A stretch of 64,000 bases of DNA from Uliginosibacterium gangwonense DSM 18521 (GTDB lineage: Bacteria; Pseudomonadota; Gammaproteobacteria; Burkholderiales; Rhodocyclaceae): contig NZ_KB892834.1 of assembly GCF_000373965.1 (NCBI RefSeq), forward strand, positions 240,600 to 304,599. The letters run 5' to 3'. Below the pieces are notes generated by a model, which saw only the letters and a program-made list of their open reading frames with translations, had not been told where the DNA came from and searched no databases. Made by a program: the position numbers and the translations under genes. This document shows, piece after piece, positions 1-64,000 of this stretch; the stretch's first letter is position 1; the number at the start of each line of letters is the position of its first letter.

Positions 1-797
1 ATGACATCGGAGAGTTATACATCGACCCCGAGATCGTCAAACAGCATGAGCACCTCGCCCCAATGGAATGGCTGCAATATTCTGCCCACCCAGTCATTGG
101 TGCAACCCTGGCCCGCGAAGTGCTGGGGATGGAAGAACTCAGCCAGCGCGGCATCCTGGAGCATCATGAAACGCTGGATGGTTTTGGCTATCCGCGTGCC
201 ATACAGGGGGCCGGGCTTTCCACCTGCGGCATGATCCTGGGGGTGGCAACCTTTATCTCGTCCCTGATCCTGCAGGAGTATCCCTACCGACGCATCGACA
301 TCGCGCTCAAATTCATCCCCGGTGAATTCGATACCCATCTGGTCAATAGCATCAGCGAATTGCTGCATGGCTTGCTGGAATCCCAGATCAGCGACAAGGC
401 GCCCACCCCCACGGACCCGCTCCCGGCCAAAATCCACCAGACATTATTGGGCATGGGTACCGTGCTGGAAACCTACGAACGCCTCAAGACCCTGCACCCC
501 CATATGAGCCATCAAACCAAGCTGACCCTTGACAGTGGTTTCAACCGCTTTGTACGTTTGCAGCGCGCCTTTACCAGCACTGGGGTTGAGAAACTGAGCA
601 GCTTGGCAGATGCCTTCAGCGAAGTGGAGCTTGGGGGCTATCGTTTTGAAGCCCGTTGCGTGCTGCACGAGATCGCATGGCGTTGCAATAAGTTGGCCCG
701 TGAGATTGCCGCAAACAGCATGCGGGATAGCACGCTGGCGCTGGAAGACCAGAACTGCCTGATGGAATTCTCCAACGCCCTGGCAGGAGCAAGCTAG
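1..797 (+). CDS. HD-GYP domain protein, 3' part (5' end outside window)
   Basis: The frame is open from base 3 and closes with TAG at 795-797; the start lies upstream of the window. Near the beginning it reads DIGELYIDPEIV and then HPVIGA, followed by HHETLDGFGYP, the diagnostic second half of an HD-GYP domain (HHE...DGxGYP). HD-GYP proteins are metal-dependent phosphodiesterases that usually hydrolyse cyclic di-GMP and so shift cells between attached and motile states. About 200 residues follow the GYP motif without a domain I recognise; they are mostly helical in appearance. The first HD half and any sensory domain are not visible, so catalytic competence cannot be judged. The ATG at 63 is internal to the domain and is not the true start. 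Confidence 0.85.
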   Translation, partial: DIGELYIDPEIVKQHEHLAPMEWLQYSAHPVIGATLAREVLGMEELSQRGILEHHETLDGFGYPRAIQGAGLSTCGMILGVATFISSLILQEYPYRRIDIALKFIPGEFDTHLVNSISELLHGLLESQISDKAPTPTDPLPAKIHQTLLGMGTVLETYERLKTLHPHMSHQTKLTLDSGFNRFVRLQRAFTSTGVEKLSSLADAFSEVELGGYRFEARCVLHEIAWRCNKLAREIAANSMRDSTLALEDQNCLMEFSNALAGAS

Positions 798-999
798 GCT
801 AAAACCTCAAAAGCATAAACTCTCCGCCTCGTTTTGTTCAGCACCCCCTGCACGGTGCAGCCTACGTATTTAATCAATACAAATAAATCCGCACTGCCAT
901 AAATATGCAATTGGAGTAATTCTGGGGCGATTTCATAATTTGCCCCTTGAACGGGGCGCGCAATGCTTGGCCGGGAATTCGTGAATCCCGAGCAGGCAC

Positions 1000-1025
1000 A
1001 AAAAAGCGCGCCCGGGGGACGCGCC
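1000..1025 (-). terminator. Intrinsic terminator of the lipA operon
   Basis: Read on the minus strand, a GCGCG/CGCGC stem with a C- and G-rich loop is followed directly by six T residues (plus-strand A run at 1000-1005). It lies 27 bases after the lipA stop codon and would end the long mreB-to-lipA transcript unit. Confidence 0.7.
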
Positions 1026-1051
1026 TTTTCAGAAACATGGGCGGATGAGGT

Positions 1052-2002
1052 TTATACCACCCCCGCGCCATGCGCCTGCTGGTCTGCCCAGTAGCTGGAG
1101 CGCACCATGGGGCTGCAAGCGGCGTTCTTGAAGCCCATTTTGAGGGCTTCGGTCTCGTACATCTTGAAAGTCTCGGGCGTCACATAGCGCAGCACTGGCA
1201 GGTGGCCGCCGGAGGGCTGCAGGTATTGGCCGATGGTGAGCATTTCCACGTCATGGGCGCGCAGGTCACGCATCACTTCGAGGATTTCCTCGTCGGTTTC
1301 TCCCAGGCCGACCATGAGGCCGGACTTGGTGGGCACCTCGGGGTGCATCTTCTTGAATTCCTGCAGGAGCTTGAGCGACCAAGCGTAGTCGGCACCGGGG
1401 CGGGCGGCCTTGTACAGACGGGGCACGGTTTCCAGGTTGTGGTTCATCACATCCGGCTGGGCCTGATTGAAGATGTCCAGCGCAATGTCCATGCGACCAC
1501 GGAAATCCGGCACCAGAATTTCAATGCGGGTGCGCGGGCTGGCTTCGCGGGTGGTCTGGATGCAGTCGACAAAATGCTGGGCGCCGCCGTCGCGCAGATC
1601 ATCCCGGTCCACCGAGGTGATCACCACGTAATTCAGACGCATCGCCGCGATAGTCTTGGCCAGTTCGGTAGGCTCTTCGGGGTTGAGCGGATCGGGGCGG
1701 CCGTGGCCCACGTCGCAGAACGGGCAGCGCCGGGTGCAGATGTCCCCCATGATCATGAAGGTGGCCGTGCCCTTGCCAAAGCATTCGTGGATATTGGGGC
1801 AGGAGGCTTCTTCGCACACGGTGTGCAGCTTGTGGTCGCGCAGGGTGTCTTTGATCTCGTTGAAGCGGGCGGTTTCTTCGGCAGAACCGAGCTTGATGCG
1901 AATCCACTCCGGCTTGCGCAGCTTCTCGGCCGGTACGATCTTGATGGGGATGCGGGCGGTTTTCTGTTCGCCGCGTTGCTTCTTGGGGGCTTCGGTCGTC
2001 AT
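1052..2002 (-). CDS. lipA: Lipoyl synthase LipA (radical SAM)
   Basis: The 316-residue protein is the radical SAM enzyme that inserts two sulfurs into octanoyl groups carried on lipoyl domains of 2-oxoacid dehydrogenases and the glycine cleavage H protein. Both iron-sulfur sites are visible: the auxiliary cluster motif [12 protein letters not shown] (C63, C68, C74) and the radical SAM motif CTRRCPFC (C89, C93, C96). The C-terminal RSSY, whose serine ligates the auxiliary cluster in characterised LipA, is also present. Length is normal for the family. It follows lipB with a 13-base gap, the usual partner, because LipB supplies the octanoyl substrate. It is the last gene of the minus-strand cluster and is followed by a clear terminator. 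Confidence 0.97.
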
Positions 2003-2015
2003 GTTTCTGGTCTTT

Positions 2016-2657
2016 TCAGGGTGCGACGGGGTAGTCGCGTTCTAACAGTTCGCTCAACCGGGATGCCAGTTTGTCCAGCACCTCGTCCACATTTGTCTCC
2101 GCACCTTCTTCGGCCATGCTGGTGCTGCGCAGCCCCTCGTAACCACAAGGGTTGATACGCCGGAAAGGGGCCAGATCAAGGCTCACGTTCAGCGACAGGC
2201 CGTGGTAGCTGCAGCCACGGCTGATCTTGAGCCCCAATGCGCCAATCTTGGCGTCACGCACATATACGCCGGGCGCACCTTCCCGCCGCTCGGCCTGGAT
2301 GCCATAGCCAGCGAGTACATCCAGCATGGCTTGTTCCATCAGGCGGACCTGCTCGCGCACCTTGAGCTGGCGCCGGGCCAGATTGATGAGCAGATAGACC
2401 ACGGCCTGACCCGGCCCGTGGTAGGTGATCTGCCCGCCCCGGTCGATCTTGACCAGGGGAATATCTGCACTGGCCTGGAGCAAATGCTCAGGTTTTCCGG
2501 CCAAACCTAGTGTATAGACCGGCGGATGCTGTAACAACCACAATTCGTCAGGGGTTTCTGCCCCGCGCTCTGCCGTGAAGCGCTGCTGGGCGTGCCAGGT
2601 TTCCTGGTAATCCACCAGTCCCAGCGGGCGCCGCAGCAAGGTTGGCGCCTGATTCAC
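2016..2657 (-). CDS. lipB: Octanoyltransferase LipB
   Basis: This 213-residue enzyme moves octanoate from acyl carrier protein to lipoyl domains, the first step of endogenous lipoate synthesis. The family signature [12 protein letters not shown] lies at residues 73-84. The catalytic lysine is in AKIGALG (K137) and the acyl-accepting cysteine in INPCGYEG (C171). Its start overlaps the DUF493 stop by four bases (ATGA), so translation is probably coupled. The gene order DUF493-lipB-lipA is widespread in gamma- and betaproteobacteria. Confidence 0.96.
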
Positions 2658-2920
2658 AGCACCACCTTGACCATGGGGTGTGAGCTTAATTCGCGGTACA
2701 GGTTATCGAGCTGTAACTTGGAGGTTGCACGAATGGTGCAGGTCAGCGCCAGATAGTTGCCCTTGGAGGAGGGGCGCATCTCCATGGTGGCAGGATCGAA
2801 GTCCGGTGCATGCCGCTGCACGACCTCCGCAACGGTTTGCGCGAAGCTGTCTTCACGCTTGCCCATAATCTTGAGGGGGAAGTCGCAGGGAAACTCAAGG
2901 AGGGTTTCGGATTCAGCCAC
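2654..2920 (-). CDS. DUF493 (YbeD-like) protein
   Basis: An 88-residue protein of the DUF493/YbeD family, recognised by [13 protein letters not shown] near the N terminus, the central block [13 protein letters not shown] and the end SHPMVKVVL. The family has a small ferredoxin-like ACT-type fold and no settled biochemical role. It is commonly encoded between dacA and lipB, exactly as here, and is thought to regulate something in lipoate or cell-wall metabolism, but that is not proven. It overlaps lipB by four bases and follows dacA by 14 bases. Confidence 0.9.
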
Positions 2921-2934
2921 AGTAGTCCTTCATT

Positions 2935-4101
2935 TCAAAAATTTTTCAGCCACAAGCGCAGGCGATCCCAGGAGCGCCCCAGCCAACCGGCGGCAGGTAC
3001 GTCATGAAGAACCTGTACCGGGTACTCGCCCAATTGCTGACCATCCAGGCTGACCAGCAGGCTACCGACGGGGTCTCCGGCACGCAAAGGTGCGCGCAAG
3101 GCATCATGATAACGCAGCCGCTCGGTCAGGCTGGCGGCTCGCCCTGCGGGAACGGAGAGGATCAGGTCCTCGCGCAAGCCGATTTCAACGCTCGGCGCCT
3201 TCCCCAGCCACACGGGCAGACGCTTGAGGGCCTGGCGTTCCTGATGCAGACGCACTGTATCAAAAGCCTGATAGCCATAGTTGAGCAGGCGTTGGGCGTC
3301 TGCAAAGCGCTCATTATCGGACGATGCACCCAAAATGACCACGATCAGGCGCCGTGGCTCGCGCAGGGCGGAGGCGACCAGACACCAGCCTGCGGCCTCG
3401 GTCTGCCCGGTTTTCATGCCATCCACTGTGGCATCCAGCCACAGCAGCCGGTTGCGGTTGAGTTGCGAGAGATCACCGTAGCGGATTTCGTGGCGGGAGA
3501 ACAGCGAATACTCTTCCGGATAGCTGCGCACGATTGCCGTGGCCAGACGCGCCAGATCATGCGCACTGCTGTAGTGCTCAGGCATGGAATGCCCGGTGGC
3601 ATTGCGAAAGTGGGTATTGGCGAGCCCCAGGCGCTGGGCCTCCTGATTCATCTGACTGACGAATCCGGCTTCGCTTCCACCGAGGGTCTCAGCCAGCGCG
3701 AGGGTGGCATCGTTGGCGGAGACGACGAGCATGCCCAGCATCAGCTCATCCACACTGACGGACTTGCCTGCCTGCAGATGCATGGCGGCGCCGTTTGGCA
3801 CGGCGGCGTTGGGTGAGGGTTCGATCTGCTGGCGATGATCCAGGCGCCGCTCATGCAGGGCCTTGAAAACGAGGTAGGCGCCCATCAGCTTGGTCAGCGA
3901 GGCAGGCTCCAGGCGTTGATCGGCATTGTGCTGGGCCAGAATCTGCTCACTGCCTGGATCATAGAGTATCCAAGCACGGGCATTCACTGCGGGCAGGGCA
4001 ACGGCAGCCTCGACAGTGGCGCTCCACAGCGCCATACACAGGATCAGCAGTCTAGTTGCCTGAGTGGCTGCCCGCGTGGCTGCCTGCGCCCCAACACTCA
4101 T
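2935..4101 (-). CDS. dacA: D-alanyl-D-alanine carboxypeptidase (PBP5/6 family)
   Basis: The 388-residue protein is a low-molecular-weight penicillin-binding protein that trims the terminal D-Ala from peptidoglycan pentapeptides in the periplasm. All three active-site motifs are present: SLTK (S68, K71), SAN (S128-N130) and KTG (K230-G232). An N-terminal hydrophobic segment around residues 17-35 is a signal peptide. The C terminus (WLGRSWDRLRLWLKNF) is an amphipathic helix typical of PBP5/6 membrane anchoring. It overlaps the upstream rlpA gene by four bases. The assignment among dacA, dacC and dacD paralogues rests on context only. Confidence 0.93.
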   Translation of the reverse strand: MSVGAQAATRAATQATRLLILCMALWSATVEAAVALPAVNARAWILYDPGSEQILAQHNADQRLEPASLTKLMGAYLVFKALHERRLDHRQQIEPSPNAAVPNGAAMHLQAGKSVSVDELMLGMLVVSANDATLALAETLGGSEAGFVSQMNQEAQRLGLANTHFRNATGHSMPEHYSSAHDLARLATAIVRSYPEEYSLFSRHEIRYGDLSQLNRNRLLWLDATVDGMKTGQTEAAGWCLVASALREPRRLIVVILGASSDNERFADAQRLLNYGYQAFDTVRLHQERQALKRLPVWLGKAPSVEIGLREDLILSVPAGRAASLTERLRYHDALRAPLRAGDPVGSLLVSLDGQQLGEYPVQVLHDVPAAGWLGRSWDRLRLWLKNF

Positions 4102-5168
4102 CTCATGACCAGGAAGGGCCGGAGCTTGATCGCCTGTGCAATCTTACCCGCCACCTCACGCGCTTCCTCAACACTCAGGAAAGGCCCCAGATGCAGGCGA
4201 TATTTGTCGCCCCCGAACTGGCTGCTGACGCCTTGGGTCAGCCATTTCAGCTCCCCCACGACGTAATCACGGAAGCTGTCGGCATGTGCCTTGGTGGCAA
4301 ACGCGCCCAACTGTAAGTAGATACTGCCCGTCGCCGCCGGGCTGGGCACAGTGGCTGCCGCCACAGCAACCGGACTCACCGCTGCGGCCACGGGCACCGC
4401 ATTGCTGGTCGGGGTAGGCGCTTCCACACCGCCTGCGGACTTGCCAGAGGCTGCCGGTTCGGCCTTGGCAGTCTGCACCGGTGCAGGTGCTTTTCTGGCA
4501 GGCTTCCTGCTAGAGCTGGCCAGCACCATGTCCATTTCATCCGGCACAATCGCCTCGACCATCACCTCCGCACTTCCCCGCTCAACATAGCCGAGCTTCC
4601 AGGCTGCGGTGTAGGAGAGGTCGATGATGCGGCTGCTGTGGAATGGGCCACGGTCGTTGACGCGCACGATCACCGATTTGTCGTTGGCGAGGTTGGTCAC
4701 ACGCACATAACTGGGAATCGGCAGGGTCGGGTGGGCCGCCGTCATGGCATACATGTCGTAGGGCTCACCACTGGAAGTGGGCTTGCCGTTGAAGCGCCGC
4801 CCATACCAGCTGGCCACGCCACGCTTGCTGTAGGGCTGTACCTGCTGCAAGGGGACATAGGTCTGCCCCAGCGCATTGTAGGGCCGGTTGGCAGAGGCCA
4901 AGAGGGGCTCAGCATGCGGCTCGGCATCGGGGATGGCATCCATGTCCGCCGGGGGATTCTCCCCAGGGCCATCATCTTTGTAGAAGCCCCCTCCCCGCTT
5001 GGTGACCACGGGGGGCCGGGCTTGGGCGGTCGGGCTCGCAGGCGCCGCCTTTTGTGGCGCAGTCCCCGCTACAGGCGCCGGGGATTGCACCGGCATCGGG
5101 GGCGACTCAGCACAGGCCGCCAGCAAAAGCGGCACTGCAAGGCAAAGACCTCGCCCCAGCCAATTCAT
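4098..5168 (-). CDS. rlpA: RlpA-type septal lipoprotein (lytic transglycosylase) with SPOR domain
   Basis: I place the start at ATG 5168, which forms an ATGA overlap with the rodA stop and gives a clean lipoprotein signal peptide, MNWLGRGLCLAVPLLLAAC, with C19 as the lipidated cysteine; an upstream in-frame start at 5225 would bury that signal. The product is then 356 residues. The double-psi beta-barrel domain starts at RGVASWYGRRFNGKPTSSGE and contains VNDRGPF; the E and D in these two motifs correspond to the catalytic residues of RlpA. The C-terminal 75 residues form a SPOR domain (YLQLGAFATKAHA), which binds denuded septal glycan. The linker is rich in A, P and T. RlpA separates daughter cells or processes the septal wall. 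Confidence 0.92.
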   Translation of the reverse strand: MNWLGRGLCLAVPLLLAACAESPPMPVQSPAPVAGTAPQKAAPASPTAQARPPVVTKRGGGFYKDDGPGENPPADMDAIPDAEPHAEPLLASANRPYNALGQTYVPLQQVQPYSKRGVASWYGRRFNGKPTSSGEPYDMYAMTAAHPTLPIPSYVRVTNLANDKSVIVRVNDRGPFHSSRIIDLSYTAAWKLGYVERGSAEVMVEAIVPDEMDMVLASSSRKPARKAPAPVQTAKAEPAASGKSAGGVEAPTPTSNAVPVAAAVSPVAVAAATVPSPAATGSIYLQLGAFATKAHADSFRDYVVGELKWLTQGVSSQFGGDKYRLHLGPFLSVEEAREVAGKIAQAIKLRPFLVMR

Positions 5169-6295
5169 CGGGGCACCCGGCGGCGTTGGTGTTTGATGGA
5201 CATCAGGATGCCGACTCCAAAACAAAGTGTGAGCAAAGCGGTTCCCCCGTAACTGACCATGGGTAAGGGTACCCCTACCACCGGCAGGATACCACTGACC
5301 ATCCCCATGTTAACAAACACATAGGTGAAGAAGATCATGGTGATCGATCCGCCCAGCAGGCGGGCAAACAGCGTGGGGGCGCTATTGGCAATCAGCAGGC
5401 CACGCCCGATCAACAGACAATACAAGACTAGCAGCAACAGAACGCCTGCCAAGCCAAACTCCTCCGAGACCACGGCGAGCACAAAGTCGGTATGCCGCTC
5501 GGGTAGAAAATCCAGGTGCGTCTGCGTACCATTGCGCCAGCCCTTGCCGATCATGCCCCCGGAGCCAACGGCAATGGTCGACTGGATGGTATGGAAGCCC
5601 TTGCCGCGTGGGTCAGACGAGGGGTCCAGCAAGGTGCACACCCGGTGTTTCTGGTAATCATGCAGCCCTGGCCACTGGACTTCGGGGGCACAGATCTGAG
5701 ACTGGTACATGATCACCCCGGCCACTGCCACCGCGCCCAAGACGCCAGCAGGCACGATCAACCACCACGACAGGCCCGCAAAAAAGATCACGAAAAACCC
5801 GGCCCCTAGCACCAGGATGGCGGTCCCCAGATCTGGCTGCTTGGCGATCAACGCCACGGGCAACATCAGGATAAAGATTGCAACGAAGAAGTCCCGCACC
5901 TTGAGTACGCCTTCGCGCTTCTGGAAGTACCACGCCAACATCAACGGCATGGCGATCTTCATGAGTTCGGAAGGCTGAATACGCGCCACTCCGATGTTCA
6001 ACCAGCGGCGCGCGCCCTTGGATACGTCCCCAAACAAAGCCACCGCCACCAGCAGCAGGAAACCGACCACATAGAGCGGCACGGCAATGTTTTGCAGTTT
6101 TTGGGGTTCCTGGGTGGCCACCAGCCACATCACCAACAGGCTGACGATGATATTGGTCAGATGCGAAGACATGCGATCTGGCGAAGCACTCATCATCACA
6201 ATGTAGGCAAACCCGAGGATGCCTGCAATGATCGCAAGCAGCGCCGGGTCAATCGGGCGAATCACCCGCCAGGCCAATCCGCGAATATCAATCAC
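5165..6295 (-). CDS. rodA: Peptidoglycan glycosyltransferase RodA (SEDS)
   Basis: The SEDS-family glycan polymerase of the elongasome, an integral membrane protein that works with PBP2 (the gene just upstream). The frame stays open for about 95 codons further upstream, but that stretch is mrdA read in another frame. I choose GTG at 6295, which has GGAGG nine bases upstream and gives 376 residues starting MIDIRGLAWRVIRPIDP. Family features include GARRWLNIG, the PSELMK motif, KQPDLGTA and the terminal MVSYGGTALLTLCFGVG. The start overlaps the mrdA stop by eight bases and the end overlaps rlpA by four, so the three are very likely co-translated. Confidence 0.94.
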   Translation of the reverse strand: MIDIRGLAWRVIRPIDPALLAIIAGILGFAYIVMMSASPDRMSSHLTNIIVSLLVMWLVATQEPQKLQNIAVPLYVVGFLLLVAVALFGDVSKGARRWLNIGVARIQPSELMKIAMPLMLAWYFQKREGVLKVRDFFVAIFILMLPVALIAKQPDLGTAILVLGAGFFVIFFAGLSWWLIVPAGVLGAVAVAGVIMYQSQICAPEVQWPGLHDYQKHRVCTLLDPSSDPRGKGFHTIQSTIAVGSGGMIGKGWRNGTQTHLDFLPERHTDFVLAVVSEEFGLAGVLLLLVLYCLLIGRGLLIANSAPTLFARLLGGSITMIFFTYVFVNMGMVSGILPVVGVPLPMVSYGGTALLTLCFGVGILMSIKHQRRRVPR

Positions 6296-8183
6296 CGGTG
6301 TCACCCTCCGCGCCCGAGTCGTCTTCCACAGCCCCCTTGGGTTTGATGCCCAGCAGGTAGTAGTCCAGCACCTGCCGTGCAATAGGGGCCGCCGTGGCCG
6401 CCCCGAAGCCCCCGTTTTCCACCAGCACCACCAAGGCAATCTTGGGCTTGTCCGCAGGCGCGTAGGCGATAAAGAGCGCGTGGTCACGCATGCGTTCGTT
6501 GACTGCGCCTTCGTGATACTTGCTGCCCTTGAGCGAGAACACCTGGGCCGTCCCGGTCTTGCCGGCCACCTCATATTTCGCTCCGGCAAAGGCGCGTGCG
6601 CCTGTCCCGCCCGTGGTCACACCGACCATGGCCTTGCGGATCACATCCAGGTGCTCGGGCTTGAAGCCCAGGTTGGCGATCGGTGTCGGCTCAATCATGC
6701 GTTTGGCGCCGCTTTGCGCATCAATCACGTATTTGACGATATGCGGCTTGAACATCACCCCGCCTGCCGCCAGGGTCGCCGTGGCATGGGCGAGCTGGAT
6801 CGGAGTATAGGCGTTGTAGCCCTGGCCGATGCCGATGGAGATGGTCTCCCCTGCGTACCACTTTTGCTGTTCGGGCTTCTTGAAGCGCTTCTTTTTCCAG
6901 GCAGGCGAAGGCAGCACCCCCACGGATTCGCCTTCGATATCGATCCCCGTTCTCGACCCCAATCCCAGCTTACCCATAAAATTGGCAATCAGGTCGATCC
7001 CCATGTCGTTGGCGAGTGAATAGTAGTAAGTGTCGCAAGACACAACGATGGATTTGACCATGTCGACCATGCCATGCCCGCCAGCTTTGTCGTCGCGGAA
7101 GGTATTGTTGCCAAAAACGAAGTAACCAGGGTCGGCAATCACCGTAGTAGCTGCCCGTTTGCCGGTTTCCAACGCGGCCAGGGCCATGAAGGGCTTGAAG
7201 GTGGAGCCGGGTGGATAGGCACCATTGAGCGCCCGGTTGACCATGGGCTTGTCGAGCGAATTGTTGAGCACGTCCCAGTTATCAGGTGTGATGCCATCCA
7301 CAAACAGGTTGGGGTCAAAGCGTGGCGTTGATACCAACGCCAGTACCCCGCCGGTACCCGGTTCAATGGCCACCAGCGAACCCCGCCGATTGCCAAAGGC
7401 TTCTTCGGCAATGCGTTGCAGATCGGCATCAATGGTCAATTGCAGGTTGTTGCCTGGAACAGGAGGCGTGCGGGCCAATGAACGTACGGCCCGGCCCGAG
7501 GCATCGACTTCCACCTGCTCAAAGCCAGTCACCCCGTGCAGCTCCTTCTCGTAGCTCTGCTCCAGGCCGATCTTGCCGATGTGTTCCGTCCCCCGGTAAT
7601 TGGCCGCCAGATCGTCATCGTCTTCAATCTTGGCCATTTCCGCCTGGTTGATACGCCCGATGTAGCCCAGGGCATGCGAGGCAAACTCACCAAACGGATA
7701 TTGGCGGAACAGCCGTGCCTTGATATCCACTCCGGGGAAACGGTAGCGCTGGGCAATGAATCGCGCCACCTCGGCATCGCTCAGGCGCGTTCGGATCGGC
7801 AGGGATTCAAAGTTCTTGCTCTCTTCGAGCAGTTTCTTGAAGCGCTTGCGATCCTTGGGCTGGATGTCGATCAGTTCGGATAGATCATCAATGGTGTCTT
7901 CCAGGTTGCGCACCTTGGAAGGGGTGATTTCCAGCGTGTAGGCCGAGTAGTTGCGGGCCAGCACCAAACCGTTACGATCCATGATCAGCCCACGGTTGGG
8001 CACAATAGGCAGCAGCGAGATGCGGTTCTCTTCGGCACGCGTGGAGTAGTAGTCGTAACGGATCACCTGGAGGTAGACAAAACGCGCCACGATCAGGCCG
8101 AAGCAGATGAGCACGAACGCCCCCGCCACAGCCACGCGGGCGCGGAAACGGGAGAGTTCCTGTTCGGGGGCTTTAAGATCCAT
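6288..8183 (-). CDS. mrdA: Peptidoglycan D,D-transpeptidase MrdA (PBP2)
   Basis: A 631-residue class B penicillin-binding protein that cross-links side-wall peptidoglycan during elongation. It has a short cytoplasmic N terminus, one membrane segment (about residues 17-40), the PBP dimerisation domain and the transpeptidase domain. Catalytic motifs are STFK (S327, K330), SCD (S382-D384) and KTGT in VAGKTGTAQ near residue 545. It is 80 bases downstream of mreD and overlaps rodA, as in the classical mre-mrd arrangement. The acidic C-terminal tail (DDSGAEGDTGD) is poorly conserved in the family. Confidence 0.97.
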   Translation of the reverse strand: MDLKAPEQELSRFRARVAVAGAFVLICFGLIVARFVYLQVIRYDYYSTRAEENRISLLPIVPNRGLIMDRNGLVLARNYSAYTLEITPSKVRNLEDTIDDLSELIDIQPKDRKRFKKLLEESKNFESLPIRTRLSDAEVARFIAQRYRFPGVDIKARLFRQYPFGEFASHALGYIGRINQAEMAKIEDDDDLAANYRGTEHIGKIGLEQSYEKELHGVTGFEQVEVDASGRAVRSLARTPPVPGNNLQLTIDADLQRIAEEAFGNRRGSLVAIEPGTGGVLALVSTPRFDPNLFVDGITPDNWDVLNNSLDKPMVNRALNGAYPPGSTFKPFMALAALETGKRAATTVIADPGYFVFGNNTFRDDKAGGHGMVDMVKSIVVSCDTYYYSLANDMGIDLIANFMGKLGLGSRTGIDIEGESVGVLPSPAWKKKRFKKPEQQKWYAGETISIGIGQGYNAYTPIQLAHATATLAAGGVMFKPHIVKYVIDAQSGAKRMIEPTPIANLGFKPEHLDVIRKAMVGVTTGGTGARAFAGAKYEVAGKTGTAQVFSLKGSKYHEGAVNERMRDHALFIAYAPADKPKIALVVLVENGGFGAATAAPIARQVLDYYLLGIKPKGAVEDDSGAEGDTGD

Positions 8184-8262
8184 GGTTTGGGGTCACTGCA
8201 GCGCTCAGGGCGCGGTCAGCCGGGTTTGATCCAAGGTGTTTGGCCGCATGCAGTCGGCCTTC

Positions 8263-8784
8263 TCATAGGGGACGATTTTCATCGTGGTCGATGGGCCGCA
8301 TCTGGGGCAGGAGCAACAGATAATGCACCGGAATCCACAGGATCGCCGTGGTAAAGCAGGTGAAGAAGTATTCCCAGCCTGGGAAACGCCCCCCTGCAAA
8401 CAGGCGCAAGACCAGCATCACCACCTGTACCATGAAAAACAGCGGCACCATGTGCAGGGCTTGCGCAGGCGGCGAGAACCAGAGCAGGCGGCGGGCATTG
8501 ATGCCAGCCGCCCAGGCCAGCAGCACGTAGGCAATGGCGTGCTGGCCCATCACCGAGCCATGCACCACGTCCACCAATACGCCCAGGATGAACGCAGCCC
8601 CCATGCCGATGCGATGCGGCTCACGCACACACCAGAAGGCCAGGACCAGGGCGACGAAATCCGGCACGGCATAAAACTGCCCAACCGGTACAAAGTTGAG
8701 TACCAGTGCGATCACCATGCTGATGATCACAAAGCTCATGCGCACAGGCAGCAGCAGGCGGCTGGAACGGTGAGTGGGTTGCAT
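8263..8784 (-). CDS. mreD: Rod shape-determining protein MreD
   Basis: A 173-residue integral membrane protein with about five hydrophobic segments, including PDFVALVLAFWCV and MGAAFILGVLVDVVHGSVMG. MreD is an elongasome component that binds MreC. Its ATG overlaps the mreC stop codon by one base (TGATG). Sequence conservation in MreD is low in general, so the call depends on size, topology and position between mreC and mrdA. Confidence 0.92.
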   Translation of the reverse strand: MQPTHRSSRLLLPVRMSFVIISMVIALVLNFVPVGQFYAVPDFVALVLAFWCVREPHRIGMGAAFILGVLVDVVHGSVMGQHAIAYVLLAWAAGINARRLLWFSPPAQALHMVPLFFMVQVVMLVLRLFAGGRFPGWEYFFTCFTTAILWIPVHYLLLLPQMRPIDHDENRPL

Positions 8785-9809
8785 CAGCGGGCCCTTCGTT
8801 CACTTGCGTTCCCCGAGGCGCTACTGGCCGGGGGATTGCTGGCGTTGGTATTACGGGCCACAGGCGCCGACGCCGAAGTGGCGGCATTGGCAGGCTTGCG
8901 CACACGCCCGGAAGAACTGCGCCGGGAGTCCTCCGCCGCCTCGGTCGCTGTGGATGGCATGGCGGGGCGGACAGAGGCCTGCGCCAGCACCAGCACCGCA
9001 CCGGTACGCTCGACCGTGCCAATCGGGCGGCACAGGATGCGCGCAAAGGATTCGGCGCTGTCGCGCCCCACCTTGAGGATGGTTGCCACTGGCAGGCCCG
9101 CCACATAGACCCCGTCGAGGCCGGAGGTCAGAATCCGGTCGCCCGGCCGCACATCGGCGTTGGCCGCCAGATAGCGCAATTCCATCAAGCCGTTGCCCGT
9201 ACCAAACATCACCGCCCGCAGGCCGCTGCGTTCGACCATCACCGGAATGGCCTGATCCTTGTCGGACAACAGGGTCACCTCGGAGTGCAGCGGATAGACC
9301 CGGGTCACCTGCCCGATCACCCCTTGCGGATCAACCACCGGAGCGCCGGGTTCGATGGATTGGGCACTGCCCTTGTCGAGCACGACTTTGCGCGAAAACG
9401 GATCGCGGGCGGCGAACAGGATTTCTGCCGCCGTGGACTTGATCTTGATCTGTGCCTGCATCTGCAACAGGCCACGCAGGTTCTCATTTTCCTGGCGGAG
9501 CTGCTCGTTGAGCAGAATCTGGCTGGACACCTTCAGTTGCTGCGCCTTCAGACGAGCATTTTCGCGCTGTAGCGAGATTAGGCCCGAGAAGTAATTCGAG
9601 GCATTGCTCACAAACTCGGCAGGCGTCGTGGCCGCGATCTGGAGCGGATAGGTCAGGATCGCCACCCCTTGGCGTAGCGGCTCCAGATAATGCATGCGCA
9701 GATCCGTCACCAGCAGTGCAAAAGACATTGCCAGATAGATCGTCAGGCGTGCCGAGGGCGGCAGACCGCGCTTGAAGAAGGGGGGCGTATCGTGACTATT
9801 GGAGGACAT
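8784..9809 (-). CDS. mreC: Rod shape-determining protein MreC
   Basis: The periplasmic scaffold of the elongasome. I use ATG 9809 (MSSNSHDTPPFFKRG), giving 341 residues; a GTG four codons upstream is less likely. A single membrane segment (about residues 20-40) is followed by a coiled coil (residues 65-115) and the two-lobed beta domain containing LDKGSAQSIEPGAPVVDPQG and ITSGLDGVYVAGLPV-like elements. The last 60 residues are low-complexity and rich in A, S, T and R, longer than in E. coli MreC and probably disordered. It lies downstream of mreB with a possible attenuator in between. Confidence 0.95.
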   Translation of the reverse strand: MSSNSHDTPPFFKRGLPPSARLTIYLAMSFALLVTDLRMHYLEPLRQGVAILTYPLQIAATTPAEFVSNASNYFSGLISLQRENARLKAQQLKVSSQILLNEQLRQENENLRGLLQMQAQIKIKSTAAEILFAARDPFSRKVVLDKGSAQSIEPGAPVVDPQGVIGQVTRVYPLHSEVTLLSDKDQAIPVMVERSGLRAVMFGTGNGLMELRYLAANADVRPGDRILTSGLDGVYVAGLPVATILKVGRDSAESFARILCRPIGTVERTGAVLVLAQASVRPAMPSTATEAAEDSRRSSSGRVRKPANAATSASAPVARNTNASNPPASSASGNASERRAR

Positions 9810-9840
9810 GGCTCTGTGCACAAGACAATCGGCACCCAGT

Positions 9841-9865
9841 AAAAAGGCGCAGACACTCAGTCGCC
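9841..9865 (-). terminator. Possible attenuator between mreB and mreC
   Basis: On the minus strand a GGCG/CGCC stem with additional interrupted pairing inside is followed by five T residues (plus-strand A run 9841-9845). It sits between the mreB stop (9910) and the mreC start (9809). It could reduce transcription into mreCD so that MreB is made in excess. The stem is short, so this is tentative. Confidence 0.4.
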
Positions 9866-9909
9866 AAAGCGATCAGGGTGACCACGCCTTCTGCGATGCA
9901 CACTCGTGT

Positions 9910-10980
<1,071 letters not shown>

Positions 10981-11081
10981 TTAACCACGAAGCAAGTGTC
11001 TGGAAATCGAAATAGTCGGCTATGTTACCCTATTAGCCTGTTCATTTTCATTTTGCCGATCAACTCGGCTTAGGTATTAAC

Positions 11082-11369
11082 ATGGCACTTTCGCTTGAAC
11101 AAGTGGCACGCATTGCCCGGCTGGCACGTATAGAGCTTGCACCTGGCGACGCTGAAGCCACACAGGCCAAGCTTAACGGTATTTTTGGTCTGATTGAACA
11201 AATGCAGGCAGTCGACACGACGGGCGTAGCCCCCATGTCGCATCCACAAGACGTAATCCAGCGGCTTCGCGCGGATGTGGTGACCGAAACCGACCGTCGG
11301 GAAGCCTATCAAACTGTTGCCCCGGCGGCGGAAGCAGGGTTGTATCTGGTGCCCAAGGTCATCGAATAG
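11082..11369 (+). CDS. gatC: Aspartyl/glutamyl-tRNA amidotransferase subunit C
   Basis: A 95-residue protein with the typical GatC start [19 protein letters not shown] and the conserved block [22 protein letters not shown]. GatC stabilises the GatA-GatB pair in the enzyme that converts Glu-tRNA(Gln) or Asp-tRNA(Asn) to the amidated forms. Normally gatA follows directly; here gmhA is inserted between them. Confidence 0.95.
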
Positions 11370-11415
11370 GCACCCCACCCACCGGCGGAGTGCCAATCTT
11401 TGCCTGGAGAAAAAC

Positions 11416-12006
11416 ATGACGCAATCCAGATTCTTGTCTCATCTGCAAGAAGCCCATACCCTGCTCGAACGGGTATTGGCCGATCGGCCACTGCTTGAGC
11501 AGCTTGATCGTGCGGGCGACATCCTTGTCGAATGCCTCAAGGCCGGGGGCAAAATCCTCTCGGCAGGCAATGGCGGTTCGCACTGCGACGCCATGCACTT
11601 TGCCGAGGAACTCTCCGGCCGTTACCGGGATGAGCGCCCAGCACTGGCTGCGCTGGCGATCTCGGACCCCTCGCACATCACCTGTGTGGGCAACGACTAT
11701 GGCTTCGAGCGCATCTTCGCCCGCCATGTTGAAGCCCTGGGCCGCCCGGGCGACGTGTTCCTGGGGATTTCCACGAGCGGGAATTCCGGCAATATCCTGA
11801 CTGCCTTCCAGGCCGCTAAGGCCCGTGGGATGAAAACCATCCTGCTCAGCGGCAAGGATGGCGGCAAGATGCGAGGCATGGCAGACGCCGAGCTGATCGT
11901 GCCGCACTTTGGCTATGCCGACCGTATCCAGGAAATCCATATCAAGTTTATCCACGCCCTGATCGATCACGTTGAGATCGGTATGGGCTATGTCGACGCA
12001 AAATGA
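11416..12006 (+). CDS. gmhA: Phosphoheptose isomerase GmhA
   Basis: A 196-residue SIS-domain protein that converts sedoheptulose 7-phosphate to D-glycero-D-manno-heptose 7-phosphate, the first step of ADP-heptose synthesis for the LPS inner core. I take ATG 11416, preceded by GGAGA; the frame upstream of it overlaps gatC. Diagnostic stretches are [34 protein letters not shown] and [20 protein letters not shown], the last containing catalytic E and H residues. It sits between gatC and gatA with an ATGA overlap to gatA, an unusual location that suggests it is co-expressed with tRNA amidation genes. Confidence 0.94.
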
Positions 12007-13457
12007 GCATCCAGACCCTCAAATCGCTGCAACAAAAACTCGCAGCCAAAGAAGCTTCCAGCCGTGAGCTGGTGACCGACTACCTCGCCCGTATCGAAGC
12101 CCGCAACCCGGCCATCAACGCCTTTATCACCGTTGATCGTGCAGGCGCGCTGGCTGCGGCCGATGCAGCCGATGCGGCCATTGCCGCAGGCACGGCCAAG
12201 CCGCTGGCAGGGCTGCCGATTGCCCACAAGGACCTGTTCTGCACCGAAGGCTTGCTCACCACCTGTGGCTCGAAGATGCTGGCGAACTTCACCAGCCCCT
12301 ACGACGCACATGTGGTCACGCAGCTGAAGGCGGCCGGACTGGTGAGCCTGGGCAAGACCAACATGGACGAGTTCGCGATGGGCTCGACCAACGAGAACTC
12401 CGCCTATGGTGCGGTAAAGAACCCCTGGAACCTGGCGCGTGTGCCCGGTGGCTCCTCGGGTGGCTCGGCAGCTGCCGTGGCCGCTGGCATGGTGCCCGCC
12501 TGTACCGGCACCGACACGGGCGGCTCAATCCGCCAGCCTGCGGGCTTTTGTGGCGTCACCGGGATCAAGCCGACCTATGGCGTGGTCTCGCGTTACGGCA
12601 TGGTGGCTTATGCCAGCTCGCTCGACCAAGGCGGCCCGATCGCCCACACGGCAGAAGACTGCGCCCTGCTGCTCAACCACATGGCGGGGTTCGATGTGCG
12701 TGACTCCACCAGCCTGGAACGCCCGGCAGAAGACTACACCCGCGATCTGGCCAAGCCGCTGGCCGGTCTGCGCATTGGTCTGCCCAAGGAATACTTTGGC
12801 GAAGGGCTGGCCGCTGATGTGCAAGCTGCAATCGACGGCGCACTGGCCGAATTGCGCAAGCTCGGCGCCACCACGGTGGAAGTGAGCCTGCCGAACACCC
12901 ATCTGGCGATTCCCGCGTATTACGTGATCGCCCCGGCCGAGGCCAGCTCCAACCTGTCCCGTTTCGATGGCGTGCGCTACGGCCATCGTGCCAGCGAGTT
13001 CAAGGACTTGGCAGAGATGTACGGCAAGAGCCGCGCCGAAGGCTTTGGCGCCGAAGTCAAACGCCGCATCCTGGTGGGCACCTATGTGCTCTCCCACGGC
13101 TACTACGACGCCTACTACATCAAGGCCCAGCAGCTACGCCGCCTGATTGCGCAGGACTTCCAGCAGGCCCTGCAGCAGTGCGACGTGATTGCCGGGCCGA
13201 TTGCGCCCACCGCCGCCTGGGGCATCGGCCAGATGGCAGACGACCCGGTGCAGATGTATCTGGCCGACATCTACACCATTGCCGTCAACCTCGCCGGGCT
13301 GCCCGGGCTGTCGACCCCTGCGGGCTTCTCTGCCGACAACATGCCGGTAGGGCTGCAACTGATCGGCAACTACTTTGGCGAAGCACGCCTGCTCAACGTG
13401 GCCCATCAGTTGCAACAGGCCACCGATTGGCATCTGCGTGAGCCGAAGCTAGGCTGA
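12003..13457 (+). CDS. gatA: Aspartyl/glutamyl-tRNA amidotransferase subunit A
   Basis: A 484-residue amidase-signature enzyme that releases ammonia from glutamine for tRNA-dependent Gln/Asn synthesis. The catalytic triad is complete and spaced as in characterised GatA: K76 (LPIAHKDLF), S151 ([15 protein letters not shown]) and S175 ([14 protein letters not shown]). It begins four bases inside gmhA. No gatB follows: the next gene is an alcohol dehydrogenase, so subunit B must be encoded elsewhere. Confidence 0.96.
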
Positions 13458-13485
13458 GAGGGCGTTACAACAAACTGGAGCGGAC

Positions 13486-14583
13486 ATGTCAGCATTCTTC
13501 TGGCACAACCCGGTACGCACGGTGTTCGGCGCGGACACGCTGAGCATGCTACCGGAGGTGGTGGGCAAGCGCAGTGTGTTGCTGCTCACCTTCCGCTCTG
13601 CGCAGGATAGCGGGCTGATTGCCCGCCTTAAAAGCCTGCTGGGCGAGCGCATCGTAGAGATCATTGATACGGTGCCTTCACAGCCCGAACGCCAATACGT
13701 GGCCGAAGCCCATGCCCGCATCTGGAGCGCGCCGAATTTTGATGCCATCGTGGCGGTGGGCGGTGGCAGCGTGCTTGATTGCGGCAAGGCGCTGTCGTGC
13801 CGCCCGGCCAGCGGCAAATTCCAGCACCTGTTCAATGAAAACTGCACCATCGATGCGCGTCGCCCCCTGATTGCGGTGCCGACCACGGCGGGCAGCGGCA
13901 GCGAGCTGACCCCATTCTCGATCATCTGGAACGGGCCGAACGCCAAGCCCGCCAAGGAAACCATCTTCCATCCGGAACTGTGGCCTGAAACCGCCATCAT
14001 CGACCCGGAACTGACCCTGAGCCTATCGCAAGAGCGCATGCGCAACTCGGCGCTGGATACGCTCTCGCACGCCCTGGAAGCCATTTGGAACCGCCGGGCC
14101 AGCCCCATCACCGATACACTGGCGGTGCAGGCGGCACGGGGCGTGATCGCCAATCTGCCCAAGGTGTGGCGCTATCCGGGCGATTTCGCAGCCCGCACCG
14201 AACTCTCTCTGGCGGCCATGCGGGCAGGCATGTGCGTGAGCAATACCCGCACGGCATTGGCCCACGCCCTCTCCTATGCAGTCACCTCCTCGCGCGGCAT
14301 ACCACATGGGCTGGCCTGTGCGTTCTCGCTACCCTGGGTCTGGCGCCTGGCACAAGGCCACAACCCACAACGCGATGCGGTGCTTGCCCAAGTTTTCGGC
14401 CCTGCCGTACAAGACCCGGCCAGCAGTCTGGAACGCCTCCTCCACGACATTGGCATTTCCACAGATTTTGCCGATTATGGCTTGGCACAGGAAGGTGCAA
14501 TACAATTTGCAGCCTATTTTGCTACCACGCCCCAAGGGAGTAACTTCATCGCCACCCCAACCAAGCTCACGGAGCCTGAATGA
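13486..14583 (+). CDS. Iron-containing (group III) alcohol dehydrogenase
   Basis: A 365-residue NAD(P)-dependent dehydrogenase of the iron-activated family. The dinucleotide-binding motif is VGGGSVLDCGKAL (about 91-103), and the TTAGSGSE motif lies near 133-140. The four metal ligands are visible as D191 and H195 (SALDTLSHALE), H260 and H274 (RGIPHGLACAF). It resembles the phosphonoacetaldehyde reductase branch of the family, but substrate cannot be assigned from sequence alone. A ribosome-binding GGAG precedes the ATG. It overlaps mtgA by four bases although there is no obvious metabolic link. Confidence 0.85.
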   Translation: MSAFFWHNPVRTVFGADTLSMLPEVVGKRSVLLLTFRSAQDSGLIARLKSLLGERIVEIIDTVPSQPERQYVAEAHARIWSAPNFDAIVAVGGGSVLDCGKALSCRPASGKFQHLFNENCTIDARRPLIAVPTTAGSGSELTPFSIIWNGPNAKPAKETIFHPELWPETAIIDPELTLSLSQERMRNSALDTLSHALEAIWNRRASPITDTLAVQAARGVIANLPKVWRYPGDFAARTELSLAAMRAGMCVSNTRTALAHALSYAVTSSRGIPHGLACAFSLPWVWRLAQGHNPQRDAVLAQVFGPAVQDPASSLERLLHDIGISTDFADYGLAQEGAIQFAAYFATTPQGSNFIATPTKLTEPE

Positions 14584-15278
14584 ACACCGCCTCAGTCGGC
14601 ACCTGGGTTCGCCGCATCCTGTTTGGAATCTTCCTGATCGTATTGTTTTGGCATTTGTGGCTGCTTGCCAATGTACTCTGGCTGAAGTGGTTCAACCCGG
14701 ACAGCACCAGCTTCATGGACATCCGACTGGCGGAGCTGCGCGAAAAGGATTCCAGCGCGACCCTAAAATACAAATGGGTGCCATATGAGAAGATCTCGGT
14801 CAACCTCAAACGCGCAGTGATTGCCTCCGAGGACGGCAGCTTCATCGATCACGATGGCTTTGACTGGGACGGCATCCAGAAAGCCATGGAAAAGAACCAG
14901 AAAAAAGGCAAACCCGTGGCCGGTGGTTCCACCATCAGCCAACAGCTTTCAAAAAACCTCTTCCTCAGCCCCGCGCGCAGCTATATCCGCAAAGCCGAAG
15001 AGGCCGTCATCACCGTGATGATCGAAACATTCTGGGACAAACGCCGCATTCTTGAGGTGTATCTCAACGTGGTCGAATGGGGCAATGGCGTTTTCGGCGC
15101 CGAAGCCGCCGCCCAGCGTTACTACAAGATTTCCGCTGACCGCCTCAGTGCCGCACAGGCCGCCCACCTCGCGGTAATGCTCCCCAATCCGCGCAAATAC
15201 GAGCTGGGTTTTAACGCCCGACTCGCCAATCATGCCAATCGCGTACAATCCAGAATGATATGGGCAGAGGTGCCCTGA
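14580..15278 (+). CDS. mtgA: Monofunctional peptidoglycan glycosyltransferase MtgA
   Basis: A 232-residue GT51 enzyme that polymerises lipid II without a transpeptidase domain. One N-terminal membrane segment (about residues 10-32) is followed by the GT51 motifs: ASEDGSFIDHDGFDWDGI with the catalytic glutamate, GGSTISQQLSKNLFL, and KRRILEVYLNVVEWGNGVFG. Size agrees with E. coli MtgA. It overlaps the dehydrogenase by ATGA. Confidence 0.95.
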   Translation: MNTASVGTWVRRILFGIFLIVLFWHLWLLANVLWLKWFNPDSTSFMDIRLAELREKDSSATLKYKWVPYEKISVNLKRAVIASEDGSFIDHDGFDWDGIQKAMEKNQKKGKPVAGGSTISQQLSKNLFLSPARSYIRKAEEAVITVMIETFWDKRRILEVYLNVVEWGNGVFGAEAAAQRYYKISADRLSAAQAAHLAVMLPNPRKYELGFNARLANHANRVQSRMIWAEVP

Positions 15279-15313
15279 GCTTCTAGCAGGCTAGATAAAC
15301 AAGAAGACCCGGG

Positions 15314-15784
15314 ATGCTTGAAATCTGCAAAAGAGTTTTTGCCATCAGCATTTTTATCTGCCTGTTTCTGCCTTTATGCCAATGCACGCAAAGAGCAGAC
15401 ATAGCCGGGAACCCGACCACCCCAGTTGCCGAAACGGCGAGTAATTATGGACCGGATGTCATCATCATCGCCGAGCAGTTTGAATTCCGCTCCCCTGCCG
15501 GATGGCTGGAATCCGTGCCTGCATTCGGCGCATTCTGCTGGCCCCTGCTGGCCTGCCTGGTCCGTGCGCAGTTGCATCGCCGGGCTCACATCGCTGCGAT
15601 CAATCTATCGGAAATTGCCTGCTGCGCAGCAGGCCTTGGGTGCTTTGCCCAATTGCTGAGATTCTGGTCGGAATGGCGTTATGGCGGAATCATTCTATGC
15701 GCGGGCTATCTGGGGCACATTCTGGCCTCAGGCCTTTGCATTGCGGCCCAGGTCCGACGACCGATCCGCCCTGCCGCGCACTGA
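15314..15784 (+). CDS. Small membrane protein of unknown function
   Basis: A 156-residue reading frame 35 bases after mtgA, preceded by CCGGG close to its ATG. I recognise no family. The first 25 residues look like a signal peptide or membrane helix ending LPLCQC, which could be an atypical lipobox. A soluble stretch of about 40 residues follows, then three hydrophobic segments (about 68-82, 93-112 and 123-145). The end is basic (QVRRPIRPAAH). Codon use resembles its neighbours. It may be an inner-membrane protein transcribed with mtgA; function unknown. Confidence 0.55.
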   Translation: MLEICKRVFAISIFICLFLPLCQCTQRADIAGNPTTPVAETASNYGPDVIIIAEQFEFRSPAGWLESVPAFGAFCWPLLACLVRAQLHRRAHIAAINLSEIACCAAGLGCFAQLLRFWSEWRYGGIILCAGYLGHILASGLCIAAQVRRPIRPAAH

Positions 15785-16071
15785 TCACACCAGCCCGCGG
15801 CTTGCAGACGATACACCTACACCTCGGTTGAGTGCCGCGCAACCGGCCTGCTTTGCATAAAGTGTGCAGCAACTCTCGCCACCATTACGTAGCAAAGCGA
15901 TAAAAGGTGCGCAAAAGGTCATTTTCGGCCCAACAGTGGCGGCGAGTTAACGTAGAATGGCGCCGATAATCAGGAGAGTAGCGCCTTATCGATAGAGCGC
16001 TGCTTGCGTTACGATCAGGTTCCAAGGATTTTGGCGACTACCGCCCGAACGCCGCGGGTAGCAGCCACCGA
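15785..16071 (+). promoter_or_regulatory. Leader region before the CorA-type gene, possible structured RNA
   Basis: No gene is seen in these 287 bases. The second half looks structured: GATAA and TTATC flank AGGAGAGTAGCGCC (about 15965-15995), and several GC-rich complementary blocks follow up to about 16060. The GAGTAGC core is similar to the conserved first loop of the yybP-ykoY manganese riboswitch, and the downstream gene is a metal-ion transporter. The match is partial and I cannot fold or align it here, so this is a hypothesis only. Confidence 0.2.
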
Positions 16072-17418
16072 ATGGATGAGTCAGCCATGTCCGAACAAAC
16101 CGAAAACCAGTCCATGGCCGAGCACGAGGCACTCCAGCGCCAGTTGGTGGAAGTGCGCCAGTTGTTATCGCGTCATCGCCTGGTTGAAGATCTGGTCCAC
16201 CGCCAGGAGATGCCTCGCCATGATCTGGTGGAAAACCTTGTCCACAAACAGAACCTGAGCGAGCTGACCAAGAAGCTTACCCTGATGGCTGCGGCGGAAA
16301 TCGCCCGTATCCTGGAGGCGTTGTCGCACAACGAATCCCTGGTGGTGTGGGAGTTGGTGCGTGAAGCCCGGGGAGAAGAAATTCTGGACGAGCTGGACGA
16401 CGCGCTACGTGAAACCTTGACCAGCGTGGCACAACAACCCAAACGACAGATCATGCTGAACGCTTTTGAATTGCATAATGGTCGCCTGCGCCAGATTCTT
16501 GTGGAAAGCAAGGAACAGCTGACCGCAACCAATCCAATCTGGATCGACTTGATCGCCCCCGACATGGAAGAGCGCGAGTGGATCAAGGACATCTTCGATC
16601 TGGCGCTGCCGGACCCGGACGACCTGACCGATCTGGAAGAATCCGCGCGCTTCTACATCGAAGATGAAAACGAGCAGATACACCTGCACTCGGATTTTCT
16701 GCTGGATAAAGAAGGCGAGTCACGCAACGTGGCCGTGGCCTTCGTGCTTCACCACAACATCCTGTTCTCGGTCCGCCAGGAAGAACTCCCGGTATTCCGT
16801 TTGCAACGCCTGCGTGCGCGCATCCAGCCCGGCTACGTGAATGATGGCAAAGATGTGCTGCTTGATCTCTATGCAGCTGACGTAGAGTATTCCGCCGATG
16901 CGCTCGAAAACGTCTACACCTCACTGGAAAAAGTCGGCAAGCATGTTTTGAGCACCCATATCACCGATGAGCAGGCAGCCAAGATCCTGGCCGAAATCGC
17001 CGCCGAAGAAGACTTGAACGGGCGCATCCGGCGCAATGTACTCGATACCCGACGTGCAGTATCTTTCCTGATCCGGGGCAAGTTCCTCAGCGGCGAGCAG
17101 TTGGAAGACGCCCGCCAGATTCTGCGCGACATCGAGTCCCTCGATGGCCACACTGCCTTTTTGTTCGACAAGATCAACTTCCTGATGGATGCCACCGTCG
17201 GCTTCATCAACATCAACCAGAACAAGATCGTCAAGATCTTCTCCGTGGCCAGCGTCGCCCTGCTGCCGCCCACGCTGATTGCCAGTATCTACGGCATGAA
17301 CTTCAGGCGCCTGCCCGAGCTGGAGTGGCAATACGGCTACCCCTTCTCGCTCAGCCTGATGCTGGTGTCGGTGCTGGTTCCCTTCTGGTTCTTCCGCCGC
17401 AAGGGCTGGTTGCGCTAA
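16072..17418 (+). CDS. Mg2+/Co2+ transporter: MgtE N-domain-like region fused to CorA
   Basis: A 448-residue protein. Residues about 130-448 are a CorA-family channel with long soluble helices and two C-terminal membrane segments; the selectivity signature GMN is at 408-410 in IYGMNF. Residues about 25-118 are helical (HDLVENLVHKQNL, AAEIARILEALSHNES, EEILDELDDALRETL) and resemble the MgtE N-terminal cytosolic domain, which senses Mg2+ in that other family. The fusion would give a CorA pore with an MgtE-type regulatory domain. ATG 16072 and ATG 16087 are both possible starts; neither has a strong ribosome-binding site. Confidence 0.85.
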   Translation: MDESAMSEQTENQSMAEHEALQRQLVEVRQLLSRHRLVEDLVHRQEMPRHDLVENLVHKQNLSELTKKLTLMAAAEIARILEALSHNESLVVWELVREARGEEILDELDDALRETLTSVAQQPKRQIMLNAFELHNGRLRQILVESKEQLTATNPIWIDLIAPDMEEREWIKDIFDLALPDPDDLTDLEESARFYIEDENEQIHLHSDFLLDKEGESRNVAVAFVLHHNILFSVRQEELPVFRLQRLRARIQPGYVNDGKDVLLDLYAADVEYSADALENVYTSLEKVGKHVLSTHITDEQAAKILAEIAAEEDLNGRIRRNVLDTRRAVSFLIRGKFLSGEQLEDARQILRDIESLDGHTAFLFDKINFLMDATVGFININQNKIVKIFSVASVALLPPTLIASIYGMNFRRLPELEWQYGYPFSLSLMLVSVLVPFWFFRRKGWLR

Positions 17419-17435
17419 ATCACACCATGGCGGAA

Positions 17436-17481
17436 AGCGGGCCAGAAGACACTGCGACAACGCAGTGTCTTCTGGCCCGCT
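17436..17481. terminator. Perfect 21-bp inverted repeat between convergent genes
   Basis: A perfect 21-base stem with a four-base ACAA loop lies in the 67 bases between the convergent stop codons of the CorA-type gene and the wbpM-like gene. It begins AGCGGGCCAGAAG and ends with its exact reverse complement. It has no T run on either side, so it may block both transcripts as a hairpin or protect RNA 3' ends rather than act as a textbook terminator. Confidence 0.6.
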
Positions 17482-17485
17482 CCCA

Positions 17486-19432
17486 TCATGCTCCAACAAT
17501 AGCCGATCGCACCAGATGGGGCTGGTGAAGACGTTTGTTTGTGCGCAACGAATCCGAATTCAGCGCAATGCGCATCAACTCTTCTTTGAGTTCTTCCACA
17601 TCCTGCTCGTGAATGGAAGCCCTGAGTGTTTCCAGCATACGATGCAGTCTCAGCGAGTCAATCTCGGGCTCGTTGGCCTGGATGATCTTTGGATGAGGCG
17701 TTTTTGCCGCATTTTCATTTGCGATCAGGAGTTCTTCATAGAGTTTTTCCCCTGGGCGTAGTCCCGTCACTTGAATCTGTATGTCGCCATCTGGGTTGGC
17801 TGCATTACGAACGGAATAACCGGCCAGCCGGATCATGTTGCGTGCCAGATCGAGAATTTTGACGGGGTCTCCCATGTCCAGCAGAAAGATTTCTCCGCCC
17901 TTGGCCAGACTGCCCGCCTGAATCACCAGTTCAACCGCTTCATGGACAGACATGAAATAGCGGGTGACCTCGGGATGCGTCACCGTCACCGGGCCACCTT
18001 GGGCGATCTGTTCGCGGAACAATGGCACCACAGACCCGCTTGAACCGAGCACATTGCCGAATCGCACGGCGCAGAAACGTGGCCCCTGACCAAACTGGAG
18101 CGCCCGGTTTGCGCAGTCTTGCACAATCAACTCGGCCCAGCGCTTGGTGGCGCCCATGATATTGGTTGGGCGTACCGCTTTGTCTGTAGAGATCAGCACA
18201 AAAGTCTCTACATTTGCAGCCAGGGCTTCCTCTGTCAGAGTCAGCGTACCAAACACATTGTTTGCCACCCCCTCGAAGACATTGGCTTCCACCATGGGAA
18301 CGTGCTTGTAGGCAGCCGCGTGATAAATCGTCTGGACGGCGTACTCCGTCAATAGGCGCCGCACGGTATTTGCGTCGCGCACGGAGCCCAGGCATGGCAC
18401 CACTTCACAAGATGTCAGGGATTTCAGGGTTCGCTCAATCTGGTAGAGCGAGTGTTCGTTCGAATCCAGAACCAGCAGTCTGGACGGTGACTGAGCCGCG
18501 ATTTGTCGGCAAAGCTCTCCGCCAATTGATCCGCCTGCGCCCGTGACCAAAACCACCTTGTGGGTAATGCAACGGCCTAGCAGGTCAGGGTCCGCCTCTA
18601 CGGGGTCCCGTCCCAATAGATCACCCACATCAACGTCGCGCACCATGTTGACGAGGTGCTTACCGTTGGCAATATCTGAAATGGCGGGCAAGACGCGCAG
18701 ACGAACTTTGTGCTGTTCCAGAAAGCTCACGATTCTCTGCCTGGTGCTGGCCGAGGCGGACGACAGGCTGACAATCACATCATGAATGTCGAAACGCTCG
18801 CGCAGATCCGGCAAATTCTGTGGTGCGTACACCCGCAACCCGTCTATATCCTTGCCGTGAAGCGTTACGTCATCATCCAGAAAGCCAGCGGGGAACATCT
18901 CCCGACCGGCACGCAAAGAGGCTGCCAGTTGTCGGCCAGCCTTTCCGGCACCGTAAATCAATACCTGCTTGCCTGTGAAATGTTGGCGAATGGGTAGCCA
19001 CAGCACCCATCTTGCGGCAAAGCGGACGCCAGCAATCAGCACCATGCCAATGAGCCAATACAAAATCGGCACGGCACGGGGCACGCCCTCGATACCCGTC
19101 ATCCGCGTCATGAAGGCCAGCGCGGACCACATCAACGCAGCCAGCGTCATGCCCTTTGTCACTGCCCACAGAGCCTGCTCTCCCAGATAGCGGATCACCG
19201 AACGGTACAAACCCGTCCTTAGAAAGATCGGTACGGCAAACAGCGGCGCAACCAACATCAGCAAGAACTGTCGGGTGTTGGGCTCAAAAAAGTAGCCTAA
19301 ACGCAAGGAGTATGCGGCCCATACGGCAAAGATCAGCAATGTGCAGTCGACAGCAACCATGAGGGATTGCTTTGCGGAGCGGCTCAAACCAATCAGTTCA
19401 ACAAGGGATAAGAGGCGGTTGAATCTAGTCAT
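17486..19432 (-). CDS. wbpM: Membrane UDP-GlcNAc 4,6-dehydratase (WbpM/PglF/CapD family)
   Basis: The product is 648 residues from ATG 19432 (MTRFNRLLSLVELIGLSRSA); the frame upstream of that is another gene. Four membrane segments occupy the first 160 residues, followed by a Rossmann-like domain (LIYGAGKAGRQLAASLRAGR) and the catalytic SDR domain with VTGAGGSIGGELC and STDKAVRPTNIMGATK. The MGATK element replaces the usual YxxxK, as in WbpM and FlaA1. The family removes water from UDP-GlcNAc at C4/C6 to make the 4-keto precursor of QuiNAc, FucNAc or bacillosamine. It overlaps the wbpL-like gene by eight bases and is the last gene of its operon. Confidence 0.9.
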   Translation of the reverse strand: MTRFNRLLSLVELIGLSRSAKQSLMVAVDCTLLIFAVWAAYSLRLGYFFEPNTRQFLLMLVAPLFAVPIFLRTGLYRSVIRYLGEQALWAVTKGMTLAALMWSALAFMTRMTGIEGVPRAVPILYWLIGMVLIAGVRFAARWVLWLPIRQHFTGKQVLIYGAGKAGRQLAASLRAGREMFPAGFLDDDVTLHGKDIDGLRVYAPQNLPDLRERFDIHDVIVSLSSASASTRQRIVSFLEQHKVRLRVLPAISDIANGKHLVNMVRDVDVGDLLGRDPVEADPDLLGRCITHKVVLVTGAGGSIGGELCRQIAAQSPSRLLVLDSNEHSLYQIERTLKSLTSCEVVPCLGSVRDANTVRRLLTEYAVQTIYHAAAYKHVPMVEANVFEGVANNVFGTLTLTEEALAANVETFVLISTDKAVRPTNIMGATKRWAELIVQDCANRALQFGQGPRFCAVRFGNVLGSSGSVVPLFREQIAQGGPVTVTHPEVTRYFMSVHEAVELVIQAGSLAKGGEIFLLDMGDPVKILDLARNMIRLAGYSVRNAANPDGDIQIQVTGLRPGEKLYEELLIANENAAKTPHPKIIQANEPEIDSLRLHRMLETLRASIHEQDVEELKEELMRIALNSDSLRTNKRLHQPHLVRSAIVGA

Positions 19433-20471
19433 GCTTGGGCCTCCCGGCACCGAGGCCCCATGCTGCCAACACGAGTGGTACATAGGCGGCCAATATGAAA
19501 GCGAGTGACCAGTTCGGGCGCAACAGGCAGGCACCTGCCCAAGGCGCAATCCATAGCAGGTTGATCGCACTGACGAGCAAGGTGACGGACCGATGGCCAA
19601 CCTTGCGGTCTCCCTGCCAGCGATGGGCAAGCCGTTGGTAAGCATGGTCACGATGCGCCTCATGCCATTTTTCGCCTCGCGCCAAACGATTGAACAGGGT
19701 AAGCGTCGCGTCCGTTACGAACACGCCAGCCAGGATGATCCAGACCGCGTAAGTCAGCCAGCCTTTCTGGACTGAGATGACCGCCAGCACAAAGATCATA
19801 AATCCCAGCCAAGTGCTGCCTACATCCCCCATAAAGATCCTGGCGGGCGGCCAGTTCAGCAACAAAAAACCCAATACGGCGGCAGCCACACACAGCATCA
19901 AAACCCAGACCGGATCGGTCGCTGCTGCCGGGCATGCCAGCACGATGGCCATGGCACCAAAAAGCAGCATGAATACCGCCTGCGCGGCGGCAATACCATC
20001 AATACCATCCATGAAATTGAACAGATTGATCCACCATATCGCCGTCAATAACAGCAAAGCGCTCAACACCCATCCCGCTATCTCAATTCCAAACGGCTGC
20101 GGAAAGTGTAGGGGCGGCAATTCCCCAAGCAGCACAAAAAGGCCGACTGACACCAGGGTTTGCACCGCCAAACGAATGCGTGCAGGCACGTGGCGAATAT
20201 CGTCGTGCAATCCGACCGCTGCCAGCACCGCCGCCAGGCCCAGTACGCCCCAGCCCAGTGTCCAACCCTGTAATACGGCCAAGCTAATACCCGCAAGATT
20301 TGCGGCCATTGCAATGCCCACCCCCCCGCCTGCCGGGGTTGGCTGAGCATGTGAAGAACGCAGGTTGGGAACCTGTACCAAACCCAGCACATGGGCACAC
20401 CTGCACACCCAAGCCCCAATTGCCCAAGCAACAAGCATGCTCAAGGTTGTCATAAAGAGTACCTGGGACAT
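19425..20471 (-). CDS. wbpL: Polyprenyl-phosphate sugar-1-phosphate transferase (WbpL/WecA/MraY family)
   Basis: A 348-residue polytopic membrane enzyme with about ten hydrophobic segments. It loads the first sugar phosphate onto undecaprenyl phosphate at the cytoplasmic face. Family motifs seen are LRSSHAQPTPAGGGVG, LHDD, NLFNFMDGIDG, ARIFMGDVGSTW and the cytosolic HEAHRDHAYQRL, which together are characteristic of the WbpL/WbcO branch rather than MraY. It probably starts the glycan whose export genes lie at the right end of the window. It touches the reductase gene by one base. Confidence 0.9.
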   Translation of the reverse strand: MSQVLFMTTLSMLVAWAIGAWVCRCAHVLGLVQVPNLRSSHAQPTPAGGGVGIAMAANLAGISLAVLQGWTLGWGVLGLAAVLAAVGLHDDIRHVPARIRLAVQTLVSVGLFVLLGELPPLHFPQPFGIEIAGWVLSALLLLTAIWWINLFNFMDGIDGIAAAQAVFMLLFGAMAIVLACPAAATDPVWVLMLCVAAAVLGFLLLNWPPARIFMGDVGSTWLGFMIFVLAVISVQKGWLTYAVWIILAGVFVTDATLTLFNRLARGEKWHEAHRDHAYQRLAHRWQGDRKVGHRSVTLLVSAINLLWIAPWAGACLLRPNWSLAFILAAYVPLVLAAWGLGAGRPKHD

Positions 20472-21349
20472 CAGGGCAAGTCCTCCTTGGACAATGTGAA
20501 TTGCCTAGGGATAAACCCTAGGGCACGGGCCGCATGGCTATGGTCAAACACCAAATCACGATTCATCCGTTCTGCCATGGCAACGGACAAATGCCGATAT
20601 CGCGGTATACAACGGACCAGGGCCACTGCAAAGCGAAATACCCAAAACGGCAGGGTCAGCGTCCGGGGGCGTCGGCCAAGGGCGACAAAAACACGGGTGA
20701 CCATATTGCGATAAGACAGCACCTCTCCCCCGGAGATGTTGTAAGCACAATGTGAGCCTTGATCCGTTGCCAAAGCCAGAACGCAGGCGTTTGCCACGTC
20801 CTGGGCATGGATCGGTTGACGCAAACCCTGTGCCAGACCAAAGACAGGGAAAAAACCAAACCGGCAGATGAAGCGCGCAATCTCCGAGACGTTCTTGTCC
20901 CGTTTCAGGCCGTAAATCAAGGTCGGACGCAGAATCACCCATTCAATACCCAGGCGCTCTGCCCATTGTTGGACCTGCGCCTCCGCATCGGCAAGGCGCT
21001 TGGCCAGCAGCTGCTCTTCCGCGTCTATCGATTGGTCTTTGGTGAATCGGCTTGTGGAAGAAAGCGCGACAATCTTGCGCACGCCACAAGCCTCCAGCCA
21101 TGCAAAATGTGCAGGCAATACCCAAATGGGTGCCACACAAATCCAGCAAGGGATGGCATCCGGTTCACCTGAAGCGTTCTGAATCCCATCCGACTCGGGC
21201 GTCTGTTTCCAGATCACCCCATTATCAGCCTCCTCCCGCTTCGTCCGGCTAAACGCAACAGGGCGGTGCCCCAGCTCCACCAGCCGGGACAAAAGGCAGC
21301 TCCCCACAAAGCTGCGTGCGCCAAGGATGCCGACGATCTGTTCAGACAC
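20471..21349 (-). CDS. NAD-dependent epimerase/reductase, WbpV-like
   Basis: I place the start at GTG 21349 (VSEQIVGILGARSFVG), which has GGGAGG seven bases upstream, giving 292 residues; the longer frame overlaps the preceding glycosyltransferase. The glycine-rich motif GARSFVG is at the N terminus and the rest follows an extended SDR pattern (LSSTSRF, ILRPTLIYGLKRD, YNISGGE). The usual YxxxK is not obvious. Position upstream of wbpL- and wbpM-like genes matches P. aeruginosa wbpV, whose product reduces the 4-keto sugar made by WbpM. That role is inferred from gene order. Confidence 0.75.
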   Translation of the reverse strand: MSEQIVGILGARSFVGSCLLSRLVELGHRPVAFSRTKREEADNGVIWKQTPESDGIQNASGEPDAIPCWICVAPIWVLPAHFAWLEACGVRKIVALSSTSRFTKDQSIDAEEQLLAKRLADAEAQVQQWAERLGIEWVILRPTLIYGLKRDKNVSEIARFICRFGFFPVFGLAQGLRQPIHAQDVANACVLALATDQGSHCAYNISGGEVLSYRNMVTRVFVALGRRPRTLTLPFWVFRFAVALVRCIPRYRHLSVAMAERMNRDLVFDHSHAARALGFIPRQFTLSKEDLP

Positions 21350-22253
21350 GCCCACCTCCCAATCGGCGCGCAGGCAACCGTACAGCATGGTAGGCAGACA
21401 CCAGACCAAAGCGCAGCCAGACACCCGACACCACAAGCCACCATAAAAAGCCGGCATGGTGCTGCCTGAAGAATTTCCGGTAAAAACGCAGCATGCCCCG
21501 ATGCTTATGCCACTCTACAAAGAATGGCCTGTTGCGCGAACACGCCCTCCAGGCGTGCATCACGGGGGCATCGGGCACGAACACAATCTGCCACGCCTTA
21601 AGCTGGAAGCGCATGCACCAATCCAGGTCCTCGCAATGGAGGAAATATCCTTCATCCCACAAGCCGACGTCCTTCAAAGCCTCACGCTTGACCAACATGC
21701 AGGCACCTGAAATCGCCTCGACAGCCACGGGAACACCCGGTAGAGCCTCCTGATGCAGCAGGAAATCCGAACACACGGAAGGAAAAAGTCGGCTCAAGCG
21801 TGACAGGCCAAAGGCACGCATGAAGGCACGTTTGGGCGTAGGAAACAAACGGCGGCCACCAGGTTGCTCCGACCCATCGGGGTTACACAACAATCCGCCC
21901 ACCATGCCTGCCTCGGAATTGTTTGCCAACACATCCATCATGCGAGGCAATGAACCCGCAGCCAAAACACAATCTGGATTCAGGAACAGCAAAGCATCAG
22001 CTTCACACGCACGAATGCCCACATTACAAGCTGCCGCAAACCCTAGATTTGCATCATTCCTGATAATGCACAGGCGTTGATCCGAAACAGCGCTTTCCAG
22101 ATAGCCCACGCTCCCGTCATGGGAAGCGTTATCCACCACCACCACGCGCCGAACACCCTCCGAGAGCGCAGACCGCACACAATCAACCAGCAGCTTGCCA
22201 ACGTTATAGTTGACGATGATTACATCGCAGTTAATAGAGGCACTCTGCAGCAT
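21342..22253 (-). CDS. Family 2 glycosyltransferase (rhamnosyltransferase-like)
   Basis: A 303-residue protein from ATG 22253 (MLQSASINCDVIIVNYNVG); the frame continues upstream only to a TTG. It has a GT-A fold: VVVVDNASHDGS, NLGFAAACNVGIR and the metal-binding region LLFLNPDCV, followed by the acceptor-side motif GYFLHCEDLDWCMR. This pattern is typical of WbbL-like transferases using dTDP-L-rhamnose, although the donor is not certain. It overlaps the reductase by eight bases and is first in the wbpV-L-M operon. A transposase relic lies directly upstream. Confidence 0.85.
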   Translation of the reverse strand: MLQSASINCDVIIVNYNVGKLLVDCVRSALSEGVRRVVVVDNASHDGSVGYLESAVSDQRLCIIRNDANLGFAAACNVGIRACEADALLFLNPDCVLAAGSLPRMMDVLANNSEAGMVGGLLCNPDGSEQPGGRRLFPTPKRAFMRAFGLSRLSRLFPSVCSDFLLHQEALPGVPVAVEAISGACMLVKREALKDVGLWDEGYFLHCEDLDWCMRFQLKAWQIVFVPDAPVMHAWRACSRNRPFFVEWHKHRGMLRFYRKFFRQHHAGFLWWLVVSGVWLRFGLVSAYHAVRLPARRLGGGRV

Positions 22254-22329
22254 CGAAACTGGCCTCCCATCGGAGATTTTGTGCAAACCGGAACATATCC
22301 TCTACTTCACATCTGAAACGGGCCGGAGA

Positions 22330-22530
22330 CTCCACCCCATCACCCGGTTGCTGAGTCCCACGATTGCCAGGGCGGGTTGTGAAAATTGTGGTTCGGCTCT
22401 ACCCCTGGCTATTACCTCTTTGATCGTTCGGCTCACGCGTTCAACTTGCCCATGAGTCCATGGGAGGACAGACTTTAGTCCGGCAACATTCCATGTTGTG
22501 GGCTTGGCAAAGTCGATCAAGCAAGATTGG
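22330..22530 (-). pseudogene. IS481-type transposase relic (frameshifted)
   Basis: On the minus strand one frame reads LDRLCQAHNMECCRTKVC and the adjacent frame continues PWTHGQVERVSRTIKEV. In intact IS481-family transposases these are one continuous stretch (CQAHNMEHRLTK...HPWTNGQVERMNRTIKEA), so a frameshift has occurred at about 22470. Sequence beyond the second block is no longer recognisable and no inverted ends are seen. Confidence 0.7.
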
Positions 22531-22679
22531 CCCGTAGGCCCCGGTTCCCAGTTGTCGGCTCCCGCCGCGTACACTTGGGCATGCCGACATGAAAATAGGC
22601 GACGAGGTGAGATTTGAATTTCTTTTTTTGATCTTTTTTTCACCCTTGATTCCAGGAAACCACGAAATACCCTCAAGCT

Positions 22680-23220
22680 GAGAGCATCACTGCAAAGTTG
22701 AGCGGATCAACCTGTAACCCTTATCCTACAAAGGACATCCCAGCTCTAGGCTATCCAGGGGAAACCTGAAAGTGACCCCGGAGTCATTTGGAGTTAAATC
22801 CCGTTAATTCTACCAAAAAACTAATCCCCCTTCAACCTTGAATATGCGCTTTAGGGGACAAAGTGCTCCTGATATTCATGCCTTTATCCTATGGCCCGTG
22901 CCTCTGCACCCGAACGATACAAAGTTGGATCTACCGCGATTTCTTTGGTTCTGTTCACGATACAGATGGTGCGCCCAATTGCATGGCGCATGCATCCCTT
23001 CAAGGGAACGGACTGCCACGTCATGGAACCAATACATCCATATTTTCAGCCGAGAGCCACCCGCATTCACAGGCTGGAAATGGGATATCCTGCTCAATAG
23101 ACAAGATGAGAGCTTTTCATGGGCAATCGCTTGTTCTTGAGCCACGGCTTGATATACCACCCACGCTGATTGTCAGCCTCTACGACATAAACTTCAGGCA
23201 GCAGCCCAGCCGGGGTGGCG
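22680..23220. other. 540-bp stretch without a recognisable gene
   Basis: Short open frames exist on both strands but none has a recognisable domain, a convincing ribosome-binding site or the codon use of neighbouring genes. The sequence starts next to the IS481 relic and may be decayed mobile DNA. Confidence 0.5.
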
Positions 23221-23673
23221 CTAAACGGCCTGGAAAGCGCTGCGGTATTTCACGAAGCCACGCTTGCTGGCAGCCACGAAACCTGCCCGTTCAAAAAACC
23301 TGTGTGCATCCTCCCGATAAGCAGAACTAAGCAGCATAATTTTTGAGCAATTCTTCGACAGGCAAAATGCATCCACCTGCCGAAGCAAAGCTGCGCCAAT
23401 TCCCTGACCCCGGCACGCCTCATCCACGACCACATTCTCCACCACGGCAAAGGGCTGGGCACGAAACATAACATCTTTGCATAATGCAACCAATGCGGTA
23501 GCAACCACGATTTCGTGATGCTCACACACAAACAGGGCAGTATCCTCATCCGCAGCCAGCTCAGCCACGCGCTCAGGTAGCACATCCACAACCGGATTGT
23601 TGACAAGCTGGCGGTACAAAACCGCAATTTGTATTGAATCCGCTGGCAGCGCCTGCCGAAAAATGAAAGGCAT
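23221..23673 (-). CDS. GNAT-family N-acetyltransferase
   Basis: A 150-residue single-domain acetyltransferase from ATG 23673 (MPFIFRQALPADSIQI). The acetyl-CoA motif VVDEACRGQGIGAALLRQ and the late motif REDAHRFFERAGFV are complete. The substrate is not predictable; many such proteins acetylate amino acids, antibiotics or small amines. It stands alone between decayed DNA and the NLP gene, separated from the latter by a terminator. Confidence 0.85.
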   Translation of the reverse strand: MPFIFRQALPADSIQIAVLYRQLVNNPVVDVLPERVAELAADEDTALFVCEHHEIVVATALVALCKDVMFRAQPFAVVENVVVDEACRGQGIGAALLRQVDAFCLSKNCSKIMLLSSAYREDAHRFFERAGFVAASKRGFVKYRSAFQAV

Positions 23674-23690
23674 ATATTTTCCAACACCCA

Positions 23691-23715
23691 AAACGGTGCA
23701 TTCGTGAATGCACCG
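23691..23715 (-). terminator. Intrinsic terminator after the NLP gene
   Basis: CGGTGCATTC and its exact reverse complement GAATGCACCG are separated by two bases (23694-23715). On the minus strand the stem is followed by TTTT. It lies 20 bases past the stop of the NLP gene and before the GNAT start. Confidence 0.75.
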
Positions 23716-23735
23716 CCAATTTTCCGCTTGTCCGC

Positions 23736-24524
23736 TCAGGGCTGTGAAGCCTCAATGCTTGCCTGCGTAAAGCTTGGGTAAGACGCAGGTTTATAGGTAT
23801 TCAGATTATTCAGAAAGTTGTCATCCCGCATGGGAATGGTGGCCGAACCATAATCGTAACTGTTCAGATACTTGCGCATCTGCACATTACTCACCCCGTC
23901 CCCCTTGAGTTCATACCAGGAGATGATCGGCGGGGTGACAAATTGGCCATAGGCATTCTCAGCCATCTCGTTGCCCCCGGCAAAACGCATGGAATGGGTA
24001 AGCAAGCCATCCTTATGATACACAATCTTCATATGCCCTGCCTGCATCGGCAGATCACCAACCACGGCGTTGTACAGCTTGCCGTGCGCACTGTAACCAC
24101 CATGTGTCACAACACCGTTCTTGGTCCAGATCGCGGCATATTCCCAATCATGTCGGTGGCCCCCACCCAACACACTGATCTGGTCCTTGAGGAAATACAG
24201 CGCATAGAAGTGCCCGCAATACGTGTCACCCGCACTCAGGATACAGGCATAACGATGCAGAGTATTGGAGCTATCCAGAAATGCCGCTGCCCGGCACCCG
24301 CCACCCAGCGCACCACTAGGCGCCAACCCGCCATTCTGCTTGCCTTCGCGGCTGATACCGGCGCTGGGCAGACAACCATCCGTATCAAAGTCAAACACCG
24401 GATAGTTTGCTGTGATGCTGACCTTGGACGGCAAGGCCTGATCAAGCTTGCCGAAAAAATCAGCCTGTGCCTGCACCACCAATGCACAAGCCAACCCTGC
24501 ACCCATCAAGATTCTCTTTGTCAT
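23736..24524 (-). CDS. Secreted Nep1-like (NLP/NPP1) necrosis-inducing protein
   Basis: A 262-residue protein from ATG 24524, with a signal peptide MTKRILMGAGLACALVVQAQA and probable cleavage after AQA. The hallmark heptapeptide GHRHDWE is at residues 122-128, and the upstream PVFDFDTDGC block with its acidic residues is also present. NLPs are secreted cytolysins that bind plant sphingolipids (GIPC) and kill eudicot cells; related bacterial proteins occur in Pectobacterium and in several non-plant bacteria whose targets are unknown. An even cysteine count fits disulfides in the exported protein. It follows the arsenic operon after a 185-base gap and has its own terminator. Activity cannot be judged without structure or assay. 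Confidence 0.9.
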   Translation of the reverse strand: MTKRILMGAGLACALVVQAQADFFGKLDQALPSKVSITANYPVFDFDTDGCLPSAGISREGKQNGGLAPSGALGGGCRAAAFLDSSNTLHRYACILSAGDTYCGHFYALYFLKDQISVLGGGHRHDWEYAAIWTKNGVVTHGGYSAHGKLYNAVVGDLPMQAGHMKIVYHKDGLLTHSMRFAGGNEMAENAYGQFVTPPIISWYELKGDGVSNVQMRKYLNSYDYGSATIPMRDDNFLNNLNTYKPASYPSFTQASIEASQP

Positions 24525-24709
24525 ATACGCTCCCTGGATCATGTAAACCGCGAGCCACAAGCACAAGCTTGTGCGCTTCGTCGGCACATTGTCTTAGGTA
24601 TGCGTGACAGGAAAATTAATCGCCAAACAACGATGGGACGTGGGGAGATGCCGGGGGTGAGATCAGTGAAATTGGAGAGACCACGCAGCATATGTATTCC
24701 GGTACAAAC

Positions 24710-24949
24710 TCAACCAGGCGTTCTCAACCAATCCTTGATTTCCGAAACCGTCGGGATCTTGCCGACAGAAACGACTTTGCCATCGAGTGCTACGCCCGGC
24801 GTCGCCATGATGCCAGCCTTGGCGATCTCTGCGTAATCGCTGATTTTCTCCAGCGTGAAGCTCACGCCTTCAGTCTCCAATACTTCTTTCACGATTTGCG
24901 CGGTCTGGGTACAACGGGCGCAGCCAGGTCCATAAACAGTCACTTTCAT
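24710..24949 (-). CDS. Small thioredoxin-like protein (redox-active disulfide family)
   Basis: A 79-residue thioredoxin-fold protein from ATG 24949, with AGGAG six bases upstream. The redox motif is GCARC (C10, C13), and the cis-proline region reads MATPGVALDG. This minimal family is often encoded beside arsenic permeases of the ArsP type; it may reduce the permease, ArsC or the neighbouring DGC protein, but this is inferred from context. It is last in the arsenic operon, 10 bases after the DGC gene. Confidence 0.85.
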   Translation of the reverse strand: MKVTVYGPGCARCTQTAQIVKEVLETEGVSFTLEKISDYAEIAKAGIMATPGVALDGKVVSVGKIPTVSEIKDWLRTPG

Positions 24950-24959
24950 CATGCGCTCC

Positions 24960-25334
24960 TCAGCAGTTTTCCAACGTGGCACGAGCAACCGTAATGACAT
25001 GTTCTATATTTTCCGGTGTCACAGGTGTCTGGCCCTTGGCCATGTCGAGTGCAGCCAGTTGAATCTGGGCGAAGTCGCTAAAGCCCGCCTTCTTCAAACT
25101 CATACTGGCACAGGAAGACGGGCAGCCGTCGATGGCCAGAATGGCGCTGGCAGCACGCGCGTTTTCCAGAATAGCGGGGATTCCGCCACCGATTCCGGCG
25201 AGGCAATACATCTTGCCGACACCCGCCTTTGTGAGCTGGCGGGCAACACAATCTGTTAGCTCACCAACATCGGCGGCACCCGAGCACGCAAGAATCAGCT
25301 TGGGTGCGGAACTGCAGTTACAGGATTGCGACAT
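24960..25334 (-). CDS. DGC-domain putative zinc/metal-binding protein
   Basis: A 124-residue cysteine-rich protein. It starts MSQSCNCSS and has ILACSGAADVGELTDCVARQL, MYCLAGIGG and the name-giving motif AIDGCPSSCA (about residues 68-77). The DGC family is thought to bind metal through these cysteines, but its role is not established. It lies between an ArsP-like permease and a thioredoxin-like protein, so a metalloid-binding or redox role in the operon is likely. ATG 25337 is an alternative start one codon earlier. Confidence 0.8.
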   Translation of the reverse strand: MSQSCNCSSAPKLILACSGAADVGELTDCVARQLTKAGVGKMYCLAGIGGGIPAILENARAASAILAIDGCPSSCASMSLKKAGFSDFAQIQLAALDMAKGQTPVTPENIEHVITVARATLENC

Positions 25335-25347
25335 CACTTTCTCCTTT

Positions 25348-26397
25348 TCAGATCACAGCATTGAATACATACCCCACCAGCACGATCCCACAGGCCACGA
25401 CACCTGCGAAGACGGCGATCAGACGCGGTTTCAGCACTTTGCGCAGGATGATCATTTCCGGGGCCGAGAGCGCGATCACTGCCATCATGAAGGCCAGCAC
25501 AGTCCCCAGCGCAGCACCTTTGCCGATCAGTGCTTCGACAATCGGGATGATGCCCGCTGCATTGGTATACATCGGCACCCCCAGCAGCACGGCCACCGGC
25601 ACGGACCACCATGCGTCGCGTCCCATAATCGAGGCCATGAAATCCTCGGGCACATAGCCGTGGATACCCGCTCCAAGGGCAATCCCGGCCAGCACATACG
25701 GCCAAACTTTGCCGACAATCTCGCGGACATGCCATGCGCCTGCTTTGAAGCGATCCACCCAGCCCAATTGGTCGGCTGGAAGATGGGTGGCATCGCCTTG
25801 CACGATGTTTCTGACCCAATCCTCCAGATGGCGCTCCATGCCAAGGTGGCCAATGACCAATCCTGAAACGATGGCAACAGCCAAACCCAGTCCCAGATAC
25901 AGTGCAGCGACTTTCCAGCCGAACATGCCGAACAGCAACACCAACGCCACTTCGTTAACCATGGGGGCAGAAATCAGAAACGAGAAGGTCACGCCCAGCG
26001 GCACACCTGCGGACAGGAAGCCGATAAATAACGGTACGGCAGAACACGAACAGAATGGCGTGACGATACCAAGCGAAGCTGCCAGTACGTTGCCAACCCC
26101 CAGCCGCTTACCGGATAGCAATGCACGCGTGCGTTCCGGGGCAAAGAAGGTCTGGATGATCCCCATGGCAAACACGATGCCGGTCAGCAAAAGCAGTACC
26201 TTGGGTGTATCGTAGAAAAAGAAATGCAAGGCTTCGCCCAGATGCGTCTGGCGGGATAGCCCCAAATGCACAACCAACACATCAGCCAAATCGCTGAGAT
26301 ACCAATAGGCCAACGACCAGAGGGGTATCGCCAGCGTGAGGCCAGCAAGCCAATAGCGTAATTGCGGTGAAATGCGAGATGCAGTGTGGTTCATCAT
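25348..26397 (-). CDS. ArsP-like permease (COG0701/DUF318)
   Basis: A 349-residue membrane protein with about eight hydrophobic segments and the motif TPFCSCSAVPLFIGFLSAGV, which carries the paired cysteines characteristic of this permease family. ArsP members export trivalent organoarsenicals such as methylarsenite and roxarsone(III). The second half repeats the topology (VPMYTNAAGIIPIVEAL). It follows the ArsN2-sigma gene by 84 bases and precedes the DGC gene by 13 bases. Substrate is inferred from family and operon. Confidence 0.85.
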   Translation of the reverse strand: MMNHTASRISPQLRYWLAGLTLAIPLWSLAYWYLSDLADVLVVHLGLSRQTHLGEALHFFFYDTPKVLLLLTGIVFAMGIIQTFFAPERTRALLSGKRLGVGNVLAASLGIVTPFCSCSAVPLFIGFLSAGVPLGVTFSFLISAPMVNEVALVLLFGMFGWKVAALYLGLGLAVAIVSGLVIGHLGMERHLEDWVRNIVQGDATHLPADQLGWVDRFKAGAWHVREIVGKVWPYVLAGIALGAGIHGYVPEDFMASIMGRDAWWSVPVAVLLGVPMYTNAAGIIPIVEALIGKGAALGTVLAFMMAVIALSAPEMIILRKVLKPRLIAVFAGVVACGIVLVGYVFNAVI

Positions 26398-26481
26398 GCG
26401 TCCATGTTTTCAGGTCTTCTGAACTGAAGACGCGAAGACATGAGAAAAGACGCAGGACAGAACGATTTTTTTGAAAGACGA

Positions 26482-27504
26482 TCAGTTGTCGCAGCAACCC
26501 GGCTTTGTGGAACAGTCTTTGTTGGCCGGAGCAGACTCAGGCTGTGCAGGCCGAGGCACGAATCCACACACTTGGCCGGATGCGTCATGTTCAACCTGAC
26601 AGGCTGTCGTGAGCTGATTTTTGAGTCGCTTGCGCGCCCGCTGTACTCGGGATTTCGCTGCAGAAAGACTCAGTCCGATCCTAGCGGCGAAGTCCTCCTG
26701 ACTCATCCCCTCCAAATCACACAGCGTAATCGCTTCACGATCCTCCGAGCTTAATTCACCCAGAACACGTGGCAAGCACGATGCAAGGCTATCCACGGGA
26801 TGCCGTTCAGATTCTTCCGCAACCAGATCTTCCGGGACTTCGACTGTTTCGCGCGTGCGACGCAATTGATCGGCAACCGCATTGCGGGCCACTTCGAATA
26901 ACCAGGCGCGGGCATTTTCAATACTACAGAACCGGCTTCCCTGTCGAACCGCTCTCAGAAAAAGATCGTGCAGCAAATCCTTGGCTGCCTCCCGGTCTGC
27001 GATTTTTCGGGTCAGCCAATTGAGCAACTCGCGTTCGTGGTCGTGCCAAGCCTGCATCAAGCAGGGGCGCGGAGTTTCAGCAAGGTGTTTCGAGAGAAAA
27101 GCGGAAGAGGAAGGACAAAGCCCGGCAAACTGCGAAGTTCGTTGAATGGCTGCGGGGGCCATATTGCGTGAAGTAAGCACATAACCTGCCGCGCAGAAAA
27201 ATGACGTAGCGGTATTGGTCAGCAGGTAGAGCGTTCCAACGCCTTGCGACTGAGCCTGCGCTTCGGCATGCGCGACCAGCGCACGGGCGAAACCTTGTTT
27301 GCGAAACTCGGGAGCAACGGCAAGCGAGCGCAGCAACCCCACGCTGTCGAAACATTCAAAGCCGATCACCGCCACGAGCCGACCATCCGCGCTCACCCCA
27401 AAAAACTGCGGCGGTGCGCTTGGGTCGATGTCGCAACTTTTCAGTTCGCATACATCCAAAAGGGGAATGACTTCGTTCAGTGCGTTCAGTGGTTCAATAT
27501 GCAT
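26482..27504 (-). CDS. ArsN2-type acetyltransferase fused to an ECF-like sigma factor
   Basis: A single uninterrupted 340-codon frame with two parts. Residues 1-141 are a GNAT domain with VGLLRSLAVAPEFRKQGFAR and LYLLTNTATSFFCAAGY, matching arsenic-resistance ArsN2 proteins. Residues about 150-216 look like sigma region 2 (REAAKDLLHDLFLRAVRQ, ENARAWLFEVARNAVADQLRR) and about 245-298 like region 4 (LSSEDREAITLCDLEGMSQE, SAAKSRVQRARKRLKNQL), as in SigZ-type factors. A cysteine-bearing tail follows (C302, C313, C331, C337, C338). No ribosome-binding site precedes the internal ATG at codon 150, so a fused product is expected. It could acetylate an arsenic compound, control the operon, or both. 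The gene lies 52 bases after arsC. Confidence 0.85.
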   Translation of the reverse strand: MHIEPLNALNEVIPLLDVCELKSCDIDPSAPPQFFGVSADGRLVAVIGFECFDSVGLLRSLAVAPEFRKQGFARALVAHAEAQAQSQGVGTLYLLTNTATSFFCAAGYVLTSRNMAPAAIQRTSQFAGLCPSSSAFLSKHLAETPRPCLMQAWHDHERELLNWLTRKIADREAAKDLLHDLFLRAVRQGSRFCSIENARAWLFEVARNAVADQLRRTRETVEVPEDLVAEESERHPVDSLASCLPRVLGELSSEDREAITLCDLEGMSQEDFAARIGLSLSAAKSRVQRARKRLKNQLTTACQVEHDASGQVCGFVPRPAQPESAPANKDCSTKPGCCDN

Positions 27505-27556
27505 AACGGGCTTGTCCCAAATTGCTGTGGGCTGGTATAACGGCCTTTCAGCGTAA

Positions 27557-28054
27557 TCACTCGACCTTGAATACGCCTACCTTGCGTGCCGTTTCCTTGA
27601 TGTTCTCAGGGGACAAGGCAACATCACCAAGGCTCAGGAAATATTCGGTCCGACGCTGGATCTGGGCAAATATCTTTTCGAAGGACGCACGTTTCTCTTC
27701 CTCTGTTTCGCCGTGCGGATCTTCATAACCCCAGTGTGCCGAAGTCGGATGGCCCGGCCAGAACGGACACACTTCATTCTTGGCATTGCCGCATACCGTA
27801 ATGACAAGATCCATCTTCGGCGCGTCAGACCCGCCAAATTCATCCCAAGATTTGGAGCGTAAGGCACTCGTGTCATAGCCAATGGTGTCGAGCATTGCGA
27901 TGGCATACGGATTCACGCGTCCTGAGGGCTTGCTGCCTGCGCTGAAGCACTTGAACTTTCCTTGGCCGAGCACGTTCAGCACACCTTCACTCATCACGCT
28001 GCGTGCAGAGTTGGCGGTACACAGGAAGAGCACATTGTAGATCTTGGTGGTCAC
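27557..28054 (-). CDS. arsC: Arsenate reductase ArsC (LMW-phosphatase type)
   Basis: A 165-residue protein that reduces arsenate to arsenite so it can be exported by Acr3. The P-loop is CTANSAR (C12 to R18, the CX5R motif), the general acid is D112 in YEDPHG, and the relay cysteines are C88 and C96 (VCGNAKNEVC). This is the thioredoxin-coupled class rather than the glutaredoxin class. It lies between acr3 and the ArsN2-sigma gene on the same strand. Confidence 0.94.
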   Translation of the reverse strand: MTTKIYNVLFLCTANSARSVMSEGVLNVLGQGKFKCFSAGSKPSGRVNPYAIAMLDTIGYDTSALRSKSWDEFGGSDAPKMDLVITVCGNAKNEVCPFWPGHPTSAHWGYEDPHGETEEEKRASFEKIFAQIQRRTEYFLSLGDVALSPENIKETARKVGVFKVE

Positions 28055-28102
28055 GGAAACTCCTTGGATAGGCGACTGAAAAACGAAATCACGGGAAACG
28101 GG

Positions 28103-29143
28103 TCATGCCGGACGGCGCTCGTACCAGGGCTTACTGGCGTTCACTACCTTGACGACCAACAGCATCACGGGCACTTCGATGAGCACCCCCACAACGGTTG
28201 CCAGTGCTGCACCAGAATGAAATCCGAAGAGACTGATGGCAGCTGCCACAGCCAGCTCAAAGAAGTTGGAGGCGCCGATCAATGCCGAGGGACAGGCGAT
28301 GTTGTGCTTCTCGCCAAGCGCCCGGTTGAGCCAGTAGGCCAGCGCTGAGTTGAAGAACACCTGGATCAGGATGGGTACTGCCAATAGCGCAATCACGAGT
28401 GGCTGCTTGAGGATGGCTTCGCCCTGAAATGCAAACAGGAGTACCAGCGTCGCCAGCAAAGCAGTGATCGACCACGGCCCAATTTTTGCCATGGCCGCAT
28501 CGAAGGCTGCTTGCCCCTTGGCGAGCAAGGTCTTGCGCCAAAGCTGAGCCAGGATGACCGGGATCACGATGTAGAGCGCAACAGAGGTCATCAGCGTGGC
28601 CCATGGCACCGTGATGGACGAGATACCCAACAGAAACGCGACCAGCGGTGCGAAAGCCACCACCATGATGCTGTCGTTGAGTGCAACCTGCGAGAGCGTA
28701 AACAGTGGGTCACCATTGGAGAGGCGGCTCCACACGAACACCATTGCGGTACAAGGGGCTGCAGCCAGTAGGATCAACCCGGCGATGTAACTGTCGAGCT
28801 GATCAGCCGGGAGCATGGATGCAAACAGAGTGCGGATGAACAGCCACCCGAGAAAGGCCATCGAGAAAGGCTTGACCAGCCAATTCACGAATAGGGTGAC
28901 ACCAATCCCGCGCACATGCTGACGCACTTCATGCAGCGCTCCAAAGTCCACCTTCACCAGCATCGGAATGATCATCACCCAGATCAGCAGGCCGACAGGG
29001 AGATTGACTTGAGCAAACTCCATGCGGCCAATGGCTTGAAACACGCTGGGCAGAAGTTGGCCCAATGCAATGCCCGCGACGATGCAGAGAAACACCCACA
29101 CCGTCAGGTAGCGCTCAAAAATGCTCATGGATGCAGATTTCAT
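28103..29143 (-). CDS. acr3: Arsenite efflux transporter Acr3
   Basis: A 346-residue membrane protein with ten hydrophobic segments. Acr3 motifs include GLLIWVMIIPMLVKVDFGAL, LLAAAPCTAMVFVWSRL (with the essential cysteine of TM4), LNDSIMVVAFAP and GASNFFELAVAAAISLFG. It exports arsenite using the proton gradient. It is second in the operon, 48 bases after arsR. ATG 29128 (MSIFERYLTVWVF) is an equally good start. Confidence 0.95.
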   Translation of the reverse strand: MKSASMSIFERYLTVWVFLCIVAGIALGQLLPSVFQAIGRMEFAQVNLPVGLLIWVMIIPMLVKVDFGALHEVRQHVRGIGVTLFVNWLVKPFSMAFLGWLFIRTLFASMLPADQLDSYIAGLILLAAAPCTAMVFVWSRLSNGDPLFTLSQVALNDSIMVVAFAPLVAFLLGISSITVPWATLMTSVALYIVIPVILAQLWRKTLLAKGQAAFDAAMAKIGPWSITALLATLVLLFAFQGEAILKQPLVIALLAVPILIQVFFNSALAYWLNRALGEKHNIACPSALIGASNFFELAVAAAISLFGFHSGAALATVVGVLIEVPVMLLVVKVVNASKPWYERRPA

Positions 29144-29191
29144 TTTGATAATCCAACGATGATTGAAGCTTTGTTCAAAAAAATCGGCACC

Positions 29192-29557
29192 TTAGGTCGA
29201 TGGTGTCGAGAGCGGCGGCAGAATATCGTTGCAACACGATGAGGCTGAACGGAAGTCAGCACACTCTTCCGGGCGGCCCGAACAACATTCCTCGGTCAAG
29301 TAGGCGATCAGATCAAGCATCAACGGGATGTTGGCGCGATAACGCTGGAAGCGACCTTCCTGTTCAACCGCCAACAGGCCCGCCTGTGTCAGCGCTTTCA
29401 GGTGGAACGAAAGATTGGTAGGCGGGACATTCAGCGTGCTCGCAATCTCACCCGCCACGAGCCCTGTTTTACCGAAACGAATCAAGAGGCGATACACATC
29501 GAGCCGGATACCGGACGAGAGCGATTCAAAAATTTGGGTGGCTGTTTGCTTTTCCAT
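29192..29557 (-). CDS. arsR: Arsenic-responsive repressor ArsR
   Basis: A 121-residue winged-helix repressor. The helix-turn-helix reads VAGEIASTLNVPPTNLSFHL (about 34-53) and the wing LLAVEQEGRFQRYRA. The C-terminal cysteines C91, C92 and C99 (EECCSGRPEECAD) match the As(III)-binding triad of the Acidithiobacillus-type ArsR, and an extra pair C108-C109 follows. Arsenite binding would release the promoter. It is first in the seven-gene operon and has a matching operator directly upstream. Confidence 0.93.
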   Translation of the reverse strand: MEKQTATQIFESLSSGIRLDVYRLLIRFGKTGLVAGEIASTLNVPPTNLSFHLKALTQAGLLAVEQEGRFQRYRANIPLMLDLIAYLTEECCSGRPEECADFRSASSCCNDILPPLSTPST

Positions 29558-29563
29558 AGCTCA

Positions 29564-29591
29564 ATACTACAACAATAATTGAAATATTCAA
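29564..29591 (-). promoter_or_regulatory. arsR promoter with overlapping operator
   Basis: On the minus strand TTGAAT (29591-29586) and TAGTAT (29569-29564) are spaced by 16 bases, a good sigma-70 pair. The -35 element lies inside an inverted repeat, TTGAA-3-TTCAA (29579-29591), a probable ArsR operator. Only six bases separate the -10 element from the arsR ATG, so the transcript would start at or near the A of the start codon and be leaderless. Confidence 0.6.
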
Positions 29592-29793
29592 CAGAGGAAA
29601 ATCATCAAAATACTGCGGGGCGATCTGTCTTCGTCGTGGCAAGACAGGAAATCGAAAACGCAGTAGCGTTGCTCAAACCGGAACTTGCCAAACGGGGAAT
29701 CGTGATCAAGCTAACGTGTCGAGAAATTGGTGAAGCCGATTTCCAGGGCGGTATTAAAACAAAGAAGATATCCGCAGATATTATTGAATTACA
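29579..29793 (+). pseudogene. Possible relic of a small thioredoxin-fold gene
   Basis: A short open stretch divergent from arsR contains IENAVALLKPELAKRGIVIK, which recalls DUF2703-type proteins often found in arsenic loci; another frame of the same DNA has two cysteines upstream (YCGAIC). No full domain survives and it runs into the 3' end of rng. It may be a frameshifted remnant; weak evidence. Confidence 0.25.
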
Positions 29794-31245
29794 TCAAAGC
29801 AGCACAATATCGAATTGTTCCTGCATATAGCTCACCTCCGGGTGGAAGGAGATCGGTTTGCCGATGAAGTCCTGCAGGTTGGCCACGGTCTTGGCTTCTT
29901 CGTCCAGCAGCAGGTCGACTACGCTGGGGGCGCTGAGAACACGGAATTCGCGGGCTTCGAACTGACGGGCTTCGCGCACGAGTTCGCGCATGATTTCGTA
30001 GGCCACGGTACGGGCGGTTTTGACTTCACCCCGGCCGCCACAGGTGGGGCACGCCTCGCAGAGCACATGAGCAAGGGACTCGCGGGTGCGCTTGCGGGTC
30101 ATTTCGACCAGCCCGAGTGAGGTGAAGCCGCTGACGGACACTTTGGTGTGATCCCGTGCAAGCGCCTTGCTGAGTTCGGCAAGTACAGAGAGGCGATGTT
30201 CTTCGCTCTCCATGTCGATGAAGTCGAGCAGGATGATGCCGCCGAGGTTTCTCAGCCGCAGTTGGCGGGCGATGGCCTGGGCGGCTTCGATGTTGGTCTT
30301 GAAGATGGTGTCGTCAAAGGTGCGGGCACCAACGAAGCCGCCGGTATTCACATCAATGGTGGTCAGCGCCTCGGTCTGGTCGATGATGAGGTAGCCGCCA
30401 CTTTTGAGGTCGACGCGCCGGGCCAGCGCTTTCTGGATTTCGTCTTCTACGCCGTAGAGATCAAACAGGGGGCGGTCCCCGCTATAGTGTTCCAGCAGGT
30501 GTTCCACGCGCGGCATGTAATCGGTGACGAAGGTGGCGAGCTTGAGGTAGTTCTCCCGCGAGTCGATGATGACCTTTTCGGTTTCGGCATCGACCAGATC
30601 ACGCAGCACACGCTCGGCAAGGTTCAGGTCACGATACAGTATGTAGGGCGCTTCGGCCTTGAGACGCCCGGCCTTGATCTCTTCCCACAGCTTGAGCAGG
30701 TAGGCGATATCGGCGGCCAGTTCCTCGTCGCTGGCGATGCTGGCCTGGGTGCGCACGATGAAGCCTCCGCAGCCTTCGGGCAGCAAGCCGACCAGACGCT
30801 CACGCAAGCGCTCACGCTCGGCTTCGTCTTCAATACGTTGCGAGATGCCGATATGGCGGTCTTGCGGCAGGTAGACGAGCAGCCGCCCCGCTATCGAGAG
30901 CTGGGTCGACAGGCGTGCGCCCTTAGTGCCGATGGGGTCCTTAAGTGCCTGGATGAGGATGGTCTGCCCCTCATGCAGGATCTTCTCGATAGGCTTTTGC
31001 ACATCGCCTGCGTGGCGGTCGTACCAGATGTCGGCCACGTGCAGGAACGCGGTGCGCTCCAGCCCGATCTCGACAAAGGCGGACTGCATGCCCGGCAGCA
31101 CGCGCACCACCTTGCCCAGATAGATGTTGCCTACGATCCCGCGTGAATGCTCGCGCTCAATGTGCAGTTCCTGCACCTGGCCGCCGTGCATCAACGCTAC
31201 CCGCGTCTCTTGCGGGGTAAAGTTGACAAGATAAGACTCGCTCAT
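29794..31245 (-). CDS. rng: Ribonuclease G
   Basis: A 483-residue endoribonuclease that matures the 5' end of 16S rRNA and degrades mRNA. The S1 RNA-binding domain is N-terminal (GIVGNIYLGKVVRVLPGMQS), the DNase I-like catalytic region carries IDVNTGGFVG and LLDFIDM with its two catalytic aspartates, and the zinc-link CPTCGGRG is near residue 410. It lacks the long C-terminal scaffold of RNase E. It is flanked by accessory genes on both sides, so it marks conserved chromosome within a variable region. Confidence 0.96.
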   Translation of the reverse strand: MSESYLVNFTPQETRVALMHGGQVQELHIEREHSRGIVGNIYLGKVVRVLPGMQSAFVEIGLERTAFLHVADIWYDRHAGDVQKPIEKILHEGQTILIQALKDPIGTKGARLSTQLSIAGRLLVYLPQDRHIGISQRIEDEAERERLRERLVGLLPEGCGGFIVRTQASIASDEELAADIAYLLKLWEEIKAGRLKAEAPYILYRDLNLAERVLRDLVDAETEKVIIDSRENYLKLATFVTDYMPRVEHLLEHYSGDRPLFDLYGVEDEIQKALARRVDLKSGGYLIIDQTEALTTIDVNTGGFVGARTFDDTIFKTNIEAAQAIARQLRLRNLGGIILLDFIDMESEEHRLSVLAELSKALARDHTKVSVSGFTSLGLVEMTRKRTRESLAHVLCEACPTCGGRGEVKTARTVAYEIMRELVREARQFEAREFRVLSAPSVVDLLLDEEAKTVANLQDFIGKPISFHPEVSYMQEQFDIVLL

Positions 31246-31375
31246 GGAAGAGCACCCAGAATTTTTGCGTAACCCGATTCTACCGGGTTGTATGGCTGCG
31301 CATGTGGGCTTGCTCGTGTGGGTAGCTCAAAATTTGGGCAATCCTCCTCAAAAAAGAGACTAATGAGGCATTTTG

Positions 31376-31410
31376 CCCCCCGGTATTTCACAGGGTGAAA
31401 TACCGGGGGG
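31376..31410. repeat. Perfect 16-bp inverted repeat
   Basis: CCCCCCGGTATTTCAC is followed by AGG and its exact reverse complement. The hairpin lies between the GH1 3' end and rng. Neither strand has a T run, so a classical terminator is unlikely. Confidence 0.6.
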
Positions 31411-31417
31411 GTAATCA

Positions 31418-31558
31418 GAACCTGTTCAGAATCTGTAGCGAGAGGCCGTCAGCGGGACGAAGAGCAGCGCAGAATCCGGAGTTTATGTGGATAAATGAGG
31501 ATTTCGAGCAGCGCATGAGCCCCGATCACGGCCTCGCAGTAAGATTATGAACAGGTTC
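31418..31558. mobile_element. 141-bp MITE-like element with imperfect terminal repeats
   Basis: The left end GAACCTGTTCAGAATCTG and the inward-facing right end GAACCTGTTCATAATCTT agree over 16 of 18 bases, and similarity continues into GCGAG and GGCCGT on both sides. The interior has no gene. The ends resemble those of IS5-type elements, so this may be a nonautonomous derivative. No clear target duplication is seen. The right end supplies the last codons and stop of the GH1 gene. Confidence 0.6.
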
Positions 31559-32944
31559 CCAGGCAAACTTGCCTGCCCGACGCTGTGCCAGATAGTCGGC
31601 GTAAGCCACGGCACTATCCTTGAGTGTGCGAACCTGAGTGGCGTAGTCCACATGCACGATGCCAAAGCGGCGCTCGTACCCATACGCCCATTCAAAGTTA
31701 TCCATCAGCGACCACAGGAAGTAGCCGCGCACATCCACCCCATTCTGCATCGCCCGACTGCACGCGGCGAAGTGTACCTTAAGGTAGGCAATACGCTGAC
31801 CATCCTGCACCCGGCCCTGCTCCACCTTGTCGTCGCTGGAGAAGCCGTTTTCGGTGATGTAGATCGGGGGCAGATTGCTGTACTGGCGCTTGAACTGCTC
31901 CATGATGTCCTGCAAACCTTGCGGATACACTTCCCAGCCCATCTGGCTGCGTTCGACATCGGGCAACTCAAACCATTGGTAATCGTTCTCACCCTTGGCG
32001 CTGACCACCCCGCGTGTGTAGTAGTTGATCCCCAGGAAGTCCATGGGGCGGCTGATGACTGCCATGTCATCCCCCAGAACCAGCGGCTCACAACCCTGCC
32101 AGCGTTGCCAGAGCTTGGCCGGGTAGGTGGCACGCAGCAGCGGATCCAGCACCCAACCGTTATGGTTGGCATCATAGAGTTCCACAGCATTGCGATCCGC
32201 TTCGCAATCCTGCGCGGGGTAGCCGGGCGACACGTTGGCGACCAAGCCCACCTGAGCGCCTGGGCTGTTTTGGCGTAGCACCGGCAGACTCAGACCATGG
32301 CCCAACAGTAGGTGGTGCATGGCCTGGGCCGCGTAGCGGTGATCGGCATAACCTGGCGCATGGTGGCCGTTGCCATAGCCCAAGTAGGCTGCGCACCAGG
32401 GCTCGTTGAACGTGGCCCAGGCCGCCACGCTGTCACCCAGCTCGCAGCTGAGCAGATCTGCATAGTCGGCAAAGCGATAGGCCGTGTCACGGTTGAGCCA
32501 ACCGCCCCGGTCTTCAAGATGCTGGGGCAGATCCCAGTGGTAAAGGGTCGCCATGCTCTTGATGCCCTTCTCCCCCAGGCGATCAACCAGCCGACGATAG
32601 AAATCCAGGCCCTTCTGGTTGGGACGGCCCTTCTCATCCATCACACGCGGCCAGGCAATCGAGAAGCGGTAGGCATCCAAGCCAAGGCTGGCGATCAGCT
32701 CGACATCTTCCTGCCAACGGTGATAGTGGTCACACGCCACCTCACCCGTGTCACCATGCAGCACCTTGCCGGGGGTGGTACAAAAGCGATCCCAAATCGA
32801 AGTCAGGCGCCCATCTTCGGTACTCGCACCTTCAATCTGGAATGACGCGGTCGCAACGCCAAACAAAAAGTCTGGCTGATGCATCGGAGAACCTGCGGGG
32901 GGCGAGACCATCTCTGCGCAAGGGGATATATTGTTATGATTCAT
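31526..32944 (-). CDS. GH1 beta-glycosidase (beta-glucosidase type)
   Basis: A 472-residue retaining glycosidase of family GH1. The acid/base glutamate is E181 in ATFNEPW and the nucleophile is E365 in YITENGF; the N-terminal FLFGVATASFQIEGA is typical. The protein lacks a signal peptide and should act in the cytoplasm on disaccharides or oligosaccharides. Its last ten residues, EPVHNLTARP, and the TGA stop are encoded by the end of the MITE-like element, so the original C terminus has been replaced just after the barrel. A start 20 codons later (MHQPDFLFGV) is possible. It is divergent from a GH2 beta-mannosidase, which suggests joint use of plant-type mannan or gluco-oligosaccharides. Confidence 0.9.
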   Translation of the reverse strand: MNHNNISPCAEMVSPPAGSPMHQPDFLFGVATASFQIEGASTEDGRLTSIWDRFCTTPGKVLHGDTGEVACDHYHRWQEDVELIASLGLDAYRFSIAWPRVMDEKGRPNQKGLDFYRRLVDRLGEKGIKSMATLYHWDLPQHLEDRGGWLNRDTAYRFADYADLLSCELGDSVAAWATFNEPWCAAYLGYGNGHHAPGYADHRYAAQAMHHLLLGHGLSLPVLRQNSPGAQVGLVANVSPGYPAQDCEADRNAVELYDANHNGWVLDPLLRATYPAKLWQRWQGCEPLVLGDDMAVISRPMDFLGINYYTRGVVSAKGENDYQWFELPDVERSQMGWEVYPQGLQDIMEQFKRQYSNLPPIYITENGFSSDDKVEQGRVQDGQRIAYLKVHFAACSRAMQNGVDVRGYFLWSLMDNFEWAYGYERRFGIVHVDYATQVRTLKDSAVAYADYLAQRRAGKFAWEPVHNLTARP

Positions 32945-33377
32945 GACGATTGATTACTCCAGACTCAAAACGGCGACAAGACTAAGCGGCCCTGGGCCGA
33001 TGCGCCAACCCCCATCATACTGGGAAATATACGCAAGGCAGCACAGCAACGGTTAAACCACCCGGTTACGGTTTCTAGGCCATTCGTTATAGACTGCCCA
33101 ACGCAGTCTGCACGAGCACATTGTCACGGCACGCTCACCCCCTGACCATACCAGAAGGCAGGGTAAATTTGCGCCAAGCCTAGATTTGCGACACACCATC
33201 AAATCGCCCCACCTCTGTAATCACCTTGCCTGTGCACTATTTTTCGCAGCGCATCACTTTTACCACGATCAGATTTGCGTGCCGCCTTGCCACAAACCCA
33301 CATGCGTACAACCATATCAAACCAGAGGAATATGCCGTTATAATCTCCTTCCGGCTTGTCATAATAAGAGCGTTTCC
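32945..33377. promoter_or_regulatory. Divergent intergenic region of the two glycosidase genes
   Basis: No gene is seen in these 433 bases. A perfect TATAAT at 33339-33344 lies 33 bases before the GH2 start, with no good -35 element at the right distance. Short repeats of GGTT and AACC occur at 33050-33075 and might bind a regulator, but no regulator gene is adjacent. Confidence 0.35.
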
Positions 33378-35876
33378 ATGCAAAGCGAAATCTGGCGCGA
33401 ACTCCATTCCGGCTGGCAATTCCGGGCAGTAGACCCACTCTTGGGGCGCGCCGCCAATATTTCCGCAGAACACGGCTGGCAGCCTGCCACCGTGCCCGGT
33501 ACGGTGTATCAGGATCTGATCGCCCAAGGCAGCATCCCCGACCCGTTTGTGGGCATGAATGAGCAGGACGTGCAGTGGGTGGCCAAGCGCGACTGGTGCT
33601 ATCGCCTCGATTTTGAAGCCGATCCCGCCACCCTGGCCCACCATACCGACCTGGTCTTTGAGGGCCTGGATACCTTCGCCCAGGTCTGGCTCAATGAACG
33701 CCTGATCCTGACCAGCGATAACATGTTCGTCCCCGCCCGTGTGGCGGTAGCCGATTGCCTGCGCCCCGGCACCAACCAGCTCATCATCGTTTTCGAATCA
33801 GCGTTGCGGCGAGGGCAGGAGCTTGAAGCCCTGTTTGGCAAGCGTCATTTGTGGAACGGGGATTCCAGCCGCCTGTACGTACGCAAGGCCCAATACCATT
33901 ATGGCTGGGACTGGGGCCCCATACTGCTGACGGCTGGCCCATGGAAGCCCGTCACCCTGCACAGTTATGATGTACGCATCACCACGCTGGATACACCCGT
34001 GCAGATCGATCTCGCCACACAGCGCGCCCGCATTGATGTGGCGACGCATCTGGCCGGGCAATGGGCGGCGGATACAGTCATTGAGCATACCCTGTTTGAT
34101 CCCCACGGCCAGCAGATTGCCTGCACAACAAGCCCGGCTTGCACTCCCCATACGCAGACATTGCATATCGACAACGCCCAACTCTGGTGGCCCGCAGGGC
34201 ACGGCACCCAGCCCTTGTATCGCCTGAAAAGCGTGGTGCTATGTGGCGATAAGGTGCTCGCCCGCACACAACACCAGATCGGCTTGCGCACGATCCAATT
34301 GGTTCAAGAAGCCGTTACGGGTGAGCCAGGCAGCTCATTCTACTTCAAGGTAAATGACAAAGAGATTTTCACTGGCGGCGCCAACTGGATTCCCGACGAC
34401 AATCTACTCAACCGCATCACGCCAGAACGCTACCGTGAACGCATTCAGCAGGCCGTAGCAGGCAATATGATCATGCTGCGCGTATGGGCAGGCGGCATTT
34501 ACGAGGATGATGCGTTCTATGCCGCCTGCGACGAATTGGGCGTGCTGGTGTGGCAGGATTTCCTCTTCGCCTGCGGCATCTATCCCGCGTATCCCGATTT
34601 CCTGACCAGTGTGCGTGCAGAAGCCGAAGTCGCTGTCTTGCGGCTGCGCCACCATGCAAGCCTCGCACTCTGGTGTGGCAATAACGAAGACTACGCGATT
34701 GCCGAATCAGTCGGCCTGTACGGCACAGCTAAAGACATGGCCCGTTTTGAAGCACGTGCAATTTATGAGCAGCTTCTGCCAGAAATGTGCGCCCGGCTTG
34801 ATCCCACACGGCCATATTGGCCGGGGAGCCCTTACAGCCCGAGTGCCACAGCAACCCTCTCCAGCGCAGACCCCACGATAGGCGATCGGCATAGTTGGGA
34901 AGTGTGGCATGGTGCGATGCTACCCTATCAGGATTACCACAAAGTACAGGCCCGCTTTGTCAGCGAGTTCGGTATGCAGTCCCACCCCAGTCTGGCCGCA
35001 CTGGAAACGGTGATTCCAGAGGCGGAACGCTTTGCCCTGAGCCGCAGCATGAGCTGGCATAACAAGGCTGGCAATGGTACACCAGACGGACATCGCCGCT
35101 TGGCGGTCTACCTGGCCGATACACTGAACGTTGGGCCGACGTTGGCCGACAACGTCTATGCCACCCAATTCGTCCAGGCCGAATCCATGCGTTATGCATA
35201 CCAGGATTTCCGGCGGCGCTGGCAGCACCAAGGGGCTCGGGCCGTAGGGGGCGCCCTGGTCTGGCAGCTCAACGACTGCTGGCCTGTCAGCAGTTGGGCG
35301 ATCATTGATTCCATTGGCAGCACAAAACCCGCGTGGCATAGCATCCGCCGAGCCTTGGCACCACTGGCGGTGGCCGTGCGGCTCCATGCTCAACAAGCAC
35401 ATGGCTGGGTGATGAGCAGCCACACCCAGGCGATGCGCCTCCAACTTCGAATCCAGACCTTCACACTGGATGGCACACTGGTGCATGAGGCAGAGAAAGC
35501 GCTGGAGACACGCGGAAACGGTACGACGGAGTTTGACTTCGCCCTCCCAGCACATTCCACTCCCCTCCTGGCCCAGGTCAATGTGCATTCAGCAAGCGGG
35601 GAAACCTTGGCATCCGATACGGCCTGGCCAGAACCTTTCCGCTTCTATCCTCTGCCTCCGGCGGGCCTGCATGCGGAAAGAGACGTGCATGCCGATTGCA
35701 TTCATCTGCATGCAGAGCGCCCGTGCAAAGGCATCTGGCTCAGTGCGCCAGGGCTAGGCTTTGCAGACAACTTCATTGACCTTGTGCCAGGGCAAACTGC
35801 CTGCATCAACATGACGGGAGATGTACACACTCCCATCCACATCCAGGCACTGGATCAAGCAGCCTTGATGATATGA
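33378..35876 (+). CDS. GH2 beta-mannosidase
   Basis: An 832-residue cytoplasmic enzyme from ATG 33378 (MQSEIWRELHSGWQFRAV); the frame upstream is long but lacks domain similarity. It shows the beta-mannosidase pattern of family GH2: an N-terminal sugar-binding domain, an Ig-like domain, the catalytic barrel beginning near TGGANWIPDDNLLNRI, acid/base E437 in ALWCGNNEDY, and nucleophile E530 in FVSEFGMQSHPS. It removes terminal beta-D-mannose from oligosaccharides. It converges on the patatin gene, with three bases between their stop codons. Confidence 0.92.
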   Translation: MQSEIWRELHSGWQFRAVDPLLGRAANISAEHGWQPATVPGTVYQDLIAQGSIPDPFVGMNEQDVQWVAKRDWCYRLDFEADPATLAHHTDLVFEGLDTFAQVWLNERLILTSDNMFVPARVAVADCLRPGTNQLIIVFESALRRGQELEALFGKRHLWNGDSSRLYVRKAQYHYGWDWGPILLTAGPWKPVTLHSYDVRITTLDTPVQIDLATQRARIDVATHLAGQWAADTVIEHTLFDPHGQQIACTTSPACTPHTQTLHIDNAQLWWPAGHGTQPLYRLKSVVLCGDKVLARTQHQIGLRTIQLVQEAVTGEPGSSFYFKVNDKEIFTGGANWIPDDNLLNRITPERYRERIQQAVAGNMIMLRVWAGGIYEDDAFYAACDELGVLVWQDFLFACGIYPAYPDFLTSVRAEAEVAVLRLRHHASLALWCGNNEDYAIAESVGLYGTAKDMARFEARAIYEQLLPEMCARLDPTRPYWPGSPYSPSATATLSSADPTIGDRHSWEVWHGAMLPYQDYHKVQARFVSEFGMQSHPSLAALETVIPEAERFALSRSMSWHNKAGNGTPDGHRRLAVYLADTLNVGPTLADNVYATQFVQAESMRYAYQDFRRRWQHQGARAVGGALVWQLNDCWPVSSWAIIDSIGSTKPAWHSIRRALAPLAVAVRLHAQQAHGWVMSSHTQAMRLQLRIQTFTLDGTLVHEAEKALETRGNGTTEFDFALPAHSTPLLAQVNVHSASGETLASDTAWPEPFRFYPLPPAGLHAERDVHADCIHLHAERPCKGIWLSAPGLGFADNFIDLVPGQTACINMTGDVHTPIHIQALDQAALMI

Positions 35877-35879
35877 CAA

Positions 35880-36911
35880 TCAATAGAACATTTTTTTGAT
35901 GTCTATGCTGCCGCGCCGCCCCACATCCACGCGATGCTGGCGCAGCCAATCCTGCGTGCGGGCATAACCCGCATCATGCAGCCATTGCAAAAAGGTGGTG
36001 TTGATACGCACTCTGCTGCTCGAATCCAAAGCGCCGAGCAAGGCCTCTTCATTGATGAGATGGAAGCGGCTCGCCAGCAGCCGCCGTTCCAGGCGGCCGT
36101 GAAGCGGCCCCCCCTCCTGTGCCATTTCACGCATGGCAGCAATCAGGCGCATCTCACGCAAGAATGCACTGTTGAAACCCAACTCCAAGGTACGCTGTTG
36201 GATTTCCTCGGCAGTATGGGGCGTGTTGGCATATTCCAATGGCGCCAACAACACCAGCAGAATGTCATCACTATGACAAAACTTTATCAAGGGAAACACC
36301 GCAGGATTGGCCCCGTAGCCCCCATCCCAATAGGCCTCGCCATCAATCACCACCGCCTGCTGCATACTGGGCAGGCAGGCTGAAGCCAATACCGCATCTG
36401 CACTCAGTTCCCGATTGCGAAACAGGCGCAAGCGCCCACTGTTGGCCTCGGTCGCAGCAATAAACAACTGTACCGGACACTCCGCCCGGATACGCTCGAA
36501 ATCAAACAGCGACTCCACAATCTTGCGCAAAGGGTTATAGCCCAAGGGATTGAGCTGCGAGGGAGACAGCCAGCGAGTGAGCAGCAACATCATCTGCGTT
36601 CCCGCAGGCGCCGCAGAATCCCGCGCTGTACTCAACGCGTCTAGAAACTCCGTTGGCATACCCTCACCCACGCGCAGCCAGAAAGTACGCAACGCCTCCC
36701 GCGCCCCATCCGGCCCGCCCAAGGCCAAACCATGCGCCAACGCCACCGCATTCATCGCCCCAGCGCTTGTGCCGCTCACCCCATCGAAGCGAAATGCCCC
36801 GTTTTCAAGCAAAGCATCCAGCACCCCCCAAGTAAACGCCCCATGCGCCCCACCCCCTTGCAGGGCAAGACTCAACGTGGGAATGGGAGGTTTTGCTGTG
36901 CGTCCGAACAT
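35880..36911 (-). CDS. Patatin-like phospholipase
   Basis: From ATG 36911 the product is 343 residues starting MFGRTAKPPIPTLSLALQGG; the reading frame stays open further upstream and a start at 36980 would add a membrane helix. The patatin signature is complete: oxyanion loop GGGAHGAF, nucleophile S49 in GTSAG, and the DGG motif (WDGGYGANP) with the catalytic aspartate. These serine hydrolases release fatty acids from phospholipids or storage lipids. No signal peptide is seen with the short start. It is not obviously linked in function to its neighbours. Confidence 0.88.
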   Translation of the reverse strand: MFGRTAKPPIPTLSLALQGGGAHGAFTWGVLDALLENGAFRFDGVSGTSAGAMNAVALAHGLALGGPDGAREALRTFWLRVGEGMPTEFLDALSTARDSAAPAGTQMMLLLTRWLSPSQLNPLGYNPLRKIVESLFDFERIRAECPVQLFIAATEANSGRLRLFRNRELSADAVLASACLPSMQQAVVIDGEAYWDGGYGANPAVFPLIKFCHSDDILLVLLAPLEYANTPHTAEEIQQRTLELGFNSAFLREMRLIAAMREMAQEGGPLHGRLERRLLASRFHLINEEALLGALDSSSRVRINTTFLQWLHDAGYARTQDWLRQHRVDVGRRGSIDIKKMFY

Positions 36912-37127
36912 GATCACGATACCGGCGATGATGTATATCGTGGCACGAAGGGCAAGCATCTGCAAGAAAACTCGGAACATGTGGCAAAACGAAACATGCT
37001 TGGGCTGGCACCTCCTACACAGTGAATCCCAAGAGACGCTCAATCCACCACCTCAGCCAGCCGCTCAGCCATGCCTTGGCGTTCATACTCATACACTTCC
37101 AAAGACCACTCCGCAGACCATTTCAGC

Positions 37128-37505
37128 TCAGCATGTATCTTACCCGCCAAACCGCCCAGAGTTTGACTCACCACTCTGATCAAGGCATTCAATACTGCAC
37201 AGAGGCATATCAACCTCTGCTCATCACGTCGTGACGTTCTCCATGACATATATCTACAATTGTAATCAGAACGCACTGGCAGAACGAATCAATGGCATTC
37301 AGACAAATGAATGTTGTACTACCAGACCAACCTAGAGGAAGTACGAAAAATGGCCAGTAGATCCGTCCGGCTCTATGCTAATCGGCAACGACCGCATTTA
37401 TCGTTGAAAATGAAAACGCCCGATGAGGTACATCGGACGTCTATTGCGGCTATCCACCAGAGTGCAACAGCGCGCTCACAGCGCGAGCAATCTAGTTTAG
37501 GATGA
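37128..37505 (+). pseudogene. IS3-type transposase (OrfB) relic
   Basis: Three collinear pieces of an IS3-family DDE transposase occur in different frames: LTHHSDQGIQYCTEAYQPL (about 37169-37225), NCNQNALAERINGIQ (about 37257-37300), and RLYANRQRPHLSLKMKTPDE (about 37369-37428). They correspond to the HSDRGSQY, ENALAERVNG and YNxxRPHxxL blocks of the C-terminal half. Frameshifts and a missing N-terminal half make it nonfunctional. The remaining bases on both sides (36912-37127 and 37506-37670) hold nothing I can identify. Confidence 0.75.
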
Positions 37506-37670
37506 GTCACACCACGCAGAAAATAAAGGAGTAGACAGCGAACATGAAGATCGGATTGAAGAACAACCAAAGCAACCCTAAAACCTCTCTCTTGGCTAAT
37601 GCATAAATAAGCCCTCAGTTGCACCAAAAGCTGACAAACATTTCATTGATGCGACTGGAAATTGACGGCG

Positions 37671-38216
37671 TCAAACAAACACCTCCGCATCACCAAACAG
37701 TTTGCCTTGAACGTCTTTTGCCGAAAGGATGGGCTTGATGCCAGAGGGCCATTGAATTGCGATTGTCTCCTCACACCAGAGAATGCAGCGCTCATGAGCA
37801 GGGGCGTAATAGTCCGTAGTTTTGTAGAGAAACTCCGCGACCTCGCTCAACACTACAAACCCATGAGCAAAACCTTCCGGAATCCAGAGTTGCCGCTTGT
37901 TTTCGGCAGAAAGCATTTCGCCTACCCAGTTACCAAAGGTTTTGCTGCTTTTTCTGAGGTCGACTGCAACATCAAAGACCTCACCCTGCACAACACGCAC
38001 CAGTTTTCCTTGGGGTTGCTGGATCTGGTAATGCAGGCCACGCAGAACATGCTTTGCACTGCGGCTGTGGTTATCCTGCACGAACTGCACCGATTTGCCG
38101 ATAGCGTCTTCAAATTTCGCTTGGTTAAAGCTTTCAAAGAAATAACCGCGATCATCACCAAACACTTTCGGTTCGACGAGAATGACATCGGGAATTGCTA
38201 ACGGCGTAGCCTTCAT
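37671..38216 (-). CDS. rfbC: dTDP-4-dehydrorhamnose 3,5-epimerase RmlC
   Basis: A 181-residue cupin enzyme, third in dTDP-L-rhamnose synthesis. The start at ATG 38216 overlaps the rfbA stop by one base. Key features are FFESFNQAKF, VQDNHSRSAKHVLRGLHYQ with the catalytic histidine, GEVFDVAVDLRKSSKTFG, and the C-terminal FLYKTTDYYAPAHE. Compared with the broken second copy at 63.2 kb, this one is complete. It is the final gene of the long O-antigen operon. Confidence 0.95.
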   Translation of the reverse strand: MKATPLAIPDVILVEPKVFGDDRGYFFESFNQAKFEDAIGKSVQFVQDNHSRSAKHVLRGLHYQIQQPQGKLVRVVQGEVFDVAVDLRKSSKTFGNWVGEMLSAENKRQLWIPEGFAHGFVVLSEVAEFLYKTTDYYAPAHERCILWCEETIAIQWPSGIKPILSAKDVQGKLFGDAEVFV

Positions 38217-39097
38217 CAGAATACGTTTTCCTGGATGAGCCTCAACAGATACCGACCGTAGCCATTCTTGACTAGCGGCTGGACCAAAGCTTGGATCTGT
38301 TCGGCGTCGATCCAGCCTTGGCGAAAAGCAATTTCTTCTGGGCAAGCCACTTTGAGACCTTGACGATTTTCCAGGGTAGCAATGAACTGGCTGGCATCAA
38401 GCAAGGATTCATGAGTACCGGTATCCAGCCAGGCATAGCCTCTCCCCATGATTTCGACGCTCAAACGCCCCTGCTCAAGATACAACCGATTGAGATCAGT
38501 AATCTCTAGCTCACCACGAGGCGATGGTTTCAGTGTTTTGGCCAGTTCGGCCACTTGGTTATCGTAGAAATAGAGTCCGGTAACGGCATAGTTGGATTTT
38601 GGTTGCTTAGGCTTTTCTTCCAGTGACAAAACTTTGCCCTGAGCGTCAAATTCGGCCACTCCATAACGTTCTGGGTCGTGCACGTGGTAAGCAAACACAC
38701 TCGCCCCATCGGTACGACTCATGGCATTGGCTAGCAGATGATGAAAGTCATGACCATAAAATATATTGTCACCAAGAACTAGCGCGGAGGGGCTGTTACC
38801 GATAAAAGTCTCGCCAATCAGGAAAGCCTGGGCCAAACCATCCGGGCTGAGCTGGACCGCATAGTGCAAATTCAGTCCCCACTGACTGCCGTCACCCAGA
38901 AGCTGCTGAAAACGTGGTGTATCCTGCGGCGTCGAAATGATCAGGATATCGCGTATGCCCGCCAGCATCAGCGTGCTGAGCGGGTAGTAGATCATCGGTT
39001 TGTCAAAAACAGGAAGCAGTTGCTTGCTGACGACAAGCGTCGCCGGGTGTAAGCGAGAGCCGGAACCTCCAGCAAGGATGATACCTTTGCGTATCAT
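38216..39097 (-). CDS. rfbA: Glucose-1-phosphate thymidylyltransferase RmlA
   Basis: A 293-residue nucleotidyltransferase making dTDP-glucose, the first step toward dTDP-L-rhamnose. It has the G-rich loop [32 protein letters not shown] and the [18 protein letters not shown] block. Feedback inhibition by dTDP-rhamnose is typical of the family. It overlaps rfbB by four bases. A second, divergent copy occurs at the right edge of the window. Confidence 0.96.
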
Positions 39098-40167
39098 GCA
39101 ACCACCTCTTCAGTATAATGTAAGTTCACCCAATCACGATAGGCTCCGCTCTGCACATGCCGTACCCATTCCGGGTTATCGAGATACCACTGAACCGTCT
39201 TGCGGATGCCGGTCTCGAAGGTTTCTGCTGGCTTCCAGCTTAGTTCCCGCTCTATCTTGTGCGCATCAATCGCGTAGCGGCGGTCATGGCCAGGGCGGTC
39301 AACTACGTGGGTGATTTGGGCTTTGTAGCTATTACCGTTGGCTTTGGGACACAACTCATCCAGCAATTCGCACACACGATGCACTATCTCTATATTGGGT
39401 TTTTCATTCCAGCCACCTACATTGTACGTCTCACCTATGACGCCTGCCTCCAATACGCGGCGGATGGCGCTGCAGTGATCTTTTACATATAGCCAATCAC
39501 GAATTTGCATGCCGTCGCCATACACCGGTAGAGATTTTCCAGCCAGCGCATTGACAATCATTAGTGGGATGAGCTTTTCCGGGAAGTGGTAGGGACCGTA
39601 ATTGTTTGAGCAGTTGGTGGTAAGCACCGGCAGGCCGTAGGTGTGATGCCAAGCACGTACCAAGTGGTCACTGGCCGCTTTGCTGGCGCTGTAAGGACTG
39701 TTGGGCGCATAGGGGTTGGTTTCGGCAAAGGGACGATCCTCTTTGGACAGAGTGCCGTAGACCTCGTCGGTACTTACATGCAGGAAGCGAAAAGCGGTTT
39801 TCTCCGCTTCAGGCAGTTTACTCCAGTAAGCCCGTATCGCTTCAAGCAAGCGGAAAGTACCAACGATATTGGTCTGAATGAAGTCTTCCGGACCGTGGAT
39901 GGAGCGGTCTACATGACTTTCGGCTGCAAAGTGGAGCACAGCACGCGGGCGGTACTCGGCCAACAGGCAATCCACCAATGCACGGTCACCCAGATCGCCT
40001 TGTTTGAAGACGTAGCGTGCGTCTCCCTGAAGGCTCGCCAGGTTCTCCAAATTGCCAGCATAGGTAAGCTTGTCGAGGTTGACAATGGGCTCATCAGACT
40101 GAGCCAACCAGTCAAGAACAAAGTTGCTTCCAATGAAACCGGCACCACCGGTAATCAGTATCGTCAT
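39094..40167 (-). CDS. rfbB: dTDP-glucose 4,6-dehydratase RmlB
   Basis: A 357-residue extended SDR enzyme producing dTDP-4-keto-6-deoxyglucose. It carries [11 protein letters not shown] at the N terminus, the catalytic STDEVYGTL segment, and [11 protein letters not shown] (YxxxK). It is upstream of rfbA and rfbC in the order B-A-C; rfbD, which normally lies between B and A or after A, is absent here. Confidence 0.96.
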
Positions 40168-40170
40168 ATT

Positions 40171-41145
40171 CTAGAATTTCCTAAAAATTGCAGCTGCAAT
40201 CAGGCCAAGATTGCCCCAAAGGGTCTGTCGATAAATACCGCTACGTTTAAGGTGTAGGAGACGCAGAAACAGGCTCGTCTGTCGGGCCTTGGTGAAACAC
40301 TCCAAAATAGAGCGGCTCTCAGGTGTGAGTTTGTCATGTAATTTGTACAAGGCCGCAATATGACGTTCATTCCAAGTACGAAACTGACCTTGCCACAACA
40401 TGCGGACGCGTCTAAAGCGAGAAATCCATGTGGCATTCATGCCTACCAAATTGCTATCATGCTGGCGATAACGCAACGTTGGTACAGTATCGTAGAAGAT
40501 CTTTCCGCCACAACCAGTAACCACCATATATACCCACCAGTCGTGGGTAACTACAGAAAGGTTATCCCCCGCCTCACACAACAGTGACCGCGCTGCGTTG
40601 TTGAAAACAATCGTATTGCCGCCAGCAATGTTTTGCGTCAGGGCATTGGCAAAACTCGGCGGTTTGGAAAAGAGTGGTGAAAAACCGATTTCATTATTCT
40701 CGGCATCCACAAGCCGGGGACGCGAACAATACATTGCAGGCGTGCCTTGCGGCACAGTTTCCAGCCACTCCACAGCCCGCACCAGCTTATCAGCCTCCCA
40801 GATATCGTCCTGATCGGAATAAGCATAGTAATCTGCATCAATGCTGGTCTTGCATGTCAACGAGAGGAAGTTCGCTGCGAAACCCTTGGCAGGTCCGCGA
40901 TGAATGGATAGACGCCCCAGTGGCCATTTCTGTTGATACGCTTCAAGGATTGAGTACGTGCCATCTTCAGAACCGTCGTCTGAGGCACTGACTTCCCAAT
41001 TGGAGTGAATTTGCGCGGCAAAGGAATCCAGTTGTTCTGCAAGATATTGCTGGCCTTGGTAGGTGCAAAGCAGAATAGCCACTTTGGGCTGAACGACATT
41101 GGAACCCTCTTGGGCAAGGGCTTTAGACACAGCTACAGCCCCCAC
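40171..41145 (-). CDS. Family 2 glycosyltransferase
   Basis: A 324-residue GT-A protein with VAILLCTYQGQQYLAEQLDS, the donor motif SASDDGSEDGT and YYAYSDQDDIWE containing the metal-binding acidic residues. The pattern resembles rhamnosyl- and other deoxyhexosyltransferases of O-antigen loci. It directly precedes rfbB, so a dTDP-rhamnose donor is plausible. The GTG at 41145 is a weak start, and a later GTG such as the one before AILLCTYQ cannot be excluded. Confidence 0.85.
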   Translation of the reverse strand: MGAVAVSKALAQEGSNVVQPKVAILLCTYQGQQYLAEQLDSFAAQIHSNWEVSASDDGSEDGTYSILEAYQQKWPLGRLSIHRGPAKGFAANFLSLTCKTSIDADYYAYSDQDDIWEADKLVRAVEWLETVPQGTPAMYCSRPRLVDAENNEIGFSPLFSKPPSFANALTQNIAGGNTIVFNNAARSLLCEAGDNLSVVTHDWWVYMVVTGCGGKIFYDTVPTLRYRQHDSNLVGMNATWISRFRRVRMLWQGQFRTWNERHIAALYKLHDKLTPESRSILECFTKARQTSLFLRLLHLKRSGIYRQTLWGNLGLIAAAIFRKF

Positions 41146-41758
41146 AGAACTTGTTTCGTAGTTGAGAGGGCTTTCAGAAAATCAATCTTTGATGCGTCGC
41201 CAGTACCAACCTGACCATTGAGTTGATTCATCAGCCTACTTTCATCCATGAAAAAAACCGCTCACAACGCCTAGACGCCTTACTACTATCGATTCGAAAT
41301 AATTATGACGAGTATACCTTCCCGCTTACTTGCCGGCAATGTTAAGGTAAGCACCAATTTCTATGTCCTTTCGGGCAGGATCCTTGTTCAAGTGCCAAAT
41401 CACAATCCGCGCGCCACAACCCATACAATTTTTTTTGCAATCACATCTAGTAGATACTTTATATAGAGATAGAAGATATTTCTTGCATTGAGATCACATT
41501 AACGCCTCACCCCTTCACTACGCATTCACTCGCCAAGATTTACCTGTGCGGCAGCAGATTCCGCTGGCGCATTCTTGTTGACTGCGGGGTTTCCTAGGCG
41601 AAGAGGGGATGGCACGTATAGACGCCATCGTTGTCAGTAATCTTGATGAGCCGCTCGCCACGCTGTCCATTGGTAAGCATCTGGTACGGCAGACCACTAG
41701 TGGTACAGGAATAACGAAGGACTAATTACAAATTTCCATACACCACTCAAACCGGATT
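41146..41758. other. 613-bp region without a recognisable gene
   Basis: The gap between two glycosyltransferase genes is AT-rich in its middle (about 41400-41510), and stop codons interrupt every frame. A minus-strand stretch at about 41590-41725 reads GLPYQMLTNGQRGERLIKIT and stays open for about 35 codons, but I cannot assign it. It may be a decayed gene. Confidence 0.4.
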
Positions 41759-42580
41759 CTATTTTGCGCTCGGGTTGTAGCATCCGAAACACGCACGCAT
41801 AAGTACCTCTAGTACAGAAAGATTACCTTTGAAGCTGCTGATTTTAGTAGGCACCTCACCCTTCGGATAACGCCGTATGGTCGGCATTTCAACACATCGA
41901 TAGCCAAGTTTAGGCGCCCGATAGGAGATATATGCCAACAACTCATAAGTCATAAAAACTTCACGGAACAATGCCATTCTGTCGTCAAGCATCATTTTGC
42001 GACTGTACGCGCGGAAGCCTTGTGTCGTATCTGTCCAATGAAATCCTGAAAACAGACTCAGCATTGGTGCATGAATAAAGCGGATAGCGAAATCACGCGA
42101 CTTAGGCGTGTTTTCGGCAACCCCGCCCGAAATGAACCGCGAAGCCTGGACAAAATCTACGCCTTGCGTAAGTGCCTCTATGAAACGCGGTATCGCTTCT
42201 GGATCATCTTTGTCGTTACCGTCAATGCTAATGACTCCATCATATCCTTGATCGAGTGCAAAAGCATATACACAGCGAAGCTGCGCGCTCAATTTACCTG
42301 GCCCTGTTTTAACCAACAACCCGCGCACACCATTTTGTTGCAAGGACGCTAGTTCCATTGAGCCATCCGTACTGCCTCCATCAATGATGATGATGTCCGC
42401 AACCTCATCAATTTTCAGAGCAGCCATTCTAGAGAGCAGATTTTTTATTCGCTCCCCTTCATTGATGACAGGAATCACGACACACCACGGGTGCAGACGG
42501 CCGAGCCATAGGGGCGTTGAAAAGGTAGGCACCTGCCAAGTAGCACGACTTTCAGGGGTAATACAGGAATCTATCGTCAT
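41759..42580 (-). CDS. DPM/GtrB-like family 2 glycosyltransferase
   Basis: A 273-residue cytosolic GT2 protein: VVIPVINEGERIKNLLSRM, IIIIDGGSTDGS, then GVISIDGNDKDDPEAIPRFI and TDTTQGFRAYSRKM. These match the group that transfers a sugar to polyprenyl phosphate (dolichol-phosphate mannose synthase-like), but the C-terminal membrane helices of GtrB are lacking. It is 12 bases after a small SMR-type membrane protein, which fits a pair that makes and flips a polyprenyl-linked sugar. Confidence 0.85.
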   Translation of the reverse strand: MTIDSCITPESRATWQVPTFSTPLWLGRLHPWCVVIPVINEGERIKNLLSRMAALKIDEVADIIIIDGGSTDGSMELASLQQNGVRGLLVKTGPGKLSAQLRCVYAFALDQGYDGVISIDGNDKDDPEAIPRFIEALTQGVDFVQASRFISGGVAENTPKSRDFAIRFIHAPMLSLFSGFHWTDTTQGFRAYSRKMMLDDRMALFREVFMTYELLAYISYRAPKLGYRCVEMPTIRRYPKGEVPTKISSFKGNLSVLEVLMRACFGCYNPSAK

Positions 42581-42592
42581 TTTTTCTAACTA

Positions 42593-42949
42593 TCATGCCA
42601 CTCGGGCAGTAATCAATGCTACACCGGCGATCACCAACATAATTCCCGCTCCCGTTGTCCAGTAAAATGGCTCCCGAAATATCACCACCGAACACAAGGC
42701 AACGGACGCCACCGCTCCGGCGGTCAGCACGGGATGAGCTACATTGAGCGGCAAACGCGCCAAGGCTGCGGCGTAGAGCAAAAATGCCACACCGTAAAGT
42801 CCTAAACCCAGCCAGAATGGCCAATTACTCAGCGCTGCCATGGGATCACTGAGGGAAGGAAACCGCCGCGGTGGCATCATCGACGTCTTGACCAAGACGC
42901 TGGCTGAAGCATTGGAGGCAATACCGAGGATCAAAATGAGCCACTTCAT
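42593..42949 (-). CDS. SMR/EamA-type small membrane protein (ArnE-like)
   Basis: A 118-residue protein with four hydrophobic segments (1-18, 44-63, 71-90, 97-115). It has LYGVAFLLYAAALARLPLNV and AHPVLTAGAVASVALCSVVI, the half-transporter pattern shared by small multidrug transporters and the ArnE/ArnF flippase that turns over undecaprenyl-linked aminoarabinose. Between a polyprenyl-sugar synthase and sugar-modifying enzymes, a flippase role is likely. It overlaps the next gene upstream by four bases. Confidence 0.8.
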   Translation of the reverse strand: MKWLILILGIASNASASVLVKTSMMPPRRFPSLSDPMAALSNWPFWLGLGLYGVAFLLYAAALARLPLNVAHPVLTAGAVASVALCSVVIFREPFYWTTGAGIMLVIAGVALITARVA

Positions 42950-43785
42950 ACATTGGCTCCAAGCCTGTCATGCTGATAATGTCGAATCGCGACGTTTAGT
43001 GCACGTCCAATCGACACGCTGTGAGGTTCACTCTTGGTCGCTAGCATTTCAATGGAAACCACATGGTTAGGCAGATACTGCGCCAAAGCAGCAGCAACTT
43101 TGCTGTGATCAGTTCCACCATCACCAAGCGGAAGCAAATCAGGCTCACTAATATGAACGTGCCCAATCAGAGATGCACAATTTTGCAGCACAACAGCAGG
43201 CTCTTCGCCGTTGATGGTGAGCGCACCTGTATCCAACTGCATCCTGACTGCAGGATGGGCAACCTGCTCAACGACCTGTGCGGTCTCAGCGCTTGTAGTC
43301 ATAAAGTTAGCACCATAGCAAGTTGGGTTGGGCTCAAGGCAGATTACAACATTATAGTGTTCAGCAATGTCTCCTAGGCGTTGGAAAAAAGGAACCGCCA
43401 CCGCCATAGCCTCCTGATCGCTCAATCCGGCACGATCTCGATTCTTTGGTGAACCAAACACCAGTCGTTTGGCCCCCAAGCCCGCACCTATGCGGCAAAC
43501 TGCGCCCAAGTGTTCCAGCATAGCGTCTTGAACTGCAGGCTGACCAAAGACATTCAAACCTGTTGTACCAAACAATAGCGCTTGCATGCCCGTGATTTCG
43601 ATTCCACGTTCTGACCACCAACTCTTGACTAGCGCAATGTCTTCATCTGTCGCCTTTGTAGGGGCAGGGAAATACTTACCAGGCGCGATGTCAATCGCAT
43701 CAATGCCAAAGGGATGAAGCAATGCAACTATCGTCTCATCTTCAGCGGCATCCCAGGCAATGTTTGAAATAGCTATCCTCATCAT
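42946..43785 (-). CDS. Sugar phosphate isomerase/epimerase (TIM barrel)
   Basis: A 279-residue protein of the xylose isomerase-like TIM barrel family. Likely metal ligands are E in ICLEPNPTCYG, D in MQLDTGAL, H in GHVHISEPDLLP and E in VVSIEMLA. The reaction is not predictable, but in this setting it probably interconverts a keto-sugar used for the side-branch sugar. It overlaps neighbours on both sides by four bases (ATGA), so the flippase, isomerase and SDR genes are coupled. Confidence 0.8.
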   Translation of the reverse strand: MMRIAISNIAWDAAEDETIVALLHPFGIDAIDIAPGKYFPAPTKATDEDIALVKSWWSERGIEITGMQALLFGTTGLNVFGQPAVQDAMLEHLGAVCRIGAGLGAKRLVFGSPKNRDRAGLSDQEAMAVAVPFFQRLGDIAEHYNVVICLEPNPTCYGANFMTTSAETAQVVEQVAHPAVRMQLDTGALTINGEEPAVVLQNCASLIGHVHISEPDLLPLGDGGTDHSKVAAALAQYLPNHVVSIEMLATKSEPHSVSIGRALNVAIRHYQHDRLGANV

Positions 43786-44570
43786 TTTGCCTCCGAGCTA
43801 GACTTGATCATGAGCGGCTCAGACTGCGCATAAGCTCTAATTGCCTGAATGGTTTCACGTGCGCTGTACTGGTAATGCCCGGTAGCACCAAACACTTGGG
43901 CATAGCAGCTGCGCATATCATAAGTAGCCGGGGGGTTAACCAGAACCTGTTCAAAAATTTTGCCAAAACCCTTTTTTGAAACATCAGCTACGCTAACTGG
44001 TTCTGCGGTAAGGTGGACCAGTTTCAAACCAGCATTGAGAGCAGTCTGAATGTCATACCAAAGATTGACCATTGGATAGAACTGGAAAACGCCTCGACTC
44101 TCAATCGCCTGCACATTGTTGTCATTCAAGAAATCAAAAATCACATTCTTGCGGAGTCCCGGACCAACGAGTCCGGGCAGACGCACTACAAGGTGACTAG
44201 GGAAGTGGCTCTCGACAAACTTCTCAAGCAGACGCCGATGCAGGCCATAAGCGTGCAATCCAGACTCATCAACCAGCGTTTCTTCATCGACGCCCATTGG
44301 GTCTTTGAACACATCTACCGTACTGATCAAAATGAACGTTTTGCACTGAATGGTTTTCAGGTGCGCAATCAGGCCATCAATCTTCTGACGATCCGCTTCG
44401 GGTTCCCGGTTGGCAATCCACTTTTGCGCAGGAGCACCTGCACAAACAACGGTATCGAACAATTGACCGTCGATGTCACAGATATTCGTTGAGCGATAAA
44501 GCGATTGAAAGCGGGCTTGCTTTAACAGTGTTGACCCGACAAATCCTGAAAAACCAATTAATGCGTTCAT
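43782..44570 (-). CDS. Short-chain dehydrogenase/epimerase-like sugar enzyme
   Basis: A 262-residue protein beginning MNALIGFSGFVGSTLLKQ, a compact Rossmann motif. LISTVDVF is the expected catalytic-strand segment and YGLHRRLLEKFV replaces YxxxK by YxxxR, which may change or abolish the usual SDR chemistry. It is likely to act on a nucleotide or polyprenyl sugar made by this cassette. It is co-directional with and overlaps the TIM-barrel gene. Confidence 0.75.
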   Translation of the reverse strand: MNALIGFSGFVGSTLLKQARFQSLYRSTNICDIDGQLFDTVVCAGAPAQKWIANREPEADRQKIDGLIAHLKTIQCKTFILISTVDVFKDPMGVDEETLVDESGLHAYGLHRRLLEKFVESHFPSHLVVRLPGLVGPGLRKNVIFDFLNDNNVQAIESRGVFQFYPMVNLWYDIQTALNAGLKLVHLTAEPVSVADVSKKGFGKIFEQVLVNPPATYDMRSCYAQVFGATGHYQYSARETIQAIRAYAQSEPLMIKSSSEAK

Positions 44571-44598
44571 ATTAACATCAACACCAAAATTAATTACA

Positions 44599-47190
44599 TT
44601 AACGAGATACTAGGACTTTTCTAAAATTAAGCGCTGGCTTCTCTACAATGCGCCAAGAAAGATAAGCCAAAATTAAAACAAAAAATAACGATATTACAAA
44701 GTTTTCATAAGGTCCCTGCCCTGGCCGCCAGACCAATTGCTGCACAGGCCACGCATAGATATAAATTCCATATGACAAATCACCAAAACGGTCAACATTG
44801 ACATATTTAAATCTATAGACAAAAACCAAAAACAAGTAGCCCATGAAAAGTGGCAAAAACGAAGATAACAAACCAAATCGAATTGAAAAAACAGTTAGAA
44901 GAAAACAAAGCACAGTGACGACATGATTCATTACAATCAAATTTTTATTGATCCAAAATATGGAGCCGGCCAAAAAATAAACCAATGGCAACTGAAAACT
45001 TGCATGGGCACCAAACATCGGTACATTCGTATATGAAAAAGTACAAAGGAGTAGTAAACCAATGAGCGAACAATTAGCTCGAACCTTTGTATCTAAAGCG
45101 CCGAAAAATCCAATAGAACCGATTAAAATGTATGATCTTAATTCAGCAGGCAACGTCCATGTTGAACCATTAGTAGCGCCTGGAATTGGGTTGCTCTCAA
45201 AAATGTAGGGCAAATTGTAATTCCACTCCCAAAGGCCTGCATTAATTAGGTTAAACCATGGACGTGCCGAAAAATATCCCGCCAAGTTAGCACTCGAGAA
45301 TATTGGTCCAAACAAAAAGACCATCAATATTGAATACAATAATATAGCCGGATAAAGACGCAACCCTCTTGATAACACATAATTGATTGCGCCACGCCTA
45401 ACAAAAGATCCCACTACAAGAAATCCACTTATAAAGAAAAAACCGTGGACAGCCAAGCTCCCTATCCATTCAGCCGGTTGCAACAGTGCAACAGAAATTG
45501 GATCAGACCCCCTTCCTACAATTGGAAATGAATGTCCGAAAAGCACAGAAAGCGCCAAAATCATTCTTAAAAGAGTGAAATTATTATTCTTTGATTTTTC
45601 ATAGTCCTCAAGCCATAATTGACTTTTAGAGGCGTCTGTTGAACATAAAAACGACCAATTAATGCGAGCCGCTAAAAAGTCGAATATCACATATGTAGCA
45701 ACAGGAATAAAAAACAAATACCATAAAACAAAATTTAGGTGGGTATGAATAATTGAGTGATCTTTCATTAAGATCGACCAACTGACTGAAGCGAGAAACG
45801 AGCTTACCCATAAAATAACATTGCGATAACTGACCGGACTTTTCTTTATAAAGTCAACTACAACAACAATACCCGATCCTAATAGCAGTACTGGAAACGC
45901 CCATTTGCCATTTATCCAAAAATAAACCGCACTATCCCACCCAAAAAAATATCTAACAATAAGGTCTATATAGGACGATTTAATTCCATAACTCGGCGCG
46001 CCAATAATTGGGCCTACGGCATTATATTTAAACGCCTCAGACCGAACTGTTTCAAGCATCCCTTTAACAACATCATCAGATCGCAACGCGCCATGAAATG
46101 AGAAGGCAACTAAAAACCCGGCCACTCCGAATAGAAATATAATAGAGCAGCTCTGCCAAGGCTTGTTGAATACTCTCGCTTGTTCGTCTCTTCCTACATC
46201 AAGAAAGAACGGCAGTAGCGAAAAAATGAAAATCACTGGCAGATACTCGTAACCACATAAACTCTTAACGAATATCGAAAAACTAAACAATAAACCATAA
46301 AGAAAAAATAGCTTCGTAGAGTAGGATTTTGATTTTATGAACCTGAACAAGACAAAAGAAACCAGAACAGGAAGCAACCACAATACAGGCACCCAGTAGA
46401 GATTTCGTGCAACTGAAACCATCCAAGGAGACCCAATCATACACAAAAAGAATATTACTCCTAGCTTGTTATCAACCAGAAGACCTAGTTCACGCGCAAG
46501 TAACACTAGAACAATTGCAAAAAGTAAAGCAGACAGTGCCTGAAGTCCTGATACATTTTTTAAGAAACTTGGACTCCATTTGTATATAAATGAAAAGAAG
46601 ATTCCTTGCAAACCATATTGCTTAGAGTAAGCATCAAAATTCAATTTTTCATTTAATATTGAAATTTCTCGACTTTTTATCGTTTTTTGGTCAATTCGAT
46701 CTCCAGAATATGTAACATGCAAGAATTCACCGATAATTTTTGTTTGGGTTATAGTTCGAATTTGTTGATTGGAGAATTGTATGCTCTCGCCCGGCAGTAG
46801 CTCATTCACGCCATAGCCGAGTTCAGCCACCGCAGTCCTCTTCAGCAAAAATACAGATCCAAAATTGGCGAAACCTTGGTTCCAATTGCCGTCGGTGAGA
46901 TCAAGCGGCACAATCTTCCCAACATGATTTATTCTTTCGTACGCCGACAACACGTCAGAGCTTGGCGCCCCCTCACCTTTCGAGACAAATCCAAGGTTTG
47001 CTTTTTCTATTGGTACGCCCTTAATATCCGCAAGAATTTTCCCTAATATAAGGGCTTCCGATCCATCTCGATATGTTCTGAATTGGAAACTTGGGGCTGT
47101 ATTAAGTATGTTAAATTGAAAAATTAAAAACGAAATAGCAACACATGCAAAAAAAATAAAAAATTCTTTAGCGTTTTTAAGATTTTTCAT
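44599..47190 (-). CDS. Polytopic membrane protein fused to an acyltransferase-3 domain
   Basis: From ATG 47190 (MKNLKNAKEFFIFFACV) the product is 863 residues; upstream the frame has only a TTG. Residues 1 to about 535 have a large non-membrane loop near the N terminus (about 30-200) followed by about nine membrane segments, a GT-C-like layout, though I find no sure motif. Residues 536-863 are an acyltransferase-3 (OafA/YrhL) domain: LLRMILALSVLFGHSFPIVG with the catalytic histidine, FFFISGFLVVGSF, and GDLSYGIYIYAWPVQQLVW. OafA-type domains O-acetylate glycans. The fusion could transfer a sugar and acetylate it on the periplasmic side. The gene is strikingly AT-rich compared with rmlBAC. Confidence 0.8.
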   Translation of the reverse strand: MKNLKNAKEFFIFFACVAISFLIFQFNILNTAPSFQFRTYRDGSEALILGKILADIKGVPIEKANLGFVSKGEGAPSSDVLSAYERINHVGKIVPLDLTDGNWNQGFANFGSVFLLKRTAVAELGYGVNELLPGESIQFSNQQIRTITQTKIIGEFLHVTYSGDRIDQKTIKSREISILNEKLNFDAYSKQYGLQGIFFSFIYKWSPSFLKNVSGLQALSALLFAIVLVLLARELGLLVDNKLGVIFFLCMIGSPWMVSVARNLYWVPVLWLLPVLVSFVLFRFIKSKSYSTKLFFLYGLLFSFSIFVKSLCGYEYLPVIFIFSLLPFFLDVGRDEQARVFNKPWQSCSIIFLFGVAGFLVAFSFHGALRSDDVVKGMLETVRSEAFKYNAVGPIIGAPSYGIKSSYIDLIVRYFFGWDSAVYFWINGKWAFPVLLLGSGIVVVVDFIKKSPVSYRNVILWVSSFLASVSWSILMKDHSIIHTHLNFVLWYLFFIPVATYVIFDFLAARINWSFLCSTDASKSQLWLEDYEKSKNNNFTLLRMILALSVLFGHSFPIVGRGSDPISVALLQPAEWIGSLAVHGFFFISGFLVVGSFVRRGAINYVLSRGLRLYPAILLYSILMVFLFGPIFSSANLAGYFSARPWFNLINAGLWEWNYNLPYIFESNPIPGATNGSTWTLPAELRSYILIGSIGFFGALDTKVRANCSLIGLLLLCTFSYTNVPMFGAHASFQLPLVYFLAGSIFWINKNLIVMNHVVTVLCFLLTVFSIRFGLLSSFLPLFMGYLFLVFVYRFKYVNVDRFGDLSYGIYIYAWPVQQLVWRPGQGPYENFVISLFFVLILAYLSWRIVEKPALNFRKVLVSR

Positions 47191-47399
47191 TTCTAGCGTC
47201 TCAAATACATCATAAATGTTCCCAGTCTTTCCGCACTGTACGGAATAATCGTCTCGCAATCCCAAAAGCTCTTAAAAAAATGGGACGCGCATCAGAGGCC
47301 ACACCCTACATCCCTGACCATGCGATCAACCCGCAGGCACATTCATAAAAATTGAACTTTTGGTCGTGGTCAAAGATACTGAACCCATTCTTCTGCCCG

Positions 47400-48410
47400 T
47401 TATTGATTCCGACCTGTCTGAACGAGGTTTTGATCGTGGCTCGTAGATTCATCAAGGACGTTAACTCGATCTTGATTAACCATCACTGTACTATTTTGCT
47501 CAAATACCACAGAGTAGTCCGCCTGTTCGCTCCGGTCATCAAGCAACCGCCCAAGATATTCACCAAAAAAAGCCATCATAATAAATTGCAGCATAAAGAG
47601 CATTGACATAAAGAGGATCGTGGTAGTCCAACCTTGAACTACATTTCCACTTATCAAATGAATCAGTACGCTGTAGGCAGCAAAAAGAAATGCCGCGCAA
47701 CTGCCCATCAAGCCCATTCCCGACATCCACCTCAAAGGCCGGGAAGAGTTGAACACAAGTAGCCGGACGAGATGACGAAATCCTCGGATCAATGATTTTT
47801 CTAGCACGGCCCCCGGGCACAACTCATACACAAAAGAACAAGATGGATACCCTGTTTTTTGAATTCTCAAATAAAACTGGTGGTGAAAGCGGCCAGTACT
47901 TGTCACAGAGTTAACGGCCCGCCGACTCAAACAACGCAGTCCAGTTGCATTACGTGGAAGGTGGTAGTCCACTGCTTGCAAAATACGATCTGAGCATGCG
48001 CGGAAAAACCGGTAAACAAACGTCTGTGGTTGCTTTGCGACGCCTACGACAACATCAAAACCAGATTTGCAGATCTTGACTACGTCAGGTATCACGGATA
48101 ACGGATCGACGGAATAGTCAAGCAGCAGAACAAAATCGCCGATGGCATTCTCTAGACCTGCCGCCCACGCAACGTCAGTGTGGACATGGGCTGCCAGCTG
48201 AATGTACCGAACACTTGGCAACTGCTTCAGCATCAATTCCACCTGACCAGCAACCACTGAGTCAAGCATGGGCCCCTGTGCAATCAGAACAACCTCGTAA
48301 TCTGAGTAGCGCCTATCCAGATCACTCTGAATTTGCGTTACAGCTTCATGTAGAGTAGTGGTGTACTGGTCGACAACCAACACAACTGAAACGAAGGAAT
48401 CGCTTTTCAA
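47400..48410 (-). CDS. GtrB-like GT2 protein with two C-terminal membrane helices
   Basis: A 336-residue protein with a divergent GT2 domain (VSVVLVVDQYTTTLHEAVTQ, FVLLLDYSVDPLSVIPDVV, NATGLRCLSRRAV) and two membrane helices at about 230-290, as in bactoprenyl glycosyltransferases of the GtrB/ArnC group. The nucleophile region DDGS is not obvious, so activity on a standard donor is uncertain. It is 17 bases from the FAD enzyme gene upstream. The 209-base gap on its 3' side is AT-rich. Confidence 0.8.
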   Translation of the reverse strand: MKSDSFVSVVLVVDQYTTTLHEAVTQIQSDLDRRYSDYEVVLIAQGPMLDSVVAGQVELMLKQLPSVRYIQLAAHVHTDVAWAAGLENAIGDFVLLLDYSVDPLSVIPDVVKICKSGFDVVVGVAKQPQTFVYRFFRACSDRILQAVDYHLPRNATGLRCLSRRAVNSVTSTGRFHHQFYLRIQKTGYPSCSFVYELCPGAVLEKSLIRGFRHLVRLLVFNSSRPLRWMSGMGLMGSCAAFLFAAYSVLIHLISGNVVQGWTTTILFMSMLFMLQFIMMAFFGEYLGRLLDDRSEQADYSVVFEQNSTVMVNQDRVNVLDESTSHDQNLVQTGRNQ

Positions 48411-48427
48411 TTTATAACGCCCCCTGC

Positions 48428-49543
48428 CTAGTTTAATAACTGCTGGGAAGCAATCGCCTCAACAGCGTCATATACATTGTCTATCTTTCCGCCCATCACA
48501 CAATGGAAGCCCCGTAAGCCATGGTGTGCGCGAAATAATATCGGGCGTGAATCATCCGACTCGCTGCGCGGAAGTACTGTCTTAACCTCCCACAGTGAAC
48601 GTTCGTAACGGCATTCGCCTAGGATGGGCATGTAGCGCATGGCATCCTTCTGCATGTAACGCCAAGCACTAGTGCGCCTGTCTTCATCGAACTTCATTTG
48701 GGCGTCGCAGTAAGTATCGCCAGGTTTGTCGAGCCACTCATAATGCGGTGTATAGCGCACATGGCTAAAAGAATGCATCCCAGCAGACGGAAATGGCATA
48801 ACCGAAAAGAAAGGACCACACATGACTGTAATTCCGGCTTTCTTGAGTTCATCCGGAACTTCCACTAGGCACATCTCTGTCATCTCATGCTTGAGTGGCA
48901 CCAGTTCGATCCCTGAACGGGCCAACACATAGTTAATATGGGAATAGGTGCAGTTGAATACATGATCAGCGTAAATTTCGTCCTGTTCATCTGTAGCCAA
49001 ATCCCGTAATGTCACCAACAGACCGGTGCCTTGCTGGCGAACTTTCTCGACCAAAACGCCCATTCGGCATCTAACCGACGCAGCTTGCAGCCTGCTTACC
49101 ATGAGGTCCCTAAGCTTTTGGGCATCGAATGCATATTCCGTTACGGAAAAACATGCCTCAATCAAGTTCGGGCTTATTAATTTCTGGATGCTACTTGGCG
49201 CCGGTTCGCACGAAGCACCAATGCGTTCGCAGAATTTCAAAAACTGTTTCGCTGAGACCTTTCCCAGTGGTTTTCCAATCAAATAATACTTGGCAAAGTC
49301 CGAATCCACACAAGTGCCAAACTCTTTGACAAACCGGGGAAAGGAAATTCTTGACCGCAAGGCGGTAAGAATGCTGCGAGGATAATGATATCCATTATGA
49401 ACACGCGCCTGATTATTGAACGATGCGCGAGACATGAAACTTTGCTCTTTTTCGATCAATTGAACGTCATGCCCAGCTTGGGCGAAACTTTCAGCAAGGT
49501 ACATTCCGAAGAATCCACCGCCAATAACTAATATTTTTTTCAT
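48428..49543 (-). CDS. FAD-dependent oxidoreductase (DAO-like)
   Basis: A 371-residue protein beginning MKKILVIGGGFFGMYLAESF, a perfect GxGxxG dinucleotide fold, followed by LIEKEQSFMSRASFNNQARV and later HGLRGFHCVMGGKIDNVYDA, typical of D-amino-acid-oxidase-like folds. Such enzymes in polysaccharide loci oxidise or rearrange sugars, but the substrate is unknown. It starts the co-directional cassette of side-branch genes and is followed by GT2 after 17 bases. Its upstream 449 bases contain no gene. Confidence 0.8.
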   Translation of the reverse strand: MKKILVIGGGFFGMYLAESFAQAGHDVQLIEKEQSFMSRASFNNQARVHNGYHYPRSILTALRSRISFPRFVKEFGTCVDSDFAKYYLIGKPLGKVSAKQFLKFCERIGASCEPAPSSIQKLISPNLIEACFSVTEYAFDAQKLRDLMVSRLQAASVRCRMGVLVEKVRQQGTGLLVTLRDLATDEQDEIYADHVFNCTYSHINYVLARSGIELVPLKHEMTEMCLVEVPDELKKAGITVMCGPFFSVMPFPSAGMHSFSHVRYTPHYEWLDKPGDTYCDAQMKFDEDRRTSAWRYMQKDAMRYMPILGECRYERSLWEVKTVLPRSESDDSRPILFRAHHGLRGFHCVMGGKIDNVYDAVEAIASQQLLN

Positions 49544-49992
49544 TGGCCAAGTTACATTGATTGAAGTGCAATCTTAAGAAGCATACGAAATCACTTTGCT
49601 GCATACATCAGCGTACGGCTAGACTTTTGCTACTCCTCAGACGGACTATGCTACGTACACGATGGCATACGAAGCTAGGTAACCCAGTTAAGCAGCACTG
49701 CACAACTCGCCAAGCCTTCAACCTAAAGACCAAAATCGCGCACCGACTTACCGTCCAGTACATCCCGACTCAACTCAGGCAGACCAGCTAGCACCTGCAG
49801 TTCTTCAGCTTTGCTGGCTTACTCATGCTACGCATCGACCGGCGATGCTCAGATGCGTTGGTAATTTGTGTTACAAAGCCATGTCAAAACGCGAAGCAGT
49901 TTTCGAAGAGTAAAATAATATTACATTTGACCACTGATTCGCTTCTTGACATGGCCTAGACCCATGGAAATGTCTGAAGGGCCATTTCCAAT
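49544..49992. other. 449-bp gap without a gene
   Basis: No reading frame here has recognisable content. The left two thirds show no order I can identify. The right part contains an imperfect inverted repeat described separately. The gap probably holds the promoter of the FAD enzyme gene. Confidence 0.4.
49878..49955. repeat. 78-bp element with imperfect 26-bp inverted ends
   Basis: Both ends begin GCCATGTCAA when read inwards, and similarity continues through GCGAA and CAGT to about 26 bases with roughly seven mismatches. The centre is AT-rich. It may be a decayed miniature element or an RNA hairpin after the small lipoprotein gene. Confidence 0.45.
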
Positions 49993-50319
49993 TTATTTTA
50001 TAACCACCTTGTTTGGGAAACCATCACCATCTGGGTCCAATGGTTTATCTACGTAGATATTGATATACGGTGGCGCAACAATTACATCTTTCACTACTCG
50101 TTCACCACTTTTTGCGAATTTCAGTACGGTACCAACAGATACTGTTGGCTTTGCAGATTCTGAGGTAATAAAGAATCCGTTTCGCCCATCCTTCAAAATC
50201 CATATGCCATTCTTCCAGTTGGCATCTGTTAACTTATCAGGCGTCAGTTGGCTGTTAGGAGAATCACATGCACTCAAAACAAGCAAGCTTGTAAATATTA
50301 AAGCAATTATCTTTTTCAT
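49993..50319 (-). CDS. Small putative lipoprotein
   Basis: A 108-residue protein with a classical lipoprotein signal peptide, MKKIIALIFTSLLVLSAC, and C18 as the lipidated cysteine. The mature part is about 90 residues and ends DPDGDGFPNKVVIK, which could bind calcium, but I recognise no family. It lies inside the O-antigen locus and may have its own promoter, so it could be an unrelated passenger. Confidence 0.65.
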   Translation of the reverse strand: MKKIIALIFTSLLVLSACDSPNSQLTPDKLTDANWKNGIWILKDGRNGFFITSESAKPTVSVGTVLKFAKSGERVVKDVIVAPPYINIYVDKPLDPDGDGFPNKVVIK

Positions 50320-50331
50320 ATCAATCCTATC

Positions 50332-50359
50332 AATATAAAGTTACTTAAAAACAACTCAA
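50332..50359 (-). promoter_or_regulatory. Candidate promoter of the small lipoprotein gene
   Basis: On the minus strand TTGAGT (50359-50354) and TATATT (50337-50332) are 16 bases apart, with the lipoprotein ATG 12 bases further on. The resulting leader would be very short. The region is AT-rich, so chance matches are possible. Confidence 0.3.
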
Positions 50360-50367
50360 GTTGAAAC

Positions 50368-52260
50368 TCATGCTTTCTTATTAAAGCCTTCCATCAGAGC
50401 TGTACCAAATGCCCCCATACACGCAAAAAACGGAATAATTGGTAAAATATAACGTGCCTGAACGCCACTCCAGGAACTCGCGTCAAGAATGCCAAATAGA
50501 GCTACACGCGCAACGATCGCACTGACCATAAGAACAAGCATTAAGGCAACTCCCGAGAGCTTTCGCCGAACTGCCATTACCAACAAGCCGCCTACGGTTG
50601 CAAGGCAAAATAAATAGCCTACCCACTCATATACAGTGCACAGCTTCGATATCCATCTATCTGCTCGCAGAGACTTTGAATTAGACTCAAGGCTATCAAT
50701 GCCAAGCAGAGCCCCCATGGATCCGCCAAAGTTTGCGGTTGCTCCCGCCTTTAACGCAGTAAGCATCACGCTTTTTTGCTGACCATCCGGTAACTGCAAA
50801 TGCAGTTCGGTTGGCGCTTCGATACCCATAGACGAGACTGCGAACGCATAAGCACCCGGCACATCTGGCCGCGAATCCCCCAAACGTTGCCAGGCAAAGG
50901 TTGATTGCGCGCCCCCCAAACCGATCAAACTACCTGCGGGCGCGACAACCCAGCCGCTTAACTTTAATCGAGACGGTGGTGCCCTTCGGCCTGCAAGTCT
51001 CACAAACTCATCAAACTGAGTCGGAGATGCATTCTCTGAGGGCGATGCCAGACTGCTAACCGATGGCTGTACGACAAGCTGCGAGACATTGTAAAGAGAT
51101 GAAGGCAGTGATGGCGCCCATTTTTCAAAGTCTGGATCAAGAAAAGAAGAAAGCATAAATTTCTTCTTCAGGCGTCCAGCGGCAAAAGCCAGTTCCAACT
51201 CGTCGGCAACCGCCCCATATTTTCTATCAGCGACCTTGGCACTGGCGTGCCATCCCGCATGAGCCGCAACATCGCGCAAGGCCCAGTAAAACCAGCCGTT
51301 GCCAATTTCGCCTGGCACAGCCGTGAACGCGCTTGAGATTGCAATCCACTGTTGCCCTGTAGCGCCTTCCATTGCTGGCTTTAACTCACTAAACGTAGGG
51401 CTTTCTTGGTATGCTCGCTTAATCATCTCCTTGGTGACCGTAATCTGTAGTGGGGTCCGGCCAATATCAATACTGTTCAAAGCAGCAACTGCTCGCTCAT
51501 ATCCCGGGGCCGCCAACTCGTAGCGGGCCCAAACCCCCCACTTCAGATAGTTAATTCCTGAAAGTAGAGCACCCAGCAAAAACGTCGAAAATAGAGGTGC
51601 GAGCAACAAGGGAACTACCAACGCTGGTTTATCAACACCGCGCCACCAACGAGGGCGATCTATCAAGGACCAGCCTGCCAGCAAAATAAGGGGGGCGGCC
51701 AATACTATGCCCTCCTTGCGCGTGTGGTAAGCAACTGCAAACCCAAACACATAAATAATGAGTGCGACTCGGCCACGAAGTGTTGTTTGGCCATCGCGGC
51801 AATTCCATAGCTCTATAGCTGCCGCGAGCACAGCAGCAGAAACAACCGTGAGAAATGTTTCTGCAAGCGCTCTATCAAAAACAATTATGATGTACGGATG
51901 AAATGCCAGAAAAGCGAATACAACACCACCTAACCAAGCTATACGTGTAAAGCGCTGAATGGCAAAAGCTAGATAACCGACTGCAAGTAACCAAAAAACA
52001 TCAATTGCCAATCTTGCAGGCATACCGAGGATGTACAAAAAATCTAGCCATGCTGAATAAGTCGGGAGATGCATAAAAGACATCTCATTATAAGACCCAC
52101 CCCATATTTTATTAAAAGCAGCATGAATATACCAATATTCATCATGAGGAGAATTTGTCGCTATAATATCGCGGTCGCCAGATAGATAAAGCCGCGCGAT
52201 AATAACGAGTGCAATAAAGATCCACCAGCCTCTTCTGCTTAAGACATTTTTATTAATCAT
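50368..52260 (-). CDS. Polytopic membrane glycosyltransferase-like protein (GT-C type)
   Basis: A 630-residue membrane protein with about ten hydrophobic segments in the first 230 and last 110 residues and a large soluble region between. The first periplasmic loop contains NSPHDEYWYIHAAF, an acidic pair typical of GT-C enzymes such as ArnT that use polyprenyl-linked sugars. It probably transfers a sugar on the periplasmic side. Its start overlaps the stop of the WsaF-like gene by four bases (ATGA). The AT content is intermediate. Confidence 0.75.
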   Translation of the reverse strand: MINKNVLSRRGWWIFIALVIIARLYLSGDRDIIATNSPHDEYWYIHAAFNKIWGGSYNEMSFMHLPTYSAWLDFLYILGMPARLAIDVFWLLAVGYLAFAIQRFTRIAWLGGVVFAFLAFHPYIIIVFDRALAETFLTVVSAAVLAAAIELWNCRDGQTTLRGRVALIIYVFGFAVAYHTRKEGIVLAAPLILLAGWSLIDRPRWWRGVDKPALVVPLLLAPLFSTFLLGALLSGINYLKWGVWARYELAAPGYERAVAALNSIDIGRTPLQITVTKEMIKRAYQESPTFSELKPAMEGATGQQWIAISSAFTAVPGEIGNGWFYWALRDVAAHAGWHASAKVADRKYGAVADELELAFAAGRLKKKFMLSSFLDPDFEKWAPSLPSSLYNVSQLVVQPSVSSLASPSENASPTQFDEFVRLAGRRAPPSRLKLSGWVVAPAGSLIGLGGAQSTFAWQRLGDSRPDVPGAYAFAVSSMGIEAPTELHLQLPDGQQKSVMLTALKAGATANFGGSMGALLGIDSLESNSKSLRADRWISKLCTVYEWVGYLFCLATVGGLLVMAVRRKLSGVALMLVLMVSAIVARVALFGILDASSWSGVQARYILPIIPFFACMGAFGTALMEGFNKKA

Positions 52261-53504
52261 AAATTTTTATGTGGTTCTTCCACAATAAGCTGTGAGAGTC
52301 CATCTGCCAAGACACCAGCTTCTCTCTCCCACGACGTTTGTGAAGCAAATGCCAGCCCCGCCGCCCTCAGCCGATCAGCCAGAATTGGCGAATTAATGAC
52401 TTGCAGGACGGCTTGCGCCAAACTTTCGATATTGGGTTCTGCAAGCATTGAATTTTCTTCGTTCAACAGCCATTGTGTATAAGGTGCTCGATTGCTGATC
52501 ACAGGAACGCCGCATGCCATGAGTTCAAGCGGTAGTAAAGATAGGTTTGAACACGACAACACAAGGGCAGCATCGCATCGACCATACAACTGGGGCAGTT
52601 GGTTGATTTCGACCAGACCAAGATGTTCACAAGGAAACGGGATATCATAGTCCTTGACATCCCATCCGGCCAAAACAACGCGCATTTCTGGCATTAACCG
52701 CCAGACTTCCCTCAGGACAAGTATGCCCAGCTCGAAAGCTCTTCGAGCCGTTGGTGGCCTAGCATAAAACATAACACGACGAAATTTGTCTTGTCCACGT
52801 AACTCAGGCATTGGATGATATAGACTCCGATCATACGAAAAACCAAGAGCACGAGTACGCATTCCATAGTCTTGATTCAATTTTTTTGCGAGCCAACTAC
52901 CTGCCGTAAAGGCAAAAAAACCAAATCGATAGGTATTCTCTGCAAGGATTGCATCAGTGCCTGCAGGATAAAACCATGGTTCAAAATCTTGCACAAAATA
53001 GCATTTTTCTTTGCACGCCTGAAATCGCCGGACGTAGTAGGCAGTGCGCCAAGATGTTGCCATGGCAAAGTAGGCCGCAGGCGTGTCTGCATTTAATCCT
53101 ACATACACCGAGGCTTTGAGTGGGAAAAACCACTGTTCAATTTCTTTTTTTGCGCTCACAGCCGAAGTAGGCTTTGGCTCACCCACAATAATGATCCGGT
53201 TCTCGTAGCCCTTATCTTCCAGATATTTGATGAACCTCAGGATGTTCAAGTGACCGCCCGATCCTTTCCCAACCGCGGGTATGAACCAGTTAATGCTCTT
53301 GGAAGGCATCTGCTGCACATTAGCGGAAACATCTATCGCTGCGTCCAAAAGTTCATCGTATTGGCGCGTAGCAGATATTTTCCCGAATAGGTTACCGCTT
53401 TGCAGAAAACGAGAACTGATGGTTCGCCCCAAGGTTCTCCATCCGTTTTGCTTACCAAAGCGTAGCGCTTGCCTAGCTTTCCTTGCGAGGACGTTGGCAT
53501 TCAT
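52257..53504 (-). CDS. WsaF-like GT4 rhamnosyltransferase
   Basis: A 415-residue GT-B protein. The sequence WFIPAVGKGSGGHLNILRF and the motif YFVQDFEPWFYPAGTDAILA are hallmarks of the WsaF group, which adds rhamnose to S-layer and O-antigen glycans using dTDP-L-rhamnose. The C-terminal nucleotide-sugar site is CSNLSLLPLELMACGVPVIS with its glutamate. It overlaps neighbours by ATGA on both sides. Confidence 0.85.
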   Translation of the reverse strand: MNANVLARKARQALRFGKQNGWRTLGRTISSRFLQSGNLFGKISATRQYDELLDAAIDVSANVQQMPSKSINWFIPAVGKGSGGHLNILRFIKYLEDKGYENRIIIVGEPKPTSAVSAKKEIEQWFFPLKASVYVGLNADTPAAYFAMATSWRTAYYVRRFQACKEKCYFVQDFEPWFYPAGTDAILAENTYRFGFFAFTAGSWLAKKLNQDYGMRTRALGFSYDRSLYHPMPELRGQDKFRRVMFYARPPTARRAFELGILVLREVWRLMPEMRVVLAGWDVKDYDIPFPCEHLGLVEINQLPQLYGRCDAALVLSCSNLSLLPLELMACGVPVISNRAPYTQWLLNEENSMLAEPNIESLAQAVLQVINSPILADRLRAAGLAFASQTSWEREAGVLADGLSQLIVEEPHKNL

Positions 53505-54499
53505 TTTGTACCACTTTCTGACTCTGCCATCATCAATCGCCGATCACGAGACAACCGTAATCGAATATTCTGAGGAATGCGGTTGCCATTGGCACCAAGG
53601 TAATGGCCTATCACACGCATCAGGTTGTCAAGTGGCATTGACACGACATATCTGAAATGCGTTCTTATTAACTTGGTCTTTAACGAAAAGCTGGCATCAC
53701 GCAAGGTGATGGCAATCAGGCTACGCATTGCATGGAGAAAACCTTGTCCATGCTTATAGCTAAAAAGTCTGTTTAGCGCAAAGCTTTCATCAAAGCTACG
53801 CTGCAGTCGTTCAATAAATCCATAGTTATGCGAGTGGTACACTACTGCGTCATGGGCATAGGCCTTGCGGAAACCAGCCTCAATTATGAGGCGCGCCCAA
53901 GCCTGATCCTCTGCAAAATCGACTTCGGGATAAGGTATTTCTTGCCAAACCGAGCGTCGTAGCATGGCATTGTTGTCGGAAAAGAAGTAGAGATACTGTC
54001 GGTAGCCTTCCTCACGCTCATAACGAATACGATCATCAAGCTCAATTACAGGCTTGGGTAGAAACCCAAGGAAATGTTGCTCCATCTCAATACGCGTAAA
54101 AGGTGAGGCATCTGGATACGCGATATGACGGCCAAAAACGCCCGCAATCTGGGTGTCAGTTTCTATTGCCTTCACCAACTCGGCAAGCCAAATTGGGTTA
54201 GCAGGAAGGGCGTCCTGTGTCAGCATCGCAATATAATCACCAGTCGTATTTGCAATCGCGAAGTTTCTCGTTTTACCGTGCCCAAATTCACTTGCGGGTA
54301 TTTCAATCAGTCTGACTGTAGGGTAGCGCTTTACAAGATCAGCAGTACCATCAGTTGAACCCGAATCAACTACCAGCACTTCAAAGGGCCATGCTGTCTG
54401 CTGACTCATAAGCACATGCAATACGTGCCCCAACTGCGGCCCAGCATTCTTTGTGGGGATGACCACCGACACCTTAATCCCCTGTGCCACTTTGGTCAT
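53501..54499 (-). CDS. Family 2 rhamnosyltransferase-like protein
   Basis: A 332-residue GT-A protein: VSVVIPTKNAGPQLGHVLHV, VVDSGSTDGTADL and ASEFGHGKTRNFAIANTTGD, followed by AMLTQDALPANPIW and DFAEDQAWARLIIEAG. The ASEFGHGxTRN block is typical of rhamnosyltransferases in rhamnan and O-antigen loci. It overlaps the epimerase and the WsaF-like gene by four bases each, in one co-translated set. Confidence 0.88.
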   Translation of the reverse strand: MTKVAQGIKVSVVIPTKNAGPQLGHVLHVLMSQQTAWPFEVLVVDSGSTDGTADLVKRYPTVRLIEIPASEFGHGKTRNFAIANTTGDYIAMLTQDALPANPIWLAELVKAIETDTQIAGVFGRHIAYPDASPFTRIEMEQHFLGFLPKPVIELDDRIRYEREEGYRQYLYFFSDNNAMLRRSVWQEIPYPEVDFAEDQAWARLIIEAGFRKAYAHDAVVYHSHNYGFIERLQRSFDESFALNRLFSYKHGQGFLHAMRSLIAITLRDASFSLKTKLIRTHFRYVVSMPLDNLMRVIGHYLGANGNRIPQNIRLRLSRDRRLMMAESESGTK

Positions 54500-55428
54500 T
54501 TATTTATTACCTTGTGCAGCCATGCCGCCGTCTTGATAATTCCATCCTCTAACGTCACCTGTGGTGCCCATCCCAACTCCTGGCGCGCCAAAGAATTAGC
54601 CAGCACGCTCGTGGGCACATCAAATGGACGGCCAGGTTGGTAATTTCGAACCACCTTACGGCCCAGCACTCGCTCCAATAGAATGATCATTTCATTGAGA
54701 CTGGTGCCCACGCCTGAACTGATATTGAAAACGGACTCTGCTCCATCGTAATCAACAGCGCGGGCAAATGCATCAGCGACATCACTGACATAGAGATAAT
54801 CACGTGTAACTGTTCCATCCCCCCAAATTTCTATTGGCTGATTCTGAATGGCTTTACTCAAAAAAACCCCCACGGCCCCCTGTGCTGTTTCAACCCGCTG
54901 GCGCTCACCAAACGGGTTCGCAACCCGAAGAATATTTGCCTTGATTCCGTGAAGACTTTGATACATCAGCAGGTACTTTTCTATCGCCAGCTTGGTGATG
55001 CCATAGGAGACCCGAGGTTCGGTCGGATGACGTTCGTCGAGCGGCAGGTAAGTCGGATTGCCGTAAACAGTTCCACCAGACGAAATAAACACAATTTTGC
55101 GGACACGCTTTGCCACCATTGCACTAAGGAGCTGCAATGTGGCAACTAGATTAGTTTGTACGTCGTAGAGAGGATCGTCATTAGAGTTTTTAGGCAGTGT
55201 TGTCGAAACCAAATGCAGAACGACATCAACGCCATCTATCGCTTCGCTTACATCATGGACACTCATCAGATCGCCCGTAAGCCACTCGACTTTTTCATCA
55301 TCCGAAAATTGACGATAGGGTTCCACCCGAGGACGCTCAAATATGCGTAACTCATGACGATCTTTGAGCAAACGGTCTGCAATTGTTGACCCTATAAAAC
55401 CACCACCACCAAAAATAGTAATTTTCAT
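54496..55428 (-). CDS. NAD-dependent nucleotide-sugar epimerase/reductase
   Basis: A 310-residue extended SDR protein with GGGGFIGSTIADRLL, FISSGGTVYGNP and the catalytic YGITKLAIEKYL (YxxxK), plus the substrate-side motif GDGTVTRDYLYVSDVA. It resembles UDP-glucose 4-epimerases and dTDP-6-deoxy-4-keto-sugar reductases. Since no rmlD is present here, it could reduce the dTDP-4-keto sugar, for example to 6-deoxy-talose, or epimerise a UDP-sugar; sequence alone does not decide. Confidence 0.82.
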   Translation of the reverse strand: MKITIFGGGGFIGSTIADRLLKDRHELRIFERPRVEPYRQFSDDEKVEWLTGDLMSVHDVSEAIDGVDVVLHLVSTTLPKNSNDDPLYDVQTNLVATLQLLSAMVAKRVRKIVFISSGGTVYGNPTYLPLDERHPTEPRVSYGITKLAIEKYLLMYQSLHGIKANILRVANPFGERQRVETAQGAVGVFLSKAIQNQPIEIWGDGTVTRDYLYVSDVADAFARAVDYDGAESVFNISSGVGTSLNEMIILLERVLGRKVVRNYQPGRPFDVPTSVLANSLARQELGWAPQVTLEDGIIKTAAWLHKVINK

Positions 55429-57866
55429 CGTGTCAAACCAACAACATTCGTTGCGGCACTGCGCAAATTGTTTACAGAAAGAATCAAAGGAAATAGCCTC
55501 TCAATGGCATGCAGCAATGTGCCATCATAGGGCAGTGGTTCGTCAGGGTAATCGTTCCAATCCAGCTTCAAATTTACCAATGGAGCTAACGCTGAAGTTC
55601 TGGCCCAAAACATCGTTCCAACCGGAAAAATAAAATATTCAGGTAGTTCCTGAATATCAACACGTGCTGCAAGAGTTTCGGCGAAAACACGGTTGCTGCC
55701 CCAGCTCACTACGTACGGATCATCGGGGAAAACTATTCCAATTGATGTGTCAGTTATCATTTTGGACAAGATATGATCTGCCATCCCCTTCGATGCACCA
55801 CCCAGCAAATTTTCCAACAAGAATCGATACCACGACTCACCCATCGCGGCATCCTTCACATCAGCACTCTTTTTTGTATGGATATGACCAACAAAATCAT
55901 AGTTGGTCAAGAACTTCTCCCCAAATGTGGTGAGAAACGGCCCGATATCCCTACCACGATTCGGCACCAGCTGAATATCAACAACCTTGCCTTTGTAATT
56001 TTTGAAAGCACTCACAACCTGTTCACGTGCTTCCTCACTAGCGATGCTAACAAACAAGTCGGGGAGGATGCTATTGCCCAAAAGACGCGTCGCTATTTCA
56101 GGTAACAGCTCCGGGTAATAAGCATGCAAGTGCAACGCAATGCGCTGATTGTCAGGCAATTCACGGTTTTCCGCATTCGCCTCAACAATGACAGGGTAGT
56201 TCCATGGCCCCTCAGGGCACCCCGCGCGCAAATACTCTGCAAATGGGTCAGCACCTTCGATTGAAAGTCCGTGCTGCTCTAAGTAAATGCCGGGGTGAAA
56301 ACCAGGAAAAGGTTTTCGGCGATCAATTCCACTGGCCCACGCCCGAACATAAGAGCGGACATGCTCTTCAAGAGACTGATTTTGCCGATGAGGGGGGCAC
56401 GAAAAATCTGGCCGAAACAGACCAGAACTGAGAATTACTTTTGTATCTGCCTTCTCTTGTTGCGTACGATCGCAGACAACTTGAGCTAAATGCTCAAGAC
56501 GAGCGACATACTCTTTCATACTGAAGTAAGCAATCGAAGCCTCCCGGCAACGATCTGCAACGTCCTTATGCAAAGTCGGGGAACTTGCCAAAGCCAGAAT
56601 TTTCCCCGCCAAGTCAGCCGAGTCAAGATACTCCGCAACGCAATAATCCCGAAGGCCACTGTTAATCAGGAAATCTGCAATTCCGGTTGTCTTATTGAAG
56701 CAAAGCACGGGCACTCCATGCGCCATTGCATCAATCGCCACATTTGGTAATGGGTCTAGCCGCGATGAAAGCAGAAGCAGATCAGCAAGCTCATACGCGG
56801 TTTCAATGGCGATGGTTTCATCAACGAATAAAACATATTCCTGCAAGCCAGCACGACGAATTTGGTCTGCCAAATACACAGAATATCCAACATCATTGTC
56901 TGGATCGTATCCTTTTCCGATCCAGACGAAACGGCATTTATCCCCGCCTGGAGCGCGGAGAACACGGGCAGCACATTCGATAAACAGGTCAACGCCTTTG
57001 CGTAACTGCACGAACCCAGCCCCAAGGACAATCACCGAGTCCTCAGCAATACTCTTAGGCCGGATCAAGCGACGTATGCGCGCGCTCTCCGCTTGACGTT
57101 GCTCCTCGCTGAATTCCCCCACAGGCAACAGACATCGCCCTTGGGGAAGAATGTGAGCGGACCGCTTACCCAGATCAGGATATTCAGAAAATGCATTTTC
57201 CATGGTCACATTTGCGGAAAAAACGACCTCGCCAGACCAAAAAATAGCTCTTCTGAACGCGTCCCGGGGACGGGTATAGGAGGCAAATTCATGCACTAGG
57301 CTGATTGTGGGAACAAAATGTTCACCCAGTGCGGGTAGGACAACGCATGATTCGATACTGTTAACCAAAGCAAACTTGAATTTGACAGTCCCACACAACT
57401 GACCAACGATCAGATCTGCCAAAACAGGATTTCCCCTTAAATTCGGCGATATTATCACCGCCGAAGCCGATAGCTGGAACGCATTGAAAAGCGCACCACC
57501 CCCTAATAACAATACAACAACGTTATACTGCCCAACGAGTGCTTGGACGAGATTGAGGCTGAGTACGGGTGCTCCCGTTCTCGACGCTTCGTGACTGACC
57601 ACTAGAATTGTCTCGCGATCAGCTTTGAGGTCTTGGTTCCCACAAAAGTCCAATGCCGGCAATGAAAAAATACGTCCCTCTTGATGACCGTGTAGCAAAT
57701 AGTGTTCAGCCGCATCAAATCCCGCGTTTTTTACATCTGGGTTTAATTTCAGATACAGATTACGATCAAATCCTTCAGGCAGATCTGCACCTATTTGCGC
57801 AGTACGACTTCGCCTCAACAGAGCGATGAAACGTTTCAATAGTATTAAGTATGAGGATAGTTTCAT
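55425..57866 (-). CDS. Bifunctional GT4 glycosyltransferase - RgpF-like protein
   Basis: An 813-residue two-domain protein. Residues about 85-480 form a GT-B/GT4 domain (LVVSHEASRTGAPVLSLNLV, LGAGFVQLRKGVDLFIECA, LLLSSRLDPLPNVAIDAMAH). Residues about 590-813 match RgpF of rhamnan synthesis (IALHLHAYYPELLPEI, VPNRGRDIGPFL, FVGHIHTKKS, FPVGTMFWARTSAL). A short module FDRNLYLKLNPDVKNAGFDA at 33-66, ending HYLLHGHQEGR, is repeated in degenerate form before the RgpF part (FHPGIYLEQHGL, EYLRAGCPEGPW). It probably makes two different linkages of a rhamnose polymer. It overlaps the ruler gene stop and the epimerase start by four bases each. Confidence 0.85.
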   Translation of the reverse strand: MKLSSYLILLKRFIALLRRSRTAQIGADLPEGFDRNLYLKLNPDVKNAGFDAAEHYLLHGHQEGRIFSLPALDFCGNQDLKADRETILVVSHEASRTGAPVLSLNLVQALVGQYNVVVLLLGGGALFNAFQLSASAVIISPNLRGNPVLADLIVGQLCGTVKFKFALVNSIESCVVLPALGEHFVPTISLVHEFASYTRPRDAFRRAIFWSGEVVFSANVTMENAFSEYPDLGKRSAHILPQGRCLLPVGEFSEEQRQAESARIRRLIRPKSIAEDSVIVLGAGFVQLRKGVDLFIECAARVLRAPGGDKCRFVWIGKGYDPDNDVGYSVYLADQIRRAGLQEYVLFVDETIAIETAYELADLLLLSSRLDPLPNVAIDAMAHGVPVLCFNKTTGIADFLINSGLRDYCVAEYLDSADLAGKILALASSPTLHKDVADRCREASIAYFSMKEYVARLEHLAQVVCDRTQQEKADTKVILSSGLFRPDFSCPPHRQNQSLEEHVRSYVRAWASGIDRRKPFPGFHPGIYLEQHGLSIEGADPFAEYLRAGCPEGPWNYPVIVEANAENRELPDNQRIALHLHAYYPELLPEIATRLLGNSILPDLFVSIASEEAREQVVSAFKNYKGKVVDIQLVPNRGRDIGPFLTTFGEKFLTNYDFVGHIHTKKSADVKDAAMGESWYRFLLENLLGGASKGMADHILSKMITDTSIGIVFPDDPYVVSWGSNRVFAETLAARVDIQELPEYFIFPVGTMFWARTSALAPLVNLKLDWNDYPDEPLPYDGTLLHAIERLFPLILSVNNLRSAATNVVGLTR

Positions 57867-60800
57867 GCCTCCCTCCTTCTAATGAATTGAGCTATAACCC
57901 GAAATGGTTTCGTTAAACGCCAACTTGGGGAATCTTCCATGGCAATAATGACTTGCTCGCGCTCCGCCAATTGTTGGGTTAGTGCACGAATCTCAGCTTG
58001 CCTGTCCTCCAGCTCTGTGCTTACACATGTGAGTTGCCTAGAGAACTCCGCCACTTGCTTTCCGTAAACCATTAATTCCCCATCCTTGTGCGTTACGGTC
58101 TCTTGCATCAATCCGAGGGCATCTTGCTGTGTGCGAATCTGCTCTGCAAATTCTTCTACTTGCTGTTGGTAAGCCGCCAGCTCACCATCCTTGTGCGTGA
58201 TGGCCTCTTGCATCAATACGAGGGCATCTTGCTGCGCGCGCACCTGCCTGGCAAATTCTTCCGCTTGCTCTTGGTAGGCCGCCAGTTCACCGTCCTTGTG
58301 CGTGATGGCCTCTTGCATCAAGGCGAGGGTGTCCTGCAGTGCACGCACCTGCCTGGCAAATTCTTCCGCTTGCTCTTGGTAGGCCGCCAGTTCGCCATCC
58401 TTGTGCGTGATGGTCTCTTGCGTCAGGGCGAGGGTGTCCTGCAGTGCACGCACCTGCCTGGCAAATTCTTCCGCTTGCTCTTGGTAGGCCGCCAGTTCGC
58501 CATCCTTGTGCGTGATGGTCTCTTGCGTCAGGGCGAGGGTGCCTTGCTGTGCGCGCACCTGTTTGGCAAATTCTTCCGCTTGCTCTTGATAGGCCGCTAG
58601 TTCACCGTCCTTGTGCTTGATGGTCTCTTGCGTCAGGGCGAGGGTGCCATGCTGCGCGCGCACCTGTTTGGCAAATTCTTCCGCTTGCTCCTGGTAGGCC
58701 GCCAGCTCGCCATCCTTATGCGTTACGGCCTCTTGCATCAATGCAAGGGTATCTTGCTGTGTGCGAACCTGCCTGGCAAATTCTTCCGCTTGACTTGCGT
58801 ATCTTCGTAACTCATTCTGAGCTTGCTGGAATCCAAGCCGAGTTTGCTGAAGATCTCTAGATATCTTGCGGATTTGCGACAGACGATCTCGACGAGGGTG
58901 AATCCACCACCAGGGTTTGTTTTCAATCTCATGCACATTCGCGAGCGCAAAAGCACATGAACTTGCATACTCTAAGATAGAAGCTATCTCAGGAAGACCA
59001 AATTCAGCAGGGTTATCTATGTCTCCTAATGCCACGTCCCAGCTTCCTGCTACAGCTCGTCGGGCTTCTGCAATACCCTTCCTCCAATGTGCGATTGCTC
59101 CGACATGATCTTTGTTGCCGATACAAAGTAAACCAAGTATCAAACAAGCTTCGACTGTCCTGTTGCAGAGTAGAGGACTAAAAGCCAACGCATCGATTGA
59201 AATGCAACGCTCAAATGCTAGCTTTGCCTTTGAAAATGCACCTTGCTCAATCCAGAGCTTGCCAAGAACAAAAAGGAGCGAAACACTCCACCGTACACCA
59301 TGCGGAGTTTTTGGATGTCCTTCTAGGTAGGCCTCAATACGATGTTCAAGTGACTCAATTTCATCCCCATGCGCATTTCCACTGAAGGAAAGTTGATAAG
59401 CAATTACACACAGCGCAGCACCAACATCTGGCGTATCAGAAGGCGAATTGACGATGACCTGTTCCGCCAAATCAATTAGCGCTGAAGGATCACGCAGACG
59501 GTGGCCCGTATCAACCATACTCCGTACTAACCATGGATTCTGGTAGTCGCGCGAAAAGGTCGTCACATTCCAGGAGGGGGTGGAAAATGTCGGGTACGCC
59601 GTTTCGCGGTATGGCACGGCGGCCCCATCAAGCGGAGAGCGCATGGCAACAGCCAACCACCACTCAGCGTTTGGTTCCGTTCCATTCTTCGCTAAAGTAA
59701 GGGGAATCTGCTTCAGGGAACGCCCTGCGCTTTGCCAAGTCTTGCGCTCAGGCCCAACTTTGTACTGATTAGCAGTCTGGGCGACAAGCATCTCAAGAAT
59801 AAAACTGGACTCAAGCTCCTTACGCAGTCGATCCAAAGTGTAAACATGAACATGAAATGGGTTCGGGTCCTCCCCCGTCTCATCGCTCCAATCATTGGGG
59901 ACACTGGTGATAATGCGCCCACCGGGAGTCAACACACGGTGGAACTCCGCAAGCAGTTTGATATTTTCCTCAATATGCTCAAGCGTTTCGAATGAGACAA
60001 CGACATCAACGGAATGATCCGAGATCTCCGCAAGTCCATCCGGCAACATCCCACAACGAAACTTAAGGCTAGACAAATCCGATGAAAAATTTCGTACTGC
60101 ATAATCGATGGCGTACTCACTTCCATCAATGCCCAGTGTGCTTTTGGCGGTCGAAGCACATTGCAAAATGTAGCTTCCGTATCCAAGTCCGCACGCGGCG
60201 TCCAGCACCGTGTCCCCCGGTCGAATAAATTGGGTAGCCCATTGATAGCGGGCAACATGTGCATCGGAGCGCGCTCCTGTCTCTCGCAGCATGTCCATGT
60301 GCAGGTCACGCTCAGCGGCTAGTGCCGCTATAGGGTATCTAGACGCTGCAGCCTCTGGGATACACTCGAGCAGAACTGTGATTTGCCAGCCATCATGCTC
60401 TAGCAATTCGTAATCATTGACCTGATAGTAAGAGGGATGCTTTCTGAACCCCGCTTCAAAAAAACGTTGCTCCCACCAAGCTCTTGGCTTTACGGTCAGA
60501 TGCCAATGGCCGTCGCGGTCAATAGTTGTCGCGATCCGAAAATAAACAGCGCGCCGTGACACTCTTCGTATCTCACGAAGAGACTGAACCACATCCTCTT
60601 CTGAAAGGTGCTCCAAGCAATCGGTGGACACGACGGTATCAAAAGCCCCATCTTTGAAGGGTAGATGGAGTACCGACGCTTTATGAAAACGTTCTGGGGC
60701 ACTTAAGTTCGCATGATCAACGGCAAGTTGAGACACGTCCACGCCATGAGCATCAACACCCAGACGAAGCAACGCACGAACCAACTGGCCCATTCCCGAA

Positions 60801-60940
60801 CCGATATCAAGAATCCGACCACCGCCACAAGAAAGAATGATTTCCTCTGCAAGTGCATCAGCATCGGCAAAACTTTGTTCTCCGAAGCGATCACCGCTGG
60901 CCCAATAATTGTCGTATACAGTAGCGTAATCAAATGCCAT
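57863..60940 (-). CDS. Double methyltransferase with repeat coiled coil (WbdD-like chain terminator/ruler)
   Basis: From ATG 60940 (MAFDYATVYDNYWASGDRFG) the product has 1025 residues. Two class I SAM methyltransferase domains come first: motif I ILDIGSGMGQLV at 43-54 and VLDAACGLGYGS at 245-256. A helical, TPR-like region spans about 470-690. Residues 717-961 are seven near-identical 35-residue repeats (QAEEFARQVR ... HKDGELAAYQ), exactly five heptads each, predicting a long uninterrupted coiled coil. The tail ends EDSPSWRLTKPFRVIAQFIR, a basic amphipathic segment seen on other O-antigen enzymes. In E. coli O9a, WbdD caps the chain by methylation/phosphorylation and its coiled coil measures length. 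The same role is inferred here; no kinase domain is seen. The start overlaps wzt by 11 bases. Confidence 0.85.
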   Translation of the reverse strand: MAFDYATVYDNYWASGDRFGEQSFADADALAEEIILSCGGGRILDIGSGMGQLVRALLRLGVDAHGVDVSQLAVDHANLSAPERFHKASVLHLPFKDGAFDTVVSTDCLEHLSEEDVVQSLREIRRVSRRAVYFRIATTIDRDGHWHLTVKPRAWWEQRFFEAGFRKHPSYYQVNDYELLEHDGWQITVLLECIPEAAASRYPIAALAAERDLHMDMLRETGARSDAHVARYQWATQFIRPGDTVLDAACGLGYGSYILQCASTAKSTLGIDGSEYAIDYAVRNFSSDLSSLKFRCGMLPDGLAEISDHSVDVVVSFETLEHIEENIKLLAEFHRVLTPGGRIITSVPNDWSDETGEDPNPFHVHVYTLDRLRKELESSFILEMLVAQTANQYKVGPERKTWQSAGRSLKQIPLTLAKNGTEPNAEWWLAVAMRSPLDGAAVPYRETAYPTFSTPSWNVTTFSRDYQNPWLVRSMVDTGHRLRDPSALIDLAEQVIVNSPSDTPDVGAALCVIAYQLSFSGNAHGDEIESLEHRIEAYLEGHPKTPHGVRWSVSLLFVLGKLWIEQGAFSKAKLAFERCISIDALAFSPLLCNRTVEACLILGLLCIGNKDHVGAIAHWRKGIAEARRAVAGSWDVALGDIDNPAEFGLPEIASILEYASSCAFALANVHEIENKPWWWIHPRRDRLSQIRKISRDLQQTRLGFQQAQNELRRYASQAEEFARQVRTQQDTLALMQEAVTHKDGELAAYQEQAEEFAKQVRAQHGTLALTQETIKHKDGELAAYQEQAEEFAKQVRAQQGTLALTQETITHKDGELAAYQEQAEEFARQVRALQDTLALTQETITHKDGELAAYQEQAEEFARQVRALQDTLALMQEAITHKDGELAAYQEQAEEFARQVRAQQDALVLMQEAITHKDGELAAYQQQVEEFAEQIRTQQDALGLMQETVTHKDGELMVYGKQVAEFSRQLTCVSTELEDRQAEIRALTQQLAEREQVIIAMEDSPSWRLTKPFRVIAQFIRRREA
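58058..58792 (-). repeat. Seven tandem 105-bp repeats inside the methyltransferase gene
   Basis: Units begin at minus-strand positions 58792, 58687, 58582, 58477, 58372, 58267 and 58162, each 105 bases and in frame; a degenerate eighth follows from 58057. Central units are nearly identical in DNA, and over 100 consecutive bases repeat exactly between units at 58320-58540, indicating recent duplication. Each unit adds 35 residues of coiled coil. Confidence 0.95.
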
Positions 60941-62369
60941 TAAAATTCCCAACCGGCTGGGCACTCATTTTGAGATCAACAACACCCCCAAAGTGGTACT
61001 CCCTGGGGTTCGTTGTTACTGTAAAAAATGCGGCTTCATCAATCCAATGAAGCATGTGTTGTTCGGCGTAGTACGGCTGCCCTTCTCTAGTAATCGCAGC
61101 CTGAACCTCATGAAGATTCGGGCCAAGACCACAGACAAAGTCAAAAGCGATAGCAAATCGTTCTTTGGCCTTAAAGGAACGTTTCCAAAAAACATCTCCC
61201 GTTGCTAAACCGGCGAGGATGGCCATATCCTGATTAAGAGTGCCCCATGAATAAATCTTTACGCCTTCTTTGTTCCTTAATCTCAATGCGACATTCAGAT
61301 TGGTAAGTTCCTGGTGCGCGATGCACTCCACAACCACGCGAACCATTTCGCGGGGGTCAAAATGCGAACACCCCTCGCCCTTCGCATTGAGTACGACAAC
61401 CTTTAATATCTCAGCTTCCATATCTCCAAACGAGAGCAACGCTGACCTCGTTTGTACACTTGCAGACTCGGTAGAGATAGATTCAACAGATTTCGTGTCA
61501 ACAGCAGAAGGCAAAGTACTTACCACTGAGGGACGGTTCATCGCCCTAGTCTTCGCTGCCTTTTCTTTTAACGCAAGCGCCGACTCATTAAGTGCTTTAG
61601 TTTCTTCCTCGTGCAATTGCTTTCTGTATGCCAGCAATGTCTCCGCAGAATTCCCTATCATTTGCACTAAGCCTGTCCGAAGCAGGACAGCCCGATTAGT
61701 AAGCGTGCGAACTGACTCCTGATCGTGAGAAACAAAGAGGAGCGTCGTACCATTACTCGTTAGCCGTTCCATACGCTCGAAACAACGTTTTTGAAAGAGC
61801 GCATCACCAACGGCCAAGGCTTCATCGACAATCAAAATATCGGGATCGATACAAACTTGCACTGCAAATGCAAGCCGCACCAACATCCCGCTCGAATATG
61901 TCTTTACGGGCTGATTTATGAATTCACCGATATCGGCAAATGCAGCGATGTCGTCGAAACGTGCTTCAATTTCTGCATTGCTGAAGCCCAGCACTGCTGC
62001 ATTCATATAAACATTCTCGCGCCCTGTAAATTCAGGGGAGAAACCAGAGCCCAATTCCAGCAGTGCTGCAATGCGGCCCGTAGTTTCAATACCGCCACAA
62101 GTAGGATTCAGCGTGCCGCAGATCATTTGCAGCAGCGTAGATTTACCGCTGCCATTGCGCCCAATAATACCGACGGCTTCGCCTTTTTTAATTTCAAAAG
62201 AAACATCTCTGAGAGCCCAGAATTCGCGGAAATATTGCTTAACCGGCTGCCCTCCTAGGCGTTGAAGAGGCGGTAGGACAAACTGCTTAAGGCGGTCTCG
62301 TGGGGTGTCATATATCTCGTATCGTTTACTGAGATTGGTAACACGGATAGCGATATCGCTAGAGGACAT
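60930..62369 (-). CDS. wzt: O-antigen ABC transporter ATPase Wzt with carbohydrate-binding domain
   Basis: From ATG 62369 (MSSSDIAIRVTNLSKRYEI) the product has 479 residues. The ATPase domain has Walker A GRNGSGKST (70-78), the Wzt-type signature YSSGM (158-162), Walker B ILIVDEA (D182, E183) and the switch histidine in FVSHDQ. After a charged linker, residues about 330-479 form a beta-rich domain (NLNVALRLRNKEGVKIYSWG, FAIAFDFVCGLGPNLHEVQA) like the Wzt C-terminal domain that recognises the capped non-reducing end of the O-antigen. Such a domain implies export of chains carrying a terminal modification, which fits the adjacent methyltransferase. It overlaps wzm by 11 bases. Confidence 0.93.
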   Translation of the reverse strand: MSSSDIAIRVTNLSKRYEIYDTPRDRLKQFVLPPLQRLGGQPVKQYFREFWALRDVSFEIKKGEAVGIIGRNGSGKSTLLQMICGTLNPTCGGIETTGRIAALLELGSGFSPEFTGRENVYMNAAVLGFSNAEIEARFDDIAAFADIGEFINQPVKTYSSGMLVRLAFAVQVCIDPDILIVDEALAVGDALFQKRCFERMERLTSNGTTLLFVSHDQESVRTLTNRAVLLRTGLVQMIGNSAETLLAYRKQLHEEETKALNESALALKEKAAKTRAMNRPSVVSTLPSAVDTKSVESISTESASVQTRSALLSFGDMEAEILKVVVLNAKGEGCSHFDPREMVRVVVECIAHQELTNLNVALRLRNKEGVKIYSWGTLNQDMAILAGLATGDVFWKRSFKAKERFAIAFDFVCGLGPNLHEVQAAITREGQPYYAEQHMLHWIDEAAFFTVTTNPREYHFGGVVDLKMSAQPVGNFNGI

Positions 62370-63249
62370 CAGCAAAACCCTTTCTGGTCTTTTGGAACCA
62401 GGCGTAGCCTGCCCAGACAACGGCGATAGCAGCTAGAGTGTAGACGCCCAAACCTGCCCAGTTCGGTAAATGGCCCCATATCAGCACGTCGCGTGCTTGT
62501 TCGATAATGAAGGTAAGCGGGTTAGCCATAATGAAAGGGCGGAACCCTACCGGCACTGCAGTCACTGGGTAAAAAACAGGCGACAGAAACATCAACACGG
62601 TGGTAATGATGCCGATGGTTTGTCCAACATCGCGCAAAAATACGCCGAGAGATGCAAGCATCCAAGCCAGCCCCGTGGTGAGGATGACCAGAGGCAGCAG
62701 AACCAAGGGAGCAAAAATCACCGTCCAGTGCAAGTAGCCATTAAAAAGTACAAAAGCAGCCAACAGCACACCAAGGCTGATCAAGCTGTGGAAGAGAGCA
62801 ACGCCCATGGCAATGACGGGTAGTATTTCAATCGGGAATACAACTTTCTTGACGTAATTGACGTTGGAAAGAATTACTTCGGGAGCACGATTGATTACCT
62901 CGCTAAATAGGTTAAGCACGATCATGCCGACAAAAAGCACGACTGCGAATTGCGTTTTGGTATCGCCACCGCCAGCCCCTCCCCAGCGAGACTTGAAAAT
63001 CTCTGAAAAGACAAAGGTATACACTGCTAGCATGAATACTGGATTAAAGAACGACCAGGCCAGTCCCATGGCTGATCCCTTGTAGCGTCCGACCACTTCG
63101 CGCTTGCTCATTTGCATGATGAGTTGGCGGTTGCGCCAGAGACTCTTCGCCAGTGCCATGAGGGACGTGGGTTGGGCGGAGTGAGGGTTTATCGTTGTGG
63201 ATAAGTTAGTCATACGAAGTATTTTGCTTCTGCCAGTGGTTTGCCTCAT
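62359..63249 (-). CDS. wzm: O-antigen ABC transporter permease Wzm
   Basis: A 296-residue membrane protein with about six transmembrane segments and the N-terminal REVVGRYKGSAMGLAWSFFN characteristic of polysaccharide ABC-2 exporters, followed by SNVNYVKKVVFPIEILPVI and VFLRDVGQTIGIITTVLMFL. With Wzt it pulls the finished undecaprenyl-linked polysaccharide across the inner membrane. ATG 63249 overlaps the broken rmlC stop (ATGA) and has AAGAGA upstream; ATG 63213 is the alternative. Confidence 0.93.
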   Translation of the reverse strand: MRQTTGRSKILRMTNLSTTINPHSAQPTSLMALAKSLWRNRQLIMQMSKREVVGRYKGSAMGLAWSFFNPVFMLAVYTFVFSEIFKSRWGGAGGGDTKTQFAVVLFVGMIVLNLFSEVINRAPEVILSNVNYVKKVVFPIEILPVIAMGVALFHSLISLGVLLAAFVLFNGYLHWTVIFAPLVLLPLVILTTGLAWMLASLGVFLRDVGQTIGIITTVLMFLSPVFYPVTAVPVGFRPFIMANPLTFIIEQARDVLIWGHLPNWAGLGVYTLAAIAVVWAGYAWFQKTRKGFADVL

Positions 63250-63566
63250 TGATCTCTTGCAGACGAAGTGATAGTGCCTTGGATACTACTGATGGCGAGT
63301 TTGTTCCAGGCACTGCTGCGCTCAAATTCGGGCGCCCAATAATCGATGGTTTTGTAGAGAAACTGCAATCTCTGAAAGCCTCCTAACAGGCTGCACCACA
63401 CGTTTTTGGCAGAGCATCTGTGGTGGTTATCTGGCACAAAATCAACGTCATTGCCAGTCATCTTGGTAAATTTGCGGCGGCTAGAGCTTTCAAATAAGAA
63501 ACCGTGCTCACCACCAAAAGCATTCAATTCAATAACGAGAACATCAAGAATAGGGGTGGCTTTCAC
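63246..63566 (-). pseudogene. Internally deleted rmlC (dTDP-4-dehydrorhamnose epimerase)
   Basis: A 106-codon frame begins [20 protein letters not shown] and follows RmlC to CSAKNVWCSLLG, then jumps to LQFLYKTIDYWAPEFE near the C terminus. About 65 residues, including the GLHYQ and DVAVD catalytic core, are missing without loss of frame. It cannot fold as a working cupin but still overlaps both neighbours by four bases, so it may persist because it couples translation of rmlA copy 2 to wzm. Confidence 0.8.
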
Positions 63567-64000
63567 GCTTGAATGCCTTCTTTGAGCAAACGTTGCAAGT
63601 ATTGTCCATAGCCATTTTTGGCGAGTGGCTGAGCCAGTCTCTCCAATTGCTCAGCGTTGATAAAACCTTTACGGAAAGCAATTTCTTCTGGACAAGCAAC
63701 TTTCAGTCCCTGGCGGTGTTCAATGGTTTCGATGAAGTTGCTGGCTTCGATCAGGCTCTCATGAGTACCGGTATCCAGCCATGCATAACCCCGACCCATG
63801 ATCTCCACACTGAGCTGGTCGCACTCTAGGTAGATGCAGTTCAAGTCGGTAATCTCCAACTCGCCCCGTGCCGATGGCTTGAGGCTGGCGGCAAAATCAA
63901 CGACCTGATTGTCGTAAAAATACAGGCCGGTGACCGCATAGTTACTCTTGGCTCTGGCAGGTTTTTCTTCCAAACTGGTGGCACGACCTTGCGCGTCAAA
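63563..64000 (-). CDS. rfbA: Glucose-1-phosphate thymidylyltransferase RmlA, second copy (5' end outside window)
   Basis: The C-terminal 145 residues of a second Rml[53 protein letters not shown] and [14 protein letters not shown]. It is clearly related to but divergent from the copy at 38.2 kb, especially near the C terminus, so it is an older paralogue and not a recent duplication. Its start and any rmlB or rmlD upstream lie beyond the window edge. Confidence 0.92.

What the first reader, a model, noticed from the sequence alone, without database searches (positions are those of the whole stretch)
57863..62369. WbdD-like capping and length-ruler protein beside a Wzt with terminal-sugar recognition domain
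The sequence shows two SAM methyltransferase domains, a TPR-like region, seven 35-residue coiled-coil repeats and an amphipathic tail in one 1025-residue protein, directly after wzm-wzt. In E. coli O9a the WbdD methyltransferase/kinase stops chain growth and its coiled coil sets chain length, and Wzt binds the cap. This protein has a different layout: two methyltransferases, no visible kinase, and a highly regular ruler. It may be a distinct class of chain terminator.
Basis: partly seen in the sequence, partly recalled or inferred. Interest (0 to 1): 0.8.

Follow-up and report, generated by a model that had tools for sequence, protein, structure and literature searches.

The report
Sugar-chain capping enzyme with adjustable ruler
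A gene beside a bacterial O-antigen exporter encodes a probable chain-capping enzyme with two methyl-transfer domains and a long repetitive arm; in relatives of this protein the arm differs in length between otherwise identical copies, which would make surface-sugar length easy to change by mutation.

Summary
The 1025-aa protein (57863-60940, minus strand) has two SAM-methyltransferase domains, a TPR-like bundle, 6.8 near-identical 35-aa coil repeats and a basic tail. It directly follows wzm and a wzt with a sugar-binding module. No kinase was found.

It belongs to a sparse family spread over several phyla. In 28 of 49 members examined it lies with a Wzt carrying one recognisable type of module; one member is a Wzt-MT-MT fusion, and several carry a glycosyltransferase after the coil. 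MT2's motif is intact in 49 of 49; MT1 is optional. Members without Wzt tend to have shorter tails.

Best reading: a methyl-capping chain terminator and ruler, working like WbdD but not a WbdD homologue. Capping and ruler function are inferred.

Most notable: the ruler varies within species. Seven P. aeruginosa plasmids carry 3.8, 5.8, 6.8 or 8.8 perfect 28-aa units, with no mismatch in 5.2 kb compared. Two E. coli copies differ only by a 73-aa coil duplication. E. coli O8 wbdD keeps its length in 59 of 60 listed genomes; one is partial. A hypermutable O-antigen ruler is plausible but untested.

The parts
57863..60940 (-). Putative methyl-capping chain terminator and ruler, 1025 aa
60356..60940 (-). 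MT1, N-terminal SAM methyltransferase domain (aa 1-195), glycine motif intact here
59621..60328 (-). MT2, second SAM methyltransferase domain (about aa 205-440); five checked SAM-motif residues kept in 49 of 49 members
58901..59563 (-). TPR-like helical bundle (about aa 460-680)
   Evidence: (TPR_2 below cut-off), model
57935..58885 (-). Predicted coiled coil (about aa 686-1002)
   Evidence: low model confidence
58076..58792 (-). Tandem array of 105-bp (35-aa, five-heptad) units, 6.8 copies
57866..57931 (-). Basic amphipathic tail SPSWRLTKPFRVIAQFIRRREA (aa 1004-1025), motif shared with E. coli O8 WbdD
60930..62369 (-). wzt, ABC transporter ATPase with C-terminal sugar-binding module
60933..61439 (-). 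Wzt-C sugar-binding module of the KIYSWGTLNQD / HWxDEAAFF type
62359..63249 (-). wzm, ABC transporter permease
   Evidence: ABC2_membrane
55425..57866 (-). GT4 plus RgpF-type glycosyltransferase, candidate polymerase partner (role inferred)
52257..54499 (-). WsaF-like GT4 (52257-53504) and GT2 (53501-54499), candidate rhamnan glycosyltransferases (role inferred)

Best explanation
The protein ends growth of an ABC-exported O-polysaccharide by methylating the sugar at its non-reducing end, with MT2 as the core activity and MT1 perhaps adding a second methyl group or acting on another position (inferred). The TPR-like bundle joins the catalytic head to a long coiled coil, whose basic tail sits at the membrane or polymerase (inferred from WbdD). 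The coil, about 46 nm if one unbroken helix, would let only chains of sufficient length reach the head. Wzt's C-terminal module then reads the cap and licenses export (inferred). Shown: domains, gene order, fusions, coil repeats, and natural coil-length variation in relatives. Not shown: methyl transfer, cap structure, chain length.
For: Two methyltransferase domains, helical bundle and coil repeats. Wzt with this type of C-terminal module lies with the gene in 28 of 49 members examined. In 26 of the 27 relatives the terminator frame begins before, or within 150 bp after, the end of the Wzt-C match; in L061 a gap of 1.8 kb lies between. In L045 (Opitutia MAG) one 873-aa frame holds ABC_tran, Wzt_C, MT and MT. 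In L022 (Serratia) and E. coli L137 Pfam finds a group-1 (GT4-type) glycosyltransferase after the coil, and L023, L028 and E. coli L138 are alike by sequence; this resembles the O12 and O7 terminators (PMC11231755). The module type goes with a methyltransferase: of 30 control Wzt_C loci 29 were scored; 28 score 42 bits or less, and the one at 177 bits (L130) has a coil-plus-methyltransferase gene next to wzt. Two Wzt not used to build the profile score 225 and 248. The A. aeolicus Wzt residue Trp362, which stacks on the 3-O-methyl cap (PMC9445017), aligns by my count with a Trp found in all 28 modules. The part after the bundle is longer with Wzt-C (median 186.5, n=20) than without (84, n=13), p 4e-4, or 1.5e-3 with L036, which has no such part, counted as zero. 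Tail motif SWR[IL]TxP[LF]R is shared with O8 WbdD.
Against: No experiment on this family was found. The lid Trp is not specific: 11 of the 14 control modules with a residue in that column have it (24 control rows aligned, 10 gapped there), and so has O8 Wzt. Distances of MT2 and Wzt-C do not covary once Wzt-N and Wzm are allowed for (partial r -0.03, p 0.65), while TPR and Wzt-C weakly do (0.22, p 0.02). Some members have no Wzt in the stretch fetched and four lie beside flagellar genes, so the MT2-TPR core also serves elsewhere. Nine of 28 Wzt-C-linked members lack the MT1 motif. Some Wzt-C-linked members have little or no coil (L015, L036). The coil model is of low confidence, and oligomeric state is unknown. 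Only 3 of 49 members carry the SWR tail motif.
Confidence: 0.75

Rival explanations
1. The methyltransferases decorate sugars inside the repeat unit, or a side chain, and the coil only anchors the enzyme to the membrane complex.
For: Members without Wzt nearby and with little coil exist, four of them beside flagellar genes, so the core can act outside chain termination. The locus carries other sugar-modifying genes.
Against: Conserved place after wzt, a matching Wzt-C module type, and the Wzt-MT-MT fusion. The C-terminal part is longer when Wzt-C is present.
Confidence: 0.15
2. Only MT2 is active. MT1 is a decaying or structural domain, so the protein is a one-methyl terminator.
For: The MT1 glycine motif is not seen in 28 of 49 members (two of these, L037 and L055, are broken or truncated), including 9 of 28 with Wzt-C, while MT2's is kept in all.
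Against: MT1 here keeps its motif and models confidently. Intact MT1 goes with Wzt-C (19 of 28 against 2 of 21, p 4e-5, not corrected for ancestry). L132 has a lone MT1-like domain beside the same module type.
Confidence: 0.35
3. Coil-length differences are neutral repeat slippage, or assembly errors, with no effect on chain length.
For: Perfect tandem repeats are mutable and hard to assemble. I found no chain-length data for these strains.
Against: The seven plasmid records are circular and come from seven differently named isolates; six are titled complete sequence. Length changes are whole 28-aa units and keep the heptad frame in P. aeruginosa. In WbdD, coil insertions and truncations shift modal chain length (PMC5082667, passages read).
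Confidence: 0.4

Closest known systems
WbdD of E. coli O8 / O9a (K. pneumoniae O5 / O3)
   Same: Methyltransferase head, coil, basic tail; gene directly after wzm-wzt with Wzt-C. The O8 protein of strain IAI1 shows one methyltransferase and no kinase in Pfam, and holds SWRITQPLRWL after its coil.
   Different: No clear homology beyond the SAM core; two methyltransferases and a TPR bundle; much longer, highly repetitive coil; Wzt-C of another type (37 bits against 225-248); in O8 more sequence follows the motif.
K. pneumoniae O4 ORF7 terminator (GT137)
   Same: N-terminal catalytic head, TPR-like bundle before the coil (PMC11231755, passages).
   Different: Adds Kdo as a glycosyltransferase; no sequence comparison made here.
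K. pneumoniae O7 ORF6 and O12 WbbB
   Same: Terminator, coil and glycosyltransferase in one chain, as in the Serratia, P. lactucae and E. coli relatives (PMC11231755).
   Different: O7 uses methyltransferase plus kinase, O12 a Kdo transferase; the window protein has no fused glycosyltransferase. No sequence comparison made here.
A. aeolicus Wzm-Wzt
   Same: Wzt-C reads a 3-O-methyl cap; its lid Trp aligns with the invariant Trp here (PMC9445017, passages).
   Different: Sequence match of the module is weak (about 30 bits).

Membership tests
WbdD family | Sequence homology to WbdD over the catalytic head | tested here: not met
   BLASTP of O8 WbdD with MT1 aligns 29 residues, E 0.006; hhalign with A2 gives 97.4% but only over the general SAM core, 104 columns of MT2. 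O9a WbdD was not compared.
WbdD family | Kinase domain (O9a/O3 type) | tested here: not met
   No kinase in Pfam; model aa 1-689 is MT, MT, helical bundle. O8 WbdD itself shows no Pfam kinase either.
WbdD family | Extended coiled coil after the catalytic head | tested here: met
   Heptad-periodic 35-aa repeats; helix predicted at low confidence.
WbdD family | C-terminal membrane and polymerase-recruiting tail | tested here: inconclusive
   Basic amphipathic tail with the O8 WbdD motif; binding untested.
Coiled-coil chain terminators of ABC-exported glycans (functional kind) | Gene with wzm and a Wzt carrying a C-terminal sugar-binding module | tested here: met
   Window and Wzt-C in 27 of 48 relatives.
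Coiled-coil chain terminators of ABC-exported glycans (functional kind) | Terminating enzyme at the end of the coil away from the polymerase | tested here: inconclusive
   Methyltransferases are N-terminal, coil and tail or GT4 C-terminal; where the window's polymerase binds is unknown.
Coiled-coil chain terminators of ABC-exported glycans (functional kind) | Blocks elongation by modifying the non-reducing end | not testable with these tools
   Needs biochemistry.
GT137 (O4-type terminator) | Kdo-transferase head | not tested
   No O4 sequence fetched; Pfam assigns methyltransferases to the head.

The most novel reading that the evidence does not exclude
The ruler gene is a contingency locus. 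Tandem units, mostly of whole heptads, are gained and lost in the coil by repeat recombination, so a lineage can change its O-antigen length in steps without changing sugar type, cap or exporter.
Probability: 0.35. Interest if true: 0.82.

Novelty: new variant of a known kind. Interest (0 to 1): 0.62.

Why it matters
How bacteria set the length of ABC-exported O-antigens rests mainly on the WbdD ruler, whose coil was changed in the laboratory (PMC5082667, passages). This family offers rulers that nature has already lengthened and shortened, including near-isogenic sets within one species, so the ruler model could be tested on existing isolates. It also gives a sequence signature that links a type of Wzt sugar-binding module to methyltransferase terminators, which would help predict capped O-antigens from genomes.

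Tried and rejected
Tried without success: a first scan of genome contigs with the single protein found nothing. Covariation of MT2 and Wzt-C distances was negative. No relative among 50,697 phage records at E 1e-20. No paper in the library held all terms of a search for an O97/xylulose link. The 2020 J Biol Chem review of O-antigen assembly is not held, and the 2015 ruler paper on WbdD was not read; what I say of it comes from PMC5082667.

Considered and rejected: a kinase-bearing WbdD homologue; chance repeats; the lid Trp as proof of methyl recognition, since controls and O8 share it.

Slips: my fourth MT1 criterion (an acidic residue) was one position off and no row reached four, so the test printed there is void; I used the count of three glycines and ran the test. 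In one search I had left out L036, a complete Wzt-C-linked member without a coil; one search repeats the test with it, and p rises from 4e-4 to 1.5e-3.
Full report
OBSERVATION. The frame starting at the ATG at 60940 encodes 1025 aa. Pfam gives two methyltransferase domains and no kinase; a TPR_2 match lies below its cut-off. The AlphaFold2 model of aa 1-689, from 32 sequences of the window and of loci fetched by the search for related loci, has pLDDT 90.5 and pTM 0.89: MT1 (about 1-195), MT2 (about 205-440) and a helical bundle (about 462-680). The array of 105-bp units spans 58076-58792, 6.8 copies. The heptad pattern has one strong hydrophobic position (86% ILVMF) and a weaker one three residues on (39%). 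The full-length model makes the coil helical with breaks and low confidence. Upstream lie wzt with a Wzt_C domain, and wzm; downstream a GT4-RgpF protein, an epimerase, a GT2 and a WsaF-like GT4.

RELATIVES. Searching with aa 1-689 at E 1e-30 found 8 of 399 genomes of the order and 2 of 369 of the class, own genome included both times. I treated the first 40 (L022-L061) as family members and left out the other 40 (L062-L101), whose matches stay within the methyltransferase part of the query except that L080 reaches aa 528. The family is sparse: 1 of 30 genomes in the Serratia nevei genus set and 4 of 398 in the Pseudomonas set, source genomes included, 2 of 5,426 E. coli genomes by distant DNA search with the Serratia gene and 9 of 72,556 plasmid records by protein search at E 1e-30.

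GENOMIC CONTEXT. In 27 of 48 relatives, and in the window, the Wzt C-terminal module is found in the locus. In 26 of the 27 the terminator's open frame begins before, or within 150 bp after, the end of the Wzt-C match; in L061 a gap of 1.8 kb lies between. In L045 Wzt and both methyltransferases are one open frame, confirmed by Pfam. Several of the other 21 loci are cut short by contig ends, so absence of Wzt there is not always shown. L022, L023, L028 and both E. coli proteins continue after the coil into a glycosyltransferase (Pfam for L022 and L137; by sequence for the others). L019, L021, L051 and L059 lie near flagellar genes (blast with fliC, fliD and fliF frames that I named by eye). 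A further fliC match in L038 is short and probably chance.

MT1 AND MT2. MT2's five checked SAM-motif residues are kept in 49 of 49 sequences. The three MT1 motif glycines are seen in 21 of 49: 19 of 28 with Wzt-C and 2 of 21 without (Fisher p 4e-5, or 1e-4 without two truncated or broken rows, L055 and L037). Shared ancestry is not corrected for.

THE WZT MODULE. Twenty-eight modules align with invariant residues, among them a Trp (A3) that by my count aligns with the A. aeolicus Trp362 lid over the 3-O-methyl cap (residue described in PMC9445017, passages read; the chain numbering there runs one higher). For comparison I searched Wzt_C in 200 genomes of the order (74 with a match) and took the 30 loci supplied, nearly all from the top of the list by Pfam score and so not a random sample. 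One of 30 gave no score, 28 scored 42 bits or less, and one scored 176.9, just under the lowest member (177.5); members score high by construction. That one locus has a 384-aa coil-plus-methyltransferase gene just after wzt, similar to MT1 (28% identity over 144 columns). Wzt of E. coli L137 and P. aeruginosa L140, not used in the profile, score 225 and 248; O8 Wzt scores 37. The Trp itself is not specific: 11 of 14 control rows with a residue there have it. A Mantel-type test of MT2 against Wzt-C over 26 loci was negative.

THE COIL. Of 26 C-terminal parts examined, 22 have a best repeat period above the 99% shuffle level, and in 21 of these it is a multiple of seven (14, 21, 28, 35, 42 or 56 residues); L049 is the exception; L027, L034, L035 and L041 are not significant. 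Any coiled coil favours sevens, so this shows whole-heptad units rather than proving selection. The part after the bundle is longer in members with Wzt-C (median 186.5, n=20) than without (84, n=13; p 4e-4); 16 of 49 sequences were left out because the end was missing or broken, the bundle was not found, or a glycosyltransferase is fused, and L036 because nothing follows its bundle. Counting L036 as zero gives p 1.5e-3.

WITHIN-SPECIES VARIATION. Seven P. aeruginosa plasmids sharing replicon type rep_cluster_1115 carry galE-wzm-wzt-terminator. Their proteins are 813 aa (three), 869, 897 (two) and 953 aa, with 3.8, 5.8, 6.8 and 8.8 perfect copies of an 84-bp, 28-aa, four-heptad unit. The first 2,040 nt of the gene and 3.2 kb upstream have no mismatch in any of the seven. 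In the 869-aa allele (L143) an ISPpu21 copy lies just behind the gene and the last residue differs. The largest difference is 140 residues, about 21 nm of helix. Two E. coli proteins, 1167 aa on the chromosome of SY3626 and 1240 aa on a plasmid of GmM062, are identical except for one exact 219-bp tandem copy of most of the coil (73 aa, not a whole number of heptads); in the plasmid locus only a fragment of wzt is annotated. As a control, the O8 wbdD gene is found in 303 of 5,426 E. coli genomes; of the 60 rows listed, 59 span exactly 1,278 bp at 98.3-100% identity and one is partial. TRF finds no tandem repeat in it. Assembly error cannot be fully excluded without the reads.

COMPARISON WITH THE KNOWN. 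Kelly et al. 2024 (PMC11231755; abstract, passages and the first part of the discussion read) describe coil-bearing terminators as a widespread strategy, with a TPR-like bundle in the O4 terminator and GT-fused forms in O7 and O12. PMC11380512 (passages) calls a methyltransferase gene after wzt very common. PMC11127046 (passages) describes the pairing of coil-bearing terminators with a Wzt sugar-binding module. PMC5082667 (passages) reports that WbdD coil insertions and truncations shift chain length. The overall idea is therefore known. I found no description of this MT-MT-TPR-coil family, or of natural length alleles of a ruler, in ten full-text searches, of which I saw listings and the passages named here; the library lacks most subscription papers.

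VERDICT. A new variant of a known kind: a methyltransferase-type terminator and ruler, with good contextual support and no biochemistry. The natural length series is the most valuable part, because it makes the ruler model testable on isolates that exist already.

Noticed in passing
L139-L145 (P. aeruginosa plasmids): Terminator coil is a within-species tandem-repeat length polymorphism: 3.8, 5.8, 6.8 or 8.8 perfect 28-aa units, with no mismatch in the 5.2 kb compared outside it.
   Followed up: yes
L137:14462-17965 and L138:14462-18184 (E. coli): Two proteins identical except for one exact 73-aa tandem duplication of the coil; the plasmid locus carries only an annotated fragment of wzt, next to an IS5-like element.
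   Followed up: partly
L045:7654-10275: Single open frame encoding Wzt ATPase, Wzt-C module and two methyltransferases.
   Followed up: partly
L019, L021, L051, L059: Relatives without Wzt-C nearby and without the MT1 motif lie beside flagellar genes, suggesting a role in flagellin glycosylation.
   Followed up: partly
window 63246-64000: A shortened rmlC-like frame (46% identity to the intact rmlC over 70 residues) and a second rmlA copy (75% identity over 134 residues) flank the cluster, while rmlB, rmlA and rmlC (named by eye) lie at 37671-40167; the cassette may be bracketed by rml repeats.
   Followed up: partly
window 40000-64000: GC falls from about 0.58-0.59 (30-36 kb) to 0.40-0.52 across the O-antigen genes, in keeping with horizontal acquisition.
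   Followed up: no
window 41759-49543; L137:24646-29590; L014:3027-8159: A recurring accessory set (FAD oxidoreductase, two GT2, TIM-barrel isomerase, a protein annotated as pyridine nucleotide transhydrogenase in L137) accompanies the terminator in three genomes, 28-74% identical to the window's proteins; perhaps a side-chain sugar system.
   Followed up: partly
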